From Pseudodesulfovibrio sp. S3 (GTDB lineage: Bacteria; Desulfobacterota; Desulfovibrionia; Desulfovibrionales; Desulfovibrionaceae), in the NCBI RefSeq assembly GCF_004025585.1, contig NZ_QTZO01000008.1:62001-126000 (forward strand): 64,000 nucleotides of DNA, written 5' to 3'. A program made the translations under genes and the position numbers. The notes below the pieces were generated by a model, which worked only from the letters and a program-made list of their open reading frames with translations, had not been told where the DNA came from and ran no database searches. Numbering within the stretch: the first letter of the stretch is position 1; each line of letters starts with the position of its first letter. Of the stretch, positions 1-64,000 are shown piece after piece.

Positions 1-1098
1 CTTGGCTCGCTGGTTGTTCTCGTTTTCGTCGATTTTAATACCGAAACATTCCAGTCCCTTGACGGATTCACGACGCACAATACTGTCGTTTTCGCCAATA
101 CCGGCAGTGAAGACGATGGCATCCACGCGACCGAGTACGGCCATGAAGGAGCCGATGTATTTGCGGTTCCGGTAGGTTTGGACGTCCAGGGCGAGCTTGG
201 CTTTTTCATCGCCCTTTTCAATGGCTGCATGAATGTCGCGCATGTCGTTCATGCCGCACAATCCCTTGAGGCCGGACTCTTTGTTGAGCATTGTATCGAC
301 TTGTTCGGAAGTCATATCGCGGGTCCGGGCCAAAAGGGCGTGCAGGGCCGGGTCCACATCCCCGGAACGGGTTCCCATGACAAGGCCTTCCAGTGGCGTG
401 ATGCCCATGGAGGTGTCCACGGCCTTGCCGTTTTTGGTGGCAGTCATGGAACAGCCGTTGCCCAGGTGAACAGTGATGACATTGAATTCATCAAAGGGTT
501 TTCCGACGATGCGGGCGGCCTCTTTGGCAACAAAGGCGTGTGAGGTGCCGTGGAAACCGTATCGGCGAATGCGCAATTCATCATACAGATCATACGGCAG
601 TGCATACATATAGGCTTCTGGCGGCAAGGTCTGGTGATAGGCGGTGTCCATGACGACGACCTGCGGCACTTCCGGGAACAGGCGGCGTGCTACATTGATA
701 CCGGCCAGGTGGCCCGGGTTGTGAAGCGGAGCCAGGGGAATCAGTTTTTCCAGCTCCTCGACCACGGCGTCGTCGACCAGGGTAGGCTGGTGCAGTGTTT
801 CGCCGCCGTGCACGATTCGATGTCCGATGGCCGTGATTTCACACTTGTCCTTGACCACGCCTTTTTCTCCGCAAATGAGATCAATGGCGAGTGTCATGCC
901 TATTTCATGGTTGGGAATGGGCTGCTCAAGCGTGATCTTTTCGGCGGCACCGCTGTCGGGTGCGGCTTTGTGTGTCAGGCTCCCTGTTTCTTCACCAATG
1001 CGTTCAACGAGGCCGGAGCAGAGAATGAACTCGTTTTCCATGTCGAGCAGTTGGTACTTGATGGACGAGCTGCCAGAGTTGATTACAAGTACTTTCAT
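1..1098 (-). CDS. ackA: Acetate kinase, 3' part cut by window edge
   Basis: Converts acetyl phosphate and ADP to acetate and ATP in the cytoplasm, the substrate-level phosphorylation step that ends lactate oxidation. The N-terminus MKVLVINSGSSSIKYQ is the classic acetate kinase start, followed by GHRIVHGG, the FHGTSH motif, HLGNGCS and TRSGDVDP. The reading frame stays open to base 1, so the C-terminus lies outside the window. The ATG follows the pta stop codon directly with no gap, and AAGGGTG inside the end of pta serves as ribosome binding site, so the two genes are probably translationally coupled. Confidence 0.97.
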   Translation of the reverse strand, partial: MKVLVINSGSSSIKYQLLDMENEFILCSGLVERIGEETGSLTHKAAPDSGAAEKITLEQPIPNHEIGMTLAIDLICGEKGVVKDKCEITAIGHRIVHGGETLHQPTLVDDAVVEELEKLIPLAPLHNPGHLAGINVARRLFPEVPQVVVMDTAYHQTLPPEAYMYALPYDLYDELRIRRYGFHGTSHAFVAKEAARIVGKPFDEFNVITVHLGNGCSMTATKNGKAVDTSMGITPLEGLVMGTRSGDVDPALHALLARTRDMTSEQVDTMLNKESGLKGLCGMNDMRDIHAAIEKGDEKAKLALDVQTYRNRKYIGSFMAVLGRVDAIVFTAGIGENDSIVRRESVKGLECFGIKIDENENNQRAK

Positions 1099-3213
1099 TT
1101 ATTCACCCTTTTCTGCCTGGGCCTGGATGGCTGTTATGGTGATGGTGTTGACGATGTCGGGAACGGTGCACCCACGTGACAGGTCGTTGACCGGCTTGTT
1201 CAATCCTTGGAGGATCGGGCCGATGGCCACGGCGTTGGCGGCCCGCTGTACTGCCTTGTAGGTGTTGTTGCCGGTATTCAGGTCCGGGAAGACGAATACG
1301 GTGGCATGTCCCGCCACTTTGGAATTGGGCATTTTGACCTGAGCCACTTCCGGGTCCACGGCGGCATCGTACTGGATCGGTCCTTCTATGGGGTAGTCCA
1401 GGCCGCGTTCCTGTACCAAACTCCTGGCGATATTGGTCGCTTCGGTGACCTTGTCCACATCCTCGCCCTTGCCGGATGAGCCGGTGGAGTAGCTGAGCAT
1501 GGCCACGCGCGGTTCGATGCCGAAGATGCATGCGGTCCCGGCCGAGCTGATGGCAATCTCTGCCAGTTGCTGGGCGTTGGGGTTGGTGTTCACGGCGCAG
1601 TCTCCGTATACGAGTACGCGGTCCTTGAGGCACATGAGGAAGACCGAGGAGACGATGGAACTGCCGGGCTTGGTCTTGACGAATTCGAAAGCGGGTCGGA
1701 TTGTCTGGGCCGTTGTGGTGACGGAGCCTGAAACCATGCCGTCGGCAAAGCCCTTGTGGACCATCATGGTGCCGAAATAGGTCGGGTCGGACATGCGGTC
1801 CCAGGCCATTTCTGCGATGACGCCCTTGTGTTTCCTGAGTTCCAGGTATTCTTCGGCAAAGGAATCGAGCAGGTCGGAGTTGGCCGGGTCAATGATGGTG
1901 GCCCCGGAAATGTCCACACCATAGGTGGACGCGTTGGTTTTGATGGTGGTTTCGTTGCCGAGCAGGACGATGTCGGCCGCGCCTCGTCTGAGCACGATGT
2001 CGGCCGCACGCAGGATGCGCTCTTCCGTTCCCTCGGGCAGGACGATACGCTGGCGGTTGCGGGAGGCCTTGTCCACCAGGGAGTACTCGAACATCTTGGG
2101 CGTGACGCTGGTGGAGCGCTTTTCGACTACGCGGTCGCGCAGTTCGCGTACATTGACGTGCTGGGCGAATCCGCCCAGAGCCGTGGCGATGCGCTGAAGG
2201 TCGTCGGCCTGGATGCGTCCGTAGAGGTTGTTGAGCTGTTGCACGGTCTGGTAGGTGTGGCCTTTGGCGGCAAGCACCGGGACAGGGACTCCGGTCCATC
2301 CCTCGATGAGTTTGTGGACGTTGGTGGAGACGTTCAACCCGCCCGTGAGCACGATGCCGGAAATGTCCGGATACGAGCTGGACAGCCGCGAGGCAAGGCT
2401 GGACAGGATGATGTCCGAACGGTCGCCGGGGGTGATGATCAGACTGCCCTGTTTTATGTATCCCAGGAAGTTTCCGATCTGCATGGCCGCAACCACGTAG
2501 TTGTCCACCAGGGACATCAGCCCGGAGTGGCCGTAGAGGACATCGGCGTCGAGCCACCGGCGCACGTCGTTTATGGAGGGTTTGCCCAGGGCTTCGTCCT
2601 CGGGGATGACGTAGACCGGCATGGCTTCATGGCTTCCCTTGAGCTCGATGTGGCTGACCAGTTCGTCGGTCATGCCCATGGGGGCGCGGTTGACCACGCA
2701 GGCCAGGCAATCCACGCCTTTTTCGGCCAGGGTGTCCAAGGTGGTTTGGGTGATGTTGACCACTTCTTCCGGGGCCTTGTCGCGGCCCGAGGTGACCACC
2801 AGCATGGGAGCGCCGATGTTGGCGGCGATGTCCGCATTGAGGTCGAACTCGAATGCCGGGTCCTTGCCCTTGAAGTCCGTGCCTTCGCACAGGACGAAGT
2901 CGTAGTTTTCCTCAAGTGACTTGTATTTGTTGAGAATATTCTCAAGGACCAACGCGTGCTGACCAGAATTGATCAGCTCGCGGGTCTGTTTGAGAGTATA
3001 CGCGTATGTGTCGCGATAGGGGATGCTCAGCTTGAAGTGGTCAATCATCAGGGCTATGTCGTGATCCTGATTTCCTTCGCCCGGATCATTGATGATGGGC
3101 CGGAAGAACGCGACGTTATGCAGTTCCCTTGTGAGCATCTGCATCACGCCGAGAACTACGGCGGACTTACCGCTTCTTTCCTCGGTGGCGCTCACGTAAA
3201 GGTTCTTGGACAT
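1099..3213 (-). CDS. pta: Phosphate acetyltransferase, long form with DRTGG domain
   Basis: Converts acetyl-CoA and phosphate to acetyl phosphate and CoA. The 704-residue length is that of the long bacterial Pta: an N-terminal P-loop-like domain (residues 1-200, starting MSKNLYVSATEERSGKSAVV), a central DRTGG-type domain, and a C-terminal catalytic domain from about residue 375 (RQRIVLPEGTEERIL; SYSTGSSGKGEDVDKV; GPIQYDAAVDPEVA). An AAGGA ribosome binding site lies before the ATG. It sits 27 bases after the Fe-S subunit stop and abuts ackA, so it belongs to the lactate operon. Confidence 0.97.
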   Translation of the reverse strand: MSKNLYVSATEERSGKSAVVLGVMQMLTRELHNVAFFRPIINDPGEGNQDHDIALMIDHFKLSIPYRDTYAYTLKQTRELINSGQHALVLENILNKYKSLEENYDFVLCEGTDFKGKDPAFEFDLNADIAANIGAPMLVVTSGRDKAPEEVVNITQTTLDTLAEKGVDCLACVVNRAPMGMTDELVSHIELKGSHEAMPVYVIPEDEALGKPSINDVRRWLDADVLYGHSGLMSLVDNYVVAAMQIGNFLGYIKQGSLIITPGDRSDIILSSLASRLSSSYPDISGIVLTGGLNVSTNVHKLIEGWTGVPVPVLAAKGHTYQTVQQLNNLYGRIQADDLQRIATALGGFAQHVNVRELRDRVVEKRSTSVTPKMFEYSLVDKASRNRQRIVLPEGTEERILRAADIVLRRGAADIVLLGNETTIKTNASTYGVDISGATIIDPANSDLLDSFAEEYLELRKHKGVIAEMAWDRMSDPTYFGTMMVHKGFADGMVSGSVTTTAQTIRPAFEFVKTKPGSSIVSSVFLMCLKDRVLVYGDCAVNTNPNAQQLAEIAISSAGTACIFGIEPRVAMLSYSTGSSGKGEDVDKVTEATNIARSLVQERGLDYPIEGPIQYDAAVDPEVAQVKMPNSKVAGHATVFVFPDLNTGNNTYKAVQRAANAVAIGPILQGLNKPVNDLSRGCTVPDIVNTITITAIQAQAEKGE

Positions 3214-3240
3214 TATTGGTTTCCTTGTTTTTTGCGTTGG

Positions 3241-4527
3241 TTATCCACGCAGAGAGTCGGCATAGAGTTCGATGACATGCTTGACGCCCATACCGGCTTC
3301 CTTCTGGGAGAGCATGTCCGTTATCTGGAGCATGCACGCCGGGCAACTGGTGGCCGCGACCTTGGCTCCGGAAGCCATGATGTTGTCTGCCTTGTGGCTG
3401 CCGATCTTTTTGGAGATGTCGTAGTGGGCGATGTTGAAGCTGCCACCGCAGCCGCAACAGGTGCCGGCGTCCGCCATTTCCTTGAAGTCGCAGCCGGCGG
3501 CCTTGATCAGGGTCCGGGGCTGGGCCGTGATGCCGAGAGAATTCTTCAGGTGGCACGGGTCGTGGTAGGTCACGGGTTGGCCGCCGGTCATTTCTCCAGG
3601 CTTTACTTTGAGAATATCCACCAGGAACTGGCTGATGTCCATTGTTTTCCTCTCCAGCACGCCGATGTCGTACTTGCGTGCGGAGTCCCCTTTGTACATG
3701 CGGGGCCACAGTTCCTTGATGGTGGAGGTGCAGGTGGCGCAGCCGGTCACAAGGTAGTCGAACTCGCCCTTGGCAAAGGTGTCCACGTTGAGGCCGACCA
3801 GGGTGTCGAAGGTGTCGGTGTCGCCGCTGGACAGAGCAGGGATACCGCAGCACGCCTGACCGGTCGGCATGAAGACGCCCACGCCGTGGTGTTTGAGTAC
3901 CTTGAGTATGGCTTCGCCCACTTGAGGGTATATCTTGTCGATGACGCAGCCCACGTAGAGGGCGACCCTGATGCCTGATTTCCCTGCCGGGGTATCCAGC
4001 TCGGGCACGAGCTTGTGCAGGGGTTTTCCTGCCAGGGTGTTGAAGTGGCGGTCGCCGATGATGGGTGCGTTGAACCGGGCACAGCTCGATCCGAGCATGT
4101 CGTCCACCTTTTTGGTGAACAGCCCCTGGAATTTGGCTCCCATGTCGGTCAGGGTGTTGAACAGTTTGGGATTCTTGAGCAGACCGCGGAAGATGGCTTT
4201 CTTTGCCGGAGACAGGCCGAAGTAACCGGTCATGATGGCGCGGGCCTTGAGGAAGATGTCCATGACGGACACGCCTGACGGACAGTTCGATTGGCAGGTG
4301 CCGCAGAGCAGACAGCGGTTGAGCTTTTCGTTGACGCCTTCCGGATCGGAGATCATTTCCTGGGCCAGGCCATCGAGCAGGGCGAGTTTGCCCCTGGTGA
4401 CGTCGGCCTCGCGACCGCTTTCGGCAAAGATCGGGCATACTGCCTGACACATGCCGCAGCGCATGCAGCCGACGAGTTGGTCGTCCAGTTCCTTGAACAA
4501 TTGAGCGAGTTTGTGGATATCAGCCAT
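3241..4527 (-). CDS. Fe-S subunit of lactate/glycolate dehydrogenase (GlcF/LldE-like)
   Basis: Electron-transfer partner of the FAD dehydrogenase encoded just upstream. Two 4Fe-4S motifs are visible near the N-terminus, CMRCGMCQAVCP (about residues 21-32) and CLLCGTCQSNCP (about 72-83). They are followed by two cysteine-rich CCG domains (ACCGIPALSSGD; TCCGCGGSFNIAHYD), the layout of GlcF/LutA/LldE and HdrD-type proteins. Length is 428 residues. The start is 9 bases after the dehydrogenase stop. Its place between the dehydrogenase and pta is the same as in D. vulgaris. The final electron acceptor cannot be told from sequence. Confidence 0.9.
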   Translation of the reverse strand: MADIHKLAQLFKELDDQLVGCMRCGMCQAVCPIFAESGREADVTRGKLALLDGLAQEMISDPEGVNEKLNRCLLCGTCQSNCPSGVSVMDIFLKARAIMTGYFGLSPAKKAIFRGLLKNPKLFNTLTDMGAKFQGLFTKKVDDMLGSSCARFNAPIIGDRHFNTLAGKPLHKLVPELDTPAGKSGIRVALYVGCVIDKIYPQVGEAILKVLKHHGVGVFMPTGQACCGIPALSSGDTDTFDTLVGLNVDTFAKGEFDYLVTGCATCTSTIKELWPRMYKGDSARKYDIGVLERKTMDISQFLVDILKVKPGEMTGGQPVTYHDPCHLKNSLGITAQPRTLIKAAGCDFKEMADAGTCCGCGGSFNIAHYDISKKIGSHKADNIMASGAKVAATSCPACMLQITDMLSQKEAGMGVKHVIELYADSLRG

Positions 4528-4536
4528 GTCATTCCC

Positions 4537-5922
4537 CTATTTCAAGCCGATTATCTTGCCGGGATTGAGAATGCCCTTGGGGTCGAGCACGGACTTCATG
4601 CGGCGGGAGTATTCCAGCGTGGCGCGGGAGGTTTCCTGTTCCAGGTACTTGGATTTCGCCAGGCCGATGCCGTGTTCACCGGAAAGGGTGCCGCCGAGTG
4701 CCAGGGCGCGGTCGAATATCATGTCGATGCCCTTTTCCACGCGTTCCCATTCGGCCTTGTCGCGTTTGTCGGTCAGAATGGTGGGGTGCAGGTTGCCGTC
4801 GCCTGCATGGCCGAAGGTACCGATGGTCAGGTCGAGCTTCTTGGCGATTTCTTCCAGGGCCTGGATCATGGCCGGGATCTTGGAGCGCGGGACGGTGGCG
4901 TCCTCAAGTACGCAGGTGGGCCTGAGCTTGGCCAGTGCGGGCAGGGCGTCGCGCCGGGCCTGCCAGACGGCGTCGCGTTCAGCGGCGTCCTTGGCGACCT
5001 TGAGTTCGGTGGCTCCGTTCTCTCTGCAGATCTTTTCAACCATGGCGGCCTCGTCGGCAACCTGTGCGGGATGGCCGTCCACTTCGATCAGGAGCAGGGC
5101 AGCAGCATCCACGGGCAGGCCTGCGCCACGGAAGTTCTCAACGGTGCGGATGGTGAAGTTGTCCATCATTTCCAGGGTGGCCGGGACGATCTTGTTGGCG
5201 ATGATGGCGGCCACGGTTTCGGAGGCGGCTTTCATGGAGGGGAATATGGCCATCATGGATTTGGCGGCCTGTGCCGGGGGAATCAGTTTGAGGATGATCT
5301 TGTCGAATACGCCGAGCGTACCCTCAGAGGCGACCATGAGTCCGGCCAGATTGTACCCGGTGACGCATTTGACCGTGCGGGAACCGGTCTTGACCAGTTG
5401 ACCGTTCACGTCCCAGAAATCCACGCCCATGACGTAGTCCTTGGTAACGCCGTATTTCAGGCCGCGAAGACCACCGGCGTTTTCGGCCACGTTGCCGCCC
5501 AGGGTGGAGACCGTCTGGGAACCCGGATCAGGGGGATAGAACAGGCCGCGTTTGGCGACCTCGGTTGCGAACTTGGCAGTGACCACACCGGGTTCGACCA
5601 CGGCGTACATGTCCGCTTCATTGATTTCGAGGATGCGGTTCAGCCCGTTGGTCAGGACCACGATGCCGCCGGGGTGGGGAATGGTTCCACCGGAAAGGTT
5701 GGTGCCCGCACCGCGCACGGTCAGGGGCAGGCCGTTGTCGTTGCAGAGCTTGGTGACGGCTCCCAGGGCTTCGCTGTTCGGGGGGCGGACAACCAGGGCG
5801 GGCATGACCGAGTCAAGCACGGCGGCGTCGTAGGAATAGGCGTGGCGGTCGGTCTCGCTGGTCATAACGTTTTCGGCGCCAGCTGCGGCTTCGAATTCTT
5901 TGACAATGGCATCTTTGGTCAT
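4537..5922 (-). CDS. FAD-linked D-lactate dehydrogenase (GlcD/Dld family)
   Basis: Likely oxidises D-lactate to pyruvate with FAD; glycolate oxidase GlcD is the closest named relative. The 461-residue protein has the FAD-binding type 4 fold (VRPPNSEALGAV, RGAGTNLSGGTIP, YPPDPGSQTVSTLGGNVAENAGG) and the FAD-oxidase C-terminal domain (GTFGHAGDGNLHPTIL; GTLSGEHGIGLAKSKYL). An AGGAG site precedes the ATG. It is the third gene of the lactate operon, after the permease. Substrate stereospecificity is inferred from family and operon context, not shown by the sequence. Confidence 0.9.
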   Translation of the reverse strand: MTKDAIVKEFEAAAGAENVMTSETDRHAYSYDAAVLDSVMPALVVRPPNSEALGAVTKLCNDNGLPLTVRGAGTNLSGGTIPHPGGIVVLTNGLNRILEINEADMYAVVEPGVVTAKFATEVAKRGLFYPPDPGSQTVSTLGGNVAENAGGLRGLKYGVTKDYVMGVDFWDVNGQLVKTGSRTVKCVTGYNLAGLMVASEGTLGVFDKIILKLIPPAQAAKSMMAIFPSMKAASETVAAIIANKIVPATLEMMDNFTIRTVENFRGAGLPVDAAALLLIEVDGHPAQVADEAAMVEKICRENGATELKVAKDAAERDAVWQARRDALPALAKLRPTCVLEDATVPRSKIPAMIQALEEIAKKLDLTIGTFGHAGDGNLHPTILTDKRDKAEWERVEKGIDMIFDRALALGGTLSGEHGIGLAKSKYLEQETSRATLEYSRRMKSVLDPKGILNPGKIIGLK

Positions 5923-6017
5923 GATCGACTCCTATAAAAATGTGGTGCCCGGTTTGAGGTCCAGGCTTTCGTACTCATTTGTTGGAACATGCTACCATTT
6001 TCCAGGTGGTGTGCAAA

Positions 6018-6044
6018 GGGAGGCGGACGTCTGGTCCGCCTCCC
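6018..6044 (-). other. Intercistronic hairpin between lactate permease and dehydrogenase genes
   Basis: A perfect 11-bp inverted repeat (GGGAGGCGGAC with a 5-base loop) in the 135-base gap between two genes of the operon. On the minus strand it is followed by only three T residues, so it is a weak terminator at best. It more likely stabilises or marks the 3' end of the upstream mRNA segment. Confidence 0.65.
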
Positions 6045-6057
6045 CGGAGCATATCTT

Positions 6058-7767
6058 TTAGAACAGGCCGGGCAGGAACACGAAGCTCATCAGGGTGGCG
6101 ACGAGTCCTACGACCAGGCCGTACAGCAGGAAGGGCCATACGGTCCGCTTCAGGATTTGACCTTCCATGCCGGACAGGCCGACAACGGCGCACACGGCCA
6201 CGATGTTGTGGATGCAGATCATGTTGCCCATGGCACCACCGGTGGCCTGTGCGGCCACGATGATCTGGCGGGGCAGTTCGAGCTGGGCGGCAACGCCCCA
6301 CTGGAACTCGGCGAACAGAAGGTCTGATACGGTGTTGGAACCGGTGATGAAGGCTCCCAGGCCGCCGACGTAGGAGGCAAACATGGGCCATGCATTACCG
6401 GTAATGGCAGCAACGGCCTTTGCCATGGCCAGGGGCATGGACGGATAGGAATTGGGATTCAGGGCCACATCGGCGATGCCGGAGCCGCGGAAGATGGACA
6501 CCAGGGCGACTGCTGCGAACAGGGCGATGGTGGGGTTCTTCATGGTCGTGATGGCCTGGGTCCATGCGGTCTTGACCTTGTTGCCGGGCATGCCGTGGAT
6601 GAGCACGGTCAACAGGGCGACGAGGGTGAACGGAATGGTGCCGGGCAGGTACAGATAGGCGATGGATGCGCCGACGCTCTCGAAACCGAGGATGTTGGTA
6701 AACTTGATGGCCTGGGCGGCAAGGATGCCCTTGAGGCCGAGTTCGGGGATACGGGTGACCACCAGGATCAGGCCGATGAGGATGTAAGGCAACCAGGCTT
6801 TGAACTGGCTCATGTGGGCCTTGAATTCGGTGGAGCCCACGGAAACGGAACCGGTCCATTCGGGATCCCACTTGGCCGGATCACCGAAGTTCCATGCGGT
6901 CTTGGGCATGCAGAAGCCCATCTTGGCGCCGAAGATGATGATGCCGAGGCCCACGAGACCGCCGATCAGGGACGGGAACTCGGGACCGACGTTCCAGGCA
7001 AAGAACAGGTAGGGGACAGAGAAGGAGATAGCTGCGAAGATACAGAATTTCCAGGCTGCTAAGCCGGGCTTCCAGCTGCGTTCAGGGCCGAAGAAACGGG
7101 TGATGAAGCCGAGCATGAAGATGGGCAGGATAAAGATCATGCCGAGGTGCATGAGGGTTGCCCACTGACCCACGACCAGGTTGAAGTCGCCCATGCTGGC
7201 GAAGTTGACTCCGGCAGTGCCTGCGGAGACGGCTTCGTTGACACCGGGGGCCAGGAACTTCAGGCCGAGGACGACCGGAGTGCCGACCGCACCGAATGTG
7301 ACCGGGAAGGAGTTGAAAACAAGACAGATGATGGCTGCGGCCAAAGGCGGGAAGCCCAGGGAAAGCAGCAGCGGAGCGGCTAGGGCTGCGGGGGTGCCGA
7401 AGCCTGCGGCACCTTCAAGAAATGCAGCGAACATGTAGCCGATGATGATGGCCTGGATGCGGCGATCAGGGGTGATGTTCTGCATTCCGTACTGGATGGT
7501 TTCCATTCCGCCCGACTGTTGCAGGGTCCGAAGAATGAGGATGGCTCCGAAAACGATGATCAGAATGCCGATGGCCGTCACGAATCCCTGCAGGGTCAGT
7601 GCGGCGACATAGGCGACGGGAAGATGCCAGACCAGGACGGCCCCGGCGGCGGCTGTGAGCCATGCCAGGGGCATGGCTTTGGTGGCGGGCCAACGCAGGC
7701 CGACCATGAGCACCAGCGCAACGAGAATGGGCAGCAGTGCGATTAAAGCAAGTACTTCAATAGACAT
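6058..7767 (-). CDS. lctP: L-lactate permease family transporter
   Basis: Imports lactate across the inner membrane as proton symporter (LctP family). The 569-residue protein is hydrophobic throughout, with many membrane segments from the N-terminus ([20 protein letters not shown]) and family sequences such as [21 protein letters not shown] and [17 protein letters not shown], where GSNT and the glycine-rich helix are typical. I place the start at 7767 because GGAGG lies at good spacing there; an upstream in-frame start at 7866 would lack a site. It is the second gene after por and is bracketed by two intercistronic hairpins. Confidence 0.95.
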
Positions 7768-7820
7768 CAAAAATACCTCCGTTGATGTAAGGGAAACCTT
7801 ACAAGGTTGAACAATATGCG

Positions 7821-7858
7821 TGGACGGGCCAGGAGAGGCCTCCGCAACGGCCCGTCCA
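7821..7858 (-). other. Intercistronic hairpin between por and lactate permease genes
   Basis: A 10-bp perfect inverted repeat (TGGACGGGCC and its complement) enclosing a smaller GGAG/CTCC stem, in the 108-base gap between por and the permease gene. No T-run follows on the minus strand, so it looks like an mRNA-stabilising or processing element rather than a terminator. Confidence 0.6.
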
Positions 7859-7875
7859 ACGCACACTTCTAACGA

Positions 7876-11780
<3,905 letters not shown>

Positions 11781-11811
11781 CAGGAGGAAGTGGAATCGAC
11801 TGTTGGGTGGC

Positions 11812-12375
11812 TTATCCGCTTCTGGACGTCTTCCACGCCGGGTCGGTCTTCAGGATCTTTTCGGCAACGGGGCAGGAGTCGATGTGTGCCCCTTTCAGGT
11901 AGCCGGAACTCATCAGGAATTCATTGACTATTTCTCCGCCGACGAATTTGAAGTGTTTCTTGAACAGCTTGGTCCATTCCTCCTTGCTCAGGGGGTGATG
12001 GCTGTCCAGCCAGTTCTTGAAAGAGCCGTATTCCTCTTGCAGGTTCAGGATGATCTGTGCGTTGTGAATAGCGGCTCCGACCTTCAATTTGTTACGGATG
12101 ATACCGGAATCGCTGAGTAAGCGTGTCCTGTCCTCTTTTCCGTATCCGGCTATGGTGGCGATATCGAACTGGTCGTAGGCCCCACGGAAGTTCGACTGTT
12201 TGTTGAGTATGGTCCGCCAGCTCAGGCCGGCCTGATTGATTTCCATGATCAGTCGACCGAAGAGTTCGTTGTCGTCATCGATGGGAAAACCGTATTGCGT
12301 GTCGTGATAGACGCGGTCTACGTCGTTTTCGTCCAGAGTCCAGCACAACTCGCAGTAGGATTGGAAATCGGCCAT
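11812..12375 (-). CDS. tag: DNA-3-methyladenine glycosylase I
   Basis: Base-excision repair enzyme that removes 3-methyladenine from DNA. The 187-residue protein shows the Tag features: N-terminal CELCW, the YHDTQYGFP segment (equivalent of YHDxEWG), NQAGLSWRTILNK, and near the C-terminus HIDSC, whose H-x3-C matches the family's second pair of zinc ligands. The start at 12375 has AAGGAAGG in front; the frame stays open far upstream but lies inside the regulator gene. It begins 10 bases after the response-regulator stop, so it is probably cotranscribed with the two-component system. Nothing about its role suggests a link to lactate. Confidence 0.93.
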   Translation of the reverse strand: MADFQSYCELCWTLDENDVDRVYHDTQYGFPIDDDNELFGRLIMEINQAGLSWRTILNKQSNFRGAYDQFDIATIAGYGKEDRTRLLSDSGIIRNKLKVGAAIHNAQIILNLQEEYGSFKNWLDSHHPLSKEEWTKLFKKHFKFVGGEIVNEFLMSSGYLKGAHIDSCPVAEKILKTDPAWKTSRSG

Positions 12376-12385
12376 CTGTCCTTCC

Positions 12386-13828
12386 TTACAGGGATAGGCC
12401 GTACTTCTTGAGCAGGCTGTAAAAGTGGGAACGGGACAGCTTGGATGCCTTGAGAATTTTAGCAAGGTCGCCGTTGCATTGGCGAATGAGTTCTCCGAGA
12501 TAGACCTTTTCCGCCATTCCCTTGAAGTCCCGCAGGGTGGGCAGTTCCTGGTCGAATATGTCCTCGAATATGTCCTGTCCGAGTTTGCGGACCGGTTCGG
12601 TGTCCATGGGGTCGCTCGGGCCGGGCGCCGTGGCGTCACCGGTCATGCGTTTTATCTGGGTCTTGGCCACCTGGATTCTGAGATCTCGGGGCAGGTGCAT
12701 GGCGTAGAGGGTTTTTTCTTCACCGGCAGTGACCACGGCCCGTTCAAGCATGTTGAACAGTTCCCGGACGTTGCCTGGCCAGTCATAGGTTTCCAGCACC
12801 GGGAAAAAGTCCGAGCCAAGCGTCTTGGGCGGCATCCCGTATTGCTGGCAAAGCTGGCGCACCCGGAAGATGCATAGCGGCCTAATGTCGTCTGTGCGCT
12901 GTGACAGGGGAGGCAGGTGGATGTGCATGGTCTTGAGGCGATAGAACAGGTCGGAGCGGAATTCACTCTGTTCCACCATTTCGCTCAGGTCTCGATTGGT
13001 TGCTGCTATCAGTCTGAAATCACTGGTTTGTTCACGAGTGTCGCCCACTGGACGGAAGGTCCGTTCCTGCAGGACGCGCAGAAACGCCTTTTGCATGGAG
13101 AGGGGCATTTCCCCTACTTCGTCGAGGAACAGGGTGCCGCCGTCTGCCAGCTTGATCAGGCCGATGCGGTCGGCCTGTGCGCCCGTGAACGCGCCCTTGC
13201 GGTGGCCGTAGAGGGTGGATTCCAGCAGGGATTCAGTCAGTCCGGCGCAGTCGACTACGATGAAGTTTTCGGATTTCCTTTTTGAATTTGCATGGATGGT
13301 CGACGCAAACAACTCCTTGCCCGTGCCGGTCTGGCCGGTGATGAGCACATTGGAATTCGAGCGGGCCGCTTGGGACAAGAGGTTGTAACTGACCTTGATG
13401 TTCGGGCTGTCGCCCACAACGCCGGTCAGGTTGAGGTTCTGGGACGCATCCCGGCCCCGCTTCTCGTCGTGATATTTCAAGGCGCGTCCCAGGGTAAGCG
13501 AAATCTCTCGAACACTGGATGGCTTGAGCAGGTAGTCCCAGACGCCGCCCTTGATGGCCAATTCAGCACCGTCGGGATCGCCTTTTCCTGTGAGAATGAT
13601 CACCTCAGGCGGTTCGGGCAGGGCCATGATATCGGGCAGGATGTCCAGGCCGTTGCCGTCGGGGAGCCGGACGTCGAGGAAGACGACATCGAATTCCACA
13701 CTGCGAACCATGCGCAATCCTTCGTCCAGTGTGCGGGCTGCGGCACAACGGTGGGTAAGCCGTGTTATCAGGCTTTCCATGGTTTCGCAGACGTCCAGGT
13801 CATCATCAATAATGAGTATGTTGGCCAC
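12386..13828 (-). CDS. lurR: Sigma-54 response regulator, LurR-like
   Basis: NtrC-type activator of 480 residues. It has a receiver domain (IIDDD acidic pocket, phospho-acceptor Asp52 in FLDVRLPDG, Lys in LLKP), an AAA+ domain with Walker A GQTGTGKE, an intact GAFTGA loop, Walker B GGTLFLDEVGE and the arginine-finger region FRSDLFYRL, then a C-terminal Fis-type helix-turn-helix (NGDLAKILKASKLSRSHFYSLLKKYG). The gene next to the D. vulgaris por operon encodes a regulator of this type reported to control lactate oxidation (LurR). I infer the same role from synteny and from the sigma-54-like promoter at 11552-11568. Confidence 0.88.
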   Translation of the reverse strand: MANILIIDDDLDVCETMESLITRLTHRCAAARTLDEGLRMVRSVEFDVVFLDVRLPDGNGLDILPDIMALPEPPEVIILTGKGDPDGAELAIKGGVWDYLLKPSSVREISLTLGRALKYHDEKRGRDASQNLNLTGVVGDSPNIKVSYNLLSQAARSNSNVLITGQTGTGKELFASTIHANSKRKSENFIVVDCAGLTESLLESTLYGHRKGAFTGAQADRIGLIKLADGGTLFLDEVGEMPLSMQKAFLRVLQERTFRPVGDTREQTSDFRLIAATNRDLSEMVEQSEFRSDLFYRLKTMHIHLPPLSQRTDDIRPLCIFRVRQLCQQYGMPPKTLGSDFFPVLETYDWPGNVRELFNMLERAVVTAGEEKTLYAMHLPRDLRIQVAKTQIKRMTGDATAPGPSDPMDTEPVRKLGQDIFEDIFDQELPTLRDFKGMAEKVYLGELIRQCNGDLAKILKASKLSRSHFYSLLKKYGLSL

Positions 13829-13829
13829 G

Positions 13830-16475
13830 CTATTCCCCTTCTCGCTTTTCGATCAGCACACTGTAAATGGCTTGGGAAAGATCGTCCTTGTCGTAGGGCT
13901 TGATAACCACCTGCCGGATGTTCGGCAAGCCCGCGGCTGCGGTGGTCGCGTCTTCTCGTCCGGAAATCAGGATGACGGGCAGGGACGGTTTCAAGGTGAA
14001 CAGTCGTTGCGCCAGTTGAGTCCCGCTCATGCCGGGCATGTCGTAATCCGTGATGACCAGATCGAAGGTATCGGGTGTTTCCATCAGTCGGTTGAGTGCA
14101 TCCTCGGGCCGTTCCAGGGGCGTGACCCTGCATCCCATGGCCTCGAGCAGGCGCGGCGTGGTGGCGAGCTGATCCTGGTCATCTTCCACGAACAGGATGC
14201 GAACGTCCAGCAACTGGTTACGATTGATGTCCGTGGCATGGTCGTTCAAATCCTCGCTTCCCTTGGGCAGGTAGATGGTAAAGGAAGTACCGCCGCCTTC
14301 ACGCTGAGTGACCTTCAGGCCACCCTTGTGGCTCCTGACGATGCCGTGAACCACGGCCAGGCCCAGTCCCGTTCCCTCGGTCTTGTCTTTGGTGGAGAAG
14401 AATGGTTCGAATATTTTATCTATGATTTCAGGAGGTATGCCCGGTCCGTTGTCAGCGACTTCCAGCCTGACGTATTCGCCAGGTACCAGCCCGAACAGGT
14501 CGGCGTCGTCCTTGCCCAAGAGGGCCTGTTCCAAGCGTACCCCGATGACGCCGCCGATGCCGCGCAGGGCGTGAAAGGCGTTTGTGAACAGGTTCATGGC
14601 TACTTGGTGAATCTGGGTCGGGTCCGCATGAACGCAGGCCAAGTCAGGTGCTATATGGGAGCGTATTTCGATATTTCTGGGCATGGAGGATTCCAGAAAT
14701 CCCAGGGCTTCGGTGATGACCCCGCCCACATCGGTGGCGCGGAATCCTTCGGTGGAGGGACGGCTGAAGGCGAGAATCTGTTTGACCACGCGTCCGCCCC
14801 GTCGGGCCGCCTTGAGCACCCTTTGCAAATCCTTGGAGGTCATCGAATCCGGGTCCAGATCGCTGACGGCCAATTCTGTTGAGTTGATGATGGAGGTAAG
14901 GATGTTGTTGAAATCATGGGCAATACCTCCAGCCAAGGTGCCGATGGCCTCCATCTTTTGGGATTGCAAAAGCTGCTTTTCCAGGTTGCGTTCCTTGGTG
15001 ATGTTTTCAGCCGTGCTGAGCACGCCCACGATCTGGCCGGATCGGTCGTTGATGGGTACTTTGTTGACTTCGACCCAGGCCGGGTTCCCGTTGGCATCTA
15101 TCAATTTGCGCCGGACCTTGCGAAAAGCCTTTTGCCTGTTGAGCACGTCCTTGTCGGCACTCTTGGCCCAGGCCGAGTACTCGGGATCGCGGATGACTTC
15201 GCTGGTGGACCTGCTCAGTGGATCGGCCCATTCCCGGAGTCCGAAAAATTCGGTAAAAGCGCGGTTGGTTCCAAGATATTGGCCGTTGGTGTCTTTCCAG
15301 GAAACGAGTTGGGGAACGGTATCCATGAGGGTTTGTTGGAATGCCAGCTGATCCTTGATCTTGCGTTCCACCTTCCTTCGTTCGATCATGGCCAGGAGCA
15401 GGAAAACAAGAACGAGCAGCAGCAGGGCGAAGCTGACCATGATCGTCCAGAACAGTTCCTTGGGAAGCTCATAGAAGGCCTTGGGCGCGTTGAGGATGCG
15501 GCTTCCCTCCGGCAGCGAGTCGATAGTCAGCTTGAGTCTTTGCATCACGTTGTAATCAAAGACGTATTCTCCTGTGTACTCCCGATAGACCGGTATGTCG
15601 TCCACGCTTTTTCCGCCCAGTATCTCAAGGGCCATGTTGGCGGTCTGCTGTCCATGCAGGTTCCCTGACAGAACCTTGCCACCCACTGCGCCGTGGGTGA
15701 TCAGGAATCCCCAGGCAGTGTAAATCGGTACGCTGGAGCGGTTGTAAATGGTCTGCATGACCTCTTCCGCTGTCAGGAAGCGGCCGTTGATGATTTGATA
15801 ATAAGGGATGAAGAACAGAAACGTGTCTTCGGGCAGGGACTCCACTTTCTCAAGGACCGAGCGCAGGGAGAAATCGATCCAGTATTCCACCTGCAAAGGT
15901 TTTTGGTATGATGCAACCTGGTCCCTGATCTGTTGCGTGATGGCTGTGCCCGCAGTGGACGAGTCGCTCACCACCACCATGCGCTGCTTGTCCGAGTGCA
16001 GGCGCAGAGCCACGTCCAAGGTGCTGGCAAGGTCGAACCGCTCCACCACGCCGGTCAGGTTGCCCTGATCCAAATCATGGGGTTCGAGATCGTTCACGCC
16101 GCAGAAGACCAGGGGCACTCCGGGGAACAGTATATCCCTGTATTGGCTGACGAAGGTAAAGGCGTCGTTGTCGGAAACAATGATGATGTCGAAATGTTCG
16201 TGCTTGTATTTCTCCTTGTACAATCGGAGAAGCATGCCTGTGACGTCTTCATAATTGTACCGCTTGGCGTCCATGTACTCGATTTGCAGATCAATTTTGT
16301 ACTGGCTCTGGTCCAGAACCGAACGCACACCTTCCAAAATGGCATCTGACCACCGGTAGCCGTGGTGATACGAATTCAGGTAGAAGACGGTTTTTTTGGG
16401 TTTTTCCGCTCCGGCCTGTGCAGGCAATAGGCAGAAGCAGGTGAGCAGGAGCAGTATCCAGATCTGTTTGCGCAT
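13830..16475 (-). CDS. Hybrid sensor histidine kinase with periplasmic ABC-substrate-binding-like sensor
   Basis: Probable partner kinase (LurS-like) of the regulator one base downstream. From the N-terminus: signal peptide or anchor (residues 1-23), a periplasmic region of about 310 residues resembling ABC_sub_bind sensors (TVFYLNSYHHGYRWSDAIL, IVSDNDAF), one membrane helix (about 342-363), a PAS domain, a histidine kinase core with HDFNNI (His about 520), an ATPase domain (DNGPGIPPE, GTGLGLAVVHGIV), and a C-terminal receiver (VEDDQDQ, VITDYDMPG). The start at 16475 has GAGGAAC before it; an upstream in-frame ATG at 16505 has none. 881 residues. The ligand is probably lactate or a related acid, which is inference. 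Confidence 0.85.
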   Translation of the reverse strand: MRKQIWILLLLTCFCLLPAQAGAEKPKKTVFYLNSYHHGYRWSDAILEGVRSVLDQSQYKIDLQIEYMDAKRYNYEDVTGMLLRLYKEKYKHEHFDIIIVSDNDAFTFVSQYRDILFPGVPLVFCGVNDLEPHDLDQGNLTGVVERFDLASTLDVALRLHSDKQRMVVVSDSSTAGTAITQQIRDQVASYQKPLQVEYWIDFSLRSVLEKVESLPEDTFLFFIPYYQIINGRFLTAEEVMQTIYNRSSVPIYTAWGFLITHGAVGGKVLSGNLHGQQTANMALEILGGKSVDDIPVYREYTGEYVFDYNVMQRLKLTIDSLPEGSRILNAPKAFYELPKELFWTIMVSFALLLLVLVFLLLAMIERRKVERKIKDQLAFQQTLMDTVPQLVSWKDTNGQYLGTNRAFTEFFGLREWADPLSRSTSEVIRDPEYSAWAKSADKDVLNRQKAFRKVRRKLIDANGNPAWVEVNKVPINDRSGQIVGVLSTAENITKERNLEKQLLQSQKMEAIGTLAGGIAHDFNNILTSIINSTELAVSDLDPDSMTSKDLQRVLKAARRGGRVVKQILAFSRPSTEGFRATDVGGVITEALGFLESSMPRNIEIRSHIAPDLACVHADPTQIHQVAMNLFTNAFHALRGIGGVIGVRLEQALLGKDDADLFGLVPGEYVRLEVADNGPGIPPEIIDKIFEPFFSTKDKTEGTGLGLAVVHGIVRSHKGGLKVTQREGGGTSFTIYLPKGSEDLNDHATDINRNQLLDVRILFVEDDQDQLATTPRLLEAMGCRVTPLERPEDALNRLMETPDTFDLVITDYDMPGMSGTQLAQRLFTLKPSLPVILISGREDATTAAAGLPNIRQVVIKPYDKDDLSQAIYSVLIEKREGE

Positions 16476-16747
16476 AGTTCCTCGGTTTTGGCATCCATTG
16501 TGCAATGGTGATTTTGACTCGTGTTGCTAATGCAAAGGTTGGGCCTTTATGTGCAGAAGTCAAGGCCTTGCCTTCATGGGCTGCACCATCATCGCGTGAT
16601 CGGAGTGTTGAGGAAATGATATATTTCCGTAACAAGGGTGACAAAATGGTAACTTGTGATTATTATGGTGTATGCAGGTAAGTGTTAATTAAATATCACT
16701 TGCCGATAGTGCTAAATTAATTGATTTTTTTATTAGGAGTTTGTCCG

Positions 16748-17050
16748 GTGGTCAGACATATAGTCATGTGGACGTTGAAAGAGGAAGCGGAAGGCAAAAC
16801 GGCAGCGGAAAACGGTGCCCGGATGAAAGAAATCCTGGAAGCTCTTGCGGGGCGTATTCAGGGGCTCAGACATATCGAGGTCAGCGTTGATATCGTGGAG
16901 GCTGATCCTGAATGCCATGTAGTGCTTTGTTCCGAGCATGATGACGTGGACGCTTTGAATCAGTATCAGGGGCATCCCGAACACCAGGCCTGTGTCAGCT
17001 TCGTGAAGAAGGTGGCTGCCAGCCGGAAGGCTGTTGATTACGTGATCTAA
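16748..17050 (+). CDS. Stress-responsive A/B barrel (Dabb) domain protein
   Basis: Small 100-residue cytoplasmic protein of the Dabb family, with the typical opening VRHIVMWTLKEEA, a central GLRHIEVSVDI strand and HPEHQACVSFVKKVAASRKAVDYV at the end. Family members form dimeric ferredoxin-like barrels, and most bacterial ones have no known role. The start is a GTG at 16748 with TTAGGAG eight bases upstream; an in-frame ATG at 16721 has no ribosome binding site. It is transcribed divergently from the sensor kinase gene. Confidence 0.85.
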   Translation: MVRHIVMWTLKEEAEGKTAAENGARMKEILEALAGRIQGLRHIEVSVDIVEADPECHVVLCSEHDDVDALNQYQGHPEHQACVSFVKKVAASRKAVDYVI

Positions 17051-17163
17051 AATGGATCGATCGAATATGTTTTGGGGAGGTTACACTTGGGGGTGCGATT
17101 CGAAACGAGCGCGGGCGGGAGAAGGAAAGCAGCGCCGAGAAGGATATCGTCAAGGAGAATACC

Positions 17164-17532
17164 ATGTCTATGCGTTTTGATCAGGAGCGAAAGCGGATTA
17201 TCTGCCGTTGGGAAGAGCCTATCAAGGTCGTGATGAACAAGAAGGAAGGGTTTATCAACCGTTCCCGGATGATCACGGTCAAGGTGAACGACAATGGCAA
17301 GTTGAACAGCAAGGATAGGCGGCGTCATGCGGCCCATCCCATGTTTCCGATTATCCGGCGTTTCAACCAGATGCTCAATTCCATCGAGTGTTACCCGCAA
17401 TGCGAGAACGAACACATGTGTGCGGTCTGCGGTACTGTGCACGGGGTCAGCCCGCACTTCGACACCAAGCGCCAGTCCATTGTCTGGTTGTGTAGGGAAC
17501 ATTTGACGGATTCGCCCAAGCTGGACGCGTAA
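17164..17532 (+). CDS. Conserved-looking small protein with Cys/His cluster, function unknown
   Basis: I do not recognise this 122-residue protein. It starts at an ATG with AAGGAGAA in front and ends before a strong terminator, both signs of a real gene. The N-terminal half is rich in Lys and Arg; the C-terminal half has CYPQCENEHMCAVCG and LCREH, a cysteine/histidine arrangement that could bind zinc. There are no membrane segments or signal peptide. It may share a transcript with the Dabb gene 113 bases upstream. Confidence 0.7.
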   Translation: MSMRFDQERKRIICRWEEPIKVVMNKKEGFINRSRMITVKVNDNGKLNSKDRRRHAAHPMFPIIRRFNQMLNSIECYPQCENEHMCAVCGTVHGVSPHFDTKRQSIVWLCREHLTDSPKLDA

Positions 17533-17614
17533 GTATCGTTCTTCGGGGCAAGGATATCCTGAGCGGGATGTTCGGTCTTTCGTTGAACCAACGCGTCTGA
17601 AAAAACAGACAGGT

Positions 17615-17652
17615 CGGCGTACCCTGAATAATTCAGGGTACGCCGTTTGTTT
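17615..17652 (+). terminator. Strong terminator after the Cys/His protein gene
   Basis: Inverted repeat CGGCGTACCCTGAAT and its complement around a single base, followed by TTTGTTTTTT. It ends the plus-strand transcript. Confidence 0.9.
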
Positions 17653-17680
17653 TTTACCCGGATACTCTTTCTGTCGTACA

Positions 17681-17715
17681 AATGAAAAGGCCCTGCGCAT
17701 ATGCGCAGGGCCTTT
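17681..17715 (-). terminator. Terminator after nhaB
   Basis: Perfect palindrome of two 15-base arms (AAAGGCCCTGCGCAT) at 17686-17715, flanked by A residues on the left, so the minus-strand transcript ends in TTTTCATTTG. It closes the CBS/SLC13/NhaB operon and faces the terminator at 17615. Confidence 0.8.
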
Positions 17716-17734
17716 GGTATTTCGTGCGCAGCTT

Positions 17735-19354
17735 CTACAGGAAGTAGTAGGTGGCTGCCAGGCCTGTGATTGACATGGTGATGGTGTAGGGCAGAGCCAG
17801 TACGACCATGCGACCGTAGGAGAGCCTGATGACCGGTGCCAGTGCCGAGGTCAGCAGGAACAGGAAGGCGGCCTGTCCGTTGGGCGTTGCCACGGACGGG
17901 ATGTTGGTGCCGGTGTTGATGGCGACCGCCAGTTTGTCGAAGTGGATCATGGCCTTGGTGACCGGTTCCTGTGCGGCAGCAGGCAGGGTTGCGATGGTCT
18001 CGGCGCGGACAAGGAGGGGGTCGGTCAGTCTCTCCATGAGAGCGATGCCATCGGTGACGCCGGGAATGGTGCCCAGGAGGGTTTCGAAGTGCATCTTGGT
18101 TTCCGAGATGTACACGGTCGCAACGAACACGTTGTCCGAGATCATGGAGAGCAGGCCGTTGGCCGAGTAGTACGCAGCGAGCTGGAGTTGGCCTTCCAGG
18201 GCGAGCACGAAGTGCATGACCGGGGCGAACAGATGCTGGTCATGGATGACACCGACAATGGCAAAGAAGACGACCAGCAGGGCGGTGAAAGGCAGGGCCT
18301 CTTCAAAGGCCGGGCCGAATTGGTGCTCGTCGGTGAAGCCGTTGAAGGCGGTGAGCAGGATGATGACCGACAGACCGATGATGCCGACCTCTGCCAGATG
18401 GAATCCCAGAGCCAGGATCAGCCAGATGCCGACCAGTGCCTGGATGATGAGTTTGGCCTTGCCGGCCATTCCACGTTTTTCTTCCATCTCGATGGCGGTT
18501 TCCAGCAGGTGCGAGCGGATGTTGCCCGGCATCTGTGCGCCGTATCCGAAGAGGCTGAATTTTTCGACAACAACACAGGTCAGCAGACCGACAACCAGCA
18601 CGGGCATGGAAACCGGGGCAACCTGCATGAAGAAGGGAACGAAGTGCCAGCCCATTTCTTCGGCGATGAGCAGGTTCTGGGGTTCGCCCACCAGGGTGCA
18701 GACGCCGCCGAGTGCCGTTCCTACGGCACCGTGCATCATCAGGTTGCGCAGGAAGGCGCGGAATTCCAGGAGGTCAGTCCGGCTCTGTTCTTTGACCGCA
18801 TCGTCGGAGCTGAGGTCGTGCGCGGTGCCCATGGGTTGATCCGAGGCAAAGCGGTGATACACATTGTAGAATCCATAGGCCACGGCGATGATGACTGCGG
18901 TGACGGTCAGGGCGTCCAGGAAAGCGGACAGGAACGCACCGGCAAAACAGAACAGCAAGGATATGATGACCTTGGAGCTGATCTTTGTCAGGATGCGGGT
19001 GAAGGTGAATTGCAGGAAGTCTTTCATGAAGTAAATACCCGCGACCATGAAGATCAACAGCAGGATGACGGGGAAGTTGTTGAGCGCTTCATGATAGACC
19101 GTGGCGGGCGAGGTCATCCCCAGGATGACGGCTTCAATGGCCAGCAAACCGCCTGCAGGCAGCGGATAGCATTTGAGGGCCATTGCCAGTGTAAAGATGA
19201 ATTCGAGGATCAGTACCCAGCCTGCTACGAACGGACCGGCAACGAGCATGAGTATGGGGTTAAGTACAAGGAAGGCCAGAATGGCAACTTTGTACCAGTT
19301 GGGTGCTTTACCGAGAAAATTCTTGCCGAAGGCTTGTATCAGTGTTTGAGCCAT
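17735..19354 (-). CDS. nhaB: Na+/H+ antiporter NhaB
   Basis: Inner-membrane antiporter exchanging internal sodium for protons. The 539 residues follow the NhaB family closely: [11 protein letters not shown] at the N-terminus, [67 protein letters not shown] and [25 protein letters not shown] precedes the ATG. It is the last gene of a minus-strand run with a CBS protein, an SLC13 transporter and a beta-helix protein, and could recycle sodium brought in by the SLC13 symporter; that pairing is inference. Confidence 0.95.
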
Positions 19355-19406
19355 AGTCTGTGTCTCCTCAAATCAGTGTATTGGTCGTGATGGGCTACTT
19401 CGTTGC

Positions 19407-20831
19407 TTAATCGCCAATAATCATGGTCGGATACATGCCTGCATCCGGTCCTGTCTGGAAGGGTTGAAGGATGTTGAAACATGCGGCTTGCGTCTTCTGG
19501 GCATGTCCGCGAGTATTCTCGCTCCCGTCGAAATCCGCACCGTTTTCTTCACGGATATGGTTGATACGGTGTCTGAATGCATCAACGAACGCCTGACCGT
19601 CTCCCTTGAAAGTGGCGTTGCCCAAGGACATGTCGGTGGCCTTGGCGAGATCGTCCAGATTCACGCATTGGGTGGCGAGGTCGGCCTGTCTGGTGACATA
19701 GCCCCATACTGCCGAATTGTCGGGAATCGTGATCTCTTCCTCGGCATCGATGATGGTGTGCGGCATGATGATGGAGTCGCGCCCGATGGTGATGGGGTAC
19801 TCTTCGGTGCCGTGGACAAAGGAGTTGAACCCCACGAAGACATTCTTGCCGTTCTTGGTCCAGATGACCTTGCCGCCATGGGCGGTAACGTTGTTGCCTT
19901 CGTAAATGGAGTTTTTGATGTAGCAGTTTTCCTGGGCGTTGGAGCCTTTGCCTATGTATGAATTTTCCACGTGGGCGCGCTGCACGATGAGTCCGTTTTC
20001 GCCGATCTCGCAGTCGCCCTTTATAACGGCGTATGGTGAAACATAGGTGGATTCAGGAATATGCATGTCCACTTCAGGGGCGCATACCGTTGAGTAGATC
20101 GGTACGAAGTCTTCTTTGAACTCGTCTACGTATTCGATGAATTTTCCGGTCAGTTGGCCGTTTTCATCGAGCTTGACATATTGTTCGATCACGCCTTCGG
20201 GGAAAACGTAGTTGAACTCGAACAGGTCACCGGATTTAATCCAGACGCGGCCTGGCTCAATGGTCACGCGGGAGAGATCCCCGGCCTGGACGTAGGAGAA
20301 ATCGCCGAGCACGCAGTTGTGCATGACGGACAGGTCGGCTGTGGCGAACGCGCCGAGATAGACACCTTCGGTAGTGGTGCCGTGGATGTTGGAGTAGTGC
20401 ATGGCAACGGTGTTCAGGATGCGGAAAACCTCGGGTGTTTCCGGGTTTTTGGAGTTGTTGTGCACCAGGGTCTTGACCAGGAAGCAGTTGATGATGCGGA
20501 TGACTTCATCGTAGAATAGTTTGGTTTTGACGCCGTTGAATTCCACCATGTCGCCCTTGCGCTTGAGTTCGTCACCGCGCACGTTTGATTTGTACACTAC
20601 GGAGCGGTCAACCTGTGTTTTGCCGAGAAAATAGGTTCCTGCGAGGTTGGAATTGCTGAATTTGAAGCTGATGGGATGGTCTTCGGTCAATGCGTAGAAC
20701 GCGTAATAGAGCAGATGGCGCTCTCTTGGGATGGCGTTTTGCAAAATGGGGCGGACGTCAATGCCCATTGGTTTCAAGTTGACGTTTACCCGGGACGTGA
20801 TGTGATCAAAGAGAGCTTCAAGTTTTTCCAT
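19407..20831 (-). CDS. Hexapeptide-repeat (left-handed beta-helix) protein, possible acyl- or nucleotidyltransferase relative
   Basis: Protein of 474 residues. The middle (about 270-390) has a run of hexapeptide-like turns (IKGDCEIGENGLIVQRAHVE, SYIGKGSNAQENCYIKNSI, ITIGRDSIIMPHTIID, ITIPDNSAVWGYV), indicating a left-handed beta-helix as in acyltransferases and the C-terminal domain of GlmU. The N-terminal 200 residues match nothing I know, and I see no N-terminal nucleotidyltransferase loop, so substrate and reaction are unknown. There is no signal peptide. The gene lies between two sodium/anion transporter genes, which is an odd place for such a protein. Confidence 0.75.
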   Translation of the reverse strand: MEKLEALFDHITSRVNVNLKPMGIDVRPILQNAIPRERHLLYYAFYALTEDHPISFKFSNSNLAGTYFLGKTQVDRSVVYKSNVRGDELKRKGDMVEFNGVKTKLFYDEVIRIINCFLVKTLVHNNSKNPETPEVFRILNTVAMHYSNIHGTTTEGVYLGAFATADLSVMHNCVLGDFSYVQAGDLSRVTIEPGRVWIKSGDLFEFNYVFPEGVIEQYVKLDENGQLTGKFIEYVDEFKEDFVPIYSTVCAPEVDMHIPESTYVSPYAVIKGDCEIGENGLIVQRAHVENSYIGKGSNAQENCYIKNSIYEGNNVTAHGGKVIWTKNGKNVFVGFNSFVHGTEEYPITIGRDSIIMPHTIIDAEEEITIPDNSAVWGYVTRQADLATQCVNLDDLAKATDMSLGNATFKGDGQAFVDAFRHRINHIREENGADFDGSENTRGHAQKTQAACFNILQPFQTGPDAGMYPTMIIGD

Positions 20832-20865
20832 ATTTTCACTTTAGGTTTAGGGTTGTGATTTGGAA

Positions 20866-20894
20866 CGGCTGCCGTGCATGGTACACGGCAGCCG
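20866..20894 (-). other. Intercistronic hairpin after the SLC13 gene
   Basis: Perfect 11-bp stem CGGCTGCCGTG/CACGGCAGCCG with a 7-base loop between the SLC13 and beta-helix genes. There is no T-run on either strand. It may reduce or protect transcription into the downstream genes. Confidence 0.55.
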
Positions 20895-20926
20895 ATTATA
20901 TATGTACTTTACTCGGTCCGATGCGT

Positions 20927-22402
20927 CTAGCCTCCAGTCGGGAGGGTGATGGGCATGCCCATCAGCGGCCAGATGACGAGGACGGCGATGCCCACCACAA
21001 CCATCAGCAGCAGGGATGCAGGAATGCCCCATCCGAAGAACTCGCCGGTGGTGAACTGTCCGGAATCGTAGGCAATGGCATTGGGCGCCGCACCTACCAG
21101 CAGCAGGAAGGGCATACCGGCCATGACCAGGGAAGCGTAAAGGATGACTTCCGGTGCCACGCCGAGGTAGGGCGCGATGACCAGGGCCACGGGCAATGAG
21201 ATGGCTATGGCCGCCACGTTCATTATGAAGTTGGTCATGATCATGACGAAGAAGGCGATGGACATGACAAAGACGAACCAGTGTGCGTTCTGGAACATGA
21301 CCAGCCAGTTGACCGCCATCCATTTTGCGGCACCGGTCTCCCAGAGACAGAAGCCGATGGACATGGCTCCGGCAAAGAGCAGGATGATGTTCCACGGGAT
21401 GTCTTCCAGGTCCTTGAGATCAAGTATCTTGAAGATGAAGAAGAGTACCGAGGAGCACAGGATGATGGCGGTCTTGTCTACTGCCTTGAGGGCCGGCACG
21501 AAGGCGCGCAGGGACATGATGATGATGACGACGGCAACGATGATGGCGGCCATGATTTCGTCACGGGTCAGGCTGCCCATTTTGGCGTTGAGTTCGCGGG
21601 CTTTTTCGCGCAGGCCGGGAATGCGGTCCTTTTCAGGTTTGCATACGACCATGAAGAAGCCCCAGAGCAGGAAGGTCATGGCCCAGCCGATGGGGGCCAT
21701 GTAGTAGGTCAGTTCGAAGAAGCCGATGTCCACGTTGACGATTTCCTTGTAGAAACCGATGGCGACAGCACCGCGTGCTGCGCCGAGCAGGGTGACGATG
21801 GAACCGGCTCCGGCCACATAGGCCATGCCGATGAACAGCCCCTTGCCGAATTTGGTAGGTCTGTCCCCTTCGCCGTACAAGGCATAGATGGCGAGCAGCA
21901 GCGGGTAGATGGTGGCTGCGACCGCCGTATGCGCCATGATGTGCGTCAGGGCGGCGGTGACCACGAACACGCCGAGATAGATCATCGAAGTGCGTTCACC
22001 CACGATGTCGAGCATCTTGTAGGCCAACCGTTTGGTCAGGCCGGTTTTTGTGAAAACCAGGCCGATCATGATGGAGGCGAAGATGAACAGGACGGATGGG
22101 TCCATGAAGTCCTTGAAGGCTACCTTGGCCGGGCGGATCAGGAACATGACCTGCAGGATGCCGATCATGAGCGAGGTGACGCCGATGGGCACGACCTCGA
22201 AGACCCACCATGTGCCTGCCAGCAGGAACACGGCGATGGCGCCCTTGGCTTCCGGCGACAGAGGGAAATGTTCTCCCATGGGGTCGACCGCGTCCGGCCA
22301 GGCCGGACTGGAGTAGACTATGGCGAACAACGTTATGCCGGTGAGAAGAAATATTAAACGTTTCCAGTCGAATGCGGGTTTTGCGATGTGTGCAGTCTCC
22401 AT
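20927..22402 (-). CDS. SLC13/DASS family sodium:anion symporter
   Basis: Inner-membrane transporter of 491 residues with about 12 hydrophobic segments. Features include VVPIGVTSLMIGILQ, the repeat-like ALTHIMAHTAVAATIYPL and NFIMNVAAIAISLPVALVIAP, and LLVGAAPNAIAYDSGQF, which resembles the SNT/xAPN substrate and sodium sites of the DASS family. Substrates in the family are sulfate or di- and tricarboxylates. In a sulfate reducer sulfate is attractive, but the sequence does not decide. AAGGA lies before the ATG. It directly follows the CBS gene and precedes the beta-helix and nhaB genes. Confidence 0.88.
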   Translation of the reverse strand: METAHIAKPAFDWKRLIFLLTGITLFAIVYSSPAWPDAVDPMGEHFPLSPEAKGAIAVFLLAGTWWVFEVVPIGVTSLMIGILQVMFLIRPAKVAFKDFMDPSVLFIFASIMIGLVFTKTGLTKRLAYKMLDIVGERTSMIYLGVFVVTAALTHIMAHTAVAATIYPLLLAIYALYGEGDRPTKFGKGLFIGMAYVAGAGSIVTLLGAARGAVAIGFYKEIVNVDIGFFELTYYMAPIGWAMTFLLWGFFMVVCKPEKDRIPGLREKARELNAKMGSLTRDEIMAAIIVAVVIIIMSLRAFVPALKAVDKTAIILCSSVLFFIFKILDLKDLEDIPWNIILLFAGAMSIGFCLWETGAAKWMAVNWLVMFQNAHWFVFVMSIAFFVMIMTNFIMNVAAIAISLPVALVIAPYLGVAPEVILYASLVMAGMPFLLLVGAAPNAIAYDSGQFTTGEFFGWGIPASLLLMVVVGIAVLVIWPLMGMPITLPTGG

Positions 22403-22426
22403 TATATTATCCTTGTACGACAGGGG

Positions 22427-22948
22427 CTATTTGCCCAAGGCGCAGGCGCGCATCTGGTTGGTGAGCTCGTTGAAAATGTCCGACAACCTGAGAACTCCGG
22501 TTATTGTACCCTTGTCCCGAACGATAAGAGGCTGGGGCGTTCCTACCATATACATATGCAGACCATGTTCAAGGTCATTATTTTCATCTATGTAATGACT
22601 TGCCTCGGGAACGTGCATGGCATCGGCGACTTTTATTTCAACGCCTCTGGCACAGATGTTGGACAGGGTGTCGGCCCACAGGTTGAATTCCTTGAATTGC
22701 TCGGCAACAACGCGATTGGACAGGATGTCGGTGTCCAGATCTTTTTTGCTGAGTTTTTTGTAGTTGGGTTCCAGAGCAGTGAGAATGTCGGTCATGGTCA
22801 GTACGCCGATAAAGTCTCCGCTTCCATCCAGAATGAAGATGTCCCGGTGTTTACCTTCTTTCAAGGCGACAACCGCTTCGCCGAGCGTTGCATCGGCTCC
22901 GAGTGTCAGGTAGTCGCCTACCGGGGTCATCAGGTCTTTGACTTTCAT
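22427..22948 (-). CDS. CBS-domain pair protein
   Basis: Stand-alone regulatory protein of 173 residues with two CBS motifs: KVKDLMTPVGDYLTLGADATLGEAVVAL with DGSGDFIGVLTMTDIL, and KVADAMHVPEASHYIDENNDLEHGL with VRDKGTITGVLRLSDIF. CBS pairs usually bind adenosine nucleotides and adjust partner proteins; here the likely partner is the SLC13 transporter, whose gene starts 24 bases later. A very strong ribosome binding site (GGGAGGAGG) precedes the ATG. It heads the operon and has a long structured leader. Confidence 0.88.
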   Translation of the reverse strand: MKVKDLMTPVGDYLTLGADATLGEAVVALKEGKHRDIFILDGSGDFIGVLTMTDILTALEPNYKKLSKKDLDTDILSNRVVAEQFKEFNLWADTLSNICARGVEIKVADAMHVPEASHYIDENNDLEHGLHMYMVGTPQPLIVRDKGTITGVLRLSDIFNELTNQMRACALGK

Positions 22949-22974
22949 CTAGTTCCTCCTCCCGAGAAAAAACT

Positions 22975-23036
22975 GTTTACTCATGGTGGCGACGTCTGCT
23001 CAGCAGAGGGAGCAGGACGTCATGGTAGTCGTAAAC
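22975..23036 (-). promoter_or_regulatory. Structured leader upstream of the CBS gene, possible cis-regulatory RNA
   Basis: In the predicted leader the outer hexamers GTTTAC and GTAAAC pair (plus-strand positions 23031-23036 and 22975-22980). They enclose asymmetric internal loops and an 11-bp stem with one bulge (22991-23001 with 23010-23021). The apical loop, read on the minus strand, contains CCTC, able to pair with GAGG of the ribosome binding site. It does not match any riboswitch class I can recall with confidence. Confidence 0.45.
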
Positions 23037-23129
23037 GCTGCCGTGAACCGTTGCCTGCCTGGAAACCTAGCCCCAATTCCTCAGGTCGGACAAATGTTCC
23101 GACCATGGCGTGCAGTGGGTTCGCATTTC

Positions 23130-23158
23130 TATAGATAGCAATACAAAGTTTGCGTCAA
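23130..23158 (-). promoter_or_regulatory. Probable sigma-70 promoter of the CBS/SLC13/nhaB operon
   Basis: On the minus strand TTGACG (23158-23153) is followed 15 bases later by TATCTA (23137-23132), overlapping TCTATA at 17-base spacing. The start would be near 23125, giving a leader of about 175 bases with a GGTCGGA/TCCGACC inverted repeat at 23084-23104 close to its 5' end. Confidence 0.5.
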
Positions 23159-23191
23159 GAGTTCTATGTGAAATATGGATCAAGAACAATC

Positions 23192-23248
23192 TGAAACATT
23201 ATGAAACCATTATTGCCAGCAAGAGTGTTTCGAAGTGAAACATTATGG
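23192..23248. promoter_or_regulatory. Cluster of TGAAACA operator-like sites
   Basis: Contains a perfect 6-5-6 inverted repeat TGTTTC-GAAGT-GAAACA (23226-23242) and a further TGAAACATTATG copy at 23192-23203. A third TGAAACAT lies at 25052-25059, at the start of the nearby enhancer-binding-protein gene. The cluster is 35 to 90 bases upstream of the -35 box of the CBS operon, as expected for an activator. Confidence 0.5.
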
Positions 23249-23263
23249 TACGTTTTCGTCGGG

Positions 23264-23602
23264 CTAAAAGTAGTTGTGTCCTGGGGTGAGCCTGTGGACG
23301 AGGTAGGCTTCCAGCACCGGGTCAACCGCTCCGCAGATGTTGTCTATCACAGTGATTCCTTTGCGTTTCAGGAATTCGTAGACTTCTTTTTCGATGCCGG
23401 CGCAGAGGATGGTTTGGATGGTTTCCGATATGATCAGTTTGTACATGGTTTCGGATGACGGTTCATCGAGTTTGACGGTTCGTTCGCTGATCTTGCCCAT
23501 GACACTGGTTTCCCTGGTGACAGAGACGATGAGCACCTCTGGTGCCAGGTCGAAGCGGGGGGCCAATTCCTTGCCAAGGAGCGGGATAAGTATTTTTTCC
23601 AT
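23264..23602 (-). CDS. NifX/NafY-like (dinitrogenase iron-molybdenum cofactor domain) small protein
   Basis: Protein of 112 residues resembling the NifX/NifB-tail superfamily: KILIPLLGKELAPRFDLAPEVL at the N-terminus, a central ICETIQTILCAGI-like segment (here SETIQTILCAGIEKEVYEFL) and ITVIDNICGAVDPVLEAYL. Such stand-alone domains often sit beside regulators in Desulfovibrio and need not act in nitrogen fixation. The start is the ATG at 23602, 8 bases after the regulator stop; the open frame further upstream overlaps that gene. It probably forms a two-gene operon with the regulator. Confidence 0.75.
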   Translation of the reverse strand: MEKILIPLLGKELAPRFDLAPEVLIVSVTRETSVMGKISERTVKLDEPSSETMYKLIISETIQTILCAGIEKEVYEFLKRKGITVIDNICGAVDPVLEAYLVHRLTPGHNYF

Positions 23603-23610
23603 GGTGTTGC

Positions 23611-25029
23611 CTATTCGATGCCGAAGTGTTTCATCTTGCGCCACAGGGTCGAGCGGCCCCAGCCCAGGAGCGCGGCGGCCTGCGTTTTCCTGCCGTTGGC
23701 CTTGACCAGTGCGTCGAGGATCATCTTGCGCTGCACGTCTTCCCATCGTTCAGGGGGGACGGAGCGAACCTCGCCTGGGGTGTGCGGATTCAGGGTCGCG
23801 GGCACGGCGAGCTTTTCCGGCAGGTCCGGGCCGTGCAGCATGTAGCCCGGAAGGTGGCGCATTCGGATGACGTTGCTGTCGCAGAAATTGACGGCGTATT
23901 CTATCAGGTTCCTGAGTTCGCGAACGTTTCCGGGAAAGGCGTAGGACTTGAGCAGCGTGTCCACGTTCGTGGAGAACCGATCCACTTTTTTCCCGTATCG
24001 GGCCTGGAACATCTTCAGGAAGTGATCCTGGAGCAGAAGCAGGTCTTCGCCCCGTTCCCGCAAGGGCGGCAGGTTCAGCCGGATGACGTTGAGCCGGTAG
24101 AGAAGGTCTTGGCGGAATCGTTTCCGACGAACTCTTTCTTCCAGATCGTAATGACTGGCGGCCATGATGCGAACGTCTGTGTGGATGACTTTGGTCGACC
24201 CCATGGGGCGGACGGTGTGGTCGTCCATGTATGCGAGGAGCTTGGTCTGGAGGGCAAGCGGCAATTCGCCGATTTCCGTGAAAAAGAGGGTTCCGCCGTG
24301 GGCCATGCGCAACCGGCCCGGTTTGGCGTGGTCTGCACCGGGCAGGGCATGCTTGGCATGACCGAAGAGTTCGGATTCCAGCAACGGCTCGGGCAGGGCT
24401 CCGCAGTTGACTTTTACGAAGGGGCCGTCCCGATCGGACTCGTTATGGATTTCCTCGGCCAGCATGTCCTTGCCTGTGCCGGTTTCGCCGGTGATGAGTA
24501 CCGGTGAATCGGTCTGGGCAATGGAGGGCGTCATGGCGAAAATCTTGCGCACCTGGGGGCTTCGGCCCACCAGTTCTCCCAGCCCGCTGGCACCGCTGCC
24601 TATTTCATCAAGAACGTGGTCGCTGCCGGAGCTCACTGTTTCCACAATGGCTCGAATAGTCCCCTTGTCACCGAGAAGGGGGGCCAACGTGAGATGAACG
24701 GGCACTTTTTCCCTGGCCCGGTTGACGATGTTCGTCTCCACGGTATGGGACTGTTTGTCTTTCCATCCTGTCATGATCGGGCAGTCTTTCATGCAGAATT
24801 CGCAACGCAGGGCGTGCAGGCACCGGATGCCGAGCACAGTGTTTCTTTCAACTCCGATCAGGGATTCATACCTTTTGTTCACGGCGAGCAGGGTGCCCTT
24901 TTTATCCATGATGGCCACCCCCAGCGGGAGGGTGTCGAGCAGCTCGGCCAGTCCACCTTTGCTGGTCAGGTTCGTGATGAGTGCGGCGGGGTCTGCAACG
25001 GGCATTCGGCGTCCTTGGTTGTTCGGCAT
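23611..25029 (-). CDS. PAS-AAA+-Fis regulator with degenerate sigma-54 motifs
   Basis: Enhancer-binding-protein architecture. A PAS domain carries a cysteine cluster C-x5-C-x2-C-x3-C (CLHALRCEFCMKDC), followed by an AAA+ domain with Walker A GETGTGKD (181-188) and a Fis helix-turn-helix (NGRKTQAAALLGWGRSTLWRKMKHFG). Two key motifs are altered: the GAFTGA loop reads HALPGA (227-232), and Walker B reads LFFTEIGE, with Thr in place of Asp at 251. The arginine region FRQDLLYRL is kept. It may therefore not open sigma-54 promoters and could act as a redox-sensing regulator at sigma-70 promoters. The start could also be 25005, which has a better AAGGA site, or 25059. Confidence 0.82.
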   Translation of the reverse strand: MPNNQGRRMPVADPAALITNLTSKGGLAELLDTLPLGVAIMDKKGTLLAVNKRYESLIGVERNTVLGIRCLHALRCEFCMKDCPIMTGWKDKQSHTVETNIVNRAREKVPVHLTLAPLLGDKGTIRAIVETVSSGSDHVLDEIGSGASGLGELVGRSPQVRKIFAMTPSIAQTDSPVLITGETGTGKDMLAEEIHNESDRDGPFVKVNCGALPEPLLESELFGHAKHALPGADHAKPGRLRMAHGGTLFFTEIGELPLALQTKLLAYMDDHTVRPMGSTKVIHTDVRIMAASHYDLEERVRRKRFRQDLLYRLNVIRLNLPPLRERGEDLLLLQDHFLKMFQARYGKKVDRFSTNVDTLLKSYAFPGNVRELRNLIEYAVNFCDSNVIRMRHLPGYMLHGPDLPEKLAVPATLNPHTPGEVRSVPPERWEDVQRKMILDALVKANGRKTQAAALLGWGRSTLWRKMKHFGIE

Positions 25030-25330
25030 AATTGATTCTCTTGAACCATAATGAAACATGTCATGGAAGACAAGGTTGGCATGTGATCGGGTATGGGATA
25101 AAAATATGGATAATCCGGAAGGTCAGATAACTCGGGTTGTTGTGGAAAAATGTCGGATTGTATTGGATGCAGTCTCCTGTCGGGCATTGGCTGGACCAAA
25201 GCTGTATCATCGGGCAGACTGTTGCTCGTCTCATGTGATATGTCGGGATATTTGAAACGGTTGAGAACGTGTGTTGAAAGGATGCTGGAGCAGGGGGGCA
25301 TGCTTCCATGGGGTATGTTGTGAGAGAATC

Positions 25331-27037
25331 ATGTGCGGAATAGGCGGTCTTTTCAGGCCGGGCGGTGAGGGCCTGACCGGCTACCATGAGGCGATACTTG
25401 AACGGCTCATGGAAAACATGCACCTGCGCGGTCCCGACGGCTCGGGGCTGACCGTCAGGGGAGAGGTCGGCCTGGCGCATACCCGACTTGCCATCATCGA
25501 TGTCAACGAACGCGCCGGTCAGCCCATGGAATCTGAAGATTGGGTTCTGTCCTGCAACGGCGAGATTTACAACTACCGGGCCATCAAGGAAGAGCTTGTC
25601 GGACGGTACGAATTCAGGACCACCTCGGACACCGAGGTGCTGCTCATGGCCCTGCAGGAGTGGGGCATGGACACGGCCCTCGGAAAGTGCGCCGGGATGT
25701 TTGCCTTCCTCGCCTACAATAAGCGGGAGCGGGTGTTGTATGCCGCACGGGATCGGCTGGGTATAAAGCCGCTGCTTATGGCGTTGCTGGATGACGGCAC
25801 GTTTTGTTTCGCTTCGAGTGCCGGGGCCATTGTCAAGGCCACGCCGGACATTGACTGGCAGGTCTTCAAACCCGCCCTGGCATCATTTTTCGTCCTCGGC
25901 GCGCCCTTTACCCGAACCACGGTCTATGACCGGATAGAGCGGGTCAGCCCCGCCCATTATGTGCGCTGCCTGCCGGACGGCACTTTCGAGACGGTCAAGT
26001 ACTGGGAGCCTCGATACCGGCCGGGTTTTACCATGGACGACATGGTCTCCGTGGTCCGGGAGTATCAGGTTTCGGACGTGAAATCGGCCTTGTTCCTGAG
26101 CGGCGGGGTGGATTCCACCTTTCTGGCGGCAGCCATGGACAGCCTGGATTGTTTTCATCTGACTTCGCCGGAAACCCGGTACGCGAAAAACGCGGCAAAG
26201 GTCTTTGGCCGGAAATTTGTCTGCGTCACGCCGGATCTTGCCGACTACGAGACCGATGTCGAGCGGGTCATCGGTCTGCACGGCGAACCGCTGATGAGTT
26301 GCGGCATTCCCAATTCCGTGACCAGGGAGCTTCATGCAAAAGGGTATAAAATGGCCATCAGCGCCAACGGGGCCGATGAGCTGTTTCACGGATATTACCG
26401 GACGCTGTCACCTGAATATACACCGGATTATCTGCCTTTTCATGAACGGCGGACCTACAGGTTCCTGAATCAGCAGTTGGCGCATCTTTTTCGAAACAGT
26501 GACCATTTCCGTATTGAGGAACTGCAGGGGTATATCCCCACGCTCCGGGAGATCGGCAATGAAATCCTGGACAAGCTCTCCCTGCCGGATTTTTCCGTTT
26601 CGGCCAACCATCGCTGGCTGGAGCTGATGACCTATGTTCTTTTTGATCTGAACCCCACCCTTGACGCCGCCTCCATGGCCAACAGCGTCGAGGTCCGTGT
26701 GCCGTTCCTGGATCACCGTATCGTGGAGGGCGTCCTGTCCTGGCCTGCCGAGCGGTTGATAACAACCAAGTACGGACGCAAGTCGCCCATGAAGGAGTAT
26801 CTGGCGCAATACTTTCCCATGGCCTTTTTCAACAGGCCCAAGCTCGGATTCAGTATCTTCAGTGATCTGCTTGGAGATATCGAGGTCTTGGGCACAAAGG
26901 CCCTGGCCGCTGGAATGGAAACGGGGTTCATTACTGTCCAAGGCAAGGGTGAAGATGGAAATGCGCGTGACAGGAAATACCTTGGGCTATGTTGTTTTTC
27001 GTATGAAAAGTGGAAACAGTCTCTCAATTATGTATAA
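25331..27037 (+). CDS. asnB: Asparagine synthase (glutamine-hydrolysing) family amidotransferase
   Basis: Transfers ammonia from glutamine to an adenylated carboxylate. The N-terminal glutaminase starts MCGIGG with the nucleophile Cys2 exposed, then RGPDGSG, HTRLAIID and CNGEIYNYR. The synthetase domain has the PP-loop SGGVDST and the SANGADELFHGYYR segment. 568 residues. In a polysaccharide locus such enzymes often amidate sugar acids rather than make free asparagine, and this one starts the glycan island; the acceptor is unknown. The ribosome binding site is weak (GAGAGAA). Confidence 0.9.
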   Translation: MCGIGGLFRPGGEGLTGYHEAILERLMENMHLRGPDGSGLTVRGEVGLAHTRLAIIDVNERAGQPMESEDWVLSCNGEIYNYRAIKEELVGRYEFRTTSDTEVLLMALQEWGMDTALGKCAGMFAFLAYNKRERVLYAARDRLGIKPLLMALLDDGTFCFASSAGAIVKATPDIDWQVFKPALASFFVLGAPFTRTTVYDRIERVSPAHYVRCLPDGTFETVKYWEPRYRPGFTMDDMVSVVREYQVSDVKSALFLSGGVDSTFLAAAMDSLDCFHLTSPETRYAKNAAKVFGRKFVCVTPDLADYETDVERVIGLHGEPLMSCGIPNSVTRELHAKGYKMAISANGADELFHGYYRTLSPEYTPDYLPFHERRTYRFLNQQLAHLFRNSDHFRIEELQGYIPTLREIGNEILDKLSLPDFSVSANHRWLELMTYVLFDLNPTLDAASMANSVEVRVPFLDHRIVEGVLSWPAERLITTKYGRKSPMKEYLAQYFPMAFFNRPKLGFSIFSDLLGDIEVLGTKALAAGMETGFITVQGKGEDGNARDRKYLGLCCFSYEKWKQSLNYV

Positions 27038-27046
27038 GGTCGGCTG

Positions 27047-27703
27047 ATGCATGAAGTAGCACTGATCGGAGGTTTTTCGTCGAGCGGGTCGGCGTTGCTC
27101 ATGCATTTGCTGAGCAGGGAGAAGGGTCATCCCTGTCTGCCTGAGACCTGGTTGTTTGCCCTCGGCCAGTACCTGTTGGATTATAGTGGTCTTGATTACA
27201 AGTGCGAGGATTTGCGTTTGTCTCTTCTCAGGTTGGACACCAGGGCGAAGTTGCAAGAAGCCCCTGGGATGGAGCATAAGGCTGTTGACGAGATTCTTTC
27301 TGCCTACCGGGACTCATTTGCTTTTGCGCAGGACAGGTTGAGTGTGCCGGAATGTCTGTTCATTGAAAAAGCACCTGAGAACGTGTTTGCCTTCGACGTA
27401 TATCTGGCACGGTACCCCGAAGCCAGGGTGGTGGTCACGAGTCGGGATTCCCTCGGGGTGCTCCAATCGCTGATGCGGCGGGGTATTTCAATGCATGATG
27501 CCTGTCTCATTTGGTTCGGGCATGCGTATGCCGTTTGCGAGTTGATGCGCAAAAATCCTAATCTGGTTTTCCATTGTCCATACTCGCTGCTGACGGCGGA
27601 CTCCTTTTTTGATGACCAGCTTTCCCCCATTCCCCATGTCCCAGGCTCTTTGTTGACGCGGACTCTTCTCTCCAGACATGTCATGTGTGCGACCGGGTGT
27701 TGA
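27047..27703 (+). CDS. Sulfotransferase-family protein
   Basis: Likely transfers a sulfuryl group from PAPS to a glycan. The N-terminal GGFSSSGSALLMHLL matches the 5'-phosphosulfate-binding loop, and PEARVVVTSRDSLGVLQSLMRRG matches the 3'-phosphate-binding loop with the conserved Arg and Ser. 218 residues is short for the family (usually 250-300) and the C-terminus is abrupt, so activity is not certain. AAGG precedes the ATG. It starts 9 bases after the amidotransferase gene and its stop nearly touches the next gene. Confidence 0.75.
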   Translation: MHEVALIGGFSSSGSALLMHLLSREKGHPCLPETWLFALGQYLLDYSGLDYKCEDLRLSLLRLDTRAKLQEAPGMEHKAVDEILSAYRDSFAFAQDRLSVPECLFIEKAPENVFAFDVYLARYPEARVVVTSRDSLGVLQSLMRRGISMHDACLIWFGHAYAVCELMRKNPNLVFHCPYSLLTADSFFDDQLSPIPHVPGSLLTRTLLSRHVMCATGC

Positions 27704-27704
27704 T

Positions 27705-28883
27705 ATGCTGAAGTCGCCAATGTTCTTTTCTGTCCTAAAAAAGTGCGCCTGGCTTTTTGAGCGGTTCCTTCCCGCTTGTTGGTATCGTCCGCTGTATCGT
27801 TGGTGTCGGGATTTCTACGACAGCGTGATCATGGGGCAGACGCCCGATATGTCACCTTGTTGTTACCATACGCCGCCGGACGCAGAAGCGTACTCGCTCC
27901 ATGAGACGGTCCCGTCTCCCGAAGTGGTGCCTGTGCCCAGGCCCGATCATGCTGTTGCAAGAGCTCTCGCTGCTCCCACGGGACCGATGGTCCTATGCGA
28001 AGGCACCCTGTTTACTCCGGAAGTGCCGTTCGGTATCGACCGTGTTCGAATCAAGGCTTTGCTCAAGCCGGTCCGTACCCGATGTGAGTTGGTCATCTGT
28101 TGTGCCTTCAAGGGGCGTCATGACATCCTTGAACGGGTTATCCACGAATCCCTTGCAGGTCGGAGCGGGCAGGGTGTTCGCTGGATGCTTGCCGGGAGCA
28201 CGGAGGAGGATGTCCAGTTCATTAAAATGGTGGCTGCCAGAACCAACAAGGTGGCCGGTTTCGTCTGCGATAACGCTCCTCTCGGGCGGAAGTGGCAGAC
28301 TTGCGTGGAGTATGCTTATCATTATTATGACGCCAAGCTGTATGCCATTACCGGCAGTGATGATATCCTGTCAGGGAAGCTGCTTGAGTATGTTCTCGGA
28401 AAATATGCCTCGAATATGGCGTTGTTAAGTGAATTCGCGCCCGACTTGTATTGCGCCAACGAGTGGATCGTCTACAGCGCAGCAGGTCGGTACGATCCCA
28501 TGCTCCTGCGGTGTGCGTACAAATACGAAACAGCCTTTCAGCCTTTGGGCGCAGGGCGATTCTATTCCAGAAGATGCCTGGACAAGCTCGATGCGCATCT
28601 TTTCGACAGCTCCAGAGTGAGGGGGCTGGATACGTATGGTTTTGCCGCACTCAAGGCAATGGGAGGGAGGATCGAGTATTATGCCGTGGAGGACGGCCCC
28701 ATAGTGAGCGTCAAGGGAGCATGGGAGCAACTCAATTCCCTGGACGCCTTTTTCAAGGTAGAGACTCTGAGTCTCAACGAGTTTTCGTTCAAGGGATATC
28801 CGCTGCTGAAGGAATCGTTGCATGGCACTACGTTCAAGTATCTTTTCAAGCCGACCAACCTGGGTTTCCAGTTGTTCGATTGA
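27705..28883 (+). CDS. Probable GT-A type glycosyltransferase of unknown family
   Basis: Not firmly recognised. The central region (about 125-225) looks like a GT-A fold: strand ELVICCAFKGRHDILERVIHES, AGSTEEDVQFIKM, DNAPLGRKWQTCVEYAYHYY, then LYAITGSDDILSG, where GSDD would be the metal-binding DxD equivalent. No membrane helix or signal peptide is evident. I take the ATG at 27705, just after the preceding stop, giving 392 residues; an in-frame ATG at 27678 overlaps the sulfotransferase gene. It lies between the sulfotransferase and exporter genes, which supports a role in glycan assembly. Confidence 0.6.
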   Translation: MLKSPMFFSVLKKCAWLFERFLPACWYRPLYRWCRDFYDSVIMGQTPDMSPCCYHTPPDAEAYSLHETVPSPEVVPVPRPDHAVARALAAPTGPMVLCEGTLFTPEVPFGIDRVRIKALLKPVRTRCELVICCAFKGRHDILERVIHESLAGRSGQGVRWMLAGSTEEDVQFIKMVAARTNKVAGFVCDNAPLGRKWQTCVEYAYHYYDAKLYAITGSDDILSGKLLEYVLGKYASNMALLSEFAPDLYCANEWIVYSAAGRYDPMLLRCAYKYETAFQPLGAGRFYSRRCLDKLDAHLFDSSRVRGLDTYGFAALKAMGGRIEYYAVEDGPIVSVKGAWEQLNSLDAFFKVETLSLNEFSFKGYPLLKESLHGTTFKYLFKPTNLGFQLFD

Positions 28884-28916
28884 GAATAAGAACAGCAGGG
28901 AGTATAGGCTGTTGGC

Positions 28917-29702
28917 ATGCTGCATCTGACCAAGACATTGTTCGACTACAGGGAGGCCGCAGGCGTCCTTGCCAGGGTCAACCTGAAGACCACCGTGGCC
29001 ACCACCCGGTTGGGGTGGTTGTGGTGGATATTCGACCCGCTGGTCATGATGGGCATTTATTATTTCATGGTGAAGATCGTTTTCGACAGGGGAGGGGATG
29101 GGTATCATCTCTTTGCCCTGACCGGCATCGTTTCCTGGCAGTACTTTGCAAAGACCATCCAGTTGACTGCCACGACCCTGCACCGGAACAAGCAGTTGTT
29201 GACCCATACCAAGGTCCCGCTGGAGGTGTTCACGGTTGTTCCGCTCTTGATCCAGACGTTTTTTGCCCTGATCGGGTATGGAATCATCGTGGTCTGGAAT
29301 GCCCAGGGGATGACCGTCAACGTTCTGTATCTGTTTCCGATTCTGTTCGTCATGGGGCTTTTCGCCATGGCCTTCGGCGCTATCATGTCCATCTGTGTGG
29401 TTTTTTTGCCCGATGCCAGCAAGTTCATCGATTACGGTCTGCGGGCCGGATTTTTTATTACCCCTATTCTCTATCCTGCGTCGAGGATTGCCGAGAGCGG
29501 GAGAATCCCCGAACTGATGAAGGATATCCTGGCCCTGAATCCGATGATGTGGGCCATTACCCAGTTGCGCAACGTCATTCTCTACCGGACTCCGCTCGAT
29601 CTCGGCAGTTTTGTCCTATGGCTGGTCGCCGGAATGATCGCGCTCCAGTTGGCCATGGTTGTGTTGCGCATGAATCGTCAAAACGTCATGAAACATTTGT
29701 AA
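28917..29702 (+). CDS. ABC-2 polysaccharide exporter permease (Wzm/TagG-like)
   Basis: Membrane subunit of an ABC exporter for a lipid-linked glycan. The 261-residue protein has six hydrophobic segments and typical Wzm features: ARVNLKTTVATTRLGWLWWIFDPLVMM near the N-terminus (the amphipathic helix and first membrane segment), GIVSWQYFAKTIQ, KVPLEVFTVVPLLI and FFITPILYPASRI. The ATPase partner is encoded immediately downstream. The substrate is presumably the glycan made by the neighbouring glycosyltransferases. Confidence 0.9.
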   Translation: MLHLTKTLFDYREAAGVLARVNLKTTVATTRLGWLWWIFDPLVMMGIYYFMVKIVFDRGGDGYHLFALTGIVSWQYFAKTIQLTATTLHRNKQLLTHTKVPLEVFTVVPLLIQTFFALIGYGIIVVWNAQGMTVNVLYLFPILFVMGLFAMAFGAIMSICVVFLPDASKFIDYGLRAGFFITPILYPASRIAESGRIPELMKDILALNPMMWAITQLRNVILYRTPLDLGSFVLWLVAGMIALQLAMVVLRMNRQNVMKHL

Positions 29703-29751
29703 TATGCCTGAAATGCCGATGAAATCCGCCGTACTCCGCGAGGGAGAACAG

Positions 29752-30519
29752 ATGCGGCTGCAAGATGTGGCCTTGTTTTTTCGGCGCAGTGGCCGTTTTG
29801 CTTTCGGGCGCAACAAGCAATTGCGGAAATCCCGTAATTTCTGGGCCCTGCGTGGCATCAATCTGTCGCTGTACCAGGGCGAGTCCCTCGGGCTGGTCGG
29901 TCGTAACGGCTCTGGCAAGAGCACGTTGTCCAGAGTCTGCGCCGGGGTGCTCGTACCGGACCGTGGGCGTGTGCAAAGCAACGGGTCCGTGCATCTCCTC
30001 GCCCTTGGTGTCGGGTTCCGGCCGGAATTGACCGGCAGGGAAAACGTTCTTGTCAGCGGGATTCTTCTCGGCCTGTCGAGGCGGGAGGTTCTGGAACAGA
30101 TGGACGCCATCGAGGCGTTCGCCCAACTCGGAGATTTCATGGACGAACCGTTGGGCACCTATTCCAGCGGTATGCGCAGTCGCCTCGGGTTTGCCGTGTC
30201 AACGGCCATACGGCCGGATACGCTTATCCTGGATGAAGTCCTGTCTACTGGAGACGAGTCGTTCCGGTTGCGGGCCGAGGCGCGTATGGAAGAACTGCGG
30301 GCCGAGTCCGGCGCGGTCATGGTGGTTTCGCATAATGTCGGGCAGGTGAAGCGACTGTGTTCGCGTGCTCTCTGGCTTGAGCAGGGCACGGTCCTGATGG
30401 ACGGGAAAGCGGATCAGGTGCTCGACGCATACTCCGACTTCTGCACCGGTCCGGAAGGCTGGCTGAAGAGCCATCCGGAGCTGCTGGAACGTATCAACTC
30501 CTCCGGTGACCTGGGGTGA
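29752..30519 (+). CDS. ABC exporter ATPase (Wzt/TagH-like, short form)
   Basis: ATP-binding partner of the upstream permease. It contains Walker A GRNGSGKST, a Q-loop region GVGFRPELTGRENV, the signature TYSSGMRSRLGFA, Walker B LILDEVLSTGD and the switch VSHN. It ends soon after the ATPase domain, so it lacks the C-terminal carbohydrate-binding domain that some Wzt proteins use to recognise a finished chain end. I choose the ATG at 29752 because GAGGGAG precedes it; an upstream in-frame ATG at 29704 has no site. 255 residues. Confidence 0.9.
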   Translation: MRLQDVALFFRRSGRFAFGRNKQLRKSRNFWALRGINLSLYQGESLGLVGRNGSGKSTLSRVCAGVLVPDRGRVQSNGSVHLLALGVGFRPELTGRENVLVSGILLGLSRREVLEQMDAIEAFAQLGDFMDEPLGTYSSGMRSRLGFAVSTAIRPDTLILDEVLSTGDESFRLRAEARMEELRAESGAVMVVSHNVGQVKRLCSRALWLEQGTVLMDGKADQVLDAYSDFCTGPEGWLKSHPELLERINSSGDLG

Positions 30520-30541
30520 CCGTGCGGTGCGGGGTGATGAC

Positions 30542-31708
30542 GTGACGCACACCATGACCGGAATCTCCAACGCCATTGTTTTGGGCGTACATTCCTTTGC
30601 CACGCCACATTACAAGACAGGTATCCAGTTTATTGCCGAAGGGCTGGCCCGCAGGGGGGTGTCCGTGGATTACGTGTCCGTGCCGTCTTCGCCTTTTGAT
30701 GTGTTCGGCAAGGAGCGCCGCCGTCGCATGGGGCGGGTCTGGGGGCGCATGGGACGTTCGCCCGTGCTTCATCCTGAAAAAAGGCTGTACGAATTCGCCT
30801 TTCCTGCACTCTTTCCCGTGCACCGGCTTTTCGTGCCCGGCTCCTTCATGCTTGGCGCAGTGAGCGGATCGGCGTCTGGCTGGTTCGCCTCCCGGCGATA
30901 CGATTTGTGTGTGCATGACGTCGGGCCGACCATGGTCTACATGCCTTTGGTGCAGGCACAGCGCCACATCCTGCGTTTGAACGACGCACCCCGTGGGATG
31001 GACGACTTGCCCGGCTCGCTGGTTCGTGATCTGGAGCATCGGTTGGGCCAGGGATTTTACGACCGAGTATGGGCGGTTTCCGAGCCTTTGGCGGCCCATG
31101 CGCAGCGGCTTGCGCCGGATACGCCTGTGGATTGCATTCCCAACGGCTTCGATGCCGAGCTGTTCGGTTGCCCGGCAGACAGGACGGGGCGTAAACCCGG
31201 CACCAGGGCCGTATATCTCGGCAACCGGACCGCATGGCTCGACGTGCAGCTCCTCCGGCAGGCCGCCGCATTGCTGCCCGATTGGGAATTTAATTGTGTC
31301 GGCGCGGGGTTCGCAGGAGAGTCGGATCGGGATAACCTTCGGTTCCTGCCACCCGTTTCCCATACGGAAGTCCCTGAGTTGCTTGCCGGATATGATGTCG
31401 GTCTGCTGCCGTATCGGGACGACGCCGCGCACATGGCCTGCGTCCGGCGGCCGCTCAAGTTTTATGAGTATGTGGCTGCCGGGTTGGGGGTGGCCTGTGC
31501 CGACGTCGGCGGGTTGCGCAAGGGACTGGAGGGCTGGGCTTTGTTCGGTACGACACCCGAGGAATTCGCCGGGGCCGTGGTCGGGAGCGAACAGGCGATC
31601 AGGGCGGTGCCGCCGGAAAGACGTGCGGCGTTCCTGAAGGACAATGCATGGAACGTCAGGCTGGACCAGATGTTCGGAACGCTGAATATGGTCAGGGCCG
31701 AAGGTTGA
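30542..31708 (+). CDS. GT-B glycosyltransferase
   Basis: Cytoplasmic glycosyltransferase of about 388 residues with a GT-B layout: an N-terminal domain (AIVLGVHSFATPHYKTGIQFIAEGLARRG), a linker VDCIPNGFDAELF and a C-terminal nucleotide-sugar domain (RAVYLGNRTAWLD, LRFLPPVSHTEVPELLAGYDVGLLPY, PLKFYEYVAAGLGVACADVGG). This resembles families GT1/GT4. The start is uncertain: GTG at 30542 has GGGGTG in front, ATG at 30554 and GTG at 30506 are alternatives. The 3' end overlaps the convergent minus-strand gene by 17 bases. Confidence 0.82.
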   Translation: MTHTMTGISNAIVLGVHSFATPHYKTGIQFIAEGLARRGVSVDYVSVPSSPFDVFGKERRRRMGRVWGRMGRSPVLHPEKRLYEFAFPALFPVHRLFVPGSFMLGAVSGSASGWFASRRYDLCVHDVGPTMVYMPLVQAQRHILRLNDAPRGMDDLPGSLVRDLEHRLGQGFYDRVWAVSEPLAAHAQRLAPDTPVDCIPNGFDAELFGCPADRTGRKPGTRAVYLGNRTAWLDVQLLRQAAALLPDWEFNCVGAGFAGESDRDNLRFLPPVSHTEVPELLAGYDVGLLPYRDDAAHMACVRRPLKFYEYVAAGLGVACADVGGLRKGLEGWALFGTTPEEFAGAVVGSEQAIRAVPPERRAAFLKDNAWNVRLDQMFGTLNMVRAEG

Positions 31709-32825
31709 GAACTGCTGTTTCGTAGATTTTGCTGACGGTTTGAGCTGTTCGGTCGATGGTGAACTCCGCTTCCAATCGGGTGCGGGCCGCCTGTCCGAAT
31801 CGGGCCCCCATGCCCGGGCTGCAGGTGATTTCCTGGATGGCTCGGGCCAGTGATTCCGGGTCTGTCGGGGGCACGACCCTGCCTGTCACGCCGTCTTCAT
31901 TGACCCAGCCGGTCCCGGAACCGGGAATGGCGGTGGAGATCAGGGGTAGGCCGTAGCGCATGGCTTCCAGCAGGCTCACGCCAAAGGCCTCGCCCCGGTC
32001 CACGGACGGCAGGCAGAACAGGGTCGCCTGTTGCAGGAGGCGGTGCAGGGTTTCATCCGGGACTGCGCCGGGCAGGCGTACACGGTCGGTCAGGCCGAGT
32101 CGGTCGACTTCGCGCTGAATGCCCGAACGTTCGGGGCCTTCGCCGACAATGACAAAATCAGCCGCCGAAACCCGGGATGCTGCACGGACAAGATGCTGGA
32201 ACCCTTTGTAAAAGGTGAATCTTCCTACGCCGAGGACTAACGGTCGCTCCGGTTTAGGGCAGTCCGGGACCAGGGTGTACCGGCTCAGATCGAGGCCTAG
32301 CGGGACAACAGTGCATTTGCGTTGCCAGCGGGCCAGGGAAAGACTCGATTCCAGGTAGGGAGGAGACGTGGCCATCACCCGGCAGGCCTTGGCCAGACAG
32401 CGTTGCTCAAAATAACGGTAGAGTGGATAGAGGGCGCGAAGGCTCCGGTTGGTGCTGTCCTGGACATCGGCATGCCAGTGGATGACCAGCGGGATGTCCG
32501 CGGGGAGCAGCGCGCCGAACAGGACCATCGGATTGGGCAGGTGGAGGTGGATGATCTCGGGGCGTGTGCGCCTGATGATTTTTTGCAGGTGCAGGGGAAG
32601 GACAGGTGAAAAGGGAGCAAAGGCCGCAGTGAACAGGATCGGGAGCCGGGTGGTGGTGACGCCTTGATCCAGATCGGTTTGCATGGGGGCGTCTGATTCG
32701 GCCTGATGACAGAGGATGCTGACGTCATGGCCCTGCCGGACCTGTTCCGCAGCCAGGTCCCTGACAAAGGTTTCGACCCCGCCCCTGACCGGGGGGGCGT
32801 ATTTGCTGATGTGCAGGATGCGCAT
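31692..32825 (-). CDS. GT4 family glycosyltransferase on the opposite strand
   Basis: Retaining glycosyltransferase of 377 residues with a GT4 pattern: MRILHISKYAPPVRGGVETFV (glycine-rich acceptor loop), IIHLHLPN, TVVPLGLDLSRY, LVLGVGRFTFYKGFQHLVRAA, RLPGAVPDETLHRLLQQATLFCLPS, and the EAFGVSLLEAMRYGLP motif (E-x7-E nucleotide-sugar site). The start at 32825 is set by MRILHISKY; the frame is open far upstream but without family character. It is the only minus-strand gene in the 25-39 kb island and lies between two plus-strand glycosyltransferases. Confidence 0.88.
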   Translation of the reverse strand: MRILHISKYAPPVRGGVETFVRDLAAEQVRQGHDVSILCHQAESDAPMQTDLDQGVTTTRLPILFTAAFAPFSPVLPLHLQKIIRRTRPEIIHLHLPNPMVLFGALLPADIPLVIHWHADVQDSTNRSLRALYPLYRYFEQRCLAKACRVMATSPPYLESSLSLARWQRKCTVVPLGLDLSRYTLVPDCPKPERPLVLGVGRFTFYKGFQHLVRAASRVSAADFVIVGEGPERSGIQREVDRLGLTDRVRLPGAVPDETLHRLLQQATLFCLPSVDRGEAFGVSLLEAMRYGLPLISTAIPGSGTGWVNEDGVTGRVVPPTDPESLARAIQEITCSPGMGARFGQAARTRLEAEFTIDRTAQTVSKIYETAVLNLRP

Positions 32826-32916
32826 TTCAATTCTGCTGGTTACGCGAGTCAGTGAGGGCAGGCAAGCCCGGACCGGGATTGCGCTCTGTGCACGGATGGT
32901 GGATGATGGGCGACAA

Positions 32917-34020
32917 ATGAAGAATATTCTGATCAATGCATTGCCGATGACGGTCGTGGGCACCGGCATAGGCCGCTATCTGCGGGGGCTGGCCGGTGCT
33001 GTCGAGGCCGGATACGGCGGAGCCGTAAGGCTTTCCTATTTTGTCGGGGACCGTGTCGTGGATGAGCCTCCTGCCGTGCGGGGCGCGGGATGGCGGGAGC
33101 GTCTCGGGCAATTGTTGTGGCGGATGCCCCATCCGGTGGGGTACGGGGCCAGGCTGGTTCGTCACGCCTGGACAGAAAAATGTTTCAGGCACATTTGTTC
33201 CGGGTATGACGTGTATCATGAGGCCGGGTATTTTCCGTTCAAACCGAGCGAAAAAGTTCGGACCGTGCTGACCGTGCACGATCTTTCGCTACTGCGTTTT
33301 CCCGAATGGCACCCCAGGGAACGGGTCTGTTATGCTCAACGGTTCTTTCTGGAGCGTCTGGACTTGGTCGACGGGTTCTGCGCCGTGTCCGAATTCACCA
33401 AACGGGAGATGGTCGAGCATTTGTCCATTGATCCTGCTCGCATCATTGTCACCCCGCTCGGGTTTGACAATACCTTGTTCAACGAGGCGGACGACCCCGA
33501 GGCGCAAAAGGTCCTTGTCGGTGCCGGTATGCCGGAAAAATTCATTTTGTTCGTCGGTAGCGGTGATCCGAGAAAAAAACTTGATCTGGCTTTGGCTGCG
33601 CTGGAAAAGTCTCGGAATCCATTGCCGCTGGTGACGGTCGGTTGGAGCGGCTGGAGCAGGATGGATGCGCCAGGGGTTTTCAATATGGGGTACGTCACTG
33701 ACCGGGTGCTCGCCCAGTTGTATCGAAAGGCAGAATTGCTGGTTATGCCCAGTCAATACGAGGGGTTCGGGCTTCCCGTTCTGGAGGCCATGGCCTGCGG
33801 ATGCCCGGTGTTGACCTCTGATGCCGAAGCTTTGCTGGAAATCGGCGGGGATGCGGTCGAATCCGTGAGGGATGTGCGGGATGCGGACCTTTTCGCCCGC
33901 AGGCTTGACGCTCTCTGCGATTCGATTGCTCAACGGACACTCATGCGTGAGCGGGGCAGAAATCGGGCCCGTGAGTTCTCATGGGAAAGGACAGCCCGCA
34001 CCACTGTCGGGGCGTGGTGA
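32917..34020 (+). CDS. GT4 family glycosyltransferase
   Basis: Retaining glycosyltransferase of about 367 residues: N-terminal NALPMTVVGTGIGRYLRGLAG, TVLTVHDLSLLRFPEWH, AVSEFTKREMVEHL, IIVTPLGFDNTLF, FILFVGSGDPRKKLDLAL, NMGYVTDRVLAQLYRKAELLVMPS and YEGFGLPVLEAMACGCPVL (E-x7-E site). This matches mannosyltransferase-like GT4 enzymes. The start at 32917 has a poor ribosome binding site; 32896 is an alternative. It runs divergently from the minus-strand glycosyltransferase, with 91 bases between the two starts. Confidence 0.88.
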   Translation: MKNILINALPMTVVGTGIGRYLRGLAGAVEAGYGGAVRLSYFVGDRVVDEPPAVRGAGWRERLGQLLWRMPHPVGYGARLVRHAWTEKCFRHICSGYDVYHEAGYFPFKPSEKVRTVLTVHDLSLLRFPEWHPRERVCYAQRFFLERLDLVDGFCAVSEFTKREMVEHLSIDPARIIVTPLGFDNTLFNEADDPEAQKVLVGAGMPEKFILFVGSGDPRKKLDLALAALEKSRNPLPLVTVGWSGWSRMDAPGVFNMGYVTDRVLAQLYRKAELLVMPSQYEGFGLPVLEAMACGCPVLTSDAEALLEIGGDAVESVRDVRDADLFARRLDALCDSIAQRTLMRERGRNRAREFSWERTARTTVGAW

Positions 34021-34066
34021 GCGTCAAAGGTCTTGTTGAGAGAAAGTCTATAAAAAATGATAAAGT

Positions 34067-34096
34067 TTGACATTGTGTGTGGTTATGGATTATTAA
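34067..34096 (+). promoter_or_regulatory. Probable sigma-70 promoter of the outer-membrane barrel gene
   Basis: TTGACA at 34067-34072, then an 18-base spacer and TATTAA at 34091-34096, in a markedly AT-rich stretch. It predicts a leader of about 60 bases before the GTG start at 34164. Confidence 0.6.
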
Positions 34097-34163
34097 CACT
34101 ATATATAGAGATTCTATTGTTTATGTAGTTGATTCTATTAATGTTTTTTGGAAGAGGTGCGTC

Positions 34164-35192
34164 GTGAAACGGATGGCCGTATTGTCTTTTGTTTTGTTGG
34201 GACTGTTTTTTGCCTCTGCGGCCTTTGCCGAAACGAACGGGCAGGAACAGGCGACCAGCGATATCGTACGGACGAGCAGTCAGGCCTTGACCACCATGAT
34301 TCAGGGGCGCGTGGCTACCATTGCAGCTCCCAGACCCGGCGGCCTGCAACAGACAGCCAATAAGAAGATCGATAAAAACGGTAATTTCGCTTTTTCCATG
34401 AATGCCGATGAACTGGGTCTCTCCTCTGGAGAAGACGGCAATTCCATTGGCATATGGGGCATGGGGTCGCTCATGCATTTCGAAGGTTCCTCCACCGGAG
34501 CCAAGTACGATGCCGAAGCCTACAACCTCATGGTCGGATTGGACTACAGGGCCACGCCGGATCTCCTGGTTGGTCTTGCCGCCGGATACGGCATCCTTGA
34601 TCTGGACAAGAAGGATTGGAATGGAGGTGCGGACACCGGGACGCTCAAGACCGACCACGAATGGACCGTCATGCCCTATCTTGCCTACAACTTCACTGAT
34701 TACACCATCCTCGATGCGGCCTTTGCCTATACCGACAGCCGGTACAAGGACGACGACGGGACCAACGTCGGCAGATATGATTCCAGCCGGTATCTGACCA
34801 ACCTGGGCATTTCACAATACTATGCAATCGACAATTGGATGCTGAGCGGTCGTCTCGGATACATGTACGTGCACGGCGACCTGTCCTCCTATTCCCGCGG
34901 CGGCACCAACATCGCCAACCCGGACAGCTATCTGGGCCAGCTCAATGCCGAAGCCAAGGCATCCTACTTCTTTGAGAGTGGAATCGAGCCCTACGCTGCC
35001 CTGAGGTATTTCTACGACACCAGCACTTCGGCCACGCCGGTCGACTCCGATTACGACGAATTCGAGGGATTGATGGGCCTGAACTGGTATGCCACCGACC
35101 AATGGATCGTCAATTTCGAGACCGGCGCCAGCCTCGGCAGGCAGAAGTTTGAAGCCTACCGCGGTCAGGTGAACATCCGCTACGAATACTAA
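34164..35192 (+). CDS. Outer-membrane beta-barrel protein, autotransporter-domain type without passenger
   Basis: Exported protein of 342 residues. The signal peptide is clear (KRMAVLSFVLLGLFFASAAFA, cut before ET). After a linker, residues from about 90 onward alternate hydrophobic and polar residues in many amphipathic strands (YNLMVGLDYRATPDLLVGLAAGYG, WTVMPYLAYNFTDYTILDAAFAY, YLTNLGISQYYAIDNWMLSGRLGYMYV), ending in the aromatic FEAYRGQVNIRYEY expected of a barrel C-terminus. No large passenger domain is present. The start is a GTG with GAGG upstream. It has its own promoter and terminator inside the glycan island. Confidence 0.82.
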   Translation: MKRMAVLSFVLLGLFFASAAFAETNGQEQATSDIVRTSSQALTTMIQGRVATIAAPRPGGLQQTANKKIDKNGNFAFSMNADELGLSSGEDGNSIGIWGMGSLMHFEGSSTGAKYDAEAYNLMVGLDYRATPDLLVGLAAGYGILDLDKKDWNGGADTGTLKTDHEWTVMPYLAYNFTDYTILDAAFAYTDSRYKDDDGTNVGRYDSSRYLTNLGISQYYAIDNWMLSGRLGYMYVHGDLSSYSRGGTNIANPDSYLGQLNAEAKASYFFESGIEPYAALRYFYDTSTSATPVDSDYDEFEGLMGLNWYATDQWIVNFETGASLGRQKFEAYRGQVNIRYEY

Positions 35193-35214
35193 TCGACAGC
35201 GATTGAGACGGAAT

Positions 35215-35247
35215 AGGGGGGTGGCTTGCGGCCACCCCCTTTTTTTT
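35215..35247 (+). terminator. Terminator after the outer-membrane barrel gene
   Basis: Stem AGGGGGGTGGC/GCCACCCCCT with a loop of about 5 bases, followed by eight T residues. Confidence 0.9.
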
Positions 35248-35301
35248 ACCGGGTGTTCGAATAGGTTGTCAGTCAAATGTTTTTCGGGGTAGTGGCATAG
35301 C

Positions 35302-36027
35302 ATGTACGACTATGGAAAAGTGGCAGTGATACTGCCTGCGCTCAATGAGTCCGTGACCGTTGGTTCGGTGGTTGACGGTGCCTTGCGTCACGGATGTGAC
35401 GTCTATGTCGTTAACGACAACAGTGCTGACAATACATCGGAGAAAGCCTTGGAAGCCGGGGCGCAGGTCTTGACCCTGCCATTCACTTCCGGTGCCTGGA
35501 ATGCCATACAAACCGGTATCCTCTATGCCGTGAAGCTGGGCAAGTACGAGTATTTCCTGACAATGGACGCTGACGGACAACACGATCCGGAAAGTATTCC
35601 TGCATTGGTGGCCTGTATTGAATCCTCCCATGCGAATGTCGTTGTCGGCAGTTGTCCCCTGCGCGGGAGCAGGGCCAGGCGGTGCGTCTGGAGCCTGTTT
35701 ACGCTCCTGACCCGGTTGAAAATCCGGGATATGACATCCGGGTTGCGGCTGTATGACAAATCCGCCGTAACGGCTGTTTTGACCAGGGAGGCGGCCATGT
35801 ATGATTATCAGGATTTGGAAGTGTTGCTTTTGCTGCGTCGCCGGAAGATGAAAATCGCTGAATTGCCCGTGGTCATGCATCCCAGAAGGGACGGGTCTTC
35901 CAGGGTGTACCGATCCTGGTGGGCGGTGGCGGATTATATGGTCAGGACCTGCATGGGAATAGTGGCGGATTGGGTCTCGGCTTCGGGCAGACGGGCTGGG
36001 GATTGGAGGGAATATGACTCCATATAA
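35302..36027 (+). CDS. GT2 polyprenyl-phosphate glycosyltransferase (DPM1-like)
   Basis: Probably moves a sugar from a nucleotide donor to polyprenyl phosphate at the cytoplasmic face of the membrane. The 241-residue protein has a GT-A fold with VILPALNESVTVGSVV, VVNDNSADNT, FTSGAWNAIQTGI and the DxD motif in TMDADGQHDPESIP, then DMTSGLRLYDKSAV. It lacks the two membrane helices found at the C-terminus of GtrB-type enzymes. The neighbouring DUF2304 protein may supply them. It is the first gene of an overlapping four-gene set ending in an oligosaccharyltransferase. Confidence 0.88.
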   Translation: MYDYGKVAVILPALNESVTVGSVVDGALRHGCDVYVVNDNSADNTSEKALEAGAQVLTLPFTSGAWNAIQTGILYAVKLGKYEYFLTMDADGQHDPESIPALVACIESSHANVVVGSCPLRGSRARRCVWSLFTLLTRLKIRDMTSGLRLYDKSAVTAVLTREAAMYDYQDLEVLLLLRRRKMKIAELPVVMHPRRDGSSRVYRSWWAVADYMVRTCMGIVADWVSASGRRAGDWREYDSI

Positions 36028-36400
36028 TGTGACCGCTGCGGTGATTTCACTTTTTTTCGTGGCTGTCATCCTGTTGCTTGTTCGGCGTCAGCGGCTGGGC
36101 AATCGCCACACCCTCTGGTGGTTGTGTACGGTTGCCGGTATGCTGGCCATCGGCCTTTTCCCGTCCATGGCCGACTGGGTCGGCACGAAGCTGGGCGTAC
36201 ACTATCCGCCTGTCCTGCCTATCGTCCTGGCCCTGTGTCTCATCTTCGTGAAGATTTTGACCATGGATATCGAATGGACCCGCCAGGAGTCCCGGATTCG
36301 GATACTGGCGCAGAAGATGGCGGCCTATGAGGCGGATATTCGTGAAATCAAGGCGATCCGTACCGGGGAATCCTCCACTGAAGACGAAGCTTCCCTGTGA
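36014..36400 (+). CDS. DUF2304 small membrane protein
   Basis: Inner-membrane protein of 128 residues with three hydrophobic helices (about 7-24, 35-52, 64-85) and a charged coiled-coil-like tail (RQESRIRILAQKMAAYEADIREIKAI). This is the pattern of DUF2304, commonly encoded next to polyprenyl-phosphate glycosyltransferases. It overlaps the upstream GT2 gene by 14 bases and the downstream hydrolase gene by 4. I infer that it anchors or partners the soluble GT2. Confidence 0.82.
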   Translation: MTPYNVTAAVISLFFVAVILLLVRRQRLGNRHTLWWLCTVAGMLAIGLFPSMADWVGTKLGVHYPPVLPIVLALCLIFVKILTMDIEWTRQESRIRILAQKMAAYEADIREIKAIRTGESSTEDEASL

Positions 36401-37293
36401 ACGGCGTGGGGCAGATCATGATCAATGGCAATGCTATCTCCTGGAATCGGACAGTCCCTTATCGGTTTGACGTGTCCGTGTTCGCGGTCGGGGTGCTTTT
36501 CCTGCTCTCGGCTGGAATCATTGTGTCCGGATGCGCCCGCAAGTTTCCGGTCCAATCTTTTTCCGGGGAGCACGGATTCACACAAGAGACGTTTTTGGGC
36601 GAAAACTTTGACCTGAAATGGTTTTGGCGAGGGCAGGGCGATGTCCTGCGCGTCTATATTGAAGGCGACGGCAAGGCCTGGCTTTCGCGTTCCCGTCCTT
36701 CCTCTGATCCAACCCCCGACGATGGTGCGGCTTTTCGGCTGGCCGCGGCGGATACCGGCACTGCGGTCATGTATCTTGCCCGCCCCTGCCAGTTCGTCGA
36801 GGGGGAGCAGGCAAGGAACTGCATCACGCCGTTCTGGACTTCCGCCCGCTTTTCCGAACCGGTCATACAGGATCTTTCCCTGGCCCTTGATGCCGCGAAA
36901 AGTCGGATCGGCGCCCGGCGTTTGGAGCTGGTGGGCTATTCCGGCGGCGGGGCCGTGGCCGTGCTGCTGGCTGCCAGGCGGGACGACGTGGACTTGATCG
37001 TGACCGTGGCCGGGAACCTGGACCACACCTTGTGGACGGAGATGCATGGCGTCTCGCCCTTGCGCGATTCGCTGAATCCGGTGAATGTTGCACGTGGCGT
37101 GCAGGGTATCAGACAGGTCCATATTGTCAGTGTTGACGACGAGGTCGTTCCGCCTGCGGTGGTTGAAAGCTATGTGCGGGCCATGACCGATACCAATACG
37201 GTGCGCATCGTCACGGTGAAAGGCGTGGAACATGACGGTGATTGGCGGGAGGCCGTTGCCGCTGTCTTTGCTGACCAGGAGCCGGACAAGTGA
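36397..37293 (+). CDS. Membrane-anchored alpha/beta-hydrolase-like protein
   Basis: Protein of 298 residues. It has an N-terminal membrane helix ending in ILSAGIIVSGCARK-like sequence (actual LLSAGIIVSGCARK), which could be a lipobox with Cys at about residue 48 preceded by an unusually long charged region. The remainder looks like a periplasmic alpha/beta hydrolase with nucleophile motif GYSGGGA, a late Asp (SVDDEVVPP) and a His (GVEHDGDW). The substrate is unknown; deacetylation or hydrolysis of a glycan is possible. The GTG start overlaps the DUF2304 stop; ATG at 36418 is an alternative. It is coupled to the oligosaccharyltransferase gene. Confidence 0.65.
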   Translation: MNGVGQIMINGNAISWNRTVPYRFDVSVFAVGVLFLLSAGIIVSGCARKFPVQSFSGEHGFTQETFLGENFDLKWFWRGQGDVLRVYIEGDGKAWLSRSRPSSDPTPDDGAAFRLAAADTGTAVMYLARPCQFVEGEQARNCITPFWTSARFSEPVIQDLSLALDAAKSRIGARRLELVGYSGGGAVAVLLAARRDDVDLIVTVAGNLDHTLWTEMHGVSPLRDSLNPVNVARGVQGIRQVHIVSVDDEVVPPAVVESYVRAMTDTNTVRIVTVKGVEHDGDWREAVAAVFADQEPDK

Positions 37294-39233
37294 TGACTTC
37301 TGGGCATCAACCCTTGCCGAAAACCTGGCTGGCCGGAGTCGTGTTTTGCGCGGTAATGATAACCGTGGTTTTGGCCGTGCACCACGGCAACCTGATGGCC
37401 GGGCAGGGGTTGCTCCGGGACAACGTTCCGATCGTGGGGAACAACGACGGCTATTTCTATCTCGATCGGGCAACTTCAATCGCTGCAGAGGGCCGGGGGG
37501 TTGCCGGAATTTTCACGGACAAACGGCAGTCCATGCTGTTGCCCTACCTGTTGGCGGCTGTAGCCGGAACCGACAGGAGTACACTGCATCTCATGGCAGC
37601 CTACATCGGGCCGGTCCTGAGCTTGTCCATGCTGCTGGCCGTGCTGCCGTGGGCCATGGAGTTCCGTTCCCGGTTCGTGATGGCGGCAGCCCCGATTCTC
37701 GCGCTCCTGGCACCGTACTGGATCGCACGCACGCACGTCGGTTTTCTCGACACGGACAGTCTGGTGCCGGGGCTGTGCTCTCTGTCCATGTATTGCCTGT
37801 TCAGGTTTGCTTCCGGCACGCGCAGACGTACTGTGTGGGCGCTGCTCTATGTCGTGCTTTTGGCCATCTTGTGGTTTTGGTGGCGACCGGGGGCGTTTTT
37901 AGTCGGCGGTTTTTTGTTCTGCTACCTGATCTATCCGTCATGGGCCCGGACCGATGTGCTGCTCAAGGGGGTGCTGGTTGGTGCCTTTGTGTGCGCTGTC
38001 GGATTGGCTGTGGCCGGGATCAGGCCGTTTTCGGAATATGGGGCCTATGTCTCGGCTCATCTGGGACTGGTCTTCGGCGGTACGGAGCAGGACCTGCTCG
38101 GCACCGCCATTCGCGAATTGGGCGGAGTGAGTCCGGGAATTTTGGGCCAAAAGACCCTGGGCAGTCCCTGGCTGTTGCTTCCCGTCGTGTTGGGGGCGGC
38201 GGGGTACTGCTTCCGGTATCGTTGGAAGGCGTTGTTTCTGATGTCCATGGGATGTTTTGGTGCAGCGAGCATGATTTCACAACGGTTCATTCCTTTGTTC
38301 GTGCCGGTTGCCGCCCTTTTGGCTGCCTACGGCGTGGCGCTTTGCGTGACCTGGGTGATCGGATTCTTCGCGCGTTTTCCAGGCGGTGAAAGCATGGCGC
38401 GCCCAGTGATGACCGTCGCCGGAATGGCGTTTCTGCTTACATGCGCCGCAAGGAACGCCGTGCACTATGAACCCGAGTCCTATTTCAGCAAGAGTGATTT
38501 TGTCCTTGCCGACACCGTCAGACGCACCCTGCCGCCTGAAACAGTCCTTTGGTCATGGTGGGATTACGGATATTTTCTGCAATATCTTACCGGGATGAAG
38601 ACGTTTTTCGACGGCGGTTCCCAGACGGAGGCGACCTGCTTCGTGGCGGCATATCCATTGATGCAGGAAGACCTGGCGCGTGCTTCAGCCTGGATCAGGC
38701 ATTACGCCTTTGCCTGGCCGAGACTCGACACGGGCATGCGTGGTGCGGGTTGGGACGAATATGTGACCTCGCTCACCGAAGGCTTGGGAGAAGATGATGG
38801 AGAGGCTTCAGTCGCGTTGGTGCTTCCGGCGCGGGTGAACACCACGGTCGGCTATCTTTATTCCTTTGCACATGTCTTTGATACGACCGTGCCGCCGGTG
38901 GCCAACCACTTGGATATATTCCCCAAGACAGGCTTTGCCTATGATGCCGATGCCCAGACAGTGGTGGTTCCCGAGGCCATGGTGGTCAAGGGCTACGACA
39001 GTGTCGGCAGTGTGCTGGATGCTACCGGAAAGGAACCGGGGCAGCTGGATTTCACGGCGCTCCCGGACCCGTATCTGGTCTTTTCACGCACCACGGACTT
39101 CCTGGCCGTGACGGACAGGGCGGTCATAGGGTCCGTGCTGTTCCGCTTGCTCGGTCTCTTTGAGTATGACCGCCATTCCTTTGAGCCGCTCTATTTCGAT
39201 TCGCGTTCAGGGGGTGTCTGGCTGGTGCGCTAA
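37293..39233 (+). CDS. pglB: PglB/STT3-type oligosaccharyltransferase
   Basis: Transfers a lipid-linked glycan to asparagine of exported proteins. The 647-residue protein has about 13 membrane segments and a periplasmic C-terminal domain. Diagnostic residues are present: NNDGY (Asp53), GFLDTD (Asp154/Asp156 catalytic-metal motif), a loop glutamate in TAIREL (Glu276), SQRFIP (Arg331 position) and the hallmark WWDYG (423-427) in WSWWDYGYFLQYL followed by FFDGGS. These match the C. jejuni/C. lari PglB pattern. PglB from D. desulfuricans has been shown to have oligosaccharyltransferase activity. It overlaps the hydrolase stop (TGATG). Acceptor proteins and glycan are unknown. Confidence 0.92.
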   Translation: MTSGHQPLPKTWLAGVVFCAVMITVVLAVHHGNLMAGQGLLRDNVPIVGNNDGYFYLDRATSIAAEGRGVAGIFTDKRQSMLLPYLLAAVAGTDRSTLHLMAAYIGPVLSLSMLLAVLPWAMEFRSRFVMAAAPILALLAPYWIARTHVGFLDTDSLVPGLCSLSMYCLFRFASGTRRRTVWALLYVVLLAILWFWWRPGAFLVGGFLFCYLIYPSWARTDVLLKGVLVGAFVCAVGLAVAGIRPFSEYGAYVSAHLGLVFGGTEQDLLGTAIRELGGVSPGILGQKTLGSPWLLLPVVLGAAGYCFRYRWKALFLMSMGCFGAASMISQRFIPLFVPVAALLAAYGVALCVTWVIGFFARFPGGESMARPVMTVAGMAFLLTCAARNAVHYEPESYFSKSDFVLADTVRRTLPPETVLWSWWDYGYFLQYLTGMKTFFDGGSQTEATCFVAAYPLMQEDLARASAWIRHYAFAWPRLDTGMRGAGWDEYVTSLTEGLGEDDGEASVALVLPARVNTTVGYLYSFAHVFDTTVPPVANHLDIFPKTGFAYDADAQTVVVPEAMVVKGYDSVGSVLDATGKEPGQLDFTALPDPYLVFSRTTDFLAVTDRAVIGSVLFRLLGLFEYDRHSFEPLYFDSRSGGVWLVR

Positions 39234-39253
39234 TTCTGGATACTTGGTGTTGA

Positions 39254-40246
39254 TTACTGGCGAATCCGTGGTCTGATAACGGGCTTGGGCTCGACAACGG
39301 GTGTCGGCGTGATGATGACCGGCTTGACCGTTGGCTGGGGGGCAACCACGGGGGCGGTGGGAGTGGTCATGGGCGCCGTCTTGACTGTTGGTGTTGCCGT
39401 GGGTGCTGTTTTAACCGTTGGCGTGGTCGTAGGGGCAGTCTTTAATGCCGGTGTTGTGGTGGTTTTTGTGTTTTTGAGCGTCGGCGTTGTGGTGGTCGTG
39501 GTTTGTTTCAATTCCTTTGTCGGCGTTTTCATCAGGGTCTTGGTGGGCGTTTCCTTGGCGGATTTGCCCGTCACGGCGGGGGCGGCCGATTCGGTCTTGG
39601 GTGCGGCCTTGGGAGCGGAGCCCAATCTCAGGATGCTGTTGAACATGGTCGGTGGAATGGCCGTGGGCTTGAAGATGATCCCGGTCACGGAGATTCTCGA
39701 CCTCAGCCCGCTTTGGGTGATGCGCAGGACCTGTTTGGCTGTCTTGATTTCCAGGGCATGGCTCGGCCCGAGATGCAGGGCGCCCGCTTCTTCGCCGTCA
39801 GGCTGGACTATGGAATAGACGTCGGACCCCCGTATGCCGATGGTGGCCAGGGGAGTCTGCATGTTGAAACCTTCTGGATTCGCCTTGACGATTTCGCCAG
39901 TGATCGCCCTGAATGTGCCTTGAGTAAACTTGAAGAGCAGTTCTGCGTTGGAGTCGTCGAAGACGTAAGTATCAATGGAAGCATGGCTGGATTCGTCGAG
40001 GGTGAGAGTCGTTTCATCCTTGAAGAGAACGCTCAGCTGCGCACCGGCACCGGTTTTCAGATCATCCTTGAGCATGATGGGCTGGTCCTGTTCGGCGTTC
40101 AGGGTTTTGTTTTCCCGGATGATCAGGCATTCACCGGTGGCTACTCGCACGGAGCCGACCTGATCGGTCGCCCATGCGGGCAGGGCCGACAGCATGATGA
40201 TCGCCAGCAGGGCCAATGACGGTATGAGCTTGTTTGTGTATCGCAT
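39254..40246 (-). CDS. FecR-domain exported protein with Thr/Pro/Lys repeat tail
   Basis: Protein of 330 residues with signal peptide (ending ALPAWA), a FecR domain (GAGAQLSVLFKDETTLTLDESS; GTFRAITGEIVKANPEGFNMQTP; TIGIRGSDVYSIV) and, after about residue 195, a low-complexity tail rich in Thr, Pro, Ala and Lys with ten-residue repeats. Such FecR proteins are stand-alone periplasmic or surface proteins, not necessarily linked to iron. The start at 40246 is chosen for the signal peptide; a GTG at 40291 is in frame but adds a polar extension. A paralogue lies at 59416-60327. Confidence 0.8.
   Translation of the reverse strand: MRYTNKLIPSLALLAIIMLSALPAWATDQVGSVRVATGECLIIRENKTLNAEQDQPIMLKDDLKTGAGAQLSVLFKDETTLTLDESSHASIDTYVFDDSNAELLFKFTQGTFRAITGEIVKANPEGFNMQTPLATIGIRGSDVYSIVQPDGEEAGALHLGPSHALEIKTAKQVLRITQSGLRSRISVTGIIFKPTAIPPTMFNSILRLGSAPKAAPKTESAAPAVTGKSAKETPTKTLMKTPTKELKQTTTTTTPTLKNTKTTTTPALKTAPTTTPTVKTAPTATPTVKTAPMTTPTAPVVAPQPTVKPVIITPTPVVEPKPVIRPRIRQ
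39353..39484 (-). repeat. Ten-codon tandem repeat in the FecR protein tail
   Basis: About four degenerate 30-base units encoding PALKTAPTTT / PTVKTAPTAT / PTVKTAPMTT and a diverged first unit PTLKNTKTTT. Copy number could vary by slippage. Confidence 0.75.
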
Positions 40247-40332
40247 GTCGTGTTTTGGTTGTTGGTATCCTGATGCATCCTTTTGAGACACTGTTTTGTT
40301 CAGATTTCTTTATATAACTATTTTTCCGTTTT

Positions 40333-40384
40333 TGCCATACCTTTAGCCAAGGAGTGGAATCTCACCTTGGCTAAAGGTATGGCA
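40333..40384. repeat. 20-bp perfect inverted repeat between fecR-like gene and ABC-2 permease gene
   Basis: Arms at 40333-40352 and 40365-40384 (TGCCATACCTTTAGCCAAGG and its exact complement) around a 12-base loop. The T-rich side (TTTTTCCGTTTTT) lies before the hairpin on the plus strand, so it is in the wrong place for a terminator of either neighbour. It is unlike the other terminators in this window. Confidence 0.8.
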
Positions 40385-40445
40385 TAGGGGGCTCCCCCAG
40401 CCTTGCCGGAGCTGCCTTTGACCTTCGAAAGACCCTTGTTCTTGG

Positions 40446-41585
40446 TCAGTGCAGGGAACTGATCATGTGGCGCAGTCGGCGGTGGGCAAACCAGAAAAAC
40501 AAGCCGCCGATGGCGGCCATACTCAGGAATGAGGGCCAGATGACCGAGAGGCCTGCGCCGCGAAAGAGGATGGCTTGGGCCAGGGAGACGTAGTGGGTGG
40601 TCGGGGCCAGGGACATGATCCATTGGATGGTTTCGGGCATGCTTTCGCGCGGGGTGGTACCGCCGGACAGGATCTCCAGAGGCAGGAGGATAAGGATGGC
40701 CAGTAGGCCAAACTGGGGCATGGTCCGGGCCAGGGTGGCCATGTAGATGCCGATGGAGGTCGCCGCAAACAGGTAGATCATGGTACAGCAGGCGAAGAGC
40801 AGGGTTGAGCCGTTGAGGGATACGCCGAGTACGCCCTGGACCATGCCCTTCAGGGAGAATGCCGAGACCAGCAGCACTACCAGTCCCATGGACCAGACCT
40901 TGGAGAGCATGATCTCCAAGGGGGTAACGGGCATGACGAGAAGGTGCTCGATGGTGCCGTGTTCGTTTTCACGGATGAGCGCCGCTCCGGTCAGGAGGAT
41001 GCCGAGCAGGGTGATATTGTTGACGATGGAGTTGATGGCCGCGAACCAGAACTGGCTGACGTTGGGATTGAAGAAGACCCGGATGTTCAGGTCCACGGGC
41101 GTGGCGGCCGAACCCTGGTAACGCTGGGCATGGGCCCGAATTTCCCCGTCCACGATGTTTCGAAGGTAGTTGGTGCCGGTCTGGGCCTGGGACAGCCTGG
41201 TTGCGTCTACATTGAGCTGGAGGTCCGGGACGCGCCCGGCAATGACGTCCCGCTGGAAGTCGGGCGGGATGTCCAGGACGAAGGTGTAACGCCCGGAGTC
41301 CATGCCTTTGTCCATTTCGGCCAGGGTGATGTATTCCGGCGGCATGAACTGGGGGGGATGCAGGGCCGAGATGATCCGGCCGGAGAGCTGTGACCGGTCT
41401 TCGTCCACCACGGCCACGGTGGCCCGGTTGAGCGACTCGGGCTTGGCCTTGGCGTCGGCGTATACCGCAGCAGTGAACATGAACAGGATCAGGAAGAGCA
41501 TGGCTTTGTCGTGGAACAGGCTGCGGAATTCCTTGACCCCCAGGGCAAGGATGTTGGACAGGCTGCCGAAAAACGCGTTGAGCAT
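40446..41585 (-). CDS. ABC-2 permease, YhhJ-like
   Basis: Inner-membrane subunit of 379 residues: one N-terminal helix, a large periplasmic loop (about 45-180; VDEDRSQLSGRIISAL, FVLDIPPDFQRDV), then five helices (NNITLLGILLTGAALIREN, EHLLVMPVTPLEIMLSKVW, LEILSGGTTPRESMPETIQW). This is the DrrB/YhhJ type of ABC-2 exporter permease. It begins one base after the stop of the fused ATPase-permease gene and closes the efflux operon. Confidence 0.9.
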   Translation of the reverse strand: MLNAFFGSLSNILALGVKEFRSLFHDKAMLFLILFMFTAAVYADAKAKPESLNRATVAVVDEDRSQLSGRIISALHPPQFMPPEYITLAEMDKGMDSGRYTFVLDIPPDFQRDVIAGRVPDLQLNVDATRLSQAQTGTNYLRNIVDGEIRAHAQRYQGSAATPVDLNIRVFFNPNVSQFWFAAINSIVNNITLLGILLTGAALIRENEHGTIEHLLVMPVTPLEIMLSKVWSMGLVVLLVSAFSLKGMVQGVLGVSLNGSTLLFACCTMIYLFAATSIGIYMATLARTMPQFGLLAILILLPLEILSGGTTPRESMPETIQWIMSLAPTTHYVSLAQAILFRGAGLSVIWPSFLSMAAIGGLFFWFAHRRLRHMISSLH

Positions 41586-41586
41586 C

Positions 41587-44316
41587 TTACTTCCCCTGTT
41601 TCCTGAGGAAAAGTACGCTCAGGGTAGTGGTCACCGGGATGGCGGCCAGCAGCGGCCAGAATAAACCGGCCAAGTCGGCCAGGCCCAGCCCCTTGGAAAA
41701 GGTTCCGCTGCTGATCAGCAGGAAATATGTGGTCGGGTACAGGGAACCGATCAACCGTCCCGTCCCTTCCAGGGTGGAGACCGGGTCGATGAGCCCGGAG
41801 AACTGGATGGCCGGGATCAGGGTGAATATGGCCGTGCCCGCGATGGCCGCCACCTGGCTGGAGGTCATGGTGGAGGCGAGTAGGCCGAGGCCGGTGGTGG
41901 CTACCACATAGGCCACTGCTCCCGCCGTCAGTGTGGCCAGACTGCCGGTGAAGGGTACGCGGAACAGGGTCACGGCCAGGACGAACATGAAGGCAAAGTT
42001 GATCAGCGAGAGGGCGATGTAGGGCAATTGTTTGCCCACCAGGAACTCGAACTTGGTCACCGGCGTGGTGTAGACGTTGAGGATGGAGCCCATTTCCTTT
42101 TCGCGGACCACGCCCAGCGCCGTGAGCATGGCCGGGATGAATACCAGGAGCAGGGGGATGACCTTGGGGACCATGGCGATGATGCTTTTCATCTCGGGGT
42201 TGTAGCGGTAGCGCGTCTGCATGTCGTACAAGCCGCCCGATTTTCCCGACAGGGCGGCCAGTTTGCTTACATACTCGCTGTGCACGCCCTGGACATATCC
42301 CCGGGCGATCTCGGCCCGGCTGGGCATGGCCCCGTCAATCCATGCCCCCACCTCGGGCACGGCACCCCGGTCCATGTCGCGGCCGAAGTCCGGCGGGATC
42401 TGGATGATCACGGACACTTCACCCGCGACCATGCGCCTGTCTATCTCGACCGGGCCCGACACCGGCGCTTTGGGTGTGAAATACCGCGACCCCTCGTACT
42501 CCAGAAGGTAATTTTGGCTGGCCAGGGTTTGGTCCTGATCCAGAACGGCGAGGGACAGGTCCTCTACGTCCATGTTGATGCCGTAGCCCATGACCAGCAT
42601 GAGGATGAGCGTGCCGAACAGGGCCATGCCCAGCCGGATGGGGTCGCGTTTGAGCTCCATGGATTCGCGGATGGAGAAGCTGAGCAGCCGGGACAGGCTG
42701 AACCGGGAGGTGGACACGTCCCGCTTGCCGTCCGCATCGGGCGCAAACGAGCCTTCCTCCTGCCAGGATTCTCCGGTTTCGCCCGCAGCCTCCTCAAGGT
42801 AAGCGATGAAGGTCTCTTCCAGGGTTTTGGTCCCTCGCTTCTCCTGCAGGACGAGCGGGGAGTCGGTGGCCAGAATCCTGCCTGCGTGCATCAGGGAGAT
42901 TCGATCGCAACGCAGGGCCTCGTTCATGAAATGGGTGGAGATGAAGATGGTCACCCCGTCGTTGCGAGACAGGTCGATGATCAGCTCCCAGAAGCGGTCA
43001 CGGGCCACGGGGTCCACGCCCGAGGTGGGCTCGTCCAGGATGAGCACATCGGGCCGGTGGAGCACGGCCACGGCAAGTTGCAGCCGCTGCCGGATGCCCA
43101 GGGGCAGGTTTTCGGGCCGGTCGTTGCTGAATCGCGACAGGTCGAAGCGCTTCTCCAGTTTGTCAATGTGCCGGACAGCCTCGTCCGGCGGCAGGTGGAA
43201 GAGCCTGGCGTGGAGTTCCAGGTTGCGGCGCACCGACAACTCGCCGTACAGGGAAAAGGCCTGGGACATATAGCCCACCCGCCGCCGCGTGGCTATGTTG
43301 CGGGCGTCCAGCTTGCGGCCCAGGAGCAGGGCTTCGCCCCTGGTCGGTTCAAGCAGGCCGGTGAGCATCTTCATGGTCGTGGATTTGCCGCATCCGTTGG
43401 AGCCGATGAAGCCGAATATCTCGCCCCTGTCCACCGAAAGGTTGACGTTGTCCACAGCGGTGAAATTCCCGAAACGCATGGTCAGGCCGTGGGCCTCAAT
43501 GACCGTTTCGCCCTTGCTGAGCGGCGGAATGCGCAGTTCGTGGTGGCCGCGCCGCCGTTCCTCGGGCAGCAGGGCCATGAAGGCCCCTTCCAGGCTTTCG
43601 GCCCCGGTGCTCGCAAGCAGGTCCTCCGGCGTTCCCTCGGCGAGCATCCTGCCATCGTCCACGGCCACCAGCCAGTCGAACCGTTCGGCCTCTTCCATGT
43701 ACGCCGTTGCGATAAGCACGCTCATGCCCTGCCGTCCGGCCCTGATGCGCTCGATGAGTTCCCAGAACTGCCGCCGCGAGAGCGGGTCCACGCCGGTGGT
43801 GGGCTCGTCCAGGATGAGCAGGTCGGGGTCGTGGACCAGAGCGCAGCACAGGCTGAGCTTCTGCTTCATGCCACCGGAGAGCTTTTGGGCGGGCCGGTCG
43901 GCAAAGTCGCTCATGCCGGTGCTTTTGAGCAGATCCCTGATGCGGCGGTCGCGCTCTGGCGCCGACTGGCCGAAAAGGCGGCCGAAAAAGTCGATGTTTT
44001 CCCGCACGGACAGGGTTGGGTAGAGGTTCTTGCCCAACCCCTGCGGCATGTAGGCGATGCGCGGGAACAGGGTTTCGCGGTGGCGCTTGGACCGCATGTC
44101 GCCGCCCAGGACCGTAACCTCACCTGACTGAATCTTGCGCGCCCCGGCCATGAGCCCCAACCAGGTGGATTTGCCCACCCCGTCCGGGCCGATGAAGCCG
44201 ACCATTTTGCCGGTGGGTAGTTCCAGGGAGACGTCGTCGGCAGCCAGGGTTTTGCCGTAGCGGTGGCTGACGGCCGCTAACCGGACCACCGGGTCGCGTC
44301 TCGTGTCCGGGGTCAC
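41587..44316 (-). CDS. rbbA: Fused double-ATPase/permease ABC exporter, RbbA/YhiH-like
   Basis: 909-residue fusion with two ABC ATPase domains (Walker [10 protein letters not shown] and GSNGCGKST; signatures [11 protein letters not shown] and [11 protein letters not shown]; Walker [13 protein letters not shown] and [12 protein letters not shown]) and an ABC-2 permease C-terminal half with at least six helices. This is the RbbA/YhiH layout and length. The second signature has PLG in place of SGG. The start is the GTG at 44316: GGAG lies in front and the GTGA overlaps the upstream stop; an ATG at 44358 would overlap it by 46 bases. It probably expels a small molecule with the adjacent HlyD and permease proteins. 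Confidence 0.85.
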
Positions 44317-45389
44317 TTGGTCTCCTGCGGAAGGTTTACGGCCAGCCGATCGGGCCATGCCTTGTCCTGGTCGATGCGCACGTAGGCCATGCCGGGCAGC
44401 CCGGTCTTGACATACTTGGCGTAGCGCCTGAGCAGGTCGGGCTTGATGCGGGCCTTAATGCGAAACATGAGCTTTTGGCGCTCGTCGCGGGTCTCAACGG
44501 CCTTGGGTGTAAACTGGGCCACGCTGGCCACGAAGGAAATGTTGGCGGGAATGACATACTGCGGTGCGGCGTCCAAGATGACGCGCACTTCGCCGCCCAT
44601 GGCCGTCCGTCCGGCTTCGGTCTCGGGCAGAAAAAAGGTCATGTACACATCGGTCAGGTCCACCAGGCTGACCACTTTGCCTCCCGCCCCGACCACCTCG
44701 CCGGGTTCGACCACGCGGTACTGGACGCGGCCCGGCTTGGGTGCGCGCAACACGGCGTCATCAAGGGTCTGTTCCAGCCGGTCCACCACGGCTTGGGCCG
44801 CGTTGATGTTCGCTTCGGCCTGGGCGACCTGGCTTTTGGCCGCCTCGACGGCGGCTTGGGCCGCCTTGATCTGTGCCTGGGCCGCCTGGTAGGCCGCGTA
44901 GGCCGTTTGCAGATCGCCCTGGCTGTTGTCCGCGTCCTGCTGGGAGATCACTCCACTCTTGATCAGGGTCTGGATGCGCTGATCGCTCTTGCTGGTCACG
45001 TTCAACTGGCTCTGTTGCCGGGCGAGGTCCGCCTTGGCCGTGGCCACCTCGGCCTGACGCTGGTAGACTTGAGCCTTGGCCGTTTCCAGGGCGCTCTCGG
45101 CCTTGGCCTTGTTGGCCTTGGCCTCGGCCACCTGGGCCATCTCGGCCTGCATGTCCATGCGCGCCACCACGACGCCCGCCTCCAGGTAGTCGCCCTCGTC
45201 CACCAGGATTTCGGCCACCCGGCCACCCCACTTGGTGGCCACGTCGATCTCCGTAGCCTCAATGCGGCCATTGCCCTCGGCAAACCCTTCCTCGATCTTG
45301 TCCAGGTTCATCCAGTACATGGCGCCAGCGCCACCCAGGACGACCAATATAGCGATGCCCGTCAGCCACGGGCCGGTCTTATGCGTCAC
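44313..45389 (-). CDS. HlyD-family membrane-fusion protein, YhiI-like
   Basis: Periplasmic adaptor of 358 residues with one N-terminal membrane anchor ([19 protein letters not shown]), a barrel-sandwich segment ([24 protein letters not shown]), a long coiled coil rich in Ala, Gln and Lys (about 85-205), and a second lipoyl half ([38 protein letters not shown]). It starts at a GTG at 45389 preceded by GAGAGGTGG. It is the first gene of the three-gene efflux operon. No outer-membrane channel gene is nearby. Confidence 0.9.
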
Positions 45390-46448
45390 GGAACCACCTC
45401 TCAGTTGTCGCGTTTCGGGTCCATCTGTCACCACGGGCGTCCTGGTCTTCGAAATGCACCAGTATGCTCCCGTGGAACCGCCTTGTTTGCCCGCACCATG
45501 GCCGGGGATGAAGCACGCATCCCGAATGGGCATGGATGGTTTTCGTTCAAAACCCTGCAGTTCCGGCGTTTCCGCTGGAGCATTCGATGCGTCTCGACTT
45601 TATGCTACGCGTCGTTCATAGACAAGGACCTAATTTAGGGGAGAAAGAAGTGGCCTCGGTTCTTCGGACCTCTGAGCGGCGGTTTAAGGCGGACATGTGG
45701 ACTGCACTATCTGGCGGGGGAGCATCGGCGAAATCCGGCCGGGCCGCCGACCGGAACAGGGGAAGCTGCAGCCATCGACAGAGCCCCGTTTCGGACGTTG
45801 GCTGATGATGCGGCAGCAGGCGATGAGGGTTTTCGTGAATTTGCGGGCGAACCCACCAGTCAGGCCAAGGGGGTGGGGCGGGCGAAAACACCTTCTTCCG
45901 CAGCGGGGACCATGCATTCCCGCCTGTGCCGTAGTTGCGGGAAACCCGAAGCCCTTTCAGGTGTCCTGTGAACTCTTTTGTCTTGCCCGTCATGTGTTAC
46001 GGAATCGGATCGGGCGGGGTCAGCCTGTTGATGGGGCTCTGCTCTTTTCCTTGGAAGCGTTCAAGGAAATCGCGCTGGAACGGCTCGATACGGCCAAAAT
46101 CATTCATGGGGGGGTATTCTCGGATCGCACCCGGAGCAGCAGTCGTTTCAGGCCGAAGGCCGGTATTCGGACCTTGGCTTTTCTTCGGCCAGGCAGCCTG
46201 TCAGGAGAGACATCCTGACCGTGGAACGGCCCAACGAGTCCCGCAAGTCGTGCTGGATCACGTGGCGAAAGGAATAGAATGAGTTCTTCGGGTCAAGGTG
46301 ATTCGGGGGAGTTCTCGATTTGCGGCGTGCGGTCTCTCCGGCGGCAGACGGTGGGTCAAATCACGCCGTAAAGAAGGAGACCACGTAAGTTGCCGGATAA
46401 AAAATAAAAAGGGTTGCGGCATGTCAGCCGCAACCCTTGTTCATATCT
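45390..46448. other. Gene-free stretch of about 1 kb
   Basis: Open frames exist on both strands (for example 45697-46218 plus and 45616-45993 minus), but none has a ribosome binding site, recognisable motifs or plausible composition: they are rich in Arg, Pro and Ser as expected of noncoding GC-rich DNA. The only clear element is the tRNA terminator at the right end. It could be an eroded gene or a divergent regulator I cannot recognise. Confidence 0.5.
46401..46438 (-). terminator. Terminator after tRNA-Leu (first copy)
   Basis: Stem AAGGGTTGCGGC with its perfect complement and a 6-base loop; on the minus strand followed by TTTTTATTTT. It lies 10 bases beyond the tRNA 3' end. Confidence 0.9.
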
Positions 46449-46535
46449 GGTGCCGAAGAGAAGACTCGAACTTCCACGGTCGTGAGACCACATGGTCCTG
46501 AACCATGCGTGTCTACCAATTCCACCACTTCGGCA
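46449..46535 (-). tRNA. tRNA-Leu (CAG), CCA encoded
   Basis: 87 bases on the minus strand. Acceptor stem TGCCGAA/TTCGGCA, D-arm with GGTAGACACG, anticodon stem CATGG/CCATG around loop TTCAGGA (anticodon CAG), a long variable arm (GGTCTCACGACC) as in class II leucine tRNAs, and T-loop GTTCGAGTC. CCA is encoded. Confidence 0.95.
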
Positions 46536-46843
46536 CGTTCAGGAAGAAGATCACTATAAAAGAACCGCGCGATTGGCAAGCACTATTTCGCAATTTTCAG
46601 ACAGAAAAACAGGGGTTGCGGCCCTTTGGCCAAGGCCGGAGCCGGAATCCCCGGTGACGCAGCAAGGCCTTTTTTTGCGCCTTGAATTCCGTTTGGAGTA
46701 TTTAAGCATATCAGATACGACTTCTGTCACGGGTTTGAGTATTTTCGTGACCAGATTGTCTTGGATGTCGATATGTTCATATAAGATGCAACGCTTATTT
46801 CACGATTACCCTAGCGGAGAAACCCTCAATTTCAGGAGCATTC
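46536..46843. other. Intergenic stretch between tRNA-Leu and modA
   Basis: No gene is seen. It holds the divergent promoters for the tRNA and the mod operon, the latter at 46756-46785. Confidence 0.5.
46756..46785 (+). promoter_or_regulatory. Candidate modABC promoter with overlapping palindrome
   Basis: TTGTCT (46756-46761), an 18-base spacer, then TATAAG (46780-46785). The palindrome ATATG-TT-CATAT (46771-46782) covers the spacer end and the -10 box, as expected for a ModE-type repressor. The sequence resembles the alternating AT character of ModE boxes but is short. Confidence 0.4.
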
Positions 46844-47578
46844 ATGAAACGGTTAGTTGTATTTATTCTTGTTTTTTCACTGTGTCTGTCTTCGGGGGCA
46901 TTCGCCGCTGATCTTTTGATTGCCCAGGCCGCCAACTTCACCCCGGTCATGAAGGAAATCATCCCCGCCTTTGAAAAGGCCACCGGGCTGACGGTGCAGG
47001 CCACCTACGCCTCAACGGGAAAGCTCTACGGGCAGATCATCAGCGATGCACCGTTTGACGTTTTCTTGGCTGCTGACCAGAAGCGTCCCGACAAGCTGTA
47101 TGCCGACGGTCTCGCTCAGGAACCTTTTGTTTATGCCAAGGGGCAGGTGGTCCTTTGGACAAGTGAAAAGTCTTTGTGCGGACAGAATTGGAAGGCCGCT
47201 GTGCAGAATCCGGCAGTGAAGAAAGTCGCCATCGCCAATACGGAAACAGCGCCTTACGGTACTTCGGCCATGAAGGCCATGCAGGCCGTCGGCATATGGG
47301 ACACTATGCAGCCCAAGCTCGTCTTCGGGCAGTCCATATCCCAGGTGTTCCAGTTCGCATCGACCGGTGCTGCGGATGTCGGTCTGTGCGCCTATTCCTC
47401 GGTCTTTACGGATGAAGGCAAAAAGGGGTGCTTCGTTGTCGTGGATGAAGCCCCGCCCGTCATTCAGGCAGCCTGCATCCTCAAGTCCGCACACAACCCG
47501 GAAGGGGCTGCCAAGTTCGTCGAGTTTCTTTCGACGCCTGAAGTCCAAGCCCTCAAACAGAAGTACGGATACAAATAA
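46844..47578 (+). CDS. modA: Molybdate-binding periplasmic protein
   Basis: Captures molybdate (or tungstate) for the ABC importer. The 244-residue protein has a signal peptide (cut after GAFA), then LLIAQAANFTPVMKEIIPAFEKATG, TYASTGKLYGQI (the STGKL oxyanion loop) and FDVFLAADQKRPDKLYADG, which are typical of ModA. CAGGAG precedes the ATG. It is followed by modB after 2 bases. D. vulgaris-type organisms need molybdenum or tungsten for formate dehydrogenase, which fits. Confidence 0.93.
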   Translation: MKRLVVFILVFSLCLSSGAFAADLLIAQAANFTPVMKEIIPAFEKATGLTVQATYASTGKLYGQIISDAPFDVFLAADQKRPDKLYADGLAQEPFVYAKGQVVLWTSEKSLCGQNWKAAVQNPAVKKVAIANTETAPYGTSAMKAMQAVGIWDTMQPKLVFGQSISQVFQFASTGAADVGLCAYSSVFTDEGKKGCFVVVDEAPPVIQAACILKSAHNPEGAAKFVEFLSTPEVQALKQKYGYK

Positions 47579-47580
47579 AA

Positions 47581-48237
47581 ATGGATTGGTCTCCGCTCCT
47601 TCTCTCGGCAAAACTGGCGTTTTGGACCATGCTGCTGATTCCCGTTTTCGCTTCTCCGCTGGCGAGTCTGCTGGCGTTCGGAAAGTTCAGGGGAAAAAGT
47701 CTGCTCGATTCCGTCATCACGCTGCCCATGGTCATGCCGCCAACGGTTTTAGGGTTTGCCCTGTTGGTGGTCATGGGGCCGAGAGGGGCGGCTGGGGCTT
47801 TGTGGGAAGATATGACCGGGGAAAGGTTGGTTTTCAGCTTCGCGGGTATTCTGATTGCGTCGTTGATTTTCAATCTGCCCTTTGCGGTCCAGCCCTTGCG
47901 GGCTTCCCTCGAGAAGCTTGATCCGAGGTTGCTTGAAAGCGCGGCCATTCTCGGCCTGTCGCCGGTCGCGACTTTTTTTCGGATTGTCCTGCCGAACTGC
48001 CTGGGAGGATTGGCCGCCGCATCCATACTCGTGTTTGCGCACAGCCTTGGCGAGTTCGGCGTTATTCTCATGGTGGGCGGCAGTATTCCCGGAGAGACGC
48101 AGGTGGCGTCCATCGCCATTTTCGAGGCAGTGGAGTCCCTTCGATTCAACGATGCCTTCCTCATGTCCGCCGCGTTGGTTCCGGTCTGTTTCGCGGTGCT
48201 CATGATAATCAACAAGATCAATGCGAGGCAATCGTGA
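47581..48237 (+). CDS. modB: Molybdate ABC transporter permease
   Basis: Inner-membrane channel subunit of 218 residues with five hydrophobic helices. It has the ModB features LPMVMPPTVLGFALLVVMGPRGAAG near the second helix and the EAA-like loop ESAAILGLSPVATFFRIVLPNCLGG, plus HSLGEFGVILMVGGSIPGET, which is strongly conserved in ModB. The gene is packed 2 bases after modA and overlaps the start of modC. Confidence 0.95.
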   Translation: MDWSPLLLSAKLAFWTMLLIPVFASPLASLLAFGKFRGKSLLDSVITLPMVMPPTVLGFALLVVMGPRGAAGALWEDMTGERLVFSFAGILIASLIFNLPFAVQPLRASLEKLDPRLLESAAILGLSPVATFFRIVLPNCLGGLAAASILVFAHSLGEFGVILMVGGSIPGETQVASIAIFEAVESLRFNDAFLMSAALVPVCFAVLMIINKINARQS

Positions 48238-48998
48238 TGCTGAGTGTGGATATTACCAAACGACTGAAGCATTTTGATCTGGAGTTGGGCTTTTCCTGCG
48301 CTCCAGGTGAGTTGACAGCAGTGATCGGCCCGTCAGGCGCCGGGAAAACCACACTCGTCAGGTTGCTTGCAGGGTTGGAGAAGCCGGATTCCGGGCGGAT
48401 CACCTTTGGCGAAACCGTCTGGGCCGACACCGATGCACGTGTGTTCGTTCCGGCCCGGAAACGGGGGCTGAGCCTGGTCTTTCAGGATTACACCCTGTTC
48501 CCGCATCTCAATATCCGCAAGAATGTGGCTTTTGCCGCGCCAAATCCGGAACGGGTCGAGGAACTCATGGACATGTTCGGCATCCGGCACCTTGCGGCAA
48601 GCAAACCAGCCTCGATCTCCGGTGGCGAGCGCCAACGGGCCGCCTTTTGTCAGGCCCTTGCCCGCGAACCTGTCCTGTTGCTGCTTGACGAACCCTTTTC
48701 CGCCCTTGATGTGGCAAATCGCAGGAATCTGAGGAGCTGTCTCAAGGAATTGAAAAGTGAACTGAATATTCCCATTCTTCACGTGACCCACGACCTGGAG
48801 GAAGCCGTGTTTCTCGGCGACACCATCATGGCCGTGGAGAATGGTTCGGAAGCCCCGGATTGGTTGCAAAGGCAGAGCTTGTTGAGTCAGGAGGCCGTTG
48901 CAACTCCAGGATTCCAGGGGCCGGACCATGAGGAAAGACGGAGTTGCGAACAGGAAAAGGGCTACGCCCTCAACCGGGCGCTTCAGGGCTGCGGTTGA
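48234..48998 (+). CDS. modC: Molybdate ABC transporter ATPase, short form
   Basis: ATPase that powers molybdate uptake. Walker A is GPSGAGKTT, the Q-loop LVFQDYTLFPHL, the signature SISGGERQRAAF, Walker B LLLLDEPFSALD and the switch VTHD. The protein stops after 254 residues, without the C-terminal TOBE/MOP molybdate-binding domain usual in ModC (about 350 residues). The last 45 residues are polar and match no domain. GTG at 48234 overlaps the modB stop; ATG at 48237 has slightly better spacing to GAGG. Confidence 0.9.
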   Translation: MMLSVDITKRLKHFDLELGFSCAPGELTAVIGPSGAGKTTLVRLLAGLEKPDSGRITFGETVWADTDARVFVPARKRGLSLVFQDYTLFPHLNIRKNVAFAAPNPERVEELMDMFGIRHLAASKPASISGGERQRAAFCQALAREPVLLLLDEPFSALDVANRRNLRSCLKELKSELNIPILHVTHDLEEAVFLGDTIMAVENGSEAPDWLQRQSLLSQEAVATPGFQGPDHEERRSCEQEKGYALNRALQGCG

Positions 48999-49062
48999 GG
49001 AATTGAAACGCGCGCCGCAGGGAAAGGATGTGTGTTTGGCCTTTCTCGGGAAGACGATAAGT

Positions 49063-49096
49063 AAAGGCTTGGAAGGTGTTCCTTCCAAGCCTTTTT
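49063..49096 (+). terminator. Terminator after modC
   Basis: 14-bp perfect stem starting AAAGGCTTGGAAGG with a TGTT loop, ending in five T residues. Confidence 0.92.
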
Positions 49097-49159
49097 CCCT
49101 GTGGTACTGATCCCTTACACGTGTCAGTCAAAGGGACGGCGCAGAGAGTCCTGTTCCCG

Positions 49160-49678
49160 TTAACCGACGAGTTTTCGGGCTGCTTTGAGGGCTGCTTCGT
49201 AATCAGGCTCTTCGGTTATTTCCTTCAGATATTCTACGTACTCAACCTTGCCGTCTTTGCCGACGACGAACACCGCGCGGGTCAAAAGGCGGAGTTCCTT
49301 GATGAGCGTCCCCCAGTTTTCACCGAAAGAGGCTCCGGCATGATCGGACAGGGTCTGCACGGCTTCGATTCCGGCGGCTCCGCACCAACGCGCCTGCGCG
49401 AAAGGCAGATCCATGCTCACTGTCAGGATCTTCACGTCATCGCCAAGGGCAGCGGCTTCGACGTTGAATCGACGGGTCTCCGTGTCGCATACCGGCGTGT
49501 CCAGGGACGGCACAGCCGCGATGATGAGCACCTTGCCGGTATAATCGGCCAGGGTGACGGGCGATAAATCGTTGGCGGAAACGGTGAACTCAGGAGCGTT
49601 GTCCCCGACTTTGATCTCAGGTCCCATCAAGGTCAGAGGGTTGCCTTGAAAAGTGATTATTCCAGTTCTTTCAGTCAT
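49160..49678 (-). CDS. tpx: Thiol peroxidase (Tpx-type peroxiredoxin)
   Basis: Reduces hydrogen peroxide and organic peroxides using thioredoxin. The 172-residue protein has peroxidatic Cys64 in PSLDTPVCDTET and resolving Cys99 in QARWCGAAG, the spacing of atypical 2-Cys Tpx enzymes. It opens with TGIITFQGNPLTLMG, typical of Tpx. AAAGGAG precedes the ATG. It is a single gene with its own promoter, and useful to an anaerobe exposed to oxygen. Confidence 0.96.
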   Translation of the reverse strand: MTERTGIITFQGNPLTLMGPEIKVGDNAPEFTVSANDLSPVTLADYTGKVLIIAAVPSLDTPVCDTETRRFNVEAAALGDDVKILTVSMDLPFAQARWCGAAGIEAVQTLSDHAGASFGENWGTLIKELRLLTRAVFVVGKDGKVEYVEYLKEITEEPDYEAALKAARKLVG

Positions 49679-49711
49679 GATGGCTCCTTTCTAGGATTAA
49701 TTATTTTTTCC

Positions 49712-49752
49712 GAATATTATTGAGTATTCACGATGGGCCATTGAGGAGTCAA
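49712..49752 (-). promoter_or_regulatory. Candidate tpx promoter and operator
   Basis: On the minus strand TTGACT (49752-49747) is followed at 18-base spacing by AATACT (49728-49723). An inverted repeat GAATA-N8-TATTC (49712-49729) overlaps the -10 region, in the position of a repressor site. It somewhat resembles AT-rich peroxide-regulator boxes. Confidence 0.4.
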
Positions 49753-49991
49753 CAAGAAACCAAGCTCAGTAGAAGTTGTTTATTTGATTCCCAGACGGTC
49801 TTCTCCATCGGGGGGCAGTAAATACCGGGAGTCAGGCGGACCATTTGTCGCAGGGGGCGTTGCCATGCCATCAGTCCTTGTGGGGAGCCGTTGGAAAAAC
49901 AGTCAAGAGGGAGTTGCAAAGTCCTCCATCTTAGGGCTGCGAGTAAAGACTTCCGGTGGTTTTTCGTGGTTGCCCATATGGCAAAATCTGC

Positions 49992-51068
49992 TTACTCGCT
50001 TTTGCGACCGGTAATTTGTTCACGTTCTTCCGGTATGGATATTCGACGTTTGGGCAACCATTCCGGATACTGTGTCCGCATGTATTCGACAAGGGCCTCC
50101 CGAAGCAGGCAGCGCAAATCCCAAGCGGACGAGGCGTCAGGGGAGCTGACTATCGCACGCAGGGTGAGCGTTTCAGGCCCGGCGTCAGTCACCTGAAGGA
50201 CGCAGGTCTTGCCATCCCACAGGGGTTTTGCCTGGATGCAGAGGCGGTTGAGCTCTTCACGCAAAGGCTCCAGCTGAACCGTGTAGTCTGCGTGGATAAA
50301 AACAGACCCGATTATGTCGGCATTTTTCTTGGTCCAATTTTGAAACGGTGTCTCTAGAAAATAGGTTATCGGGACGATGAGCCTTCTAAGATCCCATGTC
50401 TTTACCACCACATAGGTGAAGGTTATTTCCTCTATCCGTCCCCATTCCCCCTCAACGATGACCACATCATCCAGATTGATCGGATGCGAAAGGGCGACCT
50501 GCAACCCGGCGACCATTGCTCCAAGGGTTTTTTGGGCGGAAAATCCCAACACGAGGCTGGCAACACCGGCTGAGGCCAGCAAGGTGCCTCCAAGCATCTT
50601 GAATTGATCAAAAAGCATCAATATGCAAGCGGTGGTCAACAGCCAAATGAGAATGACGATGATTCTTTGGAGAACCTTGACCTTGGTTCGGACTTGTCGA
50701 GCTTCCAGGTTGTCTTTTACGGAGGTGTCGTATCGGCATTCGGTCATGTCGGAAAGCAGGTACACGACCATTGTCCCTGTCCAGCCAGCCAGAAGAATCA
50801 AAAGAATGCTCAAAAGAGTGCTGACCATTGCCGCTGTCTTTCCCTCCAGGCCGGCAATTGGCACGAGTATGACAAGGAGCAGCACAATACCGGCAAAAGG
50901 GGCCAGTGTTCGTCCTCTTTTCTTCAAAGAGTCGGAAAGCGCCTTTTTCAGGCTGGCATTTGAATCACGCGCCTTGCGTGTTGAAGACCACCCCCATACA
51001 ATTCCTGCGAGAATGACAATTGCCAATCCGATTCTCGCCGACCATGCCGCAAAACTAACGGTTTCCAT
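49992..51068 (-). CDS. MscS-family small-conductance mechanosensitive channel
   Basis: Inner-membrane channel of 358 residues that releases solutes on osmotic downshock. There are four or five helices in the first 170 residues, then the MscS pore and beta domain: GGTLLASAGVASLVLGFSAQ (glycine/alanine pore helix), LQVALSHPINLDDVVIVEGEWGRIEEITFTYVVVKTWDLRRLIVPITYFLETPFQN in sequence, and a mixed C-terminal domain. The motif PINLDDVV replaces the usual PFxxGD. RBS quality before the ATG is moderate. It is a single gene. Confidence 0.9.
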   Translation of the reverse strand: METVSFAAWSARIGLAIVILAGIVWGWSSTRKARDSNASLKKALSDSLKKRGRTLAPFAGIVLLLVILVPIAGLEGKTAAMVSTLLSILLILLAGWTGTMVVYLLSDMTECRYDTSVKDNLEARQVRTKVKVLQRIIVILIWLLTTACILMLFDQFKMLGGTLLASAGVASLVLGFSAQKTLGAMVAGLQVALSHPINLDDVVIVEGEWGRIEEITFTYVVVKTWDLRRLIVPITYFLETPFQNWTKKNADIIGSVFIHADYTVQLEPLREELNRLCIQAKPLWDGKTCVLQVTDAGPETLTLRAIVSSPDASSAWDLRCLLREALVEYMRTQYPEWLPKRRISIPEEREQITGRKSE

Positions 51069-51524
51069 ATCTGTCCCCTGTTGTCATCTGAAGATACTGT
51101 GATCCGGGTTACTATAGATATGGACAGTTGGTCCAGTTTTCAGGCGGCATTGTTCTTTTATCAGGAATTCACCTTTTTAGTCCGGCCAAGATATGTTTTA
51201 CGCCGTAGTGCGTGAGGGGGATATTGGGGCGTGGTTTGGGCAGGAACCCGGCGGAGGCAAGAGTTTTGAATGTGAAAAATGATGATGAGTGCGGTTGGGC
51301 CTGTGAAACCGCACGGCGGAGGATGGTGACCGCTTAAGCAAGGGCGGTCCGGGAGGCGTGTCGTATACAGGTGTCCGATGTGCTCGGGGGGGAGACACTA
51401 TGGAGGGGCGGCCCGTTCTTTTGTCCGTTGAGAGTGCAGGGTTCAAAAGGAAGTGACCATTTAACATGCCGGAATACAACATGAAAAAGGGTTGCAGCTA
51501 TTTGCTGCAACCCTTGTTCTTTAC
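51069..51524. other. Gene-free stretch between the MscS gene and tRNA-Leu
   Basis: About 450 bases with no convincing coding frame. It contains the MscS promoter region on the left and the tRNA terminator on the right, and nothing else that I can identify. Confidence 0.5.
51484..51515 (-). terminator. Terminator after tRNA-Leu (second copy)
   Basis: Stem AAGGGTTGCAGC with its complement and a 5-base loop, T-run on the minus strand. It differs from the first tRNA-Leu terminator by one compensated base pair near the loop. Confidence 0.9.
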
Positions 51525-51612
51525 TGGTGCCTGAGAGAAGACTCGAACTTCCACGGAGTTGCCCCCACTGGCTCCTGAAGCCAGCGCGTCTACCAATTCC
51601 ACCACTCAGGCA
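51525..51612 (-). tRNA. tRNA-Leu (CAG), second copy, CCA encoded
   Basis: 88 bases on the minus strand. Acceptor TGCCTGA/TCAGGCA, the D-arm sequence shared with the first copy, anticodon stem CTGGC/GCCAG around loop TTCAGGA (anticodon CAG), long variable arm (GGGGGCAACTCC), T-loop GTTCGAGTC and encoded CCA. Stems differ from the first copy, so it is not a recent exact duplicate. Confidence 0.94.
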
Positions 51613-51768
51613 CGATCAGGAGAAATGGCTTATATATGGCCTTGAGTTGGTTGGCAAGCAATTTTTGTCAAGAAAGTTCACTGCTCGGACCGGTGAAGGC
51701 TGGGCAGGGGGGATCATCTTGAAAATCCTACTGAAATACACTAGGTTGCTGTGGAAATGAGGAAGTAA

Positions 51769-52677
51769 ATGATGGAGAATTTCCTGTTGCTGGGCGTTTG
51801 CTTTTTGTTGGGTATCGGTCTGCGGGTATCCGGTGTCGTCGACGAGAAGGGGCCGTCCGTCCTGAACGCGATCATCATTTACATGTCTCTGCCCGCCCTG
51901 GCTTTGCTTCATGTGCACGAATTGCCTTTGGGGCCCGAATTGATCCTGCCTGCGGCCATGGCCTGGATAGTCTTCGGCGTAGGCTATGCTTTTTTCATGC
52001 TCGTTGGCCGCAGGTTGGGGATGGACAAGAAAACCATCGCCTGCCTGATCCTGACCGCGGGTCTCGGTAATACCTCCTTTGTGGGGCTGCCCATGATCGA
52101 GGCGTTCTTTGGTCCCGAATACCTGGGCGTGGGCGTATTGTGCGATATGGCGGGCACATTCATGGCCTTGGCCATCCCAGGCATCATTCTGGCCGCCAAG
52201 GTGTCGGGGCAGGATGTGAACGGACGGGAGCTTGCCAGGAAGGTTCTGCTGTTTCCACCGTTCCTGGCCATTGTATTCGGTTTCGCCATGCACCCAGTGC
52301 CGTACCCTGAATGGGTGGCCGGCATCCTGTCCCGGCTGGGTTCGACCCTCAGCCCCCTTGCCCTGCTGTCCGTGGGCCTGACGCTGCGGTTCAGTGCCAT
52401 CAAGGGCAATGGCCGGGATCTGGTCATCGGTCTGACCTATAAGCTGATCCTGGCTCCGGTCCTGATCTTTGTCCTGTATATCTGGGGCGTTGGTGCCGAC
52501 GATGTCATCGCCAAGGTGACGGTCTTCGAATCGGCCATGGGACCGATGATCACCGGGGGCATCATTGCCATGACCTATGGCCTTCGTCCCTCTCTGGCTG
52601 CGACCATAGTCGGCGTGGGGATACTGCTTTCCTTCATGACGCTGCCGGTCTGGTACTTGGTGCTCATGGCCGTGTAG
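51769..52677 (+). CDS. AEC (auxin efflux carrier) family transporter
   Basis: Inner-membrane transporter of 302 residues with ten hydrophobic helices in two halves. Family features include the opening ENFLLLGVCFLLGIGLRVSG, AGLGNTSFVGLPMIEAFFGPE (the conserved N-T-x-F-x-G-x-P segment) and the late ESAMGPMITGGIIAMTYG. AEC proteins include malate and other carboxylate carriers; the substrate here is unknown. AGGAAG precedes the ATG. A bidirectional terminator separates it from the convergent chemoreceptor gene. Confidence 0.9.
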   Translation: MMENFLLLGVCFLLGIGLRVSGVVDEKGPSVLNAIIIYMSLPALALLHVHELPLGPELILPAAMAWIVFGVGYAFFMLVGRRLGMDKKTIACLILTAGLGNTSFVGLPMIEAFFGPEYLGVGVLCDMAGTFMALAIPGIILAAKVSGQDVNGRELARKVLLFPPFLAIVFGFAMHPVPYPEWVAGILSRLGSTLSPLALLSVGLTLRFSAIKGNGRDLVIGLTYKLILAPVLIFVLYIWGVGADDVIAKVTVFESAMGPMITGGIIAMTYGLRPSLAATIVGVGILLSFMTLPVWYLVLMAV

Positions 52678-52710
52678 CAACAGCCGGGGATGATGGTTTT
52701 GCAAAAGCGT

Positions 52711-52750
52711 CGGGCCGGGAACGCATTGCAATTATTGCGTTCCCGGCCCG
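52711..52750. terminator. Shared terminator between convergent genes
   Basis: 15-bp perfect stem (CGGGCCGGGAACGCA) with a 10-base loop between the AEC and chemoreceptor genes. No long T-run is present, so efficiency is uncertain. Confidence 0.6.
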
Positions 52751-52771
52751 GTATGGTGTCAGGAGGGGAGG

Positions 52772-54511
52772 CTAGAACCGCTCGAAGTCCCCGTCTGCGT
52801 CCGAGTCCATGTCCAGCGAGAAACCTGATTCGTCCGAGGCGGGCGTCGCTCTTGGGGGCTGCTTTGCTGTGGATGCGGATGGCAATTTCGCAACAGGTGT
52901 CTTTGCGGCTGGTGCAGTGCGGGGGACGCGTGTGGTTCTGACCAGGGGCGCTCCCTGGGAGCCGATGTTGAAATACTGCATGCCCTGCTGCAATTGGGTC
53001 GCCTGATCCGTGAACTCCCTGGCCGTGGCGGCCAGCTCTTCGGAAGCGGCGGCATTCTGTTGAATGACATTATCCAATTCCTGGATGGCCTTGTTGATTT
53101 CATGGGCGCCTGCGTTCTGCTCGGAACTGGCGGCGGAGATTTCCTGTACCAGGTCCGCAGTCTTGCGGATGTCGGGAACCATCTTGGTCAGCATTGCTCC
53201 GGCCTCGTCGGCCTTGGCCAGGGTGCTTGAAGAAAGGTCACCGATTTCTGCGGCAGCGATTCCGCTTCGTTCGGCCAGTTTGCGTACTTCGGCCGCGACC
53301 ACGGCAAATCCCTTGCCTGCTTCACCGGCCCTGGCTGCTTCAATGGCCGCATTCAGGGCCAGCAGGTTGGTTTGGCGGGCGATTTCTTCGATTATGGAGA
53401 TTTTATCAGCGATATGCTTGATGGAATTGACGGCTTCCATGACTGTGTCGCCGCCCCGTTGCGCGTCCTGGGCAGTCTGGTTGGCCATGCGTTCGGTCTG
53501 GGTGGCGTTTTCCGTATTCTTGCTGATCTGCCCGATCATCTCCTCCATGGCTGCGGAGACCTGTTCCACCGAGGCGGCCTGGCGGTTTGCGCCGTCGGCC
53601 AGCGTCTGTGCGGAACTGGTCACTTCTGTGCTGCCCGAGGCGACCTGATCGGCGCCATACTTGGCCTGCCCCACTGCATGGCGCAGCCTGTGCACCATCT
53701 CGGCCAGTGACGCAGTCAATTTGCCTGGTTCATCCTTGTATTCCGTGGAGATGTCTTGTGTCAGATCGCCGGAAGCCACCTGGTCGGCCAGTTCGACCGC
53801 CTCGTTGAGAGGCTGGATGATGGAACGGACTATGAGCAGGCAGAACGGCAGGATGACGAGGAGGAATATGCCCAGGATGACGCCGCCGATGCTCCAGATA
53901 AAGGTTGAGACCAGATTGTCTATGTCGGCCATGATGGTCTGCTTGTCGTTTTCGACATTATCCAGGTAGACCCCGGTGCCGATCCACATGTCCGTGCCCG
54001 GAATGAGCGTGGCGTACGAGAGCTTGGGCTGGTCGCCCTTGTCCGGCTTGGGCCAGATATAGGTAAGGAAGCCACCGCCGTTGTGGGCCAGTTTGTTCAG
54101 TTCGACGACCAGTTGCACGCCGTTGGGATCCTTGAGATGGCCCAGGTCCTTCCCTTGCAGGGAGTGGTTGGGCGGCAGGGCGATGTTCACTGTCTTGTCA
54201 TACACGAAGAAGTATCCGGAATTGTCGTCTTCGAAGCGGATTGTGTCCACCAGCTTGCGGATGACTGTGATCTTGGTGTCAAGGTCCGGGATGTCGGCAA
54301 TGGCTTCGGCTATGCTGTCGGCCATGGCCTGGGTGGCCACGTGGATCTTTCGTTTCTCTCCTTCGAGCATGGCGGTAGTGGAACGTTCCACGCCGATATC
54401 CTTGACCTTGCTTACTCCGTTGAGGAAGGCGAGGGTGAATCCTATGGTAAAGACCACGATGCTGCATATGAGGAGCAGGATGCGGACTTTGATTGTGATT
54501 TTTCTGAGCAT
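52772..54511 (-). CDS. Methyl-accepting chemotaxis protein with single Cache sensor
   Basis: Chemoreceptor of 579 residues. A membrane helix at the N-terminus, a periplasmic sCache_2 domain ([32 protein letters not shown]), a second helix (about 195-220), a HAMP domain, and the cytoplasmic signalling tip ([22 protein letters not shown]), the conserved hairpin that binds CheA and CheW. The C-terminus ends in an acidic stretch without the NWETF tether. The start at 54511 has TTGGAGAG upstream. sCache_2 sensors often bind small carboxylates, so lactate or acetate is plausible but unproven. Confidence 0.93.
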
Positions 54512-54702
54512 GGTACTCTCCAAGATTGATATTTTATCAATCATATCATGGTTTGTGCGTTCAAAGCTAGAGTCTTGATAATATTATAATGAGGTGTGAA
54601 TGAAGTTCGGAGCCGCATAAGGCCTCTTGTCCGATGAAAGATGCCGGAGGATATGGGGAAAGGGGCTTCAGGGGAGTTCCATCCCGGTCGTTTTCCTGTT
54701 AA

Positions 54703-55929
54703 ATGAGGCCTGTGACACACTTTAAAGATTATTCCCAACTGTCGAAATACCTGGACGGGCTTGGCCTGTTCCACATGGACCTGACCCTGGACCGGATGCA
54801 GCGCTTCTGGATGGCGCACGGTATGCCTACCCTACCCGTTGTGCATATTGTCGGAACCAACGGCAAGGGGTCCACCGTCGCCTTTTTCAGCTCTTTGGCC
54901 CGTGCCCACGGGCTCAAGGTCGGCTCTTTCACTTCGCCCCATTTCCTTTCGCCAAGGGAACGGGTGCAGGTCAACCGACGAATGCTCTCCGAAAAGGATT
55001 GGGTGGAATTGGCCAATGACATCCTGTCCGTGCCGGGCGGTGATTCTCTGACCTATTTCGAATTTCAGACCTGTCTTGCCATGCTTGCCTTCCGGCGTGC
55101 GGAGGTGGACGTGGCCATCATGGAGGCCGGATTGGGCGGTCGCTACGACGCCACCAATGTCTTTCGGCCCGGCCTGACCTTGTTCACGCCCATGGGGATG
55201 GATCATGAAAAGGTGCTTGGTTCGACCCTTGCGGAGATCGCCCGCGACAAGGCCGGCGCTCTCCGTGAGGGAGGGCAGGGGCTGACCGGATTCCAGGAGG
55301 CTGAGGCCATGATCGAGCTGGAAACCAGGGCAGAGGCGGTCAGGGCACGGCTTATTCATGCCGTGGATGTGGCTGAGCCGGTACGCAACCTCAAGCTGGG
55401 CCTCAAGGGTATTCATCAGACGGTCAATGCCCATCTTGCTCTGGCCGGTTGGCGCTGGTTTGCGGCCACCCATGGGGTCAAGAGCAGTTATCAGGGGGAG
55501 GTCTTCGGCCTGGAGAGTGCCTTTCTGCCCGGACGGTTTCAGTTGGCGGAAGTGGCTGGCCGGGCCATCCTTTTGGATGGAGCCCACAACGCCCATGCCA
55601 TGGTCGCCCTGAAGGCCGCCCTTGAAGCGGAAGACATGAAGCCCGACAGCATGATTTTCACCTGCCTGAAAGACAAGGATTTGACAGCCATGCTGCCGTT
55701 GGTCCGTGAACTGACAGCGGGACCGATACTGGTCCCGGCCATGAAGAATGAGCGTGCACGGGATAATCGGGAATTGGCGGCGGAGATAGGAAGCCGGGCC
55801 GTTGCGCTGGACTCCATGGAAACGGCCCTTGCAGCGGGGTCTGAATGCTCGGGAACGACGCTGGTTTGCGGGTCCTTGTATTTGTTGGCGGAGTTTTATA
55901 CCCTGTATCCTCGTTTACTCACCCCTTAG
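54703..55929 (+). CDS. folC: Folylpolyglutamate synthase / dihydrofolate synthase
   Basis: Adds glutamate to dihydropteroate and folates. The 408-residue Mur-ligase-like protein shows the P-loop VGTNGKGSTVAFFSS, SFTSPHFLSPRERVQVN, EAGLGGRYDATNV, GMDHEKVLGSTLAEIARDKAG and, in the C-terminal domain, LLDGAHNAHAM. The annotated ATG at 54703 has no good site; GTG at 54712 with GAGG four bases before it is an alternative. It is followed by selA after 13 bases. Confidence 0.93.
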   Translation: MRPVTHFKDYSQLSKYLDGLGLFHMDLTLDRMQRFWMAHGMPTLPVVHIVGTNGKGSTVAFFSSLARAHGLKVGSFTSPHFLSPRERVQVNRRMLSEKDWVELANDILSVPGGDSLTYFEFQTCLAMLAFRRAEVDVAIMEAGLGGRYDATNVFRPGLTLFTPMGMDHEKVLGSTLAEIARDKAGALREGGQGLTGFQEAEAMIELETRAEAVRARLIHAVDVAEPVRNLKLGLKGIHQTVNAHLALAGWRWFAATHGVKSSYQGEVFGLESAFLPGRFQLAEVAGRAILLDGAHNAHAMVALKAALEAEDMKPDSMIFTCLKDKDLTAMLPLVRELTAGPILVPAMKNERARDNRELAAEIGSRAVALDSMETALAAGSECSGTTLVCGSLYLLAEFYTLYPRLLTP

Positions 55930-55942
55930 CATCGGGATACGC

Positions 55943-57352
55943 ATGAGCACATTTTTCAGGCAACTGCCGTCCGTGGACGAAGTCCTTTCCATGCTTTGTG
56001 ACGCTGACGGATTCAGGGACCTGCCTCGTCCGCTGGTCAAGAACCTTGTCAATGAATTCCTGGACATCTGCCGCGAGGAGATACGCTCCGGGGCCATCGT
56101 CGATGCCGGACAGCTTGCCCTGGAAGCGCTTGGTCCGAGGCTTGTCGCCTATGTCAGGGCCAAGTCCCGCCCCCATTTCCGGCGGGTTCTCAATGCCACG
56201 GGTGTGGTCATTCATACCAATCTGGGGCGGTCCCTGTTGGCCAAATCGGCCATCGCGGCCGTGGTTGAGGCATGCGGCCATTATTCGAACTGCGAATTCG
56301 ACCTGTCCACCGGGCAGCGCGGCAGCAGATACTCCCATGTGGAAAAGCTTCTGTGTGATATTACCGGCGCTGAAGCCGCTTTGGTGGTCAACAACAACGC
56401 GGCCGCCGTGTTCATCATGCTGGAGACCCTGGCCAAGGGGCAGGAAGTGATCGTTTCTCGTGGCCAGCTGGTCGAGATCGGCGGTTCGTTCCGCATTCCG
56501 GACGTGATGACCAAGTCCGGGGCCATCCTGCGCGAAGTCGGCGCCACCAACCGGACGCATGTGCATGATTATGAGAATGCCGTCAACGACCTGACCGGCG
56601 CGCTCATGCGGGTGCATACTTCCAATTTTCGGGTGGTCGGGTTCACCAAGGAAGTCAGCCTGCCGGAGATGCGGGCGTTGGGCGACAGATACGGCCTGCC
56701 GGTCATCGAGGATCTGGGCAGCGGCTCCCTGTGTTCCCTGGAAGGGGCGGGTTTGCTCGGCGAACCCACGGTTCAGCAGGTGGTGGCCCAGGGAGCGGAC
56801 GTGGTTTCGTTCTCCGGTGACAAGGTGCTCGGCGGTCCCCAGGCGGGCGTCATAGTCGGACGCAAGGAGTATATTGATCGTATCAAGATGAATCCGGTCA
56901 ACCGGGCCATGCGCATCGACAAGATGACCCTGGCCGCCCTGGAGGCCACGTTGCGGCTCTATCTCGACATGGACCTGGCCCGGCGTCAGGTGCCGACCCT
57001 GAGGATGATCACCGCTTCGGAGGAGGCTCTGAAGAGCAAGGCACGGCGTTTGGCCGACGCGGTTCGGGATGCCCTTGGCGACCGGGTGTCCGTAGGGCTG
57101 CAAAAGGGAGCCTCCCGGGTGGGCGGCGGCGCCTTTCCTGAATATGACCTGCCCGGCACCATGGTGACCGTGGCTGTCGAGAATATTTCCGCGGGTGATC
57201 TGAGGGATGCCCTGTTGGATACTGATCCTCCCCTGGTGGCCCGGATCGAGGATGATGTCTTTCTCCTGGACCCGCGCACCCTGGCTTCAACCGAACTCAA
57301 GCTGGTCGCCGAAGCCCTGAAACAGGCCGTGGCCGCCTTGACCGAATCATAA
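55943..57352 (+). CDS. selA: L-seryl-tRNA(Sec) selenium transferase
   Basis: PLP enzyme that converts seryl-tRNA(Sec) to selenocysteinyl-tRNA(Sec). The 469-residue protein starts STFFRQLPSVDEVL and has NATGVVIHTNLGRSLLAKSA, CEFDLSTGQRGSRYSHVE, the NNNAAAVF segment, SRGQLVEIGGSFRIPDVM and the PLP-lysine motif FSGDKVLGGPQAG. The start is set at 55943; the frame is open upstream into folC. It shares a transcript with folC and probably the M18 aminopeptidase. selB lies 3 kb downstream on the same strand. Confidence 0.96.
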   Translation: MSTFFRQLPSVDEVLSMLCDADGFRDLPRPLVKNLVNEFLDICREEIRSGAIVDAGQLALEALGPRLVAYVRAKSRPHFRRVLNATGVVIHTNLGRSLLAKSAIAAVVEACGHYSNCEFDLSTGQRGSRYSHVEKLLCDITGAEAALVVNNNAAAVFIMLETLAKGQEVIVSRGQLVEIGGSFRIPDVMTKSGAILREVGATNRTHVHDYENAVNDLTGALMRVHTSNFRVVGFTKEVSLPEMRALGDRYGLPVIEDLGSGSLCSLEGAGLLGEPTVQQVVAQGADVVSFSGDKVLGGPQAGVIVGRKEYIDRIKMNPVNRAMRIDKMTLAALEATLRLYLDMDLARRQVPTLRMITASEEALKSKARRLADAVRDALGDRVSVGLQKGASRVGGGAFPEYDLPGTMVTVAVENISAGDLRDALLDTDPPLVARIEDDVFLLDPRTLASTELKLVAEALKQAVAALTES

Positions 57353-57361
57353 GGAATTATC

Positions 57362-58747
57362 ATGAGCAGCAAGAAAAAACTCGAATACGAACCCAAGACC
57401 GCCTGGGAGACCTATGCCTCCAAGGCGCACCTCAAGGCCATGGACAGCCTGGCCAGGGATTACGTGCAGTTCCTGAGCACCTGCAAGACCGAGCGGCTGG
57501 TCATGGACTATGTCCGCGGCAGGGTGGAGAAGGCGGGTTTCGTGGATGACCTCCGGGCTCCCCTGGCATTTCGTTTCAATCGCAACAAGACCTGTTTCCT
57601 GGCGCGCAAGGGCAGACGTCCCCTGTCCGAGGGGTTCCGGCTGATCGGCGCCCATGCCGATTGCCCGCGTCTCGATCTCAAGCAGCGTCCCCTGTACGAG
57701 GACACGGAAATTTGTCTGGCCAAGACCCATTATTACGGCGGGATTCGCAAGTATCAGTGGTTGACCATCCCCCTTGCCCTGCATGGTACCGTGGTCAAGA
57801 AATCCGGCGAAGTGGTCACGGTTTGCATAGGCGAAAACCCCAAAGACCCCGTATTCACCATCACCGACCTCCTGCCGCACCTGGCGTACAAGGAAGTGGT
57901 CAAGAAGGTGGAAGATGCCTTTGACGCGGAAAAACTCAATCTGATCATGGGGCAGTCTCCTGTTCCCTCCGGTAAGGATGACGACGACAAGGCCAAGGAG
58001 CCGGTCAAGCGCAAGGTGCTTGAGATCCTCAACAAGCGCTACGGCATCGATGAATCCGACTTCTTCAGCGCGGAGATGCAGGCGGTTCCGGCCGGTCCCG
58101 CCCGTTTCGTCGGAGTGGATGAATCCATCATCGGCGGCTACGGCCAGGATGACAGGTCCAGCGTGTTTTGCGCGCTGGAGGCGCTTTTGGCCGAACCCGA
58201 ACCGGAATACGCTCAGATCGTGCTGTTCTGGGACAAGGAAGAGATCGGTTCGGACGGCGCCACCGGGGCCAAGTCCTATTTCTTCGAATATTGCATGGAA
58301 GAGCTGGTCGAGGCGTGGGAGCCAGGCGCACGCCTGTCCCAGATATTCATGAACGGCTCAGCTCTTTCCGCCGACGTATCCGCTGCCATGGACCCGGATC
58401 ACAAGGACGTGTACGAGCCGCTCAACGCTGCAAAGCTCGGATACGGTCCGTGTTTCAACAAGTTCACCGGTCATCGTGGCAAGGTGGGAGCCAACGATGC
58501 CCACCCGGATTTCATTGCCTGGCTGCGTCACATCTTCGATGATGCGGGCATCCCGTGGCATATGTCCGAACTGGGCAAGGTGGACATCGGGGGCGGCGGC
58601 ACCGTGGCCAAGTTCCTGGCCGTGTACGGCATGGATGTCATCGATGTGGGCGTCGCCGTGCTCTCGATGCATTCGCCCTTCGAATTGACGAGCAAGGCGG
58701 ACATGTATGCATGCACTCTCGCTTTCAGGGAGTTCCTGAAGCGGTAG
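57362..58747 (+). CDS. M18 family aspartyl aminopeptidase
   Basis: Cytoplasmic zinc aminopeptidase of 461 residues. Metal-site motifs of M18/DAP enzymes are visible: IGAHADCPRLDLK (first His and Asp), VGVDESIIGGYGQDDRSSVF (bridging Asp), FWDKEEIGSDGATGA (catalytic Glu), and STEADM-like SMHSPFELTSKADMY with the last His. It lies 9 bases after selA and ahead of a strong terminator, so it is likely the last gene of the folC-selA transcript. Confidence 0.93.
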   Translation: MSSKKKLEYEPKTAWETYASKAHLKAMDSLARDYVQFLSTCKTERLVMDYVRGRVEKAGFVDDLRAPLAFRFNRNKTCFLARKGRRPLSEGFRLIGAHADCPRLDLKQRPLYEDTEICLAKTHYYGGIRKYQWLTIPLALHGTVVKKSGEVVTVCIGENPKDPVFTITDLLPHLAYKEVVKKVEDAFDAEKLNLIMGQSPVPSGKDDDDKAKEPVKRKVLEILNKRYGIDESDFFSAEMQAVPAGPARFVGVDESIIGGYGQDDRSSVFCALEALLAEPEPEYAQIVLFWDKEEIGSDGATGAKSYFFEYCMEELVEAWEPGARLSQIFMNGSALSADVSAAMDPDHKDVYEPLNAAKLGYGPCFNKFTGHRGKVGANDAHPDFIAWLRHIFDDAGIPWHMSELGKVDIGGGGTVAKFLAVYGMDVIDVGVAVLSMHSPFELTSKADMYACTLAFREFLKR

Positions 58748-58770
58748 GGCGTTACCTTGGTAGACAGTGA

Positions 58771-58805
58771 AAAAGGGCTGCCGGAGTGTTCCGGCAGCCC
58801 TTTTT
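58771..58805. terminator. Bidirectional terminator after the M18 gene
   Basis: 14-bp perfect stem AAAAGGGCTGCCGG with a 6-base loop and five T residues on the plus strand; A-rich on the left, so it can also stop the convergent Sel1-protein transcript. Confidence 0.92.
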
Positions 58806-58821
58806 GCTTGGGATTGATCTG

Positions 58822-59364
58822 TTATTGATACAGGGCGGCGAGGCCGTCCTTGGTCAGGAGTTCGTCCTTGACCGGGAAGCCAGCCTTCTTGGCCTGTTCC
58901 ATCCAGTGCAGGGCCTGGGTCAGGTCCTTCTGCACACCCAGTCCGGCGGCGTAGAGATTTCCCAGATAGTACATGGCCGTGTCGTTTCCGTTGACGGCCG
59001 AGGCCTTGATCAGTTCTGCGCCCTTGGCCGGGTCTTTGGGGACGCCGTCTCCGTAGATGTTGAACAGGCCGAGCATGAGCTGGGCGTCTTCCTGTTCCTG
59101 GGCAACGGCCTGCTCAAGCAGGCTGGCGGCCTTGGCGTAGTCCTGCTGGACCCCCTGGCCTTCCGCGTACATGACGGCCAGGTGGTACATGGCGTCGGCA
59201 TTGCCCTCCACGATGGCTTCGTCATATTTCATCTTGGCGGTGGCATAATCCTTTTCCAGGTATGCCTTGGTTCCCTGGCGTTCCATCATGGAGCTCGTGC
59301 AGCCTGTCAGGAGGAGTACAATCGTGGACAGGAGCAGGGTGTATTTCATTACATGTATTTTCAT
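58822..59364 (-). CDS. Sel1-repeat lipoprotein
   Basis: Small lipoprotein of 180 residues with lipobox LLTGC (Cys at about 22) and Sel1-like repeats: YDEAIVEGNADAMYHLAVMYAEGQ, AKAASLLEQAVAQEQEDAQLMLGLFNIYGDG and AELIKASAVNGNDTAMYYLGNLYAAG. These helical repeats mediate protein contacts at the membrane. M6 may be the true start. The FecR gene stop lies 51 bases upstream and both read the same way, so they are probably cotranscribed. Confidence 0.9.
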   Translation of the reverse strand: MKIHVMKYTLLLSTIVLLLTGCTSSMMERQGTKAYLEKDYATAKMKYDEAIVEGNADAMYHLAVMYAEGQGVQQDYAKAASLLEQAVAQEQEDAQLMLGLFNIYGDGVPKDPAKGAELIKASAVNGNDTAMYYLGNLYAAGLGVQKDLTQALHWMEQAKKAGFPVKDELLTKDGLAALYQ

Positions 59365-59415
59365 CTCGGTCTTCCTTCTCTAAATGTTATCGAGGCGGTC
59401 GGGCTCTTGGTCGGC

Positions 59416-60327
59416 TTAGTAGCCGCCACCACCATCGCCACCACCGCCGAGACCTCCGTCGGCGTTCTTGTCACGATCGCTTTCCGCGCTCTTCTGGCCG
59501 GTCGTCTGCAGGGATATGCTGTGGATGCCGGCGTAGCTGGGTTTATCGTCGACGGTGCCGAGATCTCCTTTGGTCCGGTCGACGGTAGCCGCGAAGGCCG
59601 CAACCTTGCGGTCGAGATCCTTTTCATCCGTAGTGGAAGCGCCGGTCTCTCCCTGTGTGGTCTGCGGGGCAGCCTTGACCACTCTGGCGCGGGTTGCCGG
59701 ATCGGTGGGGGCCGGGTTGCTCAGTTGGCCGTCAGGAGTGGCTTTGACCGAGAATCCGGCCTGGGTGATGGTCTTTTGGTCCTGCGGCGTGGAAACGTCG
59801 ACCTGGTGACCGGGGGTCATTCCCAAGACACCGACTTCTTCCTGTGCCGGCGCGACTTCGGCAAACACCTCGGTGCCCCGGATGCCGATGGTCGTTGTGG
59901 GTGTTTGCAGGGCAAAGGCGTCGGGATTCTGCTTGACGATCTGGCCTGTCACGTAGCGGAAGGTGCCGGTTCCCATCTTGAAGAGCATTTTGGATGCGGA
60001 CGCGGTGTCGGAGTATACGTAATCGTCAAGTGACGTGCTGGAATCCGCACCTTGCGAGAAAACGGATTTGTCTTTGAAAACGATTTCGACATTGCTTCTG
60101 GAGCCCGTGACGATTACGTCTTTGGGAATGACCTGTTTGTTCAGGTCCAGTTTGCGCGATGTGCCGTCAGGCTGCTGTGCGGTAACCGTTCCCATCAGGA
60201 ATACGACCTCGCCGATTGCATCCGGAAAATCATCTGCCGTCTCCGCAGCGGAAGCCGCAACTGGAGCGAGGCAGACAAGAAAGGCTGCCACCAGTAAAAA
60301 ATGTGTAAATTTCCCAAATTTCCTCAT
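59416..60327 (-). CDS. FecR-domain exported protein with glycine-rich C-terminus
   Basis: 303-residue exported protein: signal peptide (FLVCLAPVAASA), FecR domain with GSRSNVEIVFKDKSVFSQGADS, GTFRYVTGQIVKQNPDAFALQTP and TIGIRGTEVFAEVAP, and a tail ending GGLGGGGDGGGGY. The FecR core is clearly paralogous to the protein at 39254-40246, while the tails differ in kind (Gly here, Thr/Pro/Lys there). GGAGGGGG precedes the ATG at 60327; an in-frame start at 60399 lacks a site. It is probably in an operon with the Sel1 lipoprotein. Confidence 0.82.
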   Translation of the reverse strand: MRKFGKFTHFLLVAAFLVCLAPVAASAAETADDFPDAIGEVVFLMGTVTAQQPDGTSRKLDLNKQVIPKDVIVTGSRSNVEIVFKDKSVFSQGADSSTSLDDYVYSDTASASKMLFKMGTGTFRYVTGQIVKQNPDAFALQTPTTTIGIRGTEVFAEVAPAQEEVGVLGMTPGHQVDVSTPQDQKTITQAGFSVKATPDGQLSNPAPTDPATRARVVKAAPQTTQGETGASTTDEKDLDRKVAAFAATVDRTKGDLGTVDDKPSYAGIHSISLQTTGQKSAESDRDKNADGGLGGGGDGGGGY

Positions 60328-60390
60328 GGATTTTCCCCCTCCAGGCTGATGTTGTATCGTTATGTCATAGTTTATTACCATAGTTGTAAA

Positions 60391-60413
60391 ATAGGTCAAT
60401 TAGTTTGACCTAT
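60391..60413. promoter_or_regulatory. Inverted repeat in the fecR/selB divergent region
   Basis: Perfect 9-5-9 repeat ATAGGTCAA-TTAGT-TTGACCTAT in the 255-base gap between divergent genes. It looks like a dimeric operator. Its distance is 64 bases from the fecR-like start and 170 from selB, so the first is the more likely target. Confidence 0.5.
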
Positions 60414-60582
60414 ATTTGCCTGTTCCTCAGGCACTGCAATGAGAGTATATGAATATTCTTTACAATGCCGTTCGTGTCAAACCCCAGTCATAATCTGCGT
60501 TCTTGTTACCCGGCCTTTTTTTCACTACCATGGGTTGTTCTACGCACGAACAACAACCAATATCTTTTGGGGACTACATACT

Positions 60583-62490
60583 ATGCCCGTTATCATGGGA
60601 ACAGCCGGTCACATCGACCATGGCAAGACCACACTCATCAAGGCTCTCACCGGTATCGATTGCGATCGGTTGTCCGAGGAAAAGAAGCGCGGTATCACCA
60701 TTGAACTCGGTTTCGCCTTTCTTGATCTCGGAGCTGACGAACGGCTCGGCATCGTGGATGTCCCCGGTCATGAGAAATTCGTCAAAAACATGGTCGCCGG
60801 TGCTGCGGGTGTGGACTTCGTCATCCTGGTCATCGCCGCAGACGAGGGCATCATGCCCCAGACCCGTGAGCATCTGGAAATATGCCAGTTGCTCGGCGTC
60901 ACCACCGGGTTGGTGGCCCTGACCAAGACCGACATGGTGGATGCGGAGTGGCTTGAAATGGTCGAGGGGGAGGTGGCCGAGTATCTCGAACCGACATTTC
61001 TTGGGGGTGTCCCCATCCTGCCTGTTTCCGCCCATACCGGAGAAGGTCTGGACAGGCTCAAGCAGGAACTGCGGAAGCTGATAGCCGAATTCAAACCCCG
61101 GCGGCGTTCGGACCTGTTCAGGCTGCCCGTGGACCGGGTGTTCACCATGAAGGGGCATGGGACCGTGGTTACCGGAACCATGATCTCCGGGTCCATTTCC
61201 GTGGGGGACGACGTGGTTCTCTATCCCGGCGGGACCGGGTCAAAGGTGCGCGGATTGCAATCCCACGGCGAAAACGTGGAGACCGCCCAGGCAGGTCGGC
61301 GCACTGCCGTGAATCTGCATGGGCTGGAGGTGGACGATATCCGCCGCGGCGATGTTGTTGCCCGGCCCGGTTCGCTGTTTCCGTCCGAGGTATGGGATAT
61401 CGAATTGACCGTGCTTGAATCGTCGCACCTGCCCCTCAAGCACCGCAAGGAAATCCATTTTCACCACGGGGCGCGTGAGGTTCTGGCCCGAATTTATCTG
61501 TTGGACCGCGATGAACTCAAGCCCGGAGAAACCGCCATTTGCCAGGCGAGGTTTGCCGAACCGTTGGCCGGGGTGTTCGGGGACCGTATCGTGCTTCGGT
61601 CCTTCTCGCCGCTCAGGGCGTTCGCAGGCGGGCGGGTCGTCGGGCCGTCAGGCCATCGGATTAAACGGTTCTCAGCTGATGTGGAACGGTTGAATCTGTT
61701 GGCGAGCCAGACCCCTGAAGATGTGGCCGCAGCCCAGCTGGAGCTGGCCGGACCCGCGGGGGTGGGTTTTGCCGAGTTGCTGACCATGACAAACCTGGAG
61801 ACCAAGGGGTTGGAAAAGTCTTTGGGGGTGCTCAGCGGCCAGCAGAGGGCGGTGTTGTTCGACAAGGAGACCCGGCGGTATGCCGGGGGCGAAATGGTCG
61901 GTCAATTGGCCGAGGACCTGCTCCTCTATCTGCGGGATTTCCATGCCAGGGAATCCATGAAGCCCGGAGTGCAGCGCGGGGAGCTGGCCTCATCCTGGGG
62001 CAGGGCCCTGCCTTCGAAACTGTTTCATTTCATCTTGGAGCGGTTGCTCAGGAAGGGTGACATCGAGGCCGATCAGGAAGTGCTCAAACTCAAGGGGCAC
62101 ACGATTTCCCTGGCTTCGGATCAGGAGAAAGTCCACAAGACCATCCTGGCCGCATACCGGGAGGGCGGGGCCACGCCGCCGAATTTGAAGGACGTGCTGG
62201 AGCCTCTGGGCATGACCGCAAAGCAGGCCGGGAGCGTGCTCAAGCTGTTGCAGGACCAGGGGGAGCTCAAGCGTCTGACGGGCGACATGTATTATCACTG
62301 TGCCGCCTTGGACGGCATTCAAGAAAAAATCGTGGGCTTCTTCCAGGATCATCGGGAGATGTCGGCCCCGGATTTCAAGGATATGACGGGGCTGTCGCGC
62401 AAGTATCTCATTCCTGTGCTGGAGTACTTCGACAAGGAAAAGCTGACTGTTCGGGTCGGGGACGTCCGGCATTTGCGCAAACGCTCTTGA
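60583..62490 (+). CDS. selB: Selenocysteine-specific elongation factor
   Basis: GTPase that delivers selenocysteinyl-tRNA to recoded UGA codons. The 635-residue protein opens with the SelB-type [17 protein letters not shown], then [12 protein letters not shown] and TKTDMVD, has the EF-Tu-like domains 2 and 3 ([18 protein letters not shown]), and C-terminal winged-helix repeats (residues about 380-635) that recognise the SECIS hairpin. The start at 60583 has GGGGA upstream; further in-frame upstream codons have no family character. No selC gene is present in the window. Confidence 0.96.
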
Positions 62491-62521
62491 CACGGTCAAC
62501 CTCTCACTTTAGGCCAAGGAT

Positions 62522-63274
62522 ATGAATAGCCGCATACAGAGTTTCACGACCGTTCTGCTGTTTCTTTTTCTCCTTTCCGGGTGTGGAGTCAGATCCACTG
62601 GCGGAACAGCTTCCGATCGCGCCACGGCGCAGGCCATGGTGGACGTCGCTTCCCAGATGCTTCAGGATTCCCTGGACAGGGACGAGAAGGGAGTGCTCCG
62701 AAAGCTGATCAGTGAAGCCAAGGGCATCATGATCATGCCTGCCATGGGCGATGTGAGTTTCATATTTTCCCTCGGCGGCGGTAACGCGCTTCTGCTTGCC
62801 AATACCGACAAGGGGTGGACAGGTCCGGTATTCATGTCCAAGGGGACCGTGGGTTGGGGCTTGCAGGCGGGAGTTTCCAAACAGTCCGGCCTCCTGCTGT
62901 TCATGCACGAGGATGATGTCCGCTATGTGGTGCAGACCGGCGGTGTTTTCAGGGGACAGGCCCGGATCGTTGCTATCACCACCGATTACGAATATAATGA
63001 AACGCCCGAGTTTTACGAATCCGGGGATGTCTATTTTGTGGGTGAGTACAGCGGTCTGTATGCCGGAGTCGCTTTGAGCGGCGGCGGTTTTTCCGATCGG
63101 CTCAGCCTGAATGAGGCCTTTTCCGGCGTGGATGGTGGCGGTCCGAGAACCATTCTTTATGACAAGGGCCTTCAGCCTTACGGCGCGGAGCGGCTGATCT
63201 CGCTGCTCAGTCAGGCTGGGAGTTCTTCACAAATGGAAAAAGAAAAGGACGGAACCGAAGTTCCGTCCGAATAA
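62522..63274 (+). CDS. SYLF/YSC84-domain lipoprotein
   Basis: Lipoprotein of 250 residues: lipobox LLSGC (Cys at about 21), then a SYLF lipid-binding domain with EAKGIMIMPAMGDVSFIFSLGGGNALLL, GPVFMSKGTVGWGLQAGVSKQSG and EYSGLYAGVALSGGGF. It probably binds membrane lipid from the periplasm. AAGGA precedes the ATG. The last codons overlap the terminator of the opposite tRNA-His gene. Confidence 0.88.
   Translation: MNSRIQSFTTVLLFLFLLSGCGVRSTGGTASDRATAQAMVDVASQMLQDSLDRDEKGVLRKLISEAKGIMIMPAMGDVSFIFSLGGGNALLLANTDKGWTGPVFMSKGTVGWGLQAGVSKQSGLLLFMHEDDVRYVVQTGGVFRGQARIVAITTDYEYNETPEFYESGDVYFVGEYSGLYAGVALSGGGFSDRLSLNEAFSGVDGGGPRTILYDKGLQPYGAERLISLLSQAGSSSQMEKEKDGTEVPSE
63236..63267 (-). terminator. 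Terminator of tRNA-His inside the SYLF coding end
   Basis: On the minus strand a stem GGACGGAAC closes a TTCG tetraloop with C-G closing pair and is followed by TTTTCTTTTT. The plus-strand coding sequence of the SYLF gene runs through it. Confidence 0.85.
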
Positions 63275-63281
63275 GTTCACT

Positions 63282-63358
63282 TGGGGTGAGTGATGGGACT
63301 TGAACCCACGGCCACCTGGGCCACAACCAGGTGCTCTACCAACTGAGCTACACCCACC
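63282..63358 (-). tRNA. tRNA-His (GTG), CCA encoded
   Basis: Minus strand. Acceptor GTGGGTG pairs with CACTCAC, with G at -1 (63358) as required for tRNA-His. Anticodon stem CCTGG/CCAGG around TTGTGGC (anticodon GTG), T-loop GTTCAAGTC, encoded CCA. Confidence 0.96.
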
Positions 63359-63378
63359 GTGTGAGGGGTGGTTTTTAA

Positions 63379-64000
<622 letters not shown>

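Follow-up and report, generated by a model that had tools for sequence, protein, structure and literature searches.

Several bacterial systems begin an undecaprenyl-phosphate (Und-P)-linked sugar with a GT2 glycosyltransferase and a small DUF2304-type membrane protein, namely GacI/GacJ/GacL, EpaI/J, WpsA/B and PpgS/Rv3632/Rv3779. GacI/GacJ is one precedent, WpsA/B are described as priming a glycan that is then elongated in the cytosol (PMC8327497), and PpgS with Rv3632 supplies a later transferase (PMC9671496). In the literature cited here, the products of these systems go to polysaccharides and no STT3-type oligosaccharyltransferase (OST) is named. Haloarchaeal AglJ and AglB operate on dolichol phosphate (PMC4335974): a GT2 starts on the lipid monophosphate, further transferases extend the glycan, and an OST of the STT3 fold transfers it.

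The donor of the Campylobacter jejuni pgl pathway is linked to undecaprenyl diphosphate (Und-PP). In Campylobacter PglB (ClPglB; structures 3rce, 5ogl and 6gxc), Y196 and R375 contact both phosphates (PMC6215017), and the DGGK motif of bacterial PglB is a presumed carrier-binding site (PMC8342417). Ordinary PglBs of the Desulfovibrio type are reported to be functional in E. coli when combined with the pgl pathway of C. jejuni (PMC4894442).

We analysed a 64,000-nt stretch of DNA from the sulfate reducer Pseudodesulfovibrio sp. S3 (the window), in which a GT2/DUF2304 pair shares an operon with an STT3/PglB-fold OST. We put the probability at about one half that this is a dedicated protein-glycosylation cassette, in which an Und-P-linked glycan from the pair would be lengthened by a GT4 glycosyltransferase and moved by the OST onto exported proteins, a route unlike the bacterial one of the textbooks. 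The operon and the features directly upstream of it are as follows.

34077-35192, + strand: beta-barrel protein of the autotransporter type, nearly passenger-free (371 aa from the first start; PF03797, E 2e-15)
35215-35249, + strand: terminator-like hairpin with T-tract, between the barrel gene and the GT2 gene
35302-36027, + strand: GT2 glycosyltransferase of the DPM1/PpgS/AglJ type (241 aa; PF00535, E 5e-18)
36014-36400, + strand: DUF2304 membrane protein (128 aa; PF10066, E 1.3e-21)
36397-37293, + strand: lipoprotein alpha/beta hydrolase (298 aa; Pfam matches below cut-off only, predicted model clearly an alpha/beta hydrolase)
37290-39233, + strand: short-class STT3/PglB-fold OST (647 aa; PF21436 above cut-off)

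The GT2/DUF2304 pair

The sequence-only reading of this DNA had proposed four overlapping genes for a GT2, a DUF2304 protein, a hydrolase and an OST; the overlaps are real (14, 4 and 4 bases between consecutive genes), and all four assignments held. The GT2, the only one of the DPM1/PpgS/AglJ kind in this genome (which also has a single STT3), matches the Pyrococcus furiosus dolichol phosphate mannose synthase 5mlz with an E-value of 1.7e-10 and scores 83.6 and 61.4 bits against NCBIfam PpgS (NF058614) and AglJ (TIGR04182), far under the AglJ equivalog cut-off of 325 and below that of 370 for PpgS. By hydropathy, the GT2 has no membrane segment of its own and the DUF2304 protein has about three. 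The gene order, a GT2 and then a DUF2304 membrane protein, is that of the GacI/GacJ-type pair; the DUF2304 protein is likely a GacJ/Rv3632-like partner of the GT2, and together the two likely make undecaprenyl-monophosphate sugars in the manner of GacI/GacJ or PpgS/Rv3632.

The family searches took in 149 genomes out of a larger group. DUF2304 is found in 15 of 17 genomes with matches to the short OST class as compared to 4 of the 132 others (Fisher, 3e-15); two of these 19 DUF2304 genomes (G057 and G019) score below the curated cut-off, and the short class comprises 17 genomes by match strength and 16 by tree, as G051 falls on the ordinary side of the tree. GT2, DUF2304 and STT3 occur together at 14 loci in 13 family genomes, and also at L127, L130, L133 and L135 (seven duplicate loci, L038, L046, L128, L129, L136, L137 and L138, were counted once with their counterparts), whereas none of the 9 ordinary PglB loci has the GT2/DUF2304 pair. 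Some genomes hold both a short-class OST and an ordinary PglB, and at L040 an ordinary-type OST gene shares the locus with two short-class genes and a GT2/DUF2304 pair. In the literature that we searched (which leaves subscription journals mostly outside), no paper on a DUF2304-linked OST was apparent from titles and abstract openings, and DUF2304 itself appeared in one paper, on Gram-positive wall polymers.

A divergent class of oligosaccharyltransferase

The predicted OST model (pLDDT 89) superimposes on ClPglB 6gxc with a Z-score of 34.4 and an rmsd of 4.0 across 599 residues, a match that covers the transmembrane and periplasmic domains of the STT3/AglB/PglB family, and its profile matches ClPglB 3rce with an E-value of 3e-61. 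The two proteins share the full-length fold, the metal site, the TIxE glutamate, WWDYG and the equivalent of R375, whereas they are only ~16% identical in the structural alignment and neither DGGKH nor Y196 is kept; the score against the bacterial PglB model NF050801 (53.4 bits) is below its equivalog cut-off of 1300. The key motifs that the sequence-only reading had picked out land on ClPglB catalytic positions when aligned, with D53, E276 and R332 equivalent to D56, E319 and R375, accompanied by R147, D154, D156 and WWDYG at 423-427. Both DxD motifs, the TIxE/SVSE glutamate and WWDYG are all present, and DGGK is absent (DGGSQ instead). As for the DK or MI motif that marks the Ser/Thr pocket, MxxI was not seen in the corresponding region, where the alignment is weak. 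The sites are:

37440-37454, + strand: NNDGY, with D53 equivalent to ClPglB D56
37749-37757, + strand: DTD 154-156, the second DxD
37884-37886, + strand: R199, at the ClPglB Y196 position (diphosphate contact), varying within the short class
38115-38117, + strand: E276, equivalent to ClPglB E319, in the TIxE motif
38556-38570, + strand: WWDYG 423-427
38610-38624, + strand: DGGSQ 441-445, replacing DGGKH

This OST falls in a divergent class, here called "short", that stands apart from the ordinary PglB of the bacterial family; the two share the protein superfamily and the bacterial family (ordinary PglBs being the kind tested in PMC4894442) and form distinct clades in the tree (support 98/99). 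We aligned 24 short-class with 10 ordinary proteins; the 24 rows are not the same set as the 24 short-class loci counted below, and the tenth ordinary row is the L040 gene (L040:5049-7286), which lies outside the 9 ordinary loci. D53, D154, E276, R332 and Y428 are kept in all 24 short-class rows. At the position of ClPglB Y196, all 10 ordinary rows have H, while the short-class rows vary (R, K and others, with H in 2). Ordinary rows read DG[G/A][K/R/Q]H in 10/10, and short-class rows are DGGSQ-like, the K position being S in 18/24 (otherwise M, L, R (2) or N) and the H position Q in 22/24. As judged from this alignment, residues for metal binding and acceptor activation are retained in the short class, but it differs at positions where PglB touches the Und-PP carrier or presumably binds it.

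Glycan assembly, carrier and acceptor

In the proposed cassette, the DUF2304 protein would anchor the soluble GT2 to the membrane and stimulate it, the GT2 would load undecaprenyl phosphate with an initial sugar that is probably N-acetylated, and a conserved GT4 would extend the chain. The lipid-linked glycan would then reach the periplasmic face, perhaps via the ABC exporter at 28.9-30.5 kb, where the short-class OST would transfer it from the lipid to an exported protein. The donor would thus be Und-monophosphate-linked as in the archaeal AglJ/AglB route (which differs in being archaeal and in its dolichol carrier), unlike the Und-PP donor of Campylobacter PglB, and therefore no PglC/WecA would be required.

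The sequence-only reading had placed an initiating phosphoglycosyltransferase elsewhere in the genome, and no recognised one was found in the assembly. A search for the PglC-type initiator (PF02397) gave no matches in this 43-contig draft, nor did the phosphoglycosyltransferase of the same-genus genome G139 used as a query, and the sole PF00953 match is MraY, beside MurF. MraY is distinguished from WecA by an HHHFE motif and by its neighbours. A further difference from Campylobacter PglB is that the OST of this locus is paired with GT2 and DUF2304, in a genome with no PglC found. It is likelier that the GT2/DUF2304 pair takes the first step than that an initiator elsewhere does; since the other 15 short-class genomes carry a PF02397 gene, the argument from a missing initiator rests on one draft genome.

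These 15 genomes also speak for a classical PglB route, as do the OST fold, nearest to ClPglB, and the activity of ordinary Desulfovibrio PglBs with the C. jejuni pathway: an initiator of unrecognised type and the genes at 27-34 kb would build an Und-PP oligosaccharide for an Asn-X-Ser/Thr acceptor, and the GT2 would add a side sugar only. We consider this route unlikely given the single MraY and lack of PF02397 in the genome itself, the changed carrier-binding positions of the short class and the missing GT2/DUF2304 link at 9/9 ordinary loci.

Two glycosyltransferase genes upstream of the operon bear on the supply of the glycan:

31692-32969, - strand: GT4 glycosyltransferase (PF00534, E 4e-34); its true start is probably internal, MRILHISKYAPP, at about 32.8 kb
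32716-34020, + strand: second GT4-type glycosyltransferase (PF00534, E 1e-22)

We compared eight upstream proteins against the 24 short-class loci (of which L126, L131 and L135 are on short or cut contigs) and the 9 ordinary loci. Relatives of the first GT4 (164-543 bits) are near 19/24 short-class loci, and the best match among the ordinary loci, which have no strong relative, reaches 47 bits. Relatives of the second (289-578 bits) are near 5/24, those of the ABC ATPase near 4/24 (L033, L035, L043 and L045) and those of the ABC membrane protein near 2/24 (L043 and L045), and the AsnB-like, sulfotransferase-like and other genes scarcely recur. The earlier suggestion that the genes at 27-34 kb could supply the glycan is supported in part, the GT4 being the gene that recurs most often and the remaining ones recurring at no more than 5/24 loci. 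The GT4 and exporter neighbours, which can also be cited for the classical route, fit the Und-P and Und-PP readings alike, so their recurrence leaves the odds between the two unaltered.

It is quite unlikely that the OST is instead an Und-P-sugar-dependent GT-C transferase decorating a glycan or lipid (LPS or capsule) rather than a protein. Systems combining GT2, DUF2304 and GT-C proteins are described as modifying polysaccharides elsewhere (PMC8327497, PMC9671496), a polysaccharide-type cluster lies upstream within the window, and no MI motif was seen for the Ser/Thr pocket (the alignment being weak there), but the OST C-terminal domain, which is complete, the presence of WWDYG and of the TIxE glutamate, the Z-scores (~34 for PglB as compared to 17-20 for ArnT, Pmt and AftA) and the secretion genes adjoining the OST in several genomes argue against it.

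For the protein-glycosylation cassette, the targets would probably be proteins of, or exported by, a linked secretion module, consisting here of the autotransporter barrel and the lipoprotein hydrolase and in other genomes of a type II secretion system and large lipoproteins. Type II secretion genes are in or beside 6/24 short-class loci as compared to 0/9 ordinary loci. None were found within the window, and the GspD N0 domain was not found in the genome, so the link between OST and secretion is not general. Pfam scans of neighbouring genes gave no family in L042 (4/4), L039 (2/3) and L044 (2/2), and carry little weight as one L044 and two L042 queries are antisense to real genes. Because the carrier motif, and perhaps also the Ser/Thr pocket, is altered, the acceptor may lie outside the N-X-S/T sequon, e.g. 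in the neighbouring FecR-domain protein, which has a tail rich in Thr and Pro. That the class as a whole uses an Und-P glycan from its own GT2/DUF2304 pair on proteins of linked type V or type II modules, maybe at non-N-X-S/T sites, we offer tentatively. Several observations weigh against the Und-P donor: the phosphate-contacting Arg (R375 equivalent) is kept, PF02397 genes occur in the other short-class genomes, and donor preference cannot be read from a model based on 18 sequences. The single N-X-S/T site of the adjoining barrel, the missing GspD N0 domain and the mixed OST types at L040 also count against the cassette.

If the proposal is correct, a lipid-monophosphate sugar would prime an OST route in bacteria too, a kind of priming that the cited literature describes for archaea, and compact protein-glycosylation cassettes would need no phosphoglycosyltransferase; an OST could be coupled to one particular secretion module, and the short class would offer natural variants for asking which residues select mono- versus diphosphate carriers.

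The lipoprotein hydrolase and the upstream barrel gene

The hydrolase has a lipobox cysteine (C46) and, in an alignment of 31 sequences, the triad S182/D248/H279; its predicted model (pLDDT 91) matches esterase folds with Z ~20 and shows the alpha/beta hydrolase fold with a Ser-Asp-His triad. Structure comparison returned generic esterases alone, and the best PDB sequence match has an E-value of 0.02. Out of 41 hydrolase matches, 32 entered the neighbourhood test (one of the nine left out is a weak second G148 match, in L036), and 22 of these 32 neighbourhoods have the hydrolase adjoining an autotransporter barrel as compared to ~0.4 expected (Poisson; the genomes are related, so this gives no clean probability). 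The seeds of the barrel profile were partly drawn from hydrolase neighbourhoods, and G081 entered the expectation with one autotransporter that is not among the Pfam matches listed, raising it slightly. An autotransporter is also found in 12 of 21 hydrolase neighbourhoods without an OST, at least 9 of them confirmed by the Pfam matches listed, among which L100, L108 and L109 do not appear.

We infer that the hydrolase would be part of the autotransporter module, outside sugar assembly; this linkage to autotransporter and OST gives an initial context to a family of lipoprotein hydrolases that is uncharacterised. The sequence-only reading had named a hydrolase gene unlinked in all relatives as grounds for rejecting it; this is not the case, as 11 of the 16 short-class genomes have the gene near their OST. 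That reading's trimming of glycan or carrier is doubtful, and action on a lipid- or protein-linked sugar (deacylation) improbable: in 5 of these 11 genomes and in L127 the hydrolase gene is flanked immediately by those for DUF2304 and STT3, and the PpgS pathway is described as including deacetylation by unidentified factors (PMC9671496), but 25/36 hydrolase-bearing genomes have no short-class OST, its relatives lie mostly beside autotransporters, also in neighbourhoods without an OST, and the neighbourhoods examined in the other 5/16 short-class genomes contain no hydrolase.

The autotransporter-barrel gene directly upstream, conserved beside the operon, had been overlooked earlier. Its protein scores 57.7 bits against PF03797 (cut-off 26), assigning it a type V beta-domain, and contains no extended secreted passenger within its 371 aa, with a short stub ahead of the barrel. 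We rejected this protein as an evident Asn acceptor, its only N-X-S/T site lying inside the barrel. Relatives with 61-68% identity are immediately upstream of the operon in L033-L036, and a barrel gene adjoins the operon also in L037, L118 and L127. Hairpins are found at the same place between the barrel and GT2 genes in six related loci (L033-L037 and L118), with a weak T-tract in L037.

An expanded cassette around a divergent oligosaccharyltransferase

The cassette around the oligosaccharyltransferase (OST) is larger than the four-gene operon described in the sequence-only reading. All four of those genes are present, with overlaps of 14, 4 and 4 bases, and a fifth lies directly upstream:

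34077-35192 (+), autotransporter beta-domain protein, almost without passenger
35302-36027 (+), GT2
36014-36400 (+), DUF2304
36397-37293 (+), lipoprotein hydrolase
37290-39233 (+), STT3/PglB-like OST

For the full mechanism, in which an STT3-fold OST is served by a lipid-monophosphate-sugar synthase pair and by a GT4 and is linked to secretion modules, we put the probability at about 0.5. Domain searches of the operon products recognised GT2, DUF2304 and the STT3/PglB core, and the OST motifs singled out earlier coincide in the alignment with the catalytic residues of ClPglB (the Und-PP-dependent N-OST of Campylobacter). The predicted OST structure (pLDDT 89) best matches ClPglB (Z 34.4). Next come AglB and eukaryotic STT3, with Z no higher than about 29, and ArnT, Pmt and AftA score Z 17-20.

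Relatives of the OST were found in 67 of 149 family genomes; besides its own genome, only four have near-full-length matches (at 43-57%), and many of the remaining matches cover just the core. In the tree, 24 rows including the window enzyme (the short class) split from ten ordinary rows (the usual Desulfovibrio-type PglB) and three intermediates with support 98/99, and both classes coexist in some genomes (e.g. G148). One locus (L040:5049-12517, genome G065) has a tandem pair of short-class genes adjoining an ordinary-type gene, another (L041:719-7662) has two short-class OST-like stretches, the second within an open frame of ~2000 aa that is possibly a fusion, and an intermediate-type OST from Aquificota (L141:7119-12422) has a pilin-like ORF on each side (two, by motif match only).

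D53, D154, E276, R332, W424, G427 and Y428 are kept in 24/24 short-class rows, and R147, D156, W423 and D425 are each missing in one. ClPglB Y196 and R375 are described as touching both phosphates (PMC6215017); the Y196 position is H in 10/10 ordinary rows and mixed in the short class (H in 2/24). The ordinary DG[G/A][K/R/Q]H becomes DGGSQ-like in the short class (S 18/24, Q 22/24). PMC8342417 describes DGGK as presumed carrier-binding and a Ser/Thr pocket formed by WWDYG with DK/MI; MxxI was seen in none of the aligned short-class rows, at a place where the alignment is weak.

Proposed lipid-sugar synthesis and glycan supply

DUF2304 was found in 19/149 family genomes (two below cut-off): 15/17 genomes with short-class matches versus 4/132 others (Fisher 3e-15), or 15/16 when short-class genomes are counted by the tree. 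GT2, DUF2304 and STT3 occur together at 14 loci in 13 family genomes, plus L127, L130, L133 and L135, and the GT2-DUF2304 pair at 0/9 ordinary OST loci. In G111 the OST is accompanied by GT2 alone, and in G023 and G027 by neither. The window GT2 is without a membrane segment and its DUF2304 partner has about three; the best NCBIfam matches of GT2 are PpgS and AglJ, both far under cut-offs. As described in PMC8327497, GacI makes GlcNAc-P-Und with the help of GacJ (DUF2304), and WpsA/B prime before cytosolic elongation; in PMC9671496, PpgS and Rv3632 together form polyprenyl-P-GalNAc, which a later transferase uses.

An initiating enzyme elsewhere in the genome, as proposed earlier, did not emerge: PF02397, present in 121/149 family genomes, gave no hit in this one, a phosphoglycosyltransferase of G139 found no match (an empty answer that alone shows little), and the sole PF00953 gene is MraY, by sequence and adjoining MurF. 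PF02397 does occur in each of the other 15 short-class genomes, which weakens any generalisation from the undetected initiator.

The proposal that genes at 27-34 kb supply the glycan holds in part. GT4 (31692-32969) has relatives of at least 164 bits near 19/24 short-class loci (L039, L045, L126, L131 and L135 lack one, the last three lying on short or cut contigs) and a top score of 47 bits at nine ordinary loci. The GT at 32716-34020 has relatives at 5/24 short-class loci, the ABC ATPase at 4/24 and the ABC membrane protein at 2/24. Given these recurrences, the glycan probably comprises more than one sugar. At 25271-30519, AsnB-like, sulfotransferase-like and ABC-2 exporter genes form a polysaccharide-type cluster in this genome without a detected initiating phosphoglycosyltransferase.

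Barrel, hydrolase and secretion genes

In G139, G007, G093 and G148 (L033-L036) and at L127 the barrel gene likewise stands ahead of these four genes, and G054 and G077 show the order hydrolase-barrel-GT2-DUF2304-STT3. Barrel and GT2 are separated by a hairpin in the window and at L033-L037 and L118, with a weak T-tract at L037; its sequence is nearly alike between L034 and L035 and different elsewhere. The barrel is therefore probably transcribed separately or more strongly.

The hydrolase has only sub-threshold Pfam matches and a modelled alpha/beta hydrolase fold; among 31 aligned sequences the Ser-Asp-His triad is invariant and the lipobox cysteine is present in at least 90%. It was found in 36/149 family genomes. 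Among 32 neighbourhoods examined (from 41 matches in all), a barrel lies within 8 kb in 22 and at about 13 kb in L039, and is absent in nine (L090, L094, L099, L101, L102, L103, L105, L106, L122); about 0.4 would be expected, given zero to six autotransporters per genome among the matches listed. A short-class OST is present in 11/32, and 12 of the 21 without OST have a barrel. By open frame, barrel proteins adjoining the OST measure 330-403 aa and carry hardly any passenger. Where the hydrolase stands without the OST, the barrel proteins measure 554-1801 aa at nine of twelve loci and 368-412 aa at the other three. Being mostly beside barrels, also without OST, the hydrolase probably belongs to an autotransporter module and became part of the cassette in this lineage.

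Two or three of GspF, GspE and GspD adjoin 6/24 short-class loci (L036, L127, L040, L044, L045, L049) and 0/9 ordinary OST loci. At L045 and L049 the cassette sits inside a gsp cluster that also contains pseudopilin-like ORFs and one large lipoprotein, and in the type II secretion cluster of L044 (1191-8268) three tandem paralogous lipoproteins of ~680-700 aa lie directly upstream of GT2-DUF2304-STT3. These type II secretion genes favour exported proteins as candidate acceptors. No GspD N0 domain was seen in the window's own genome.

Convergent to the operon lies a FecR-domain protein (39254-40291, minus strand) with a Thr/Pro/Lys-rich tail, a possible O-glycosylation substrate; the tail of its G139 relative (L033:11573-12508) is likewise Thr/Pro-rich.
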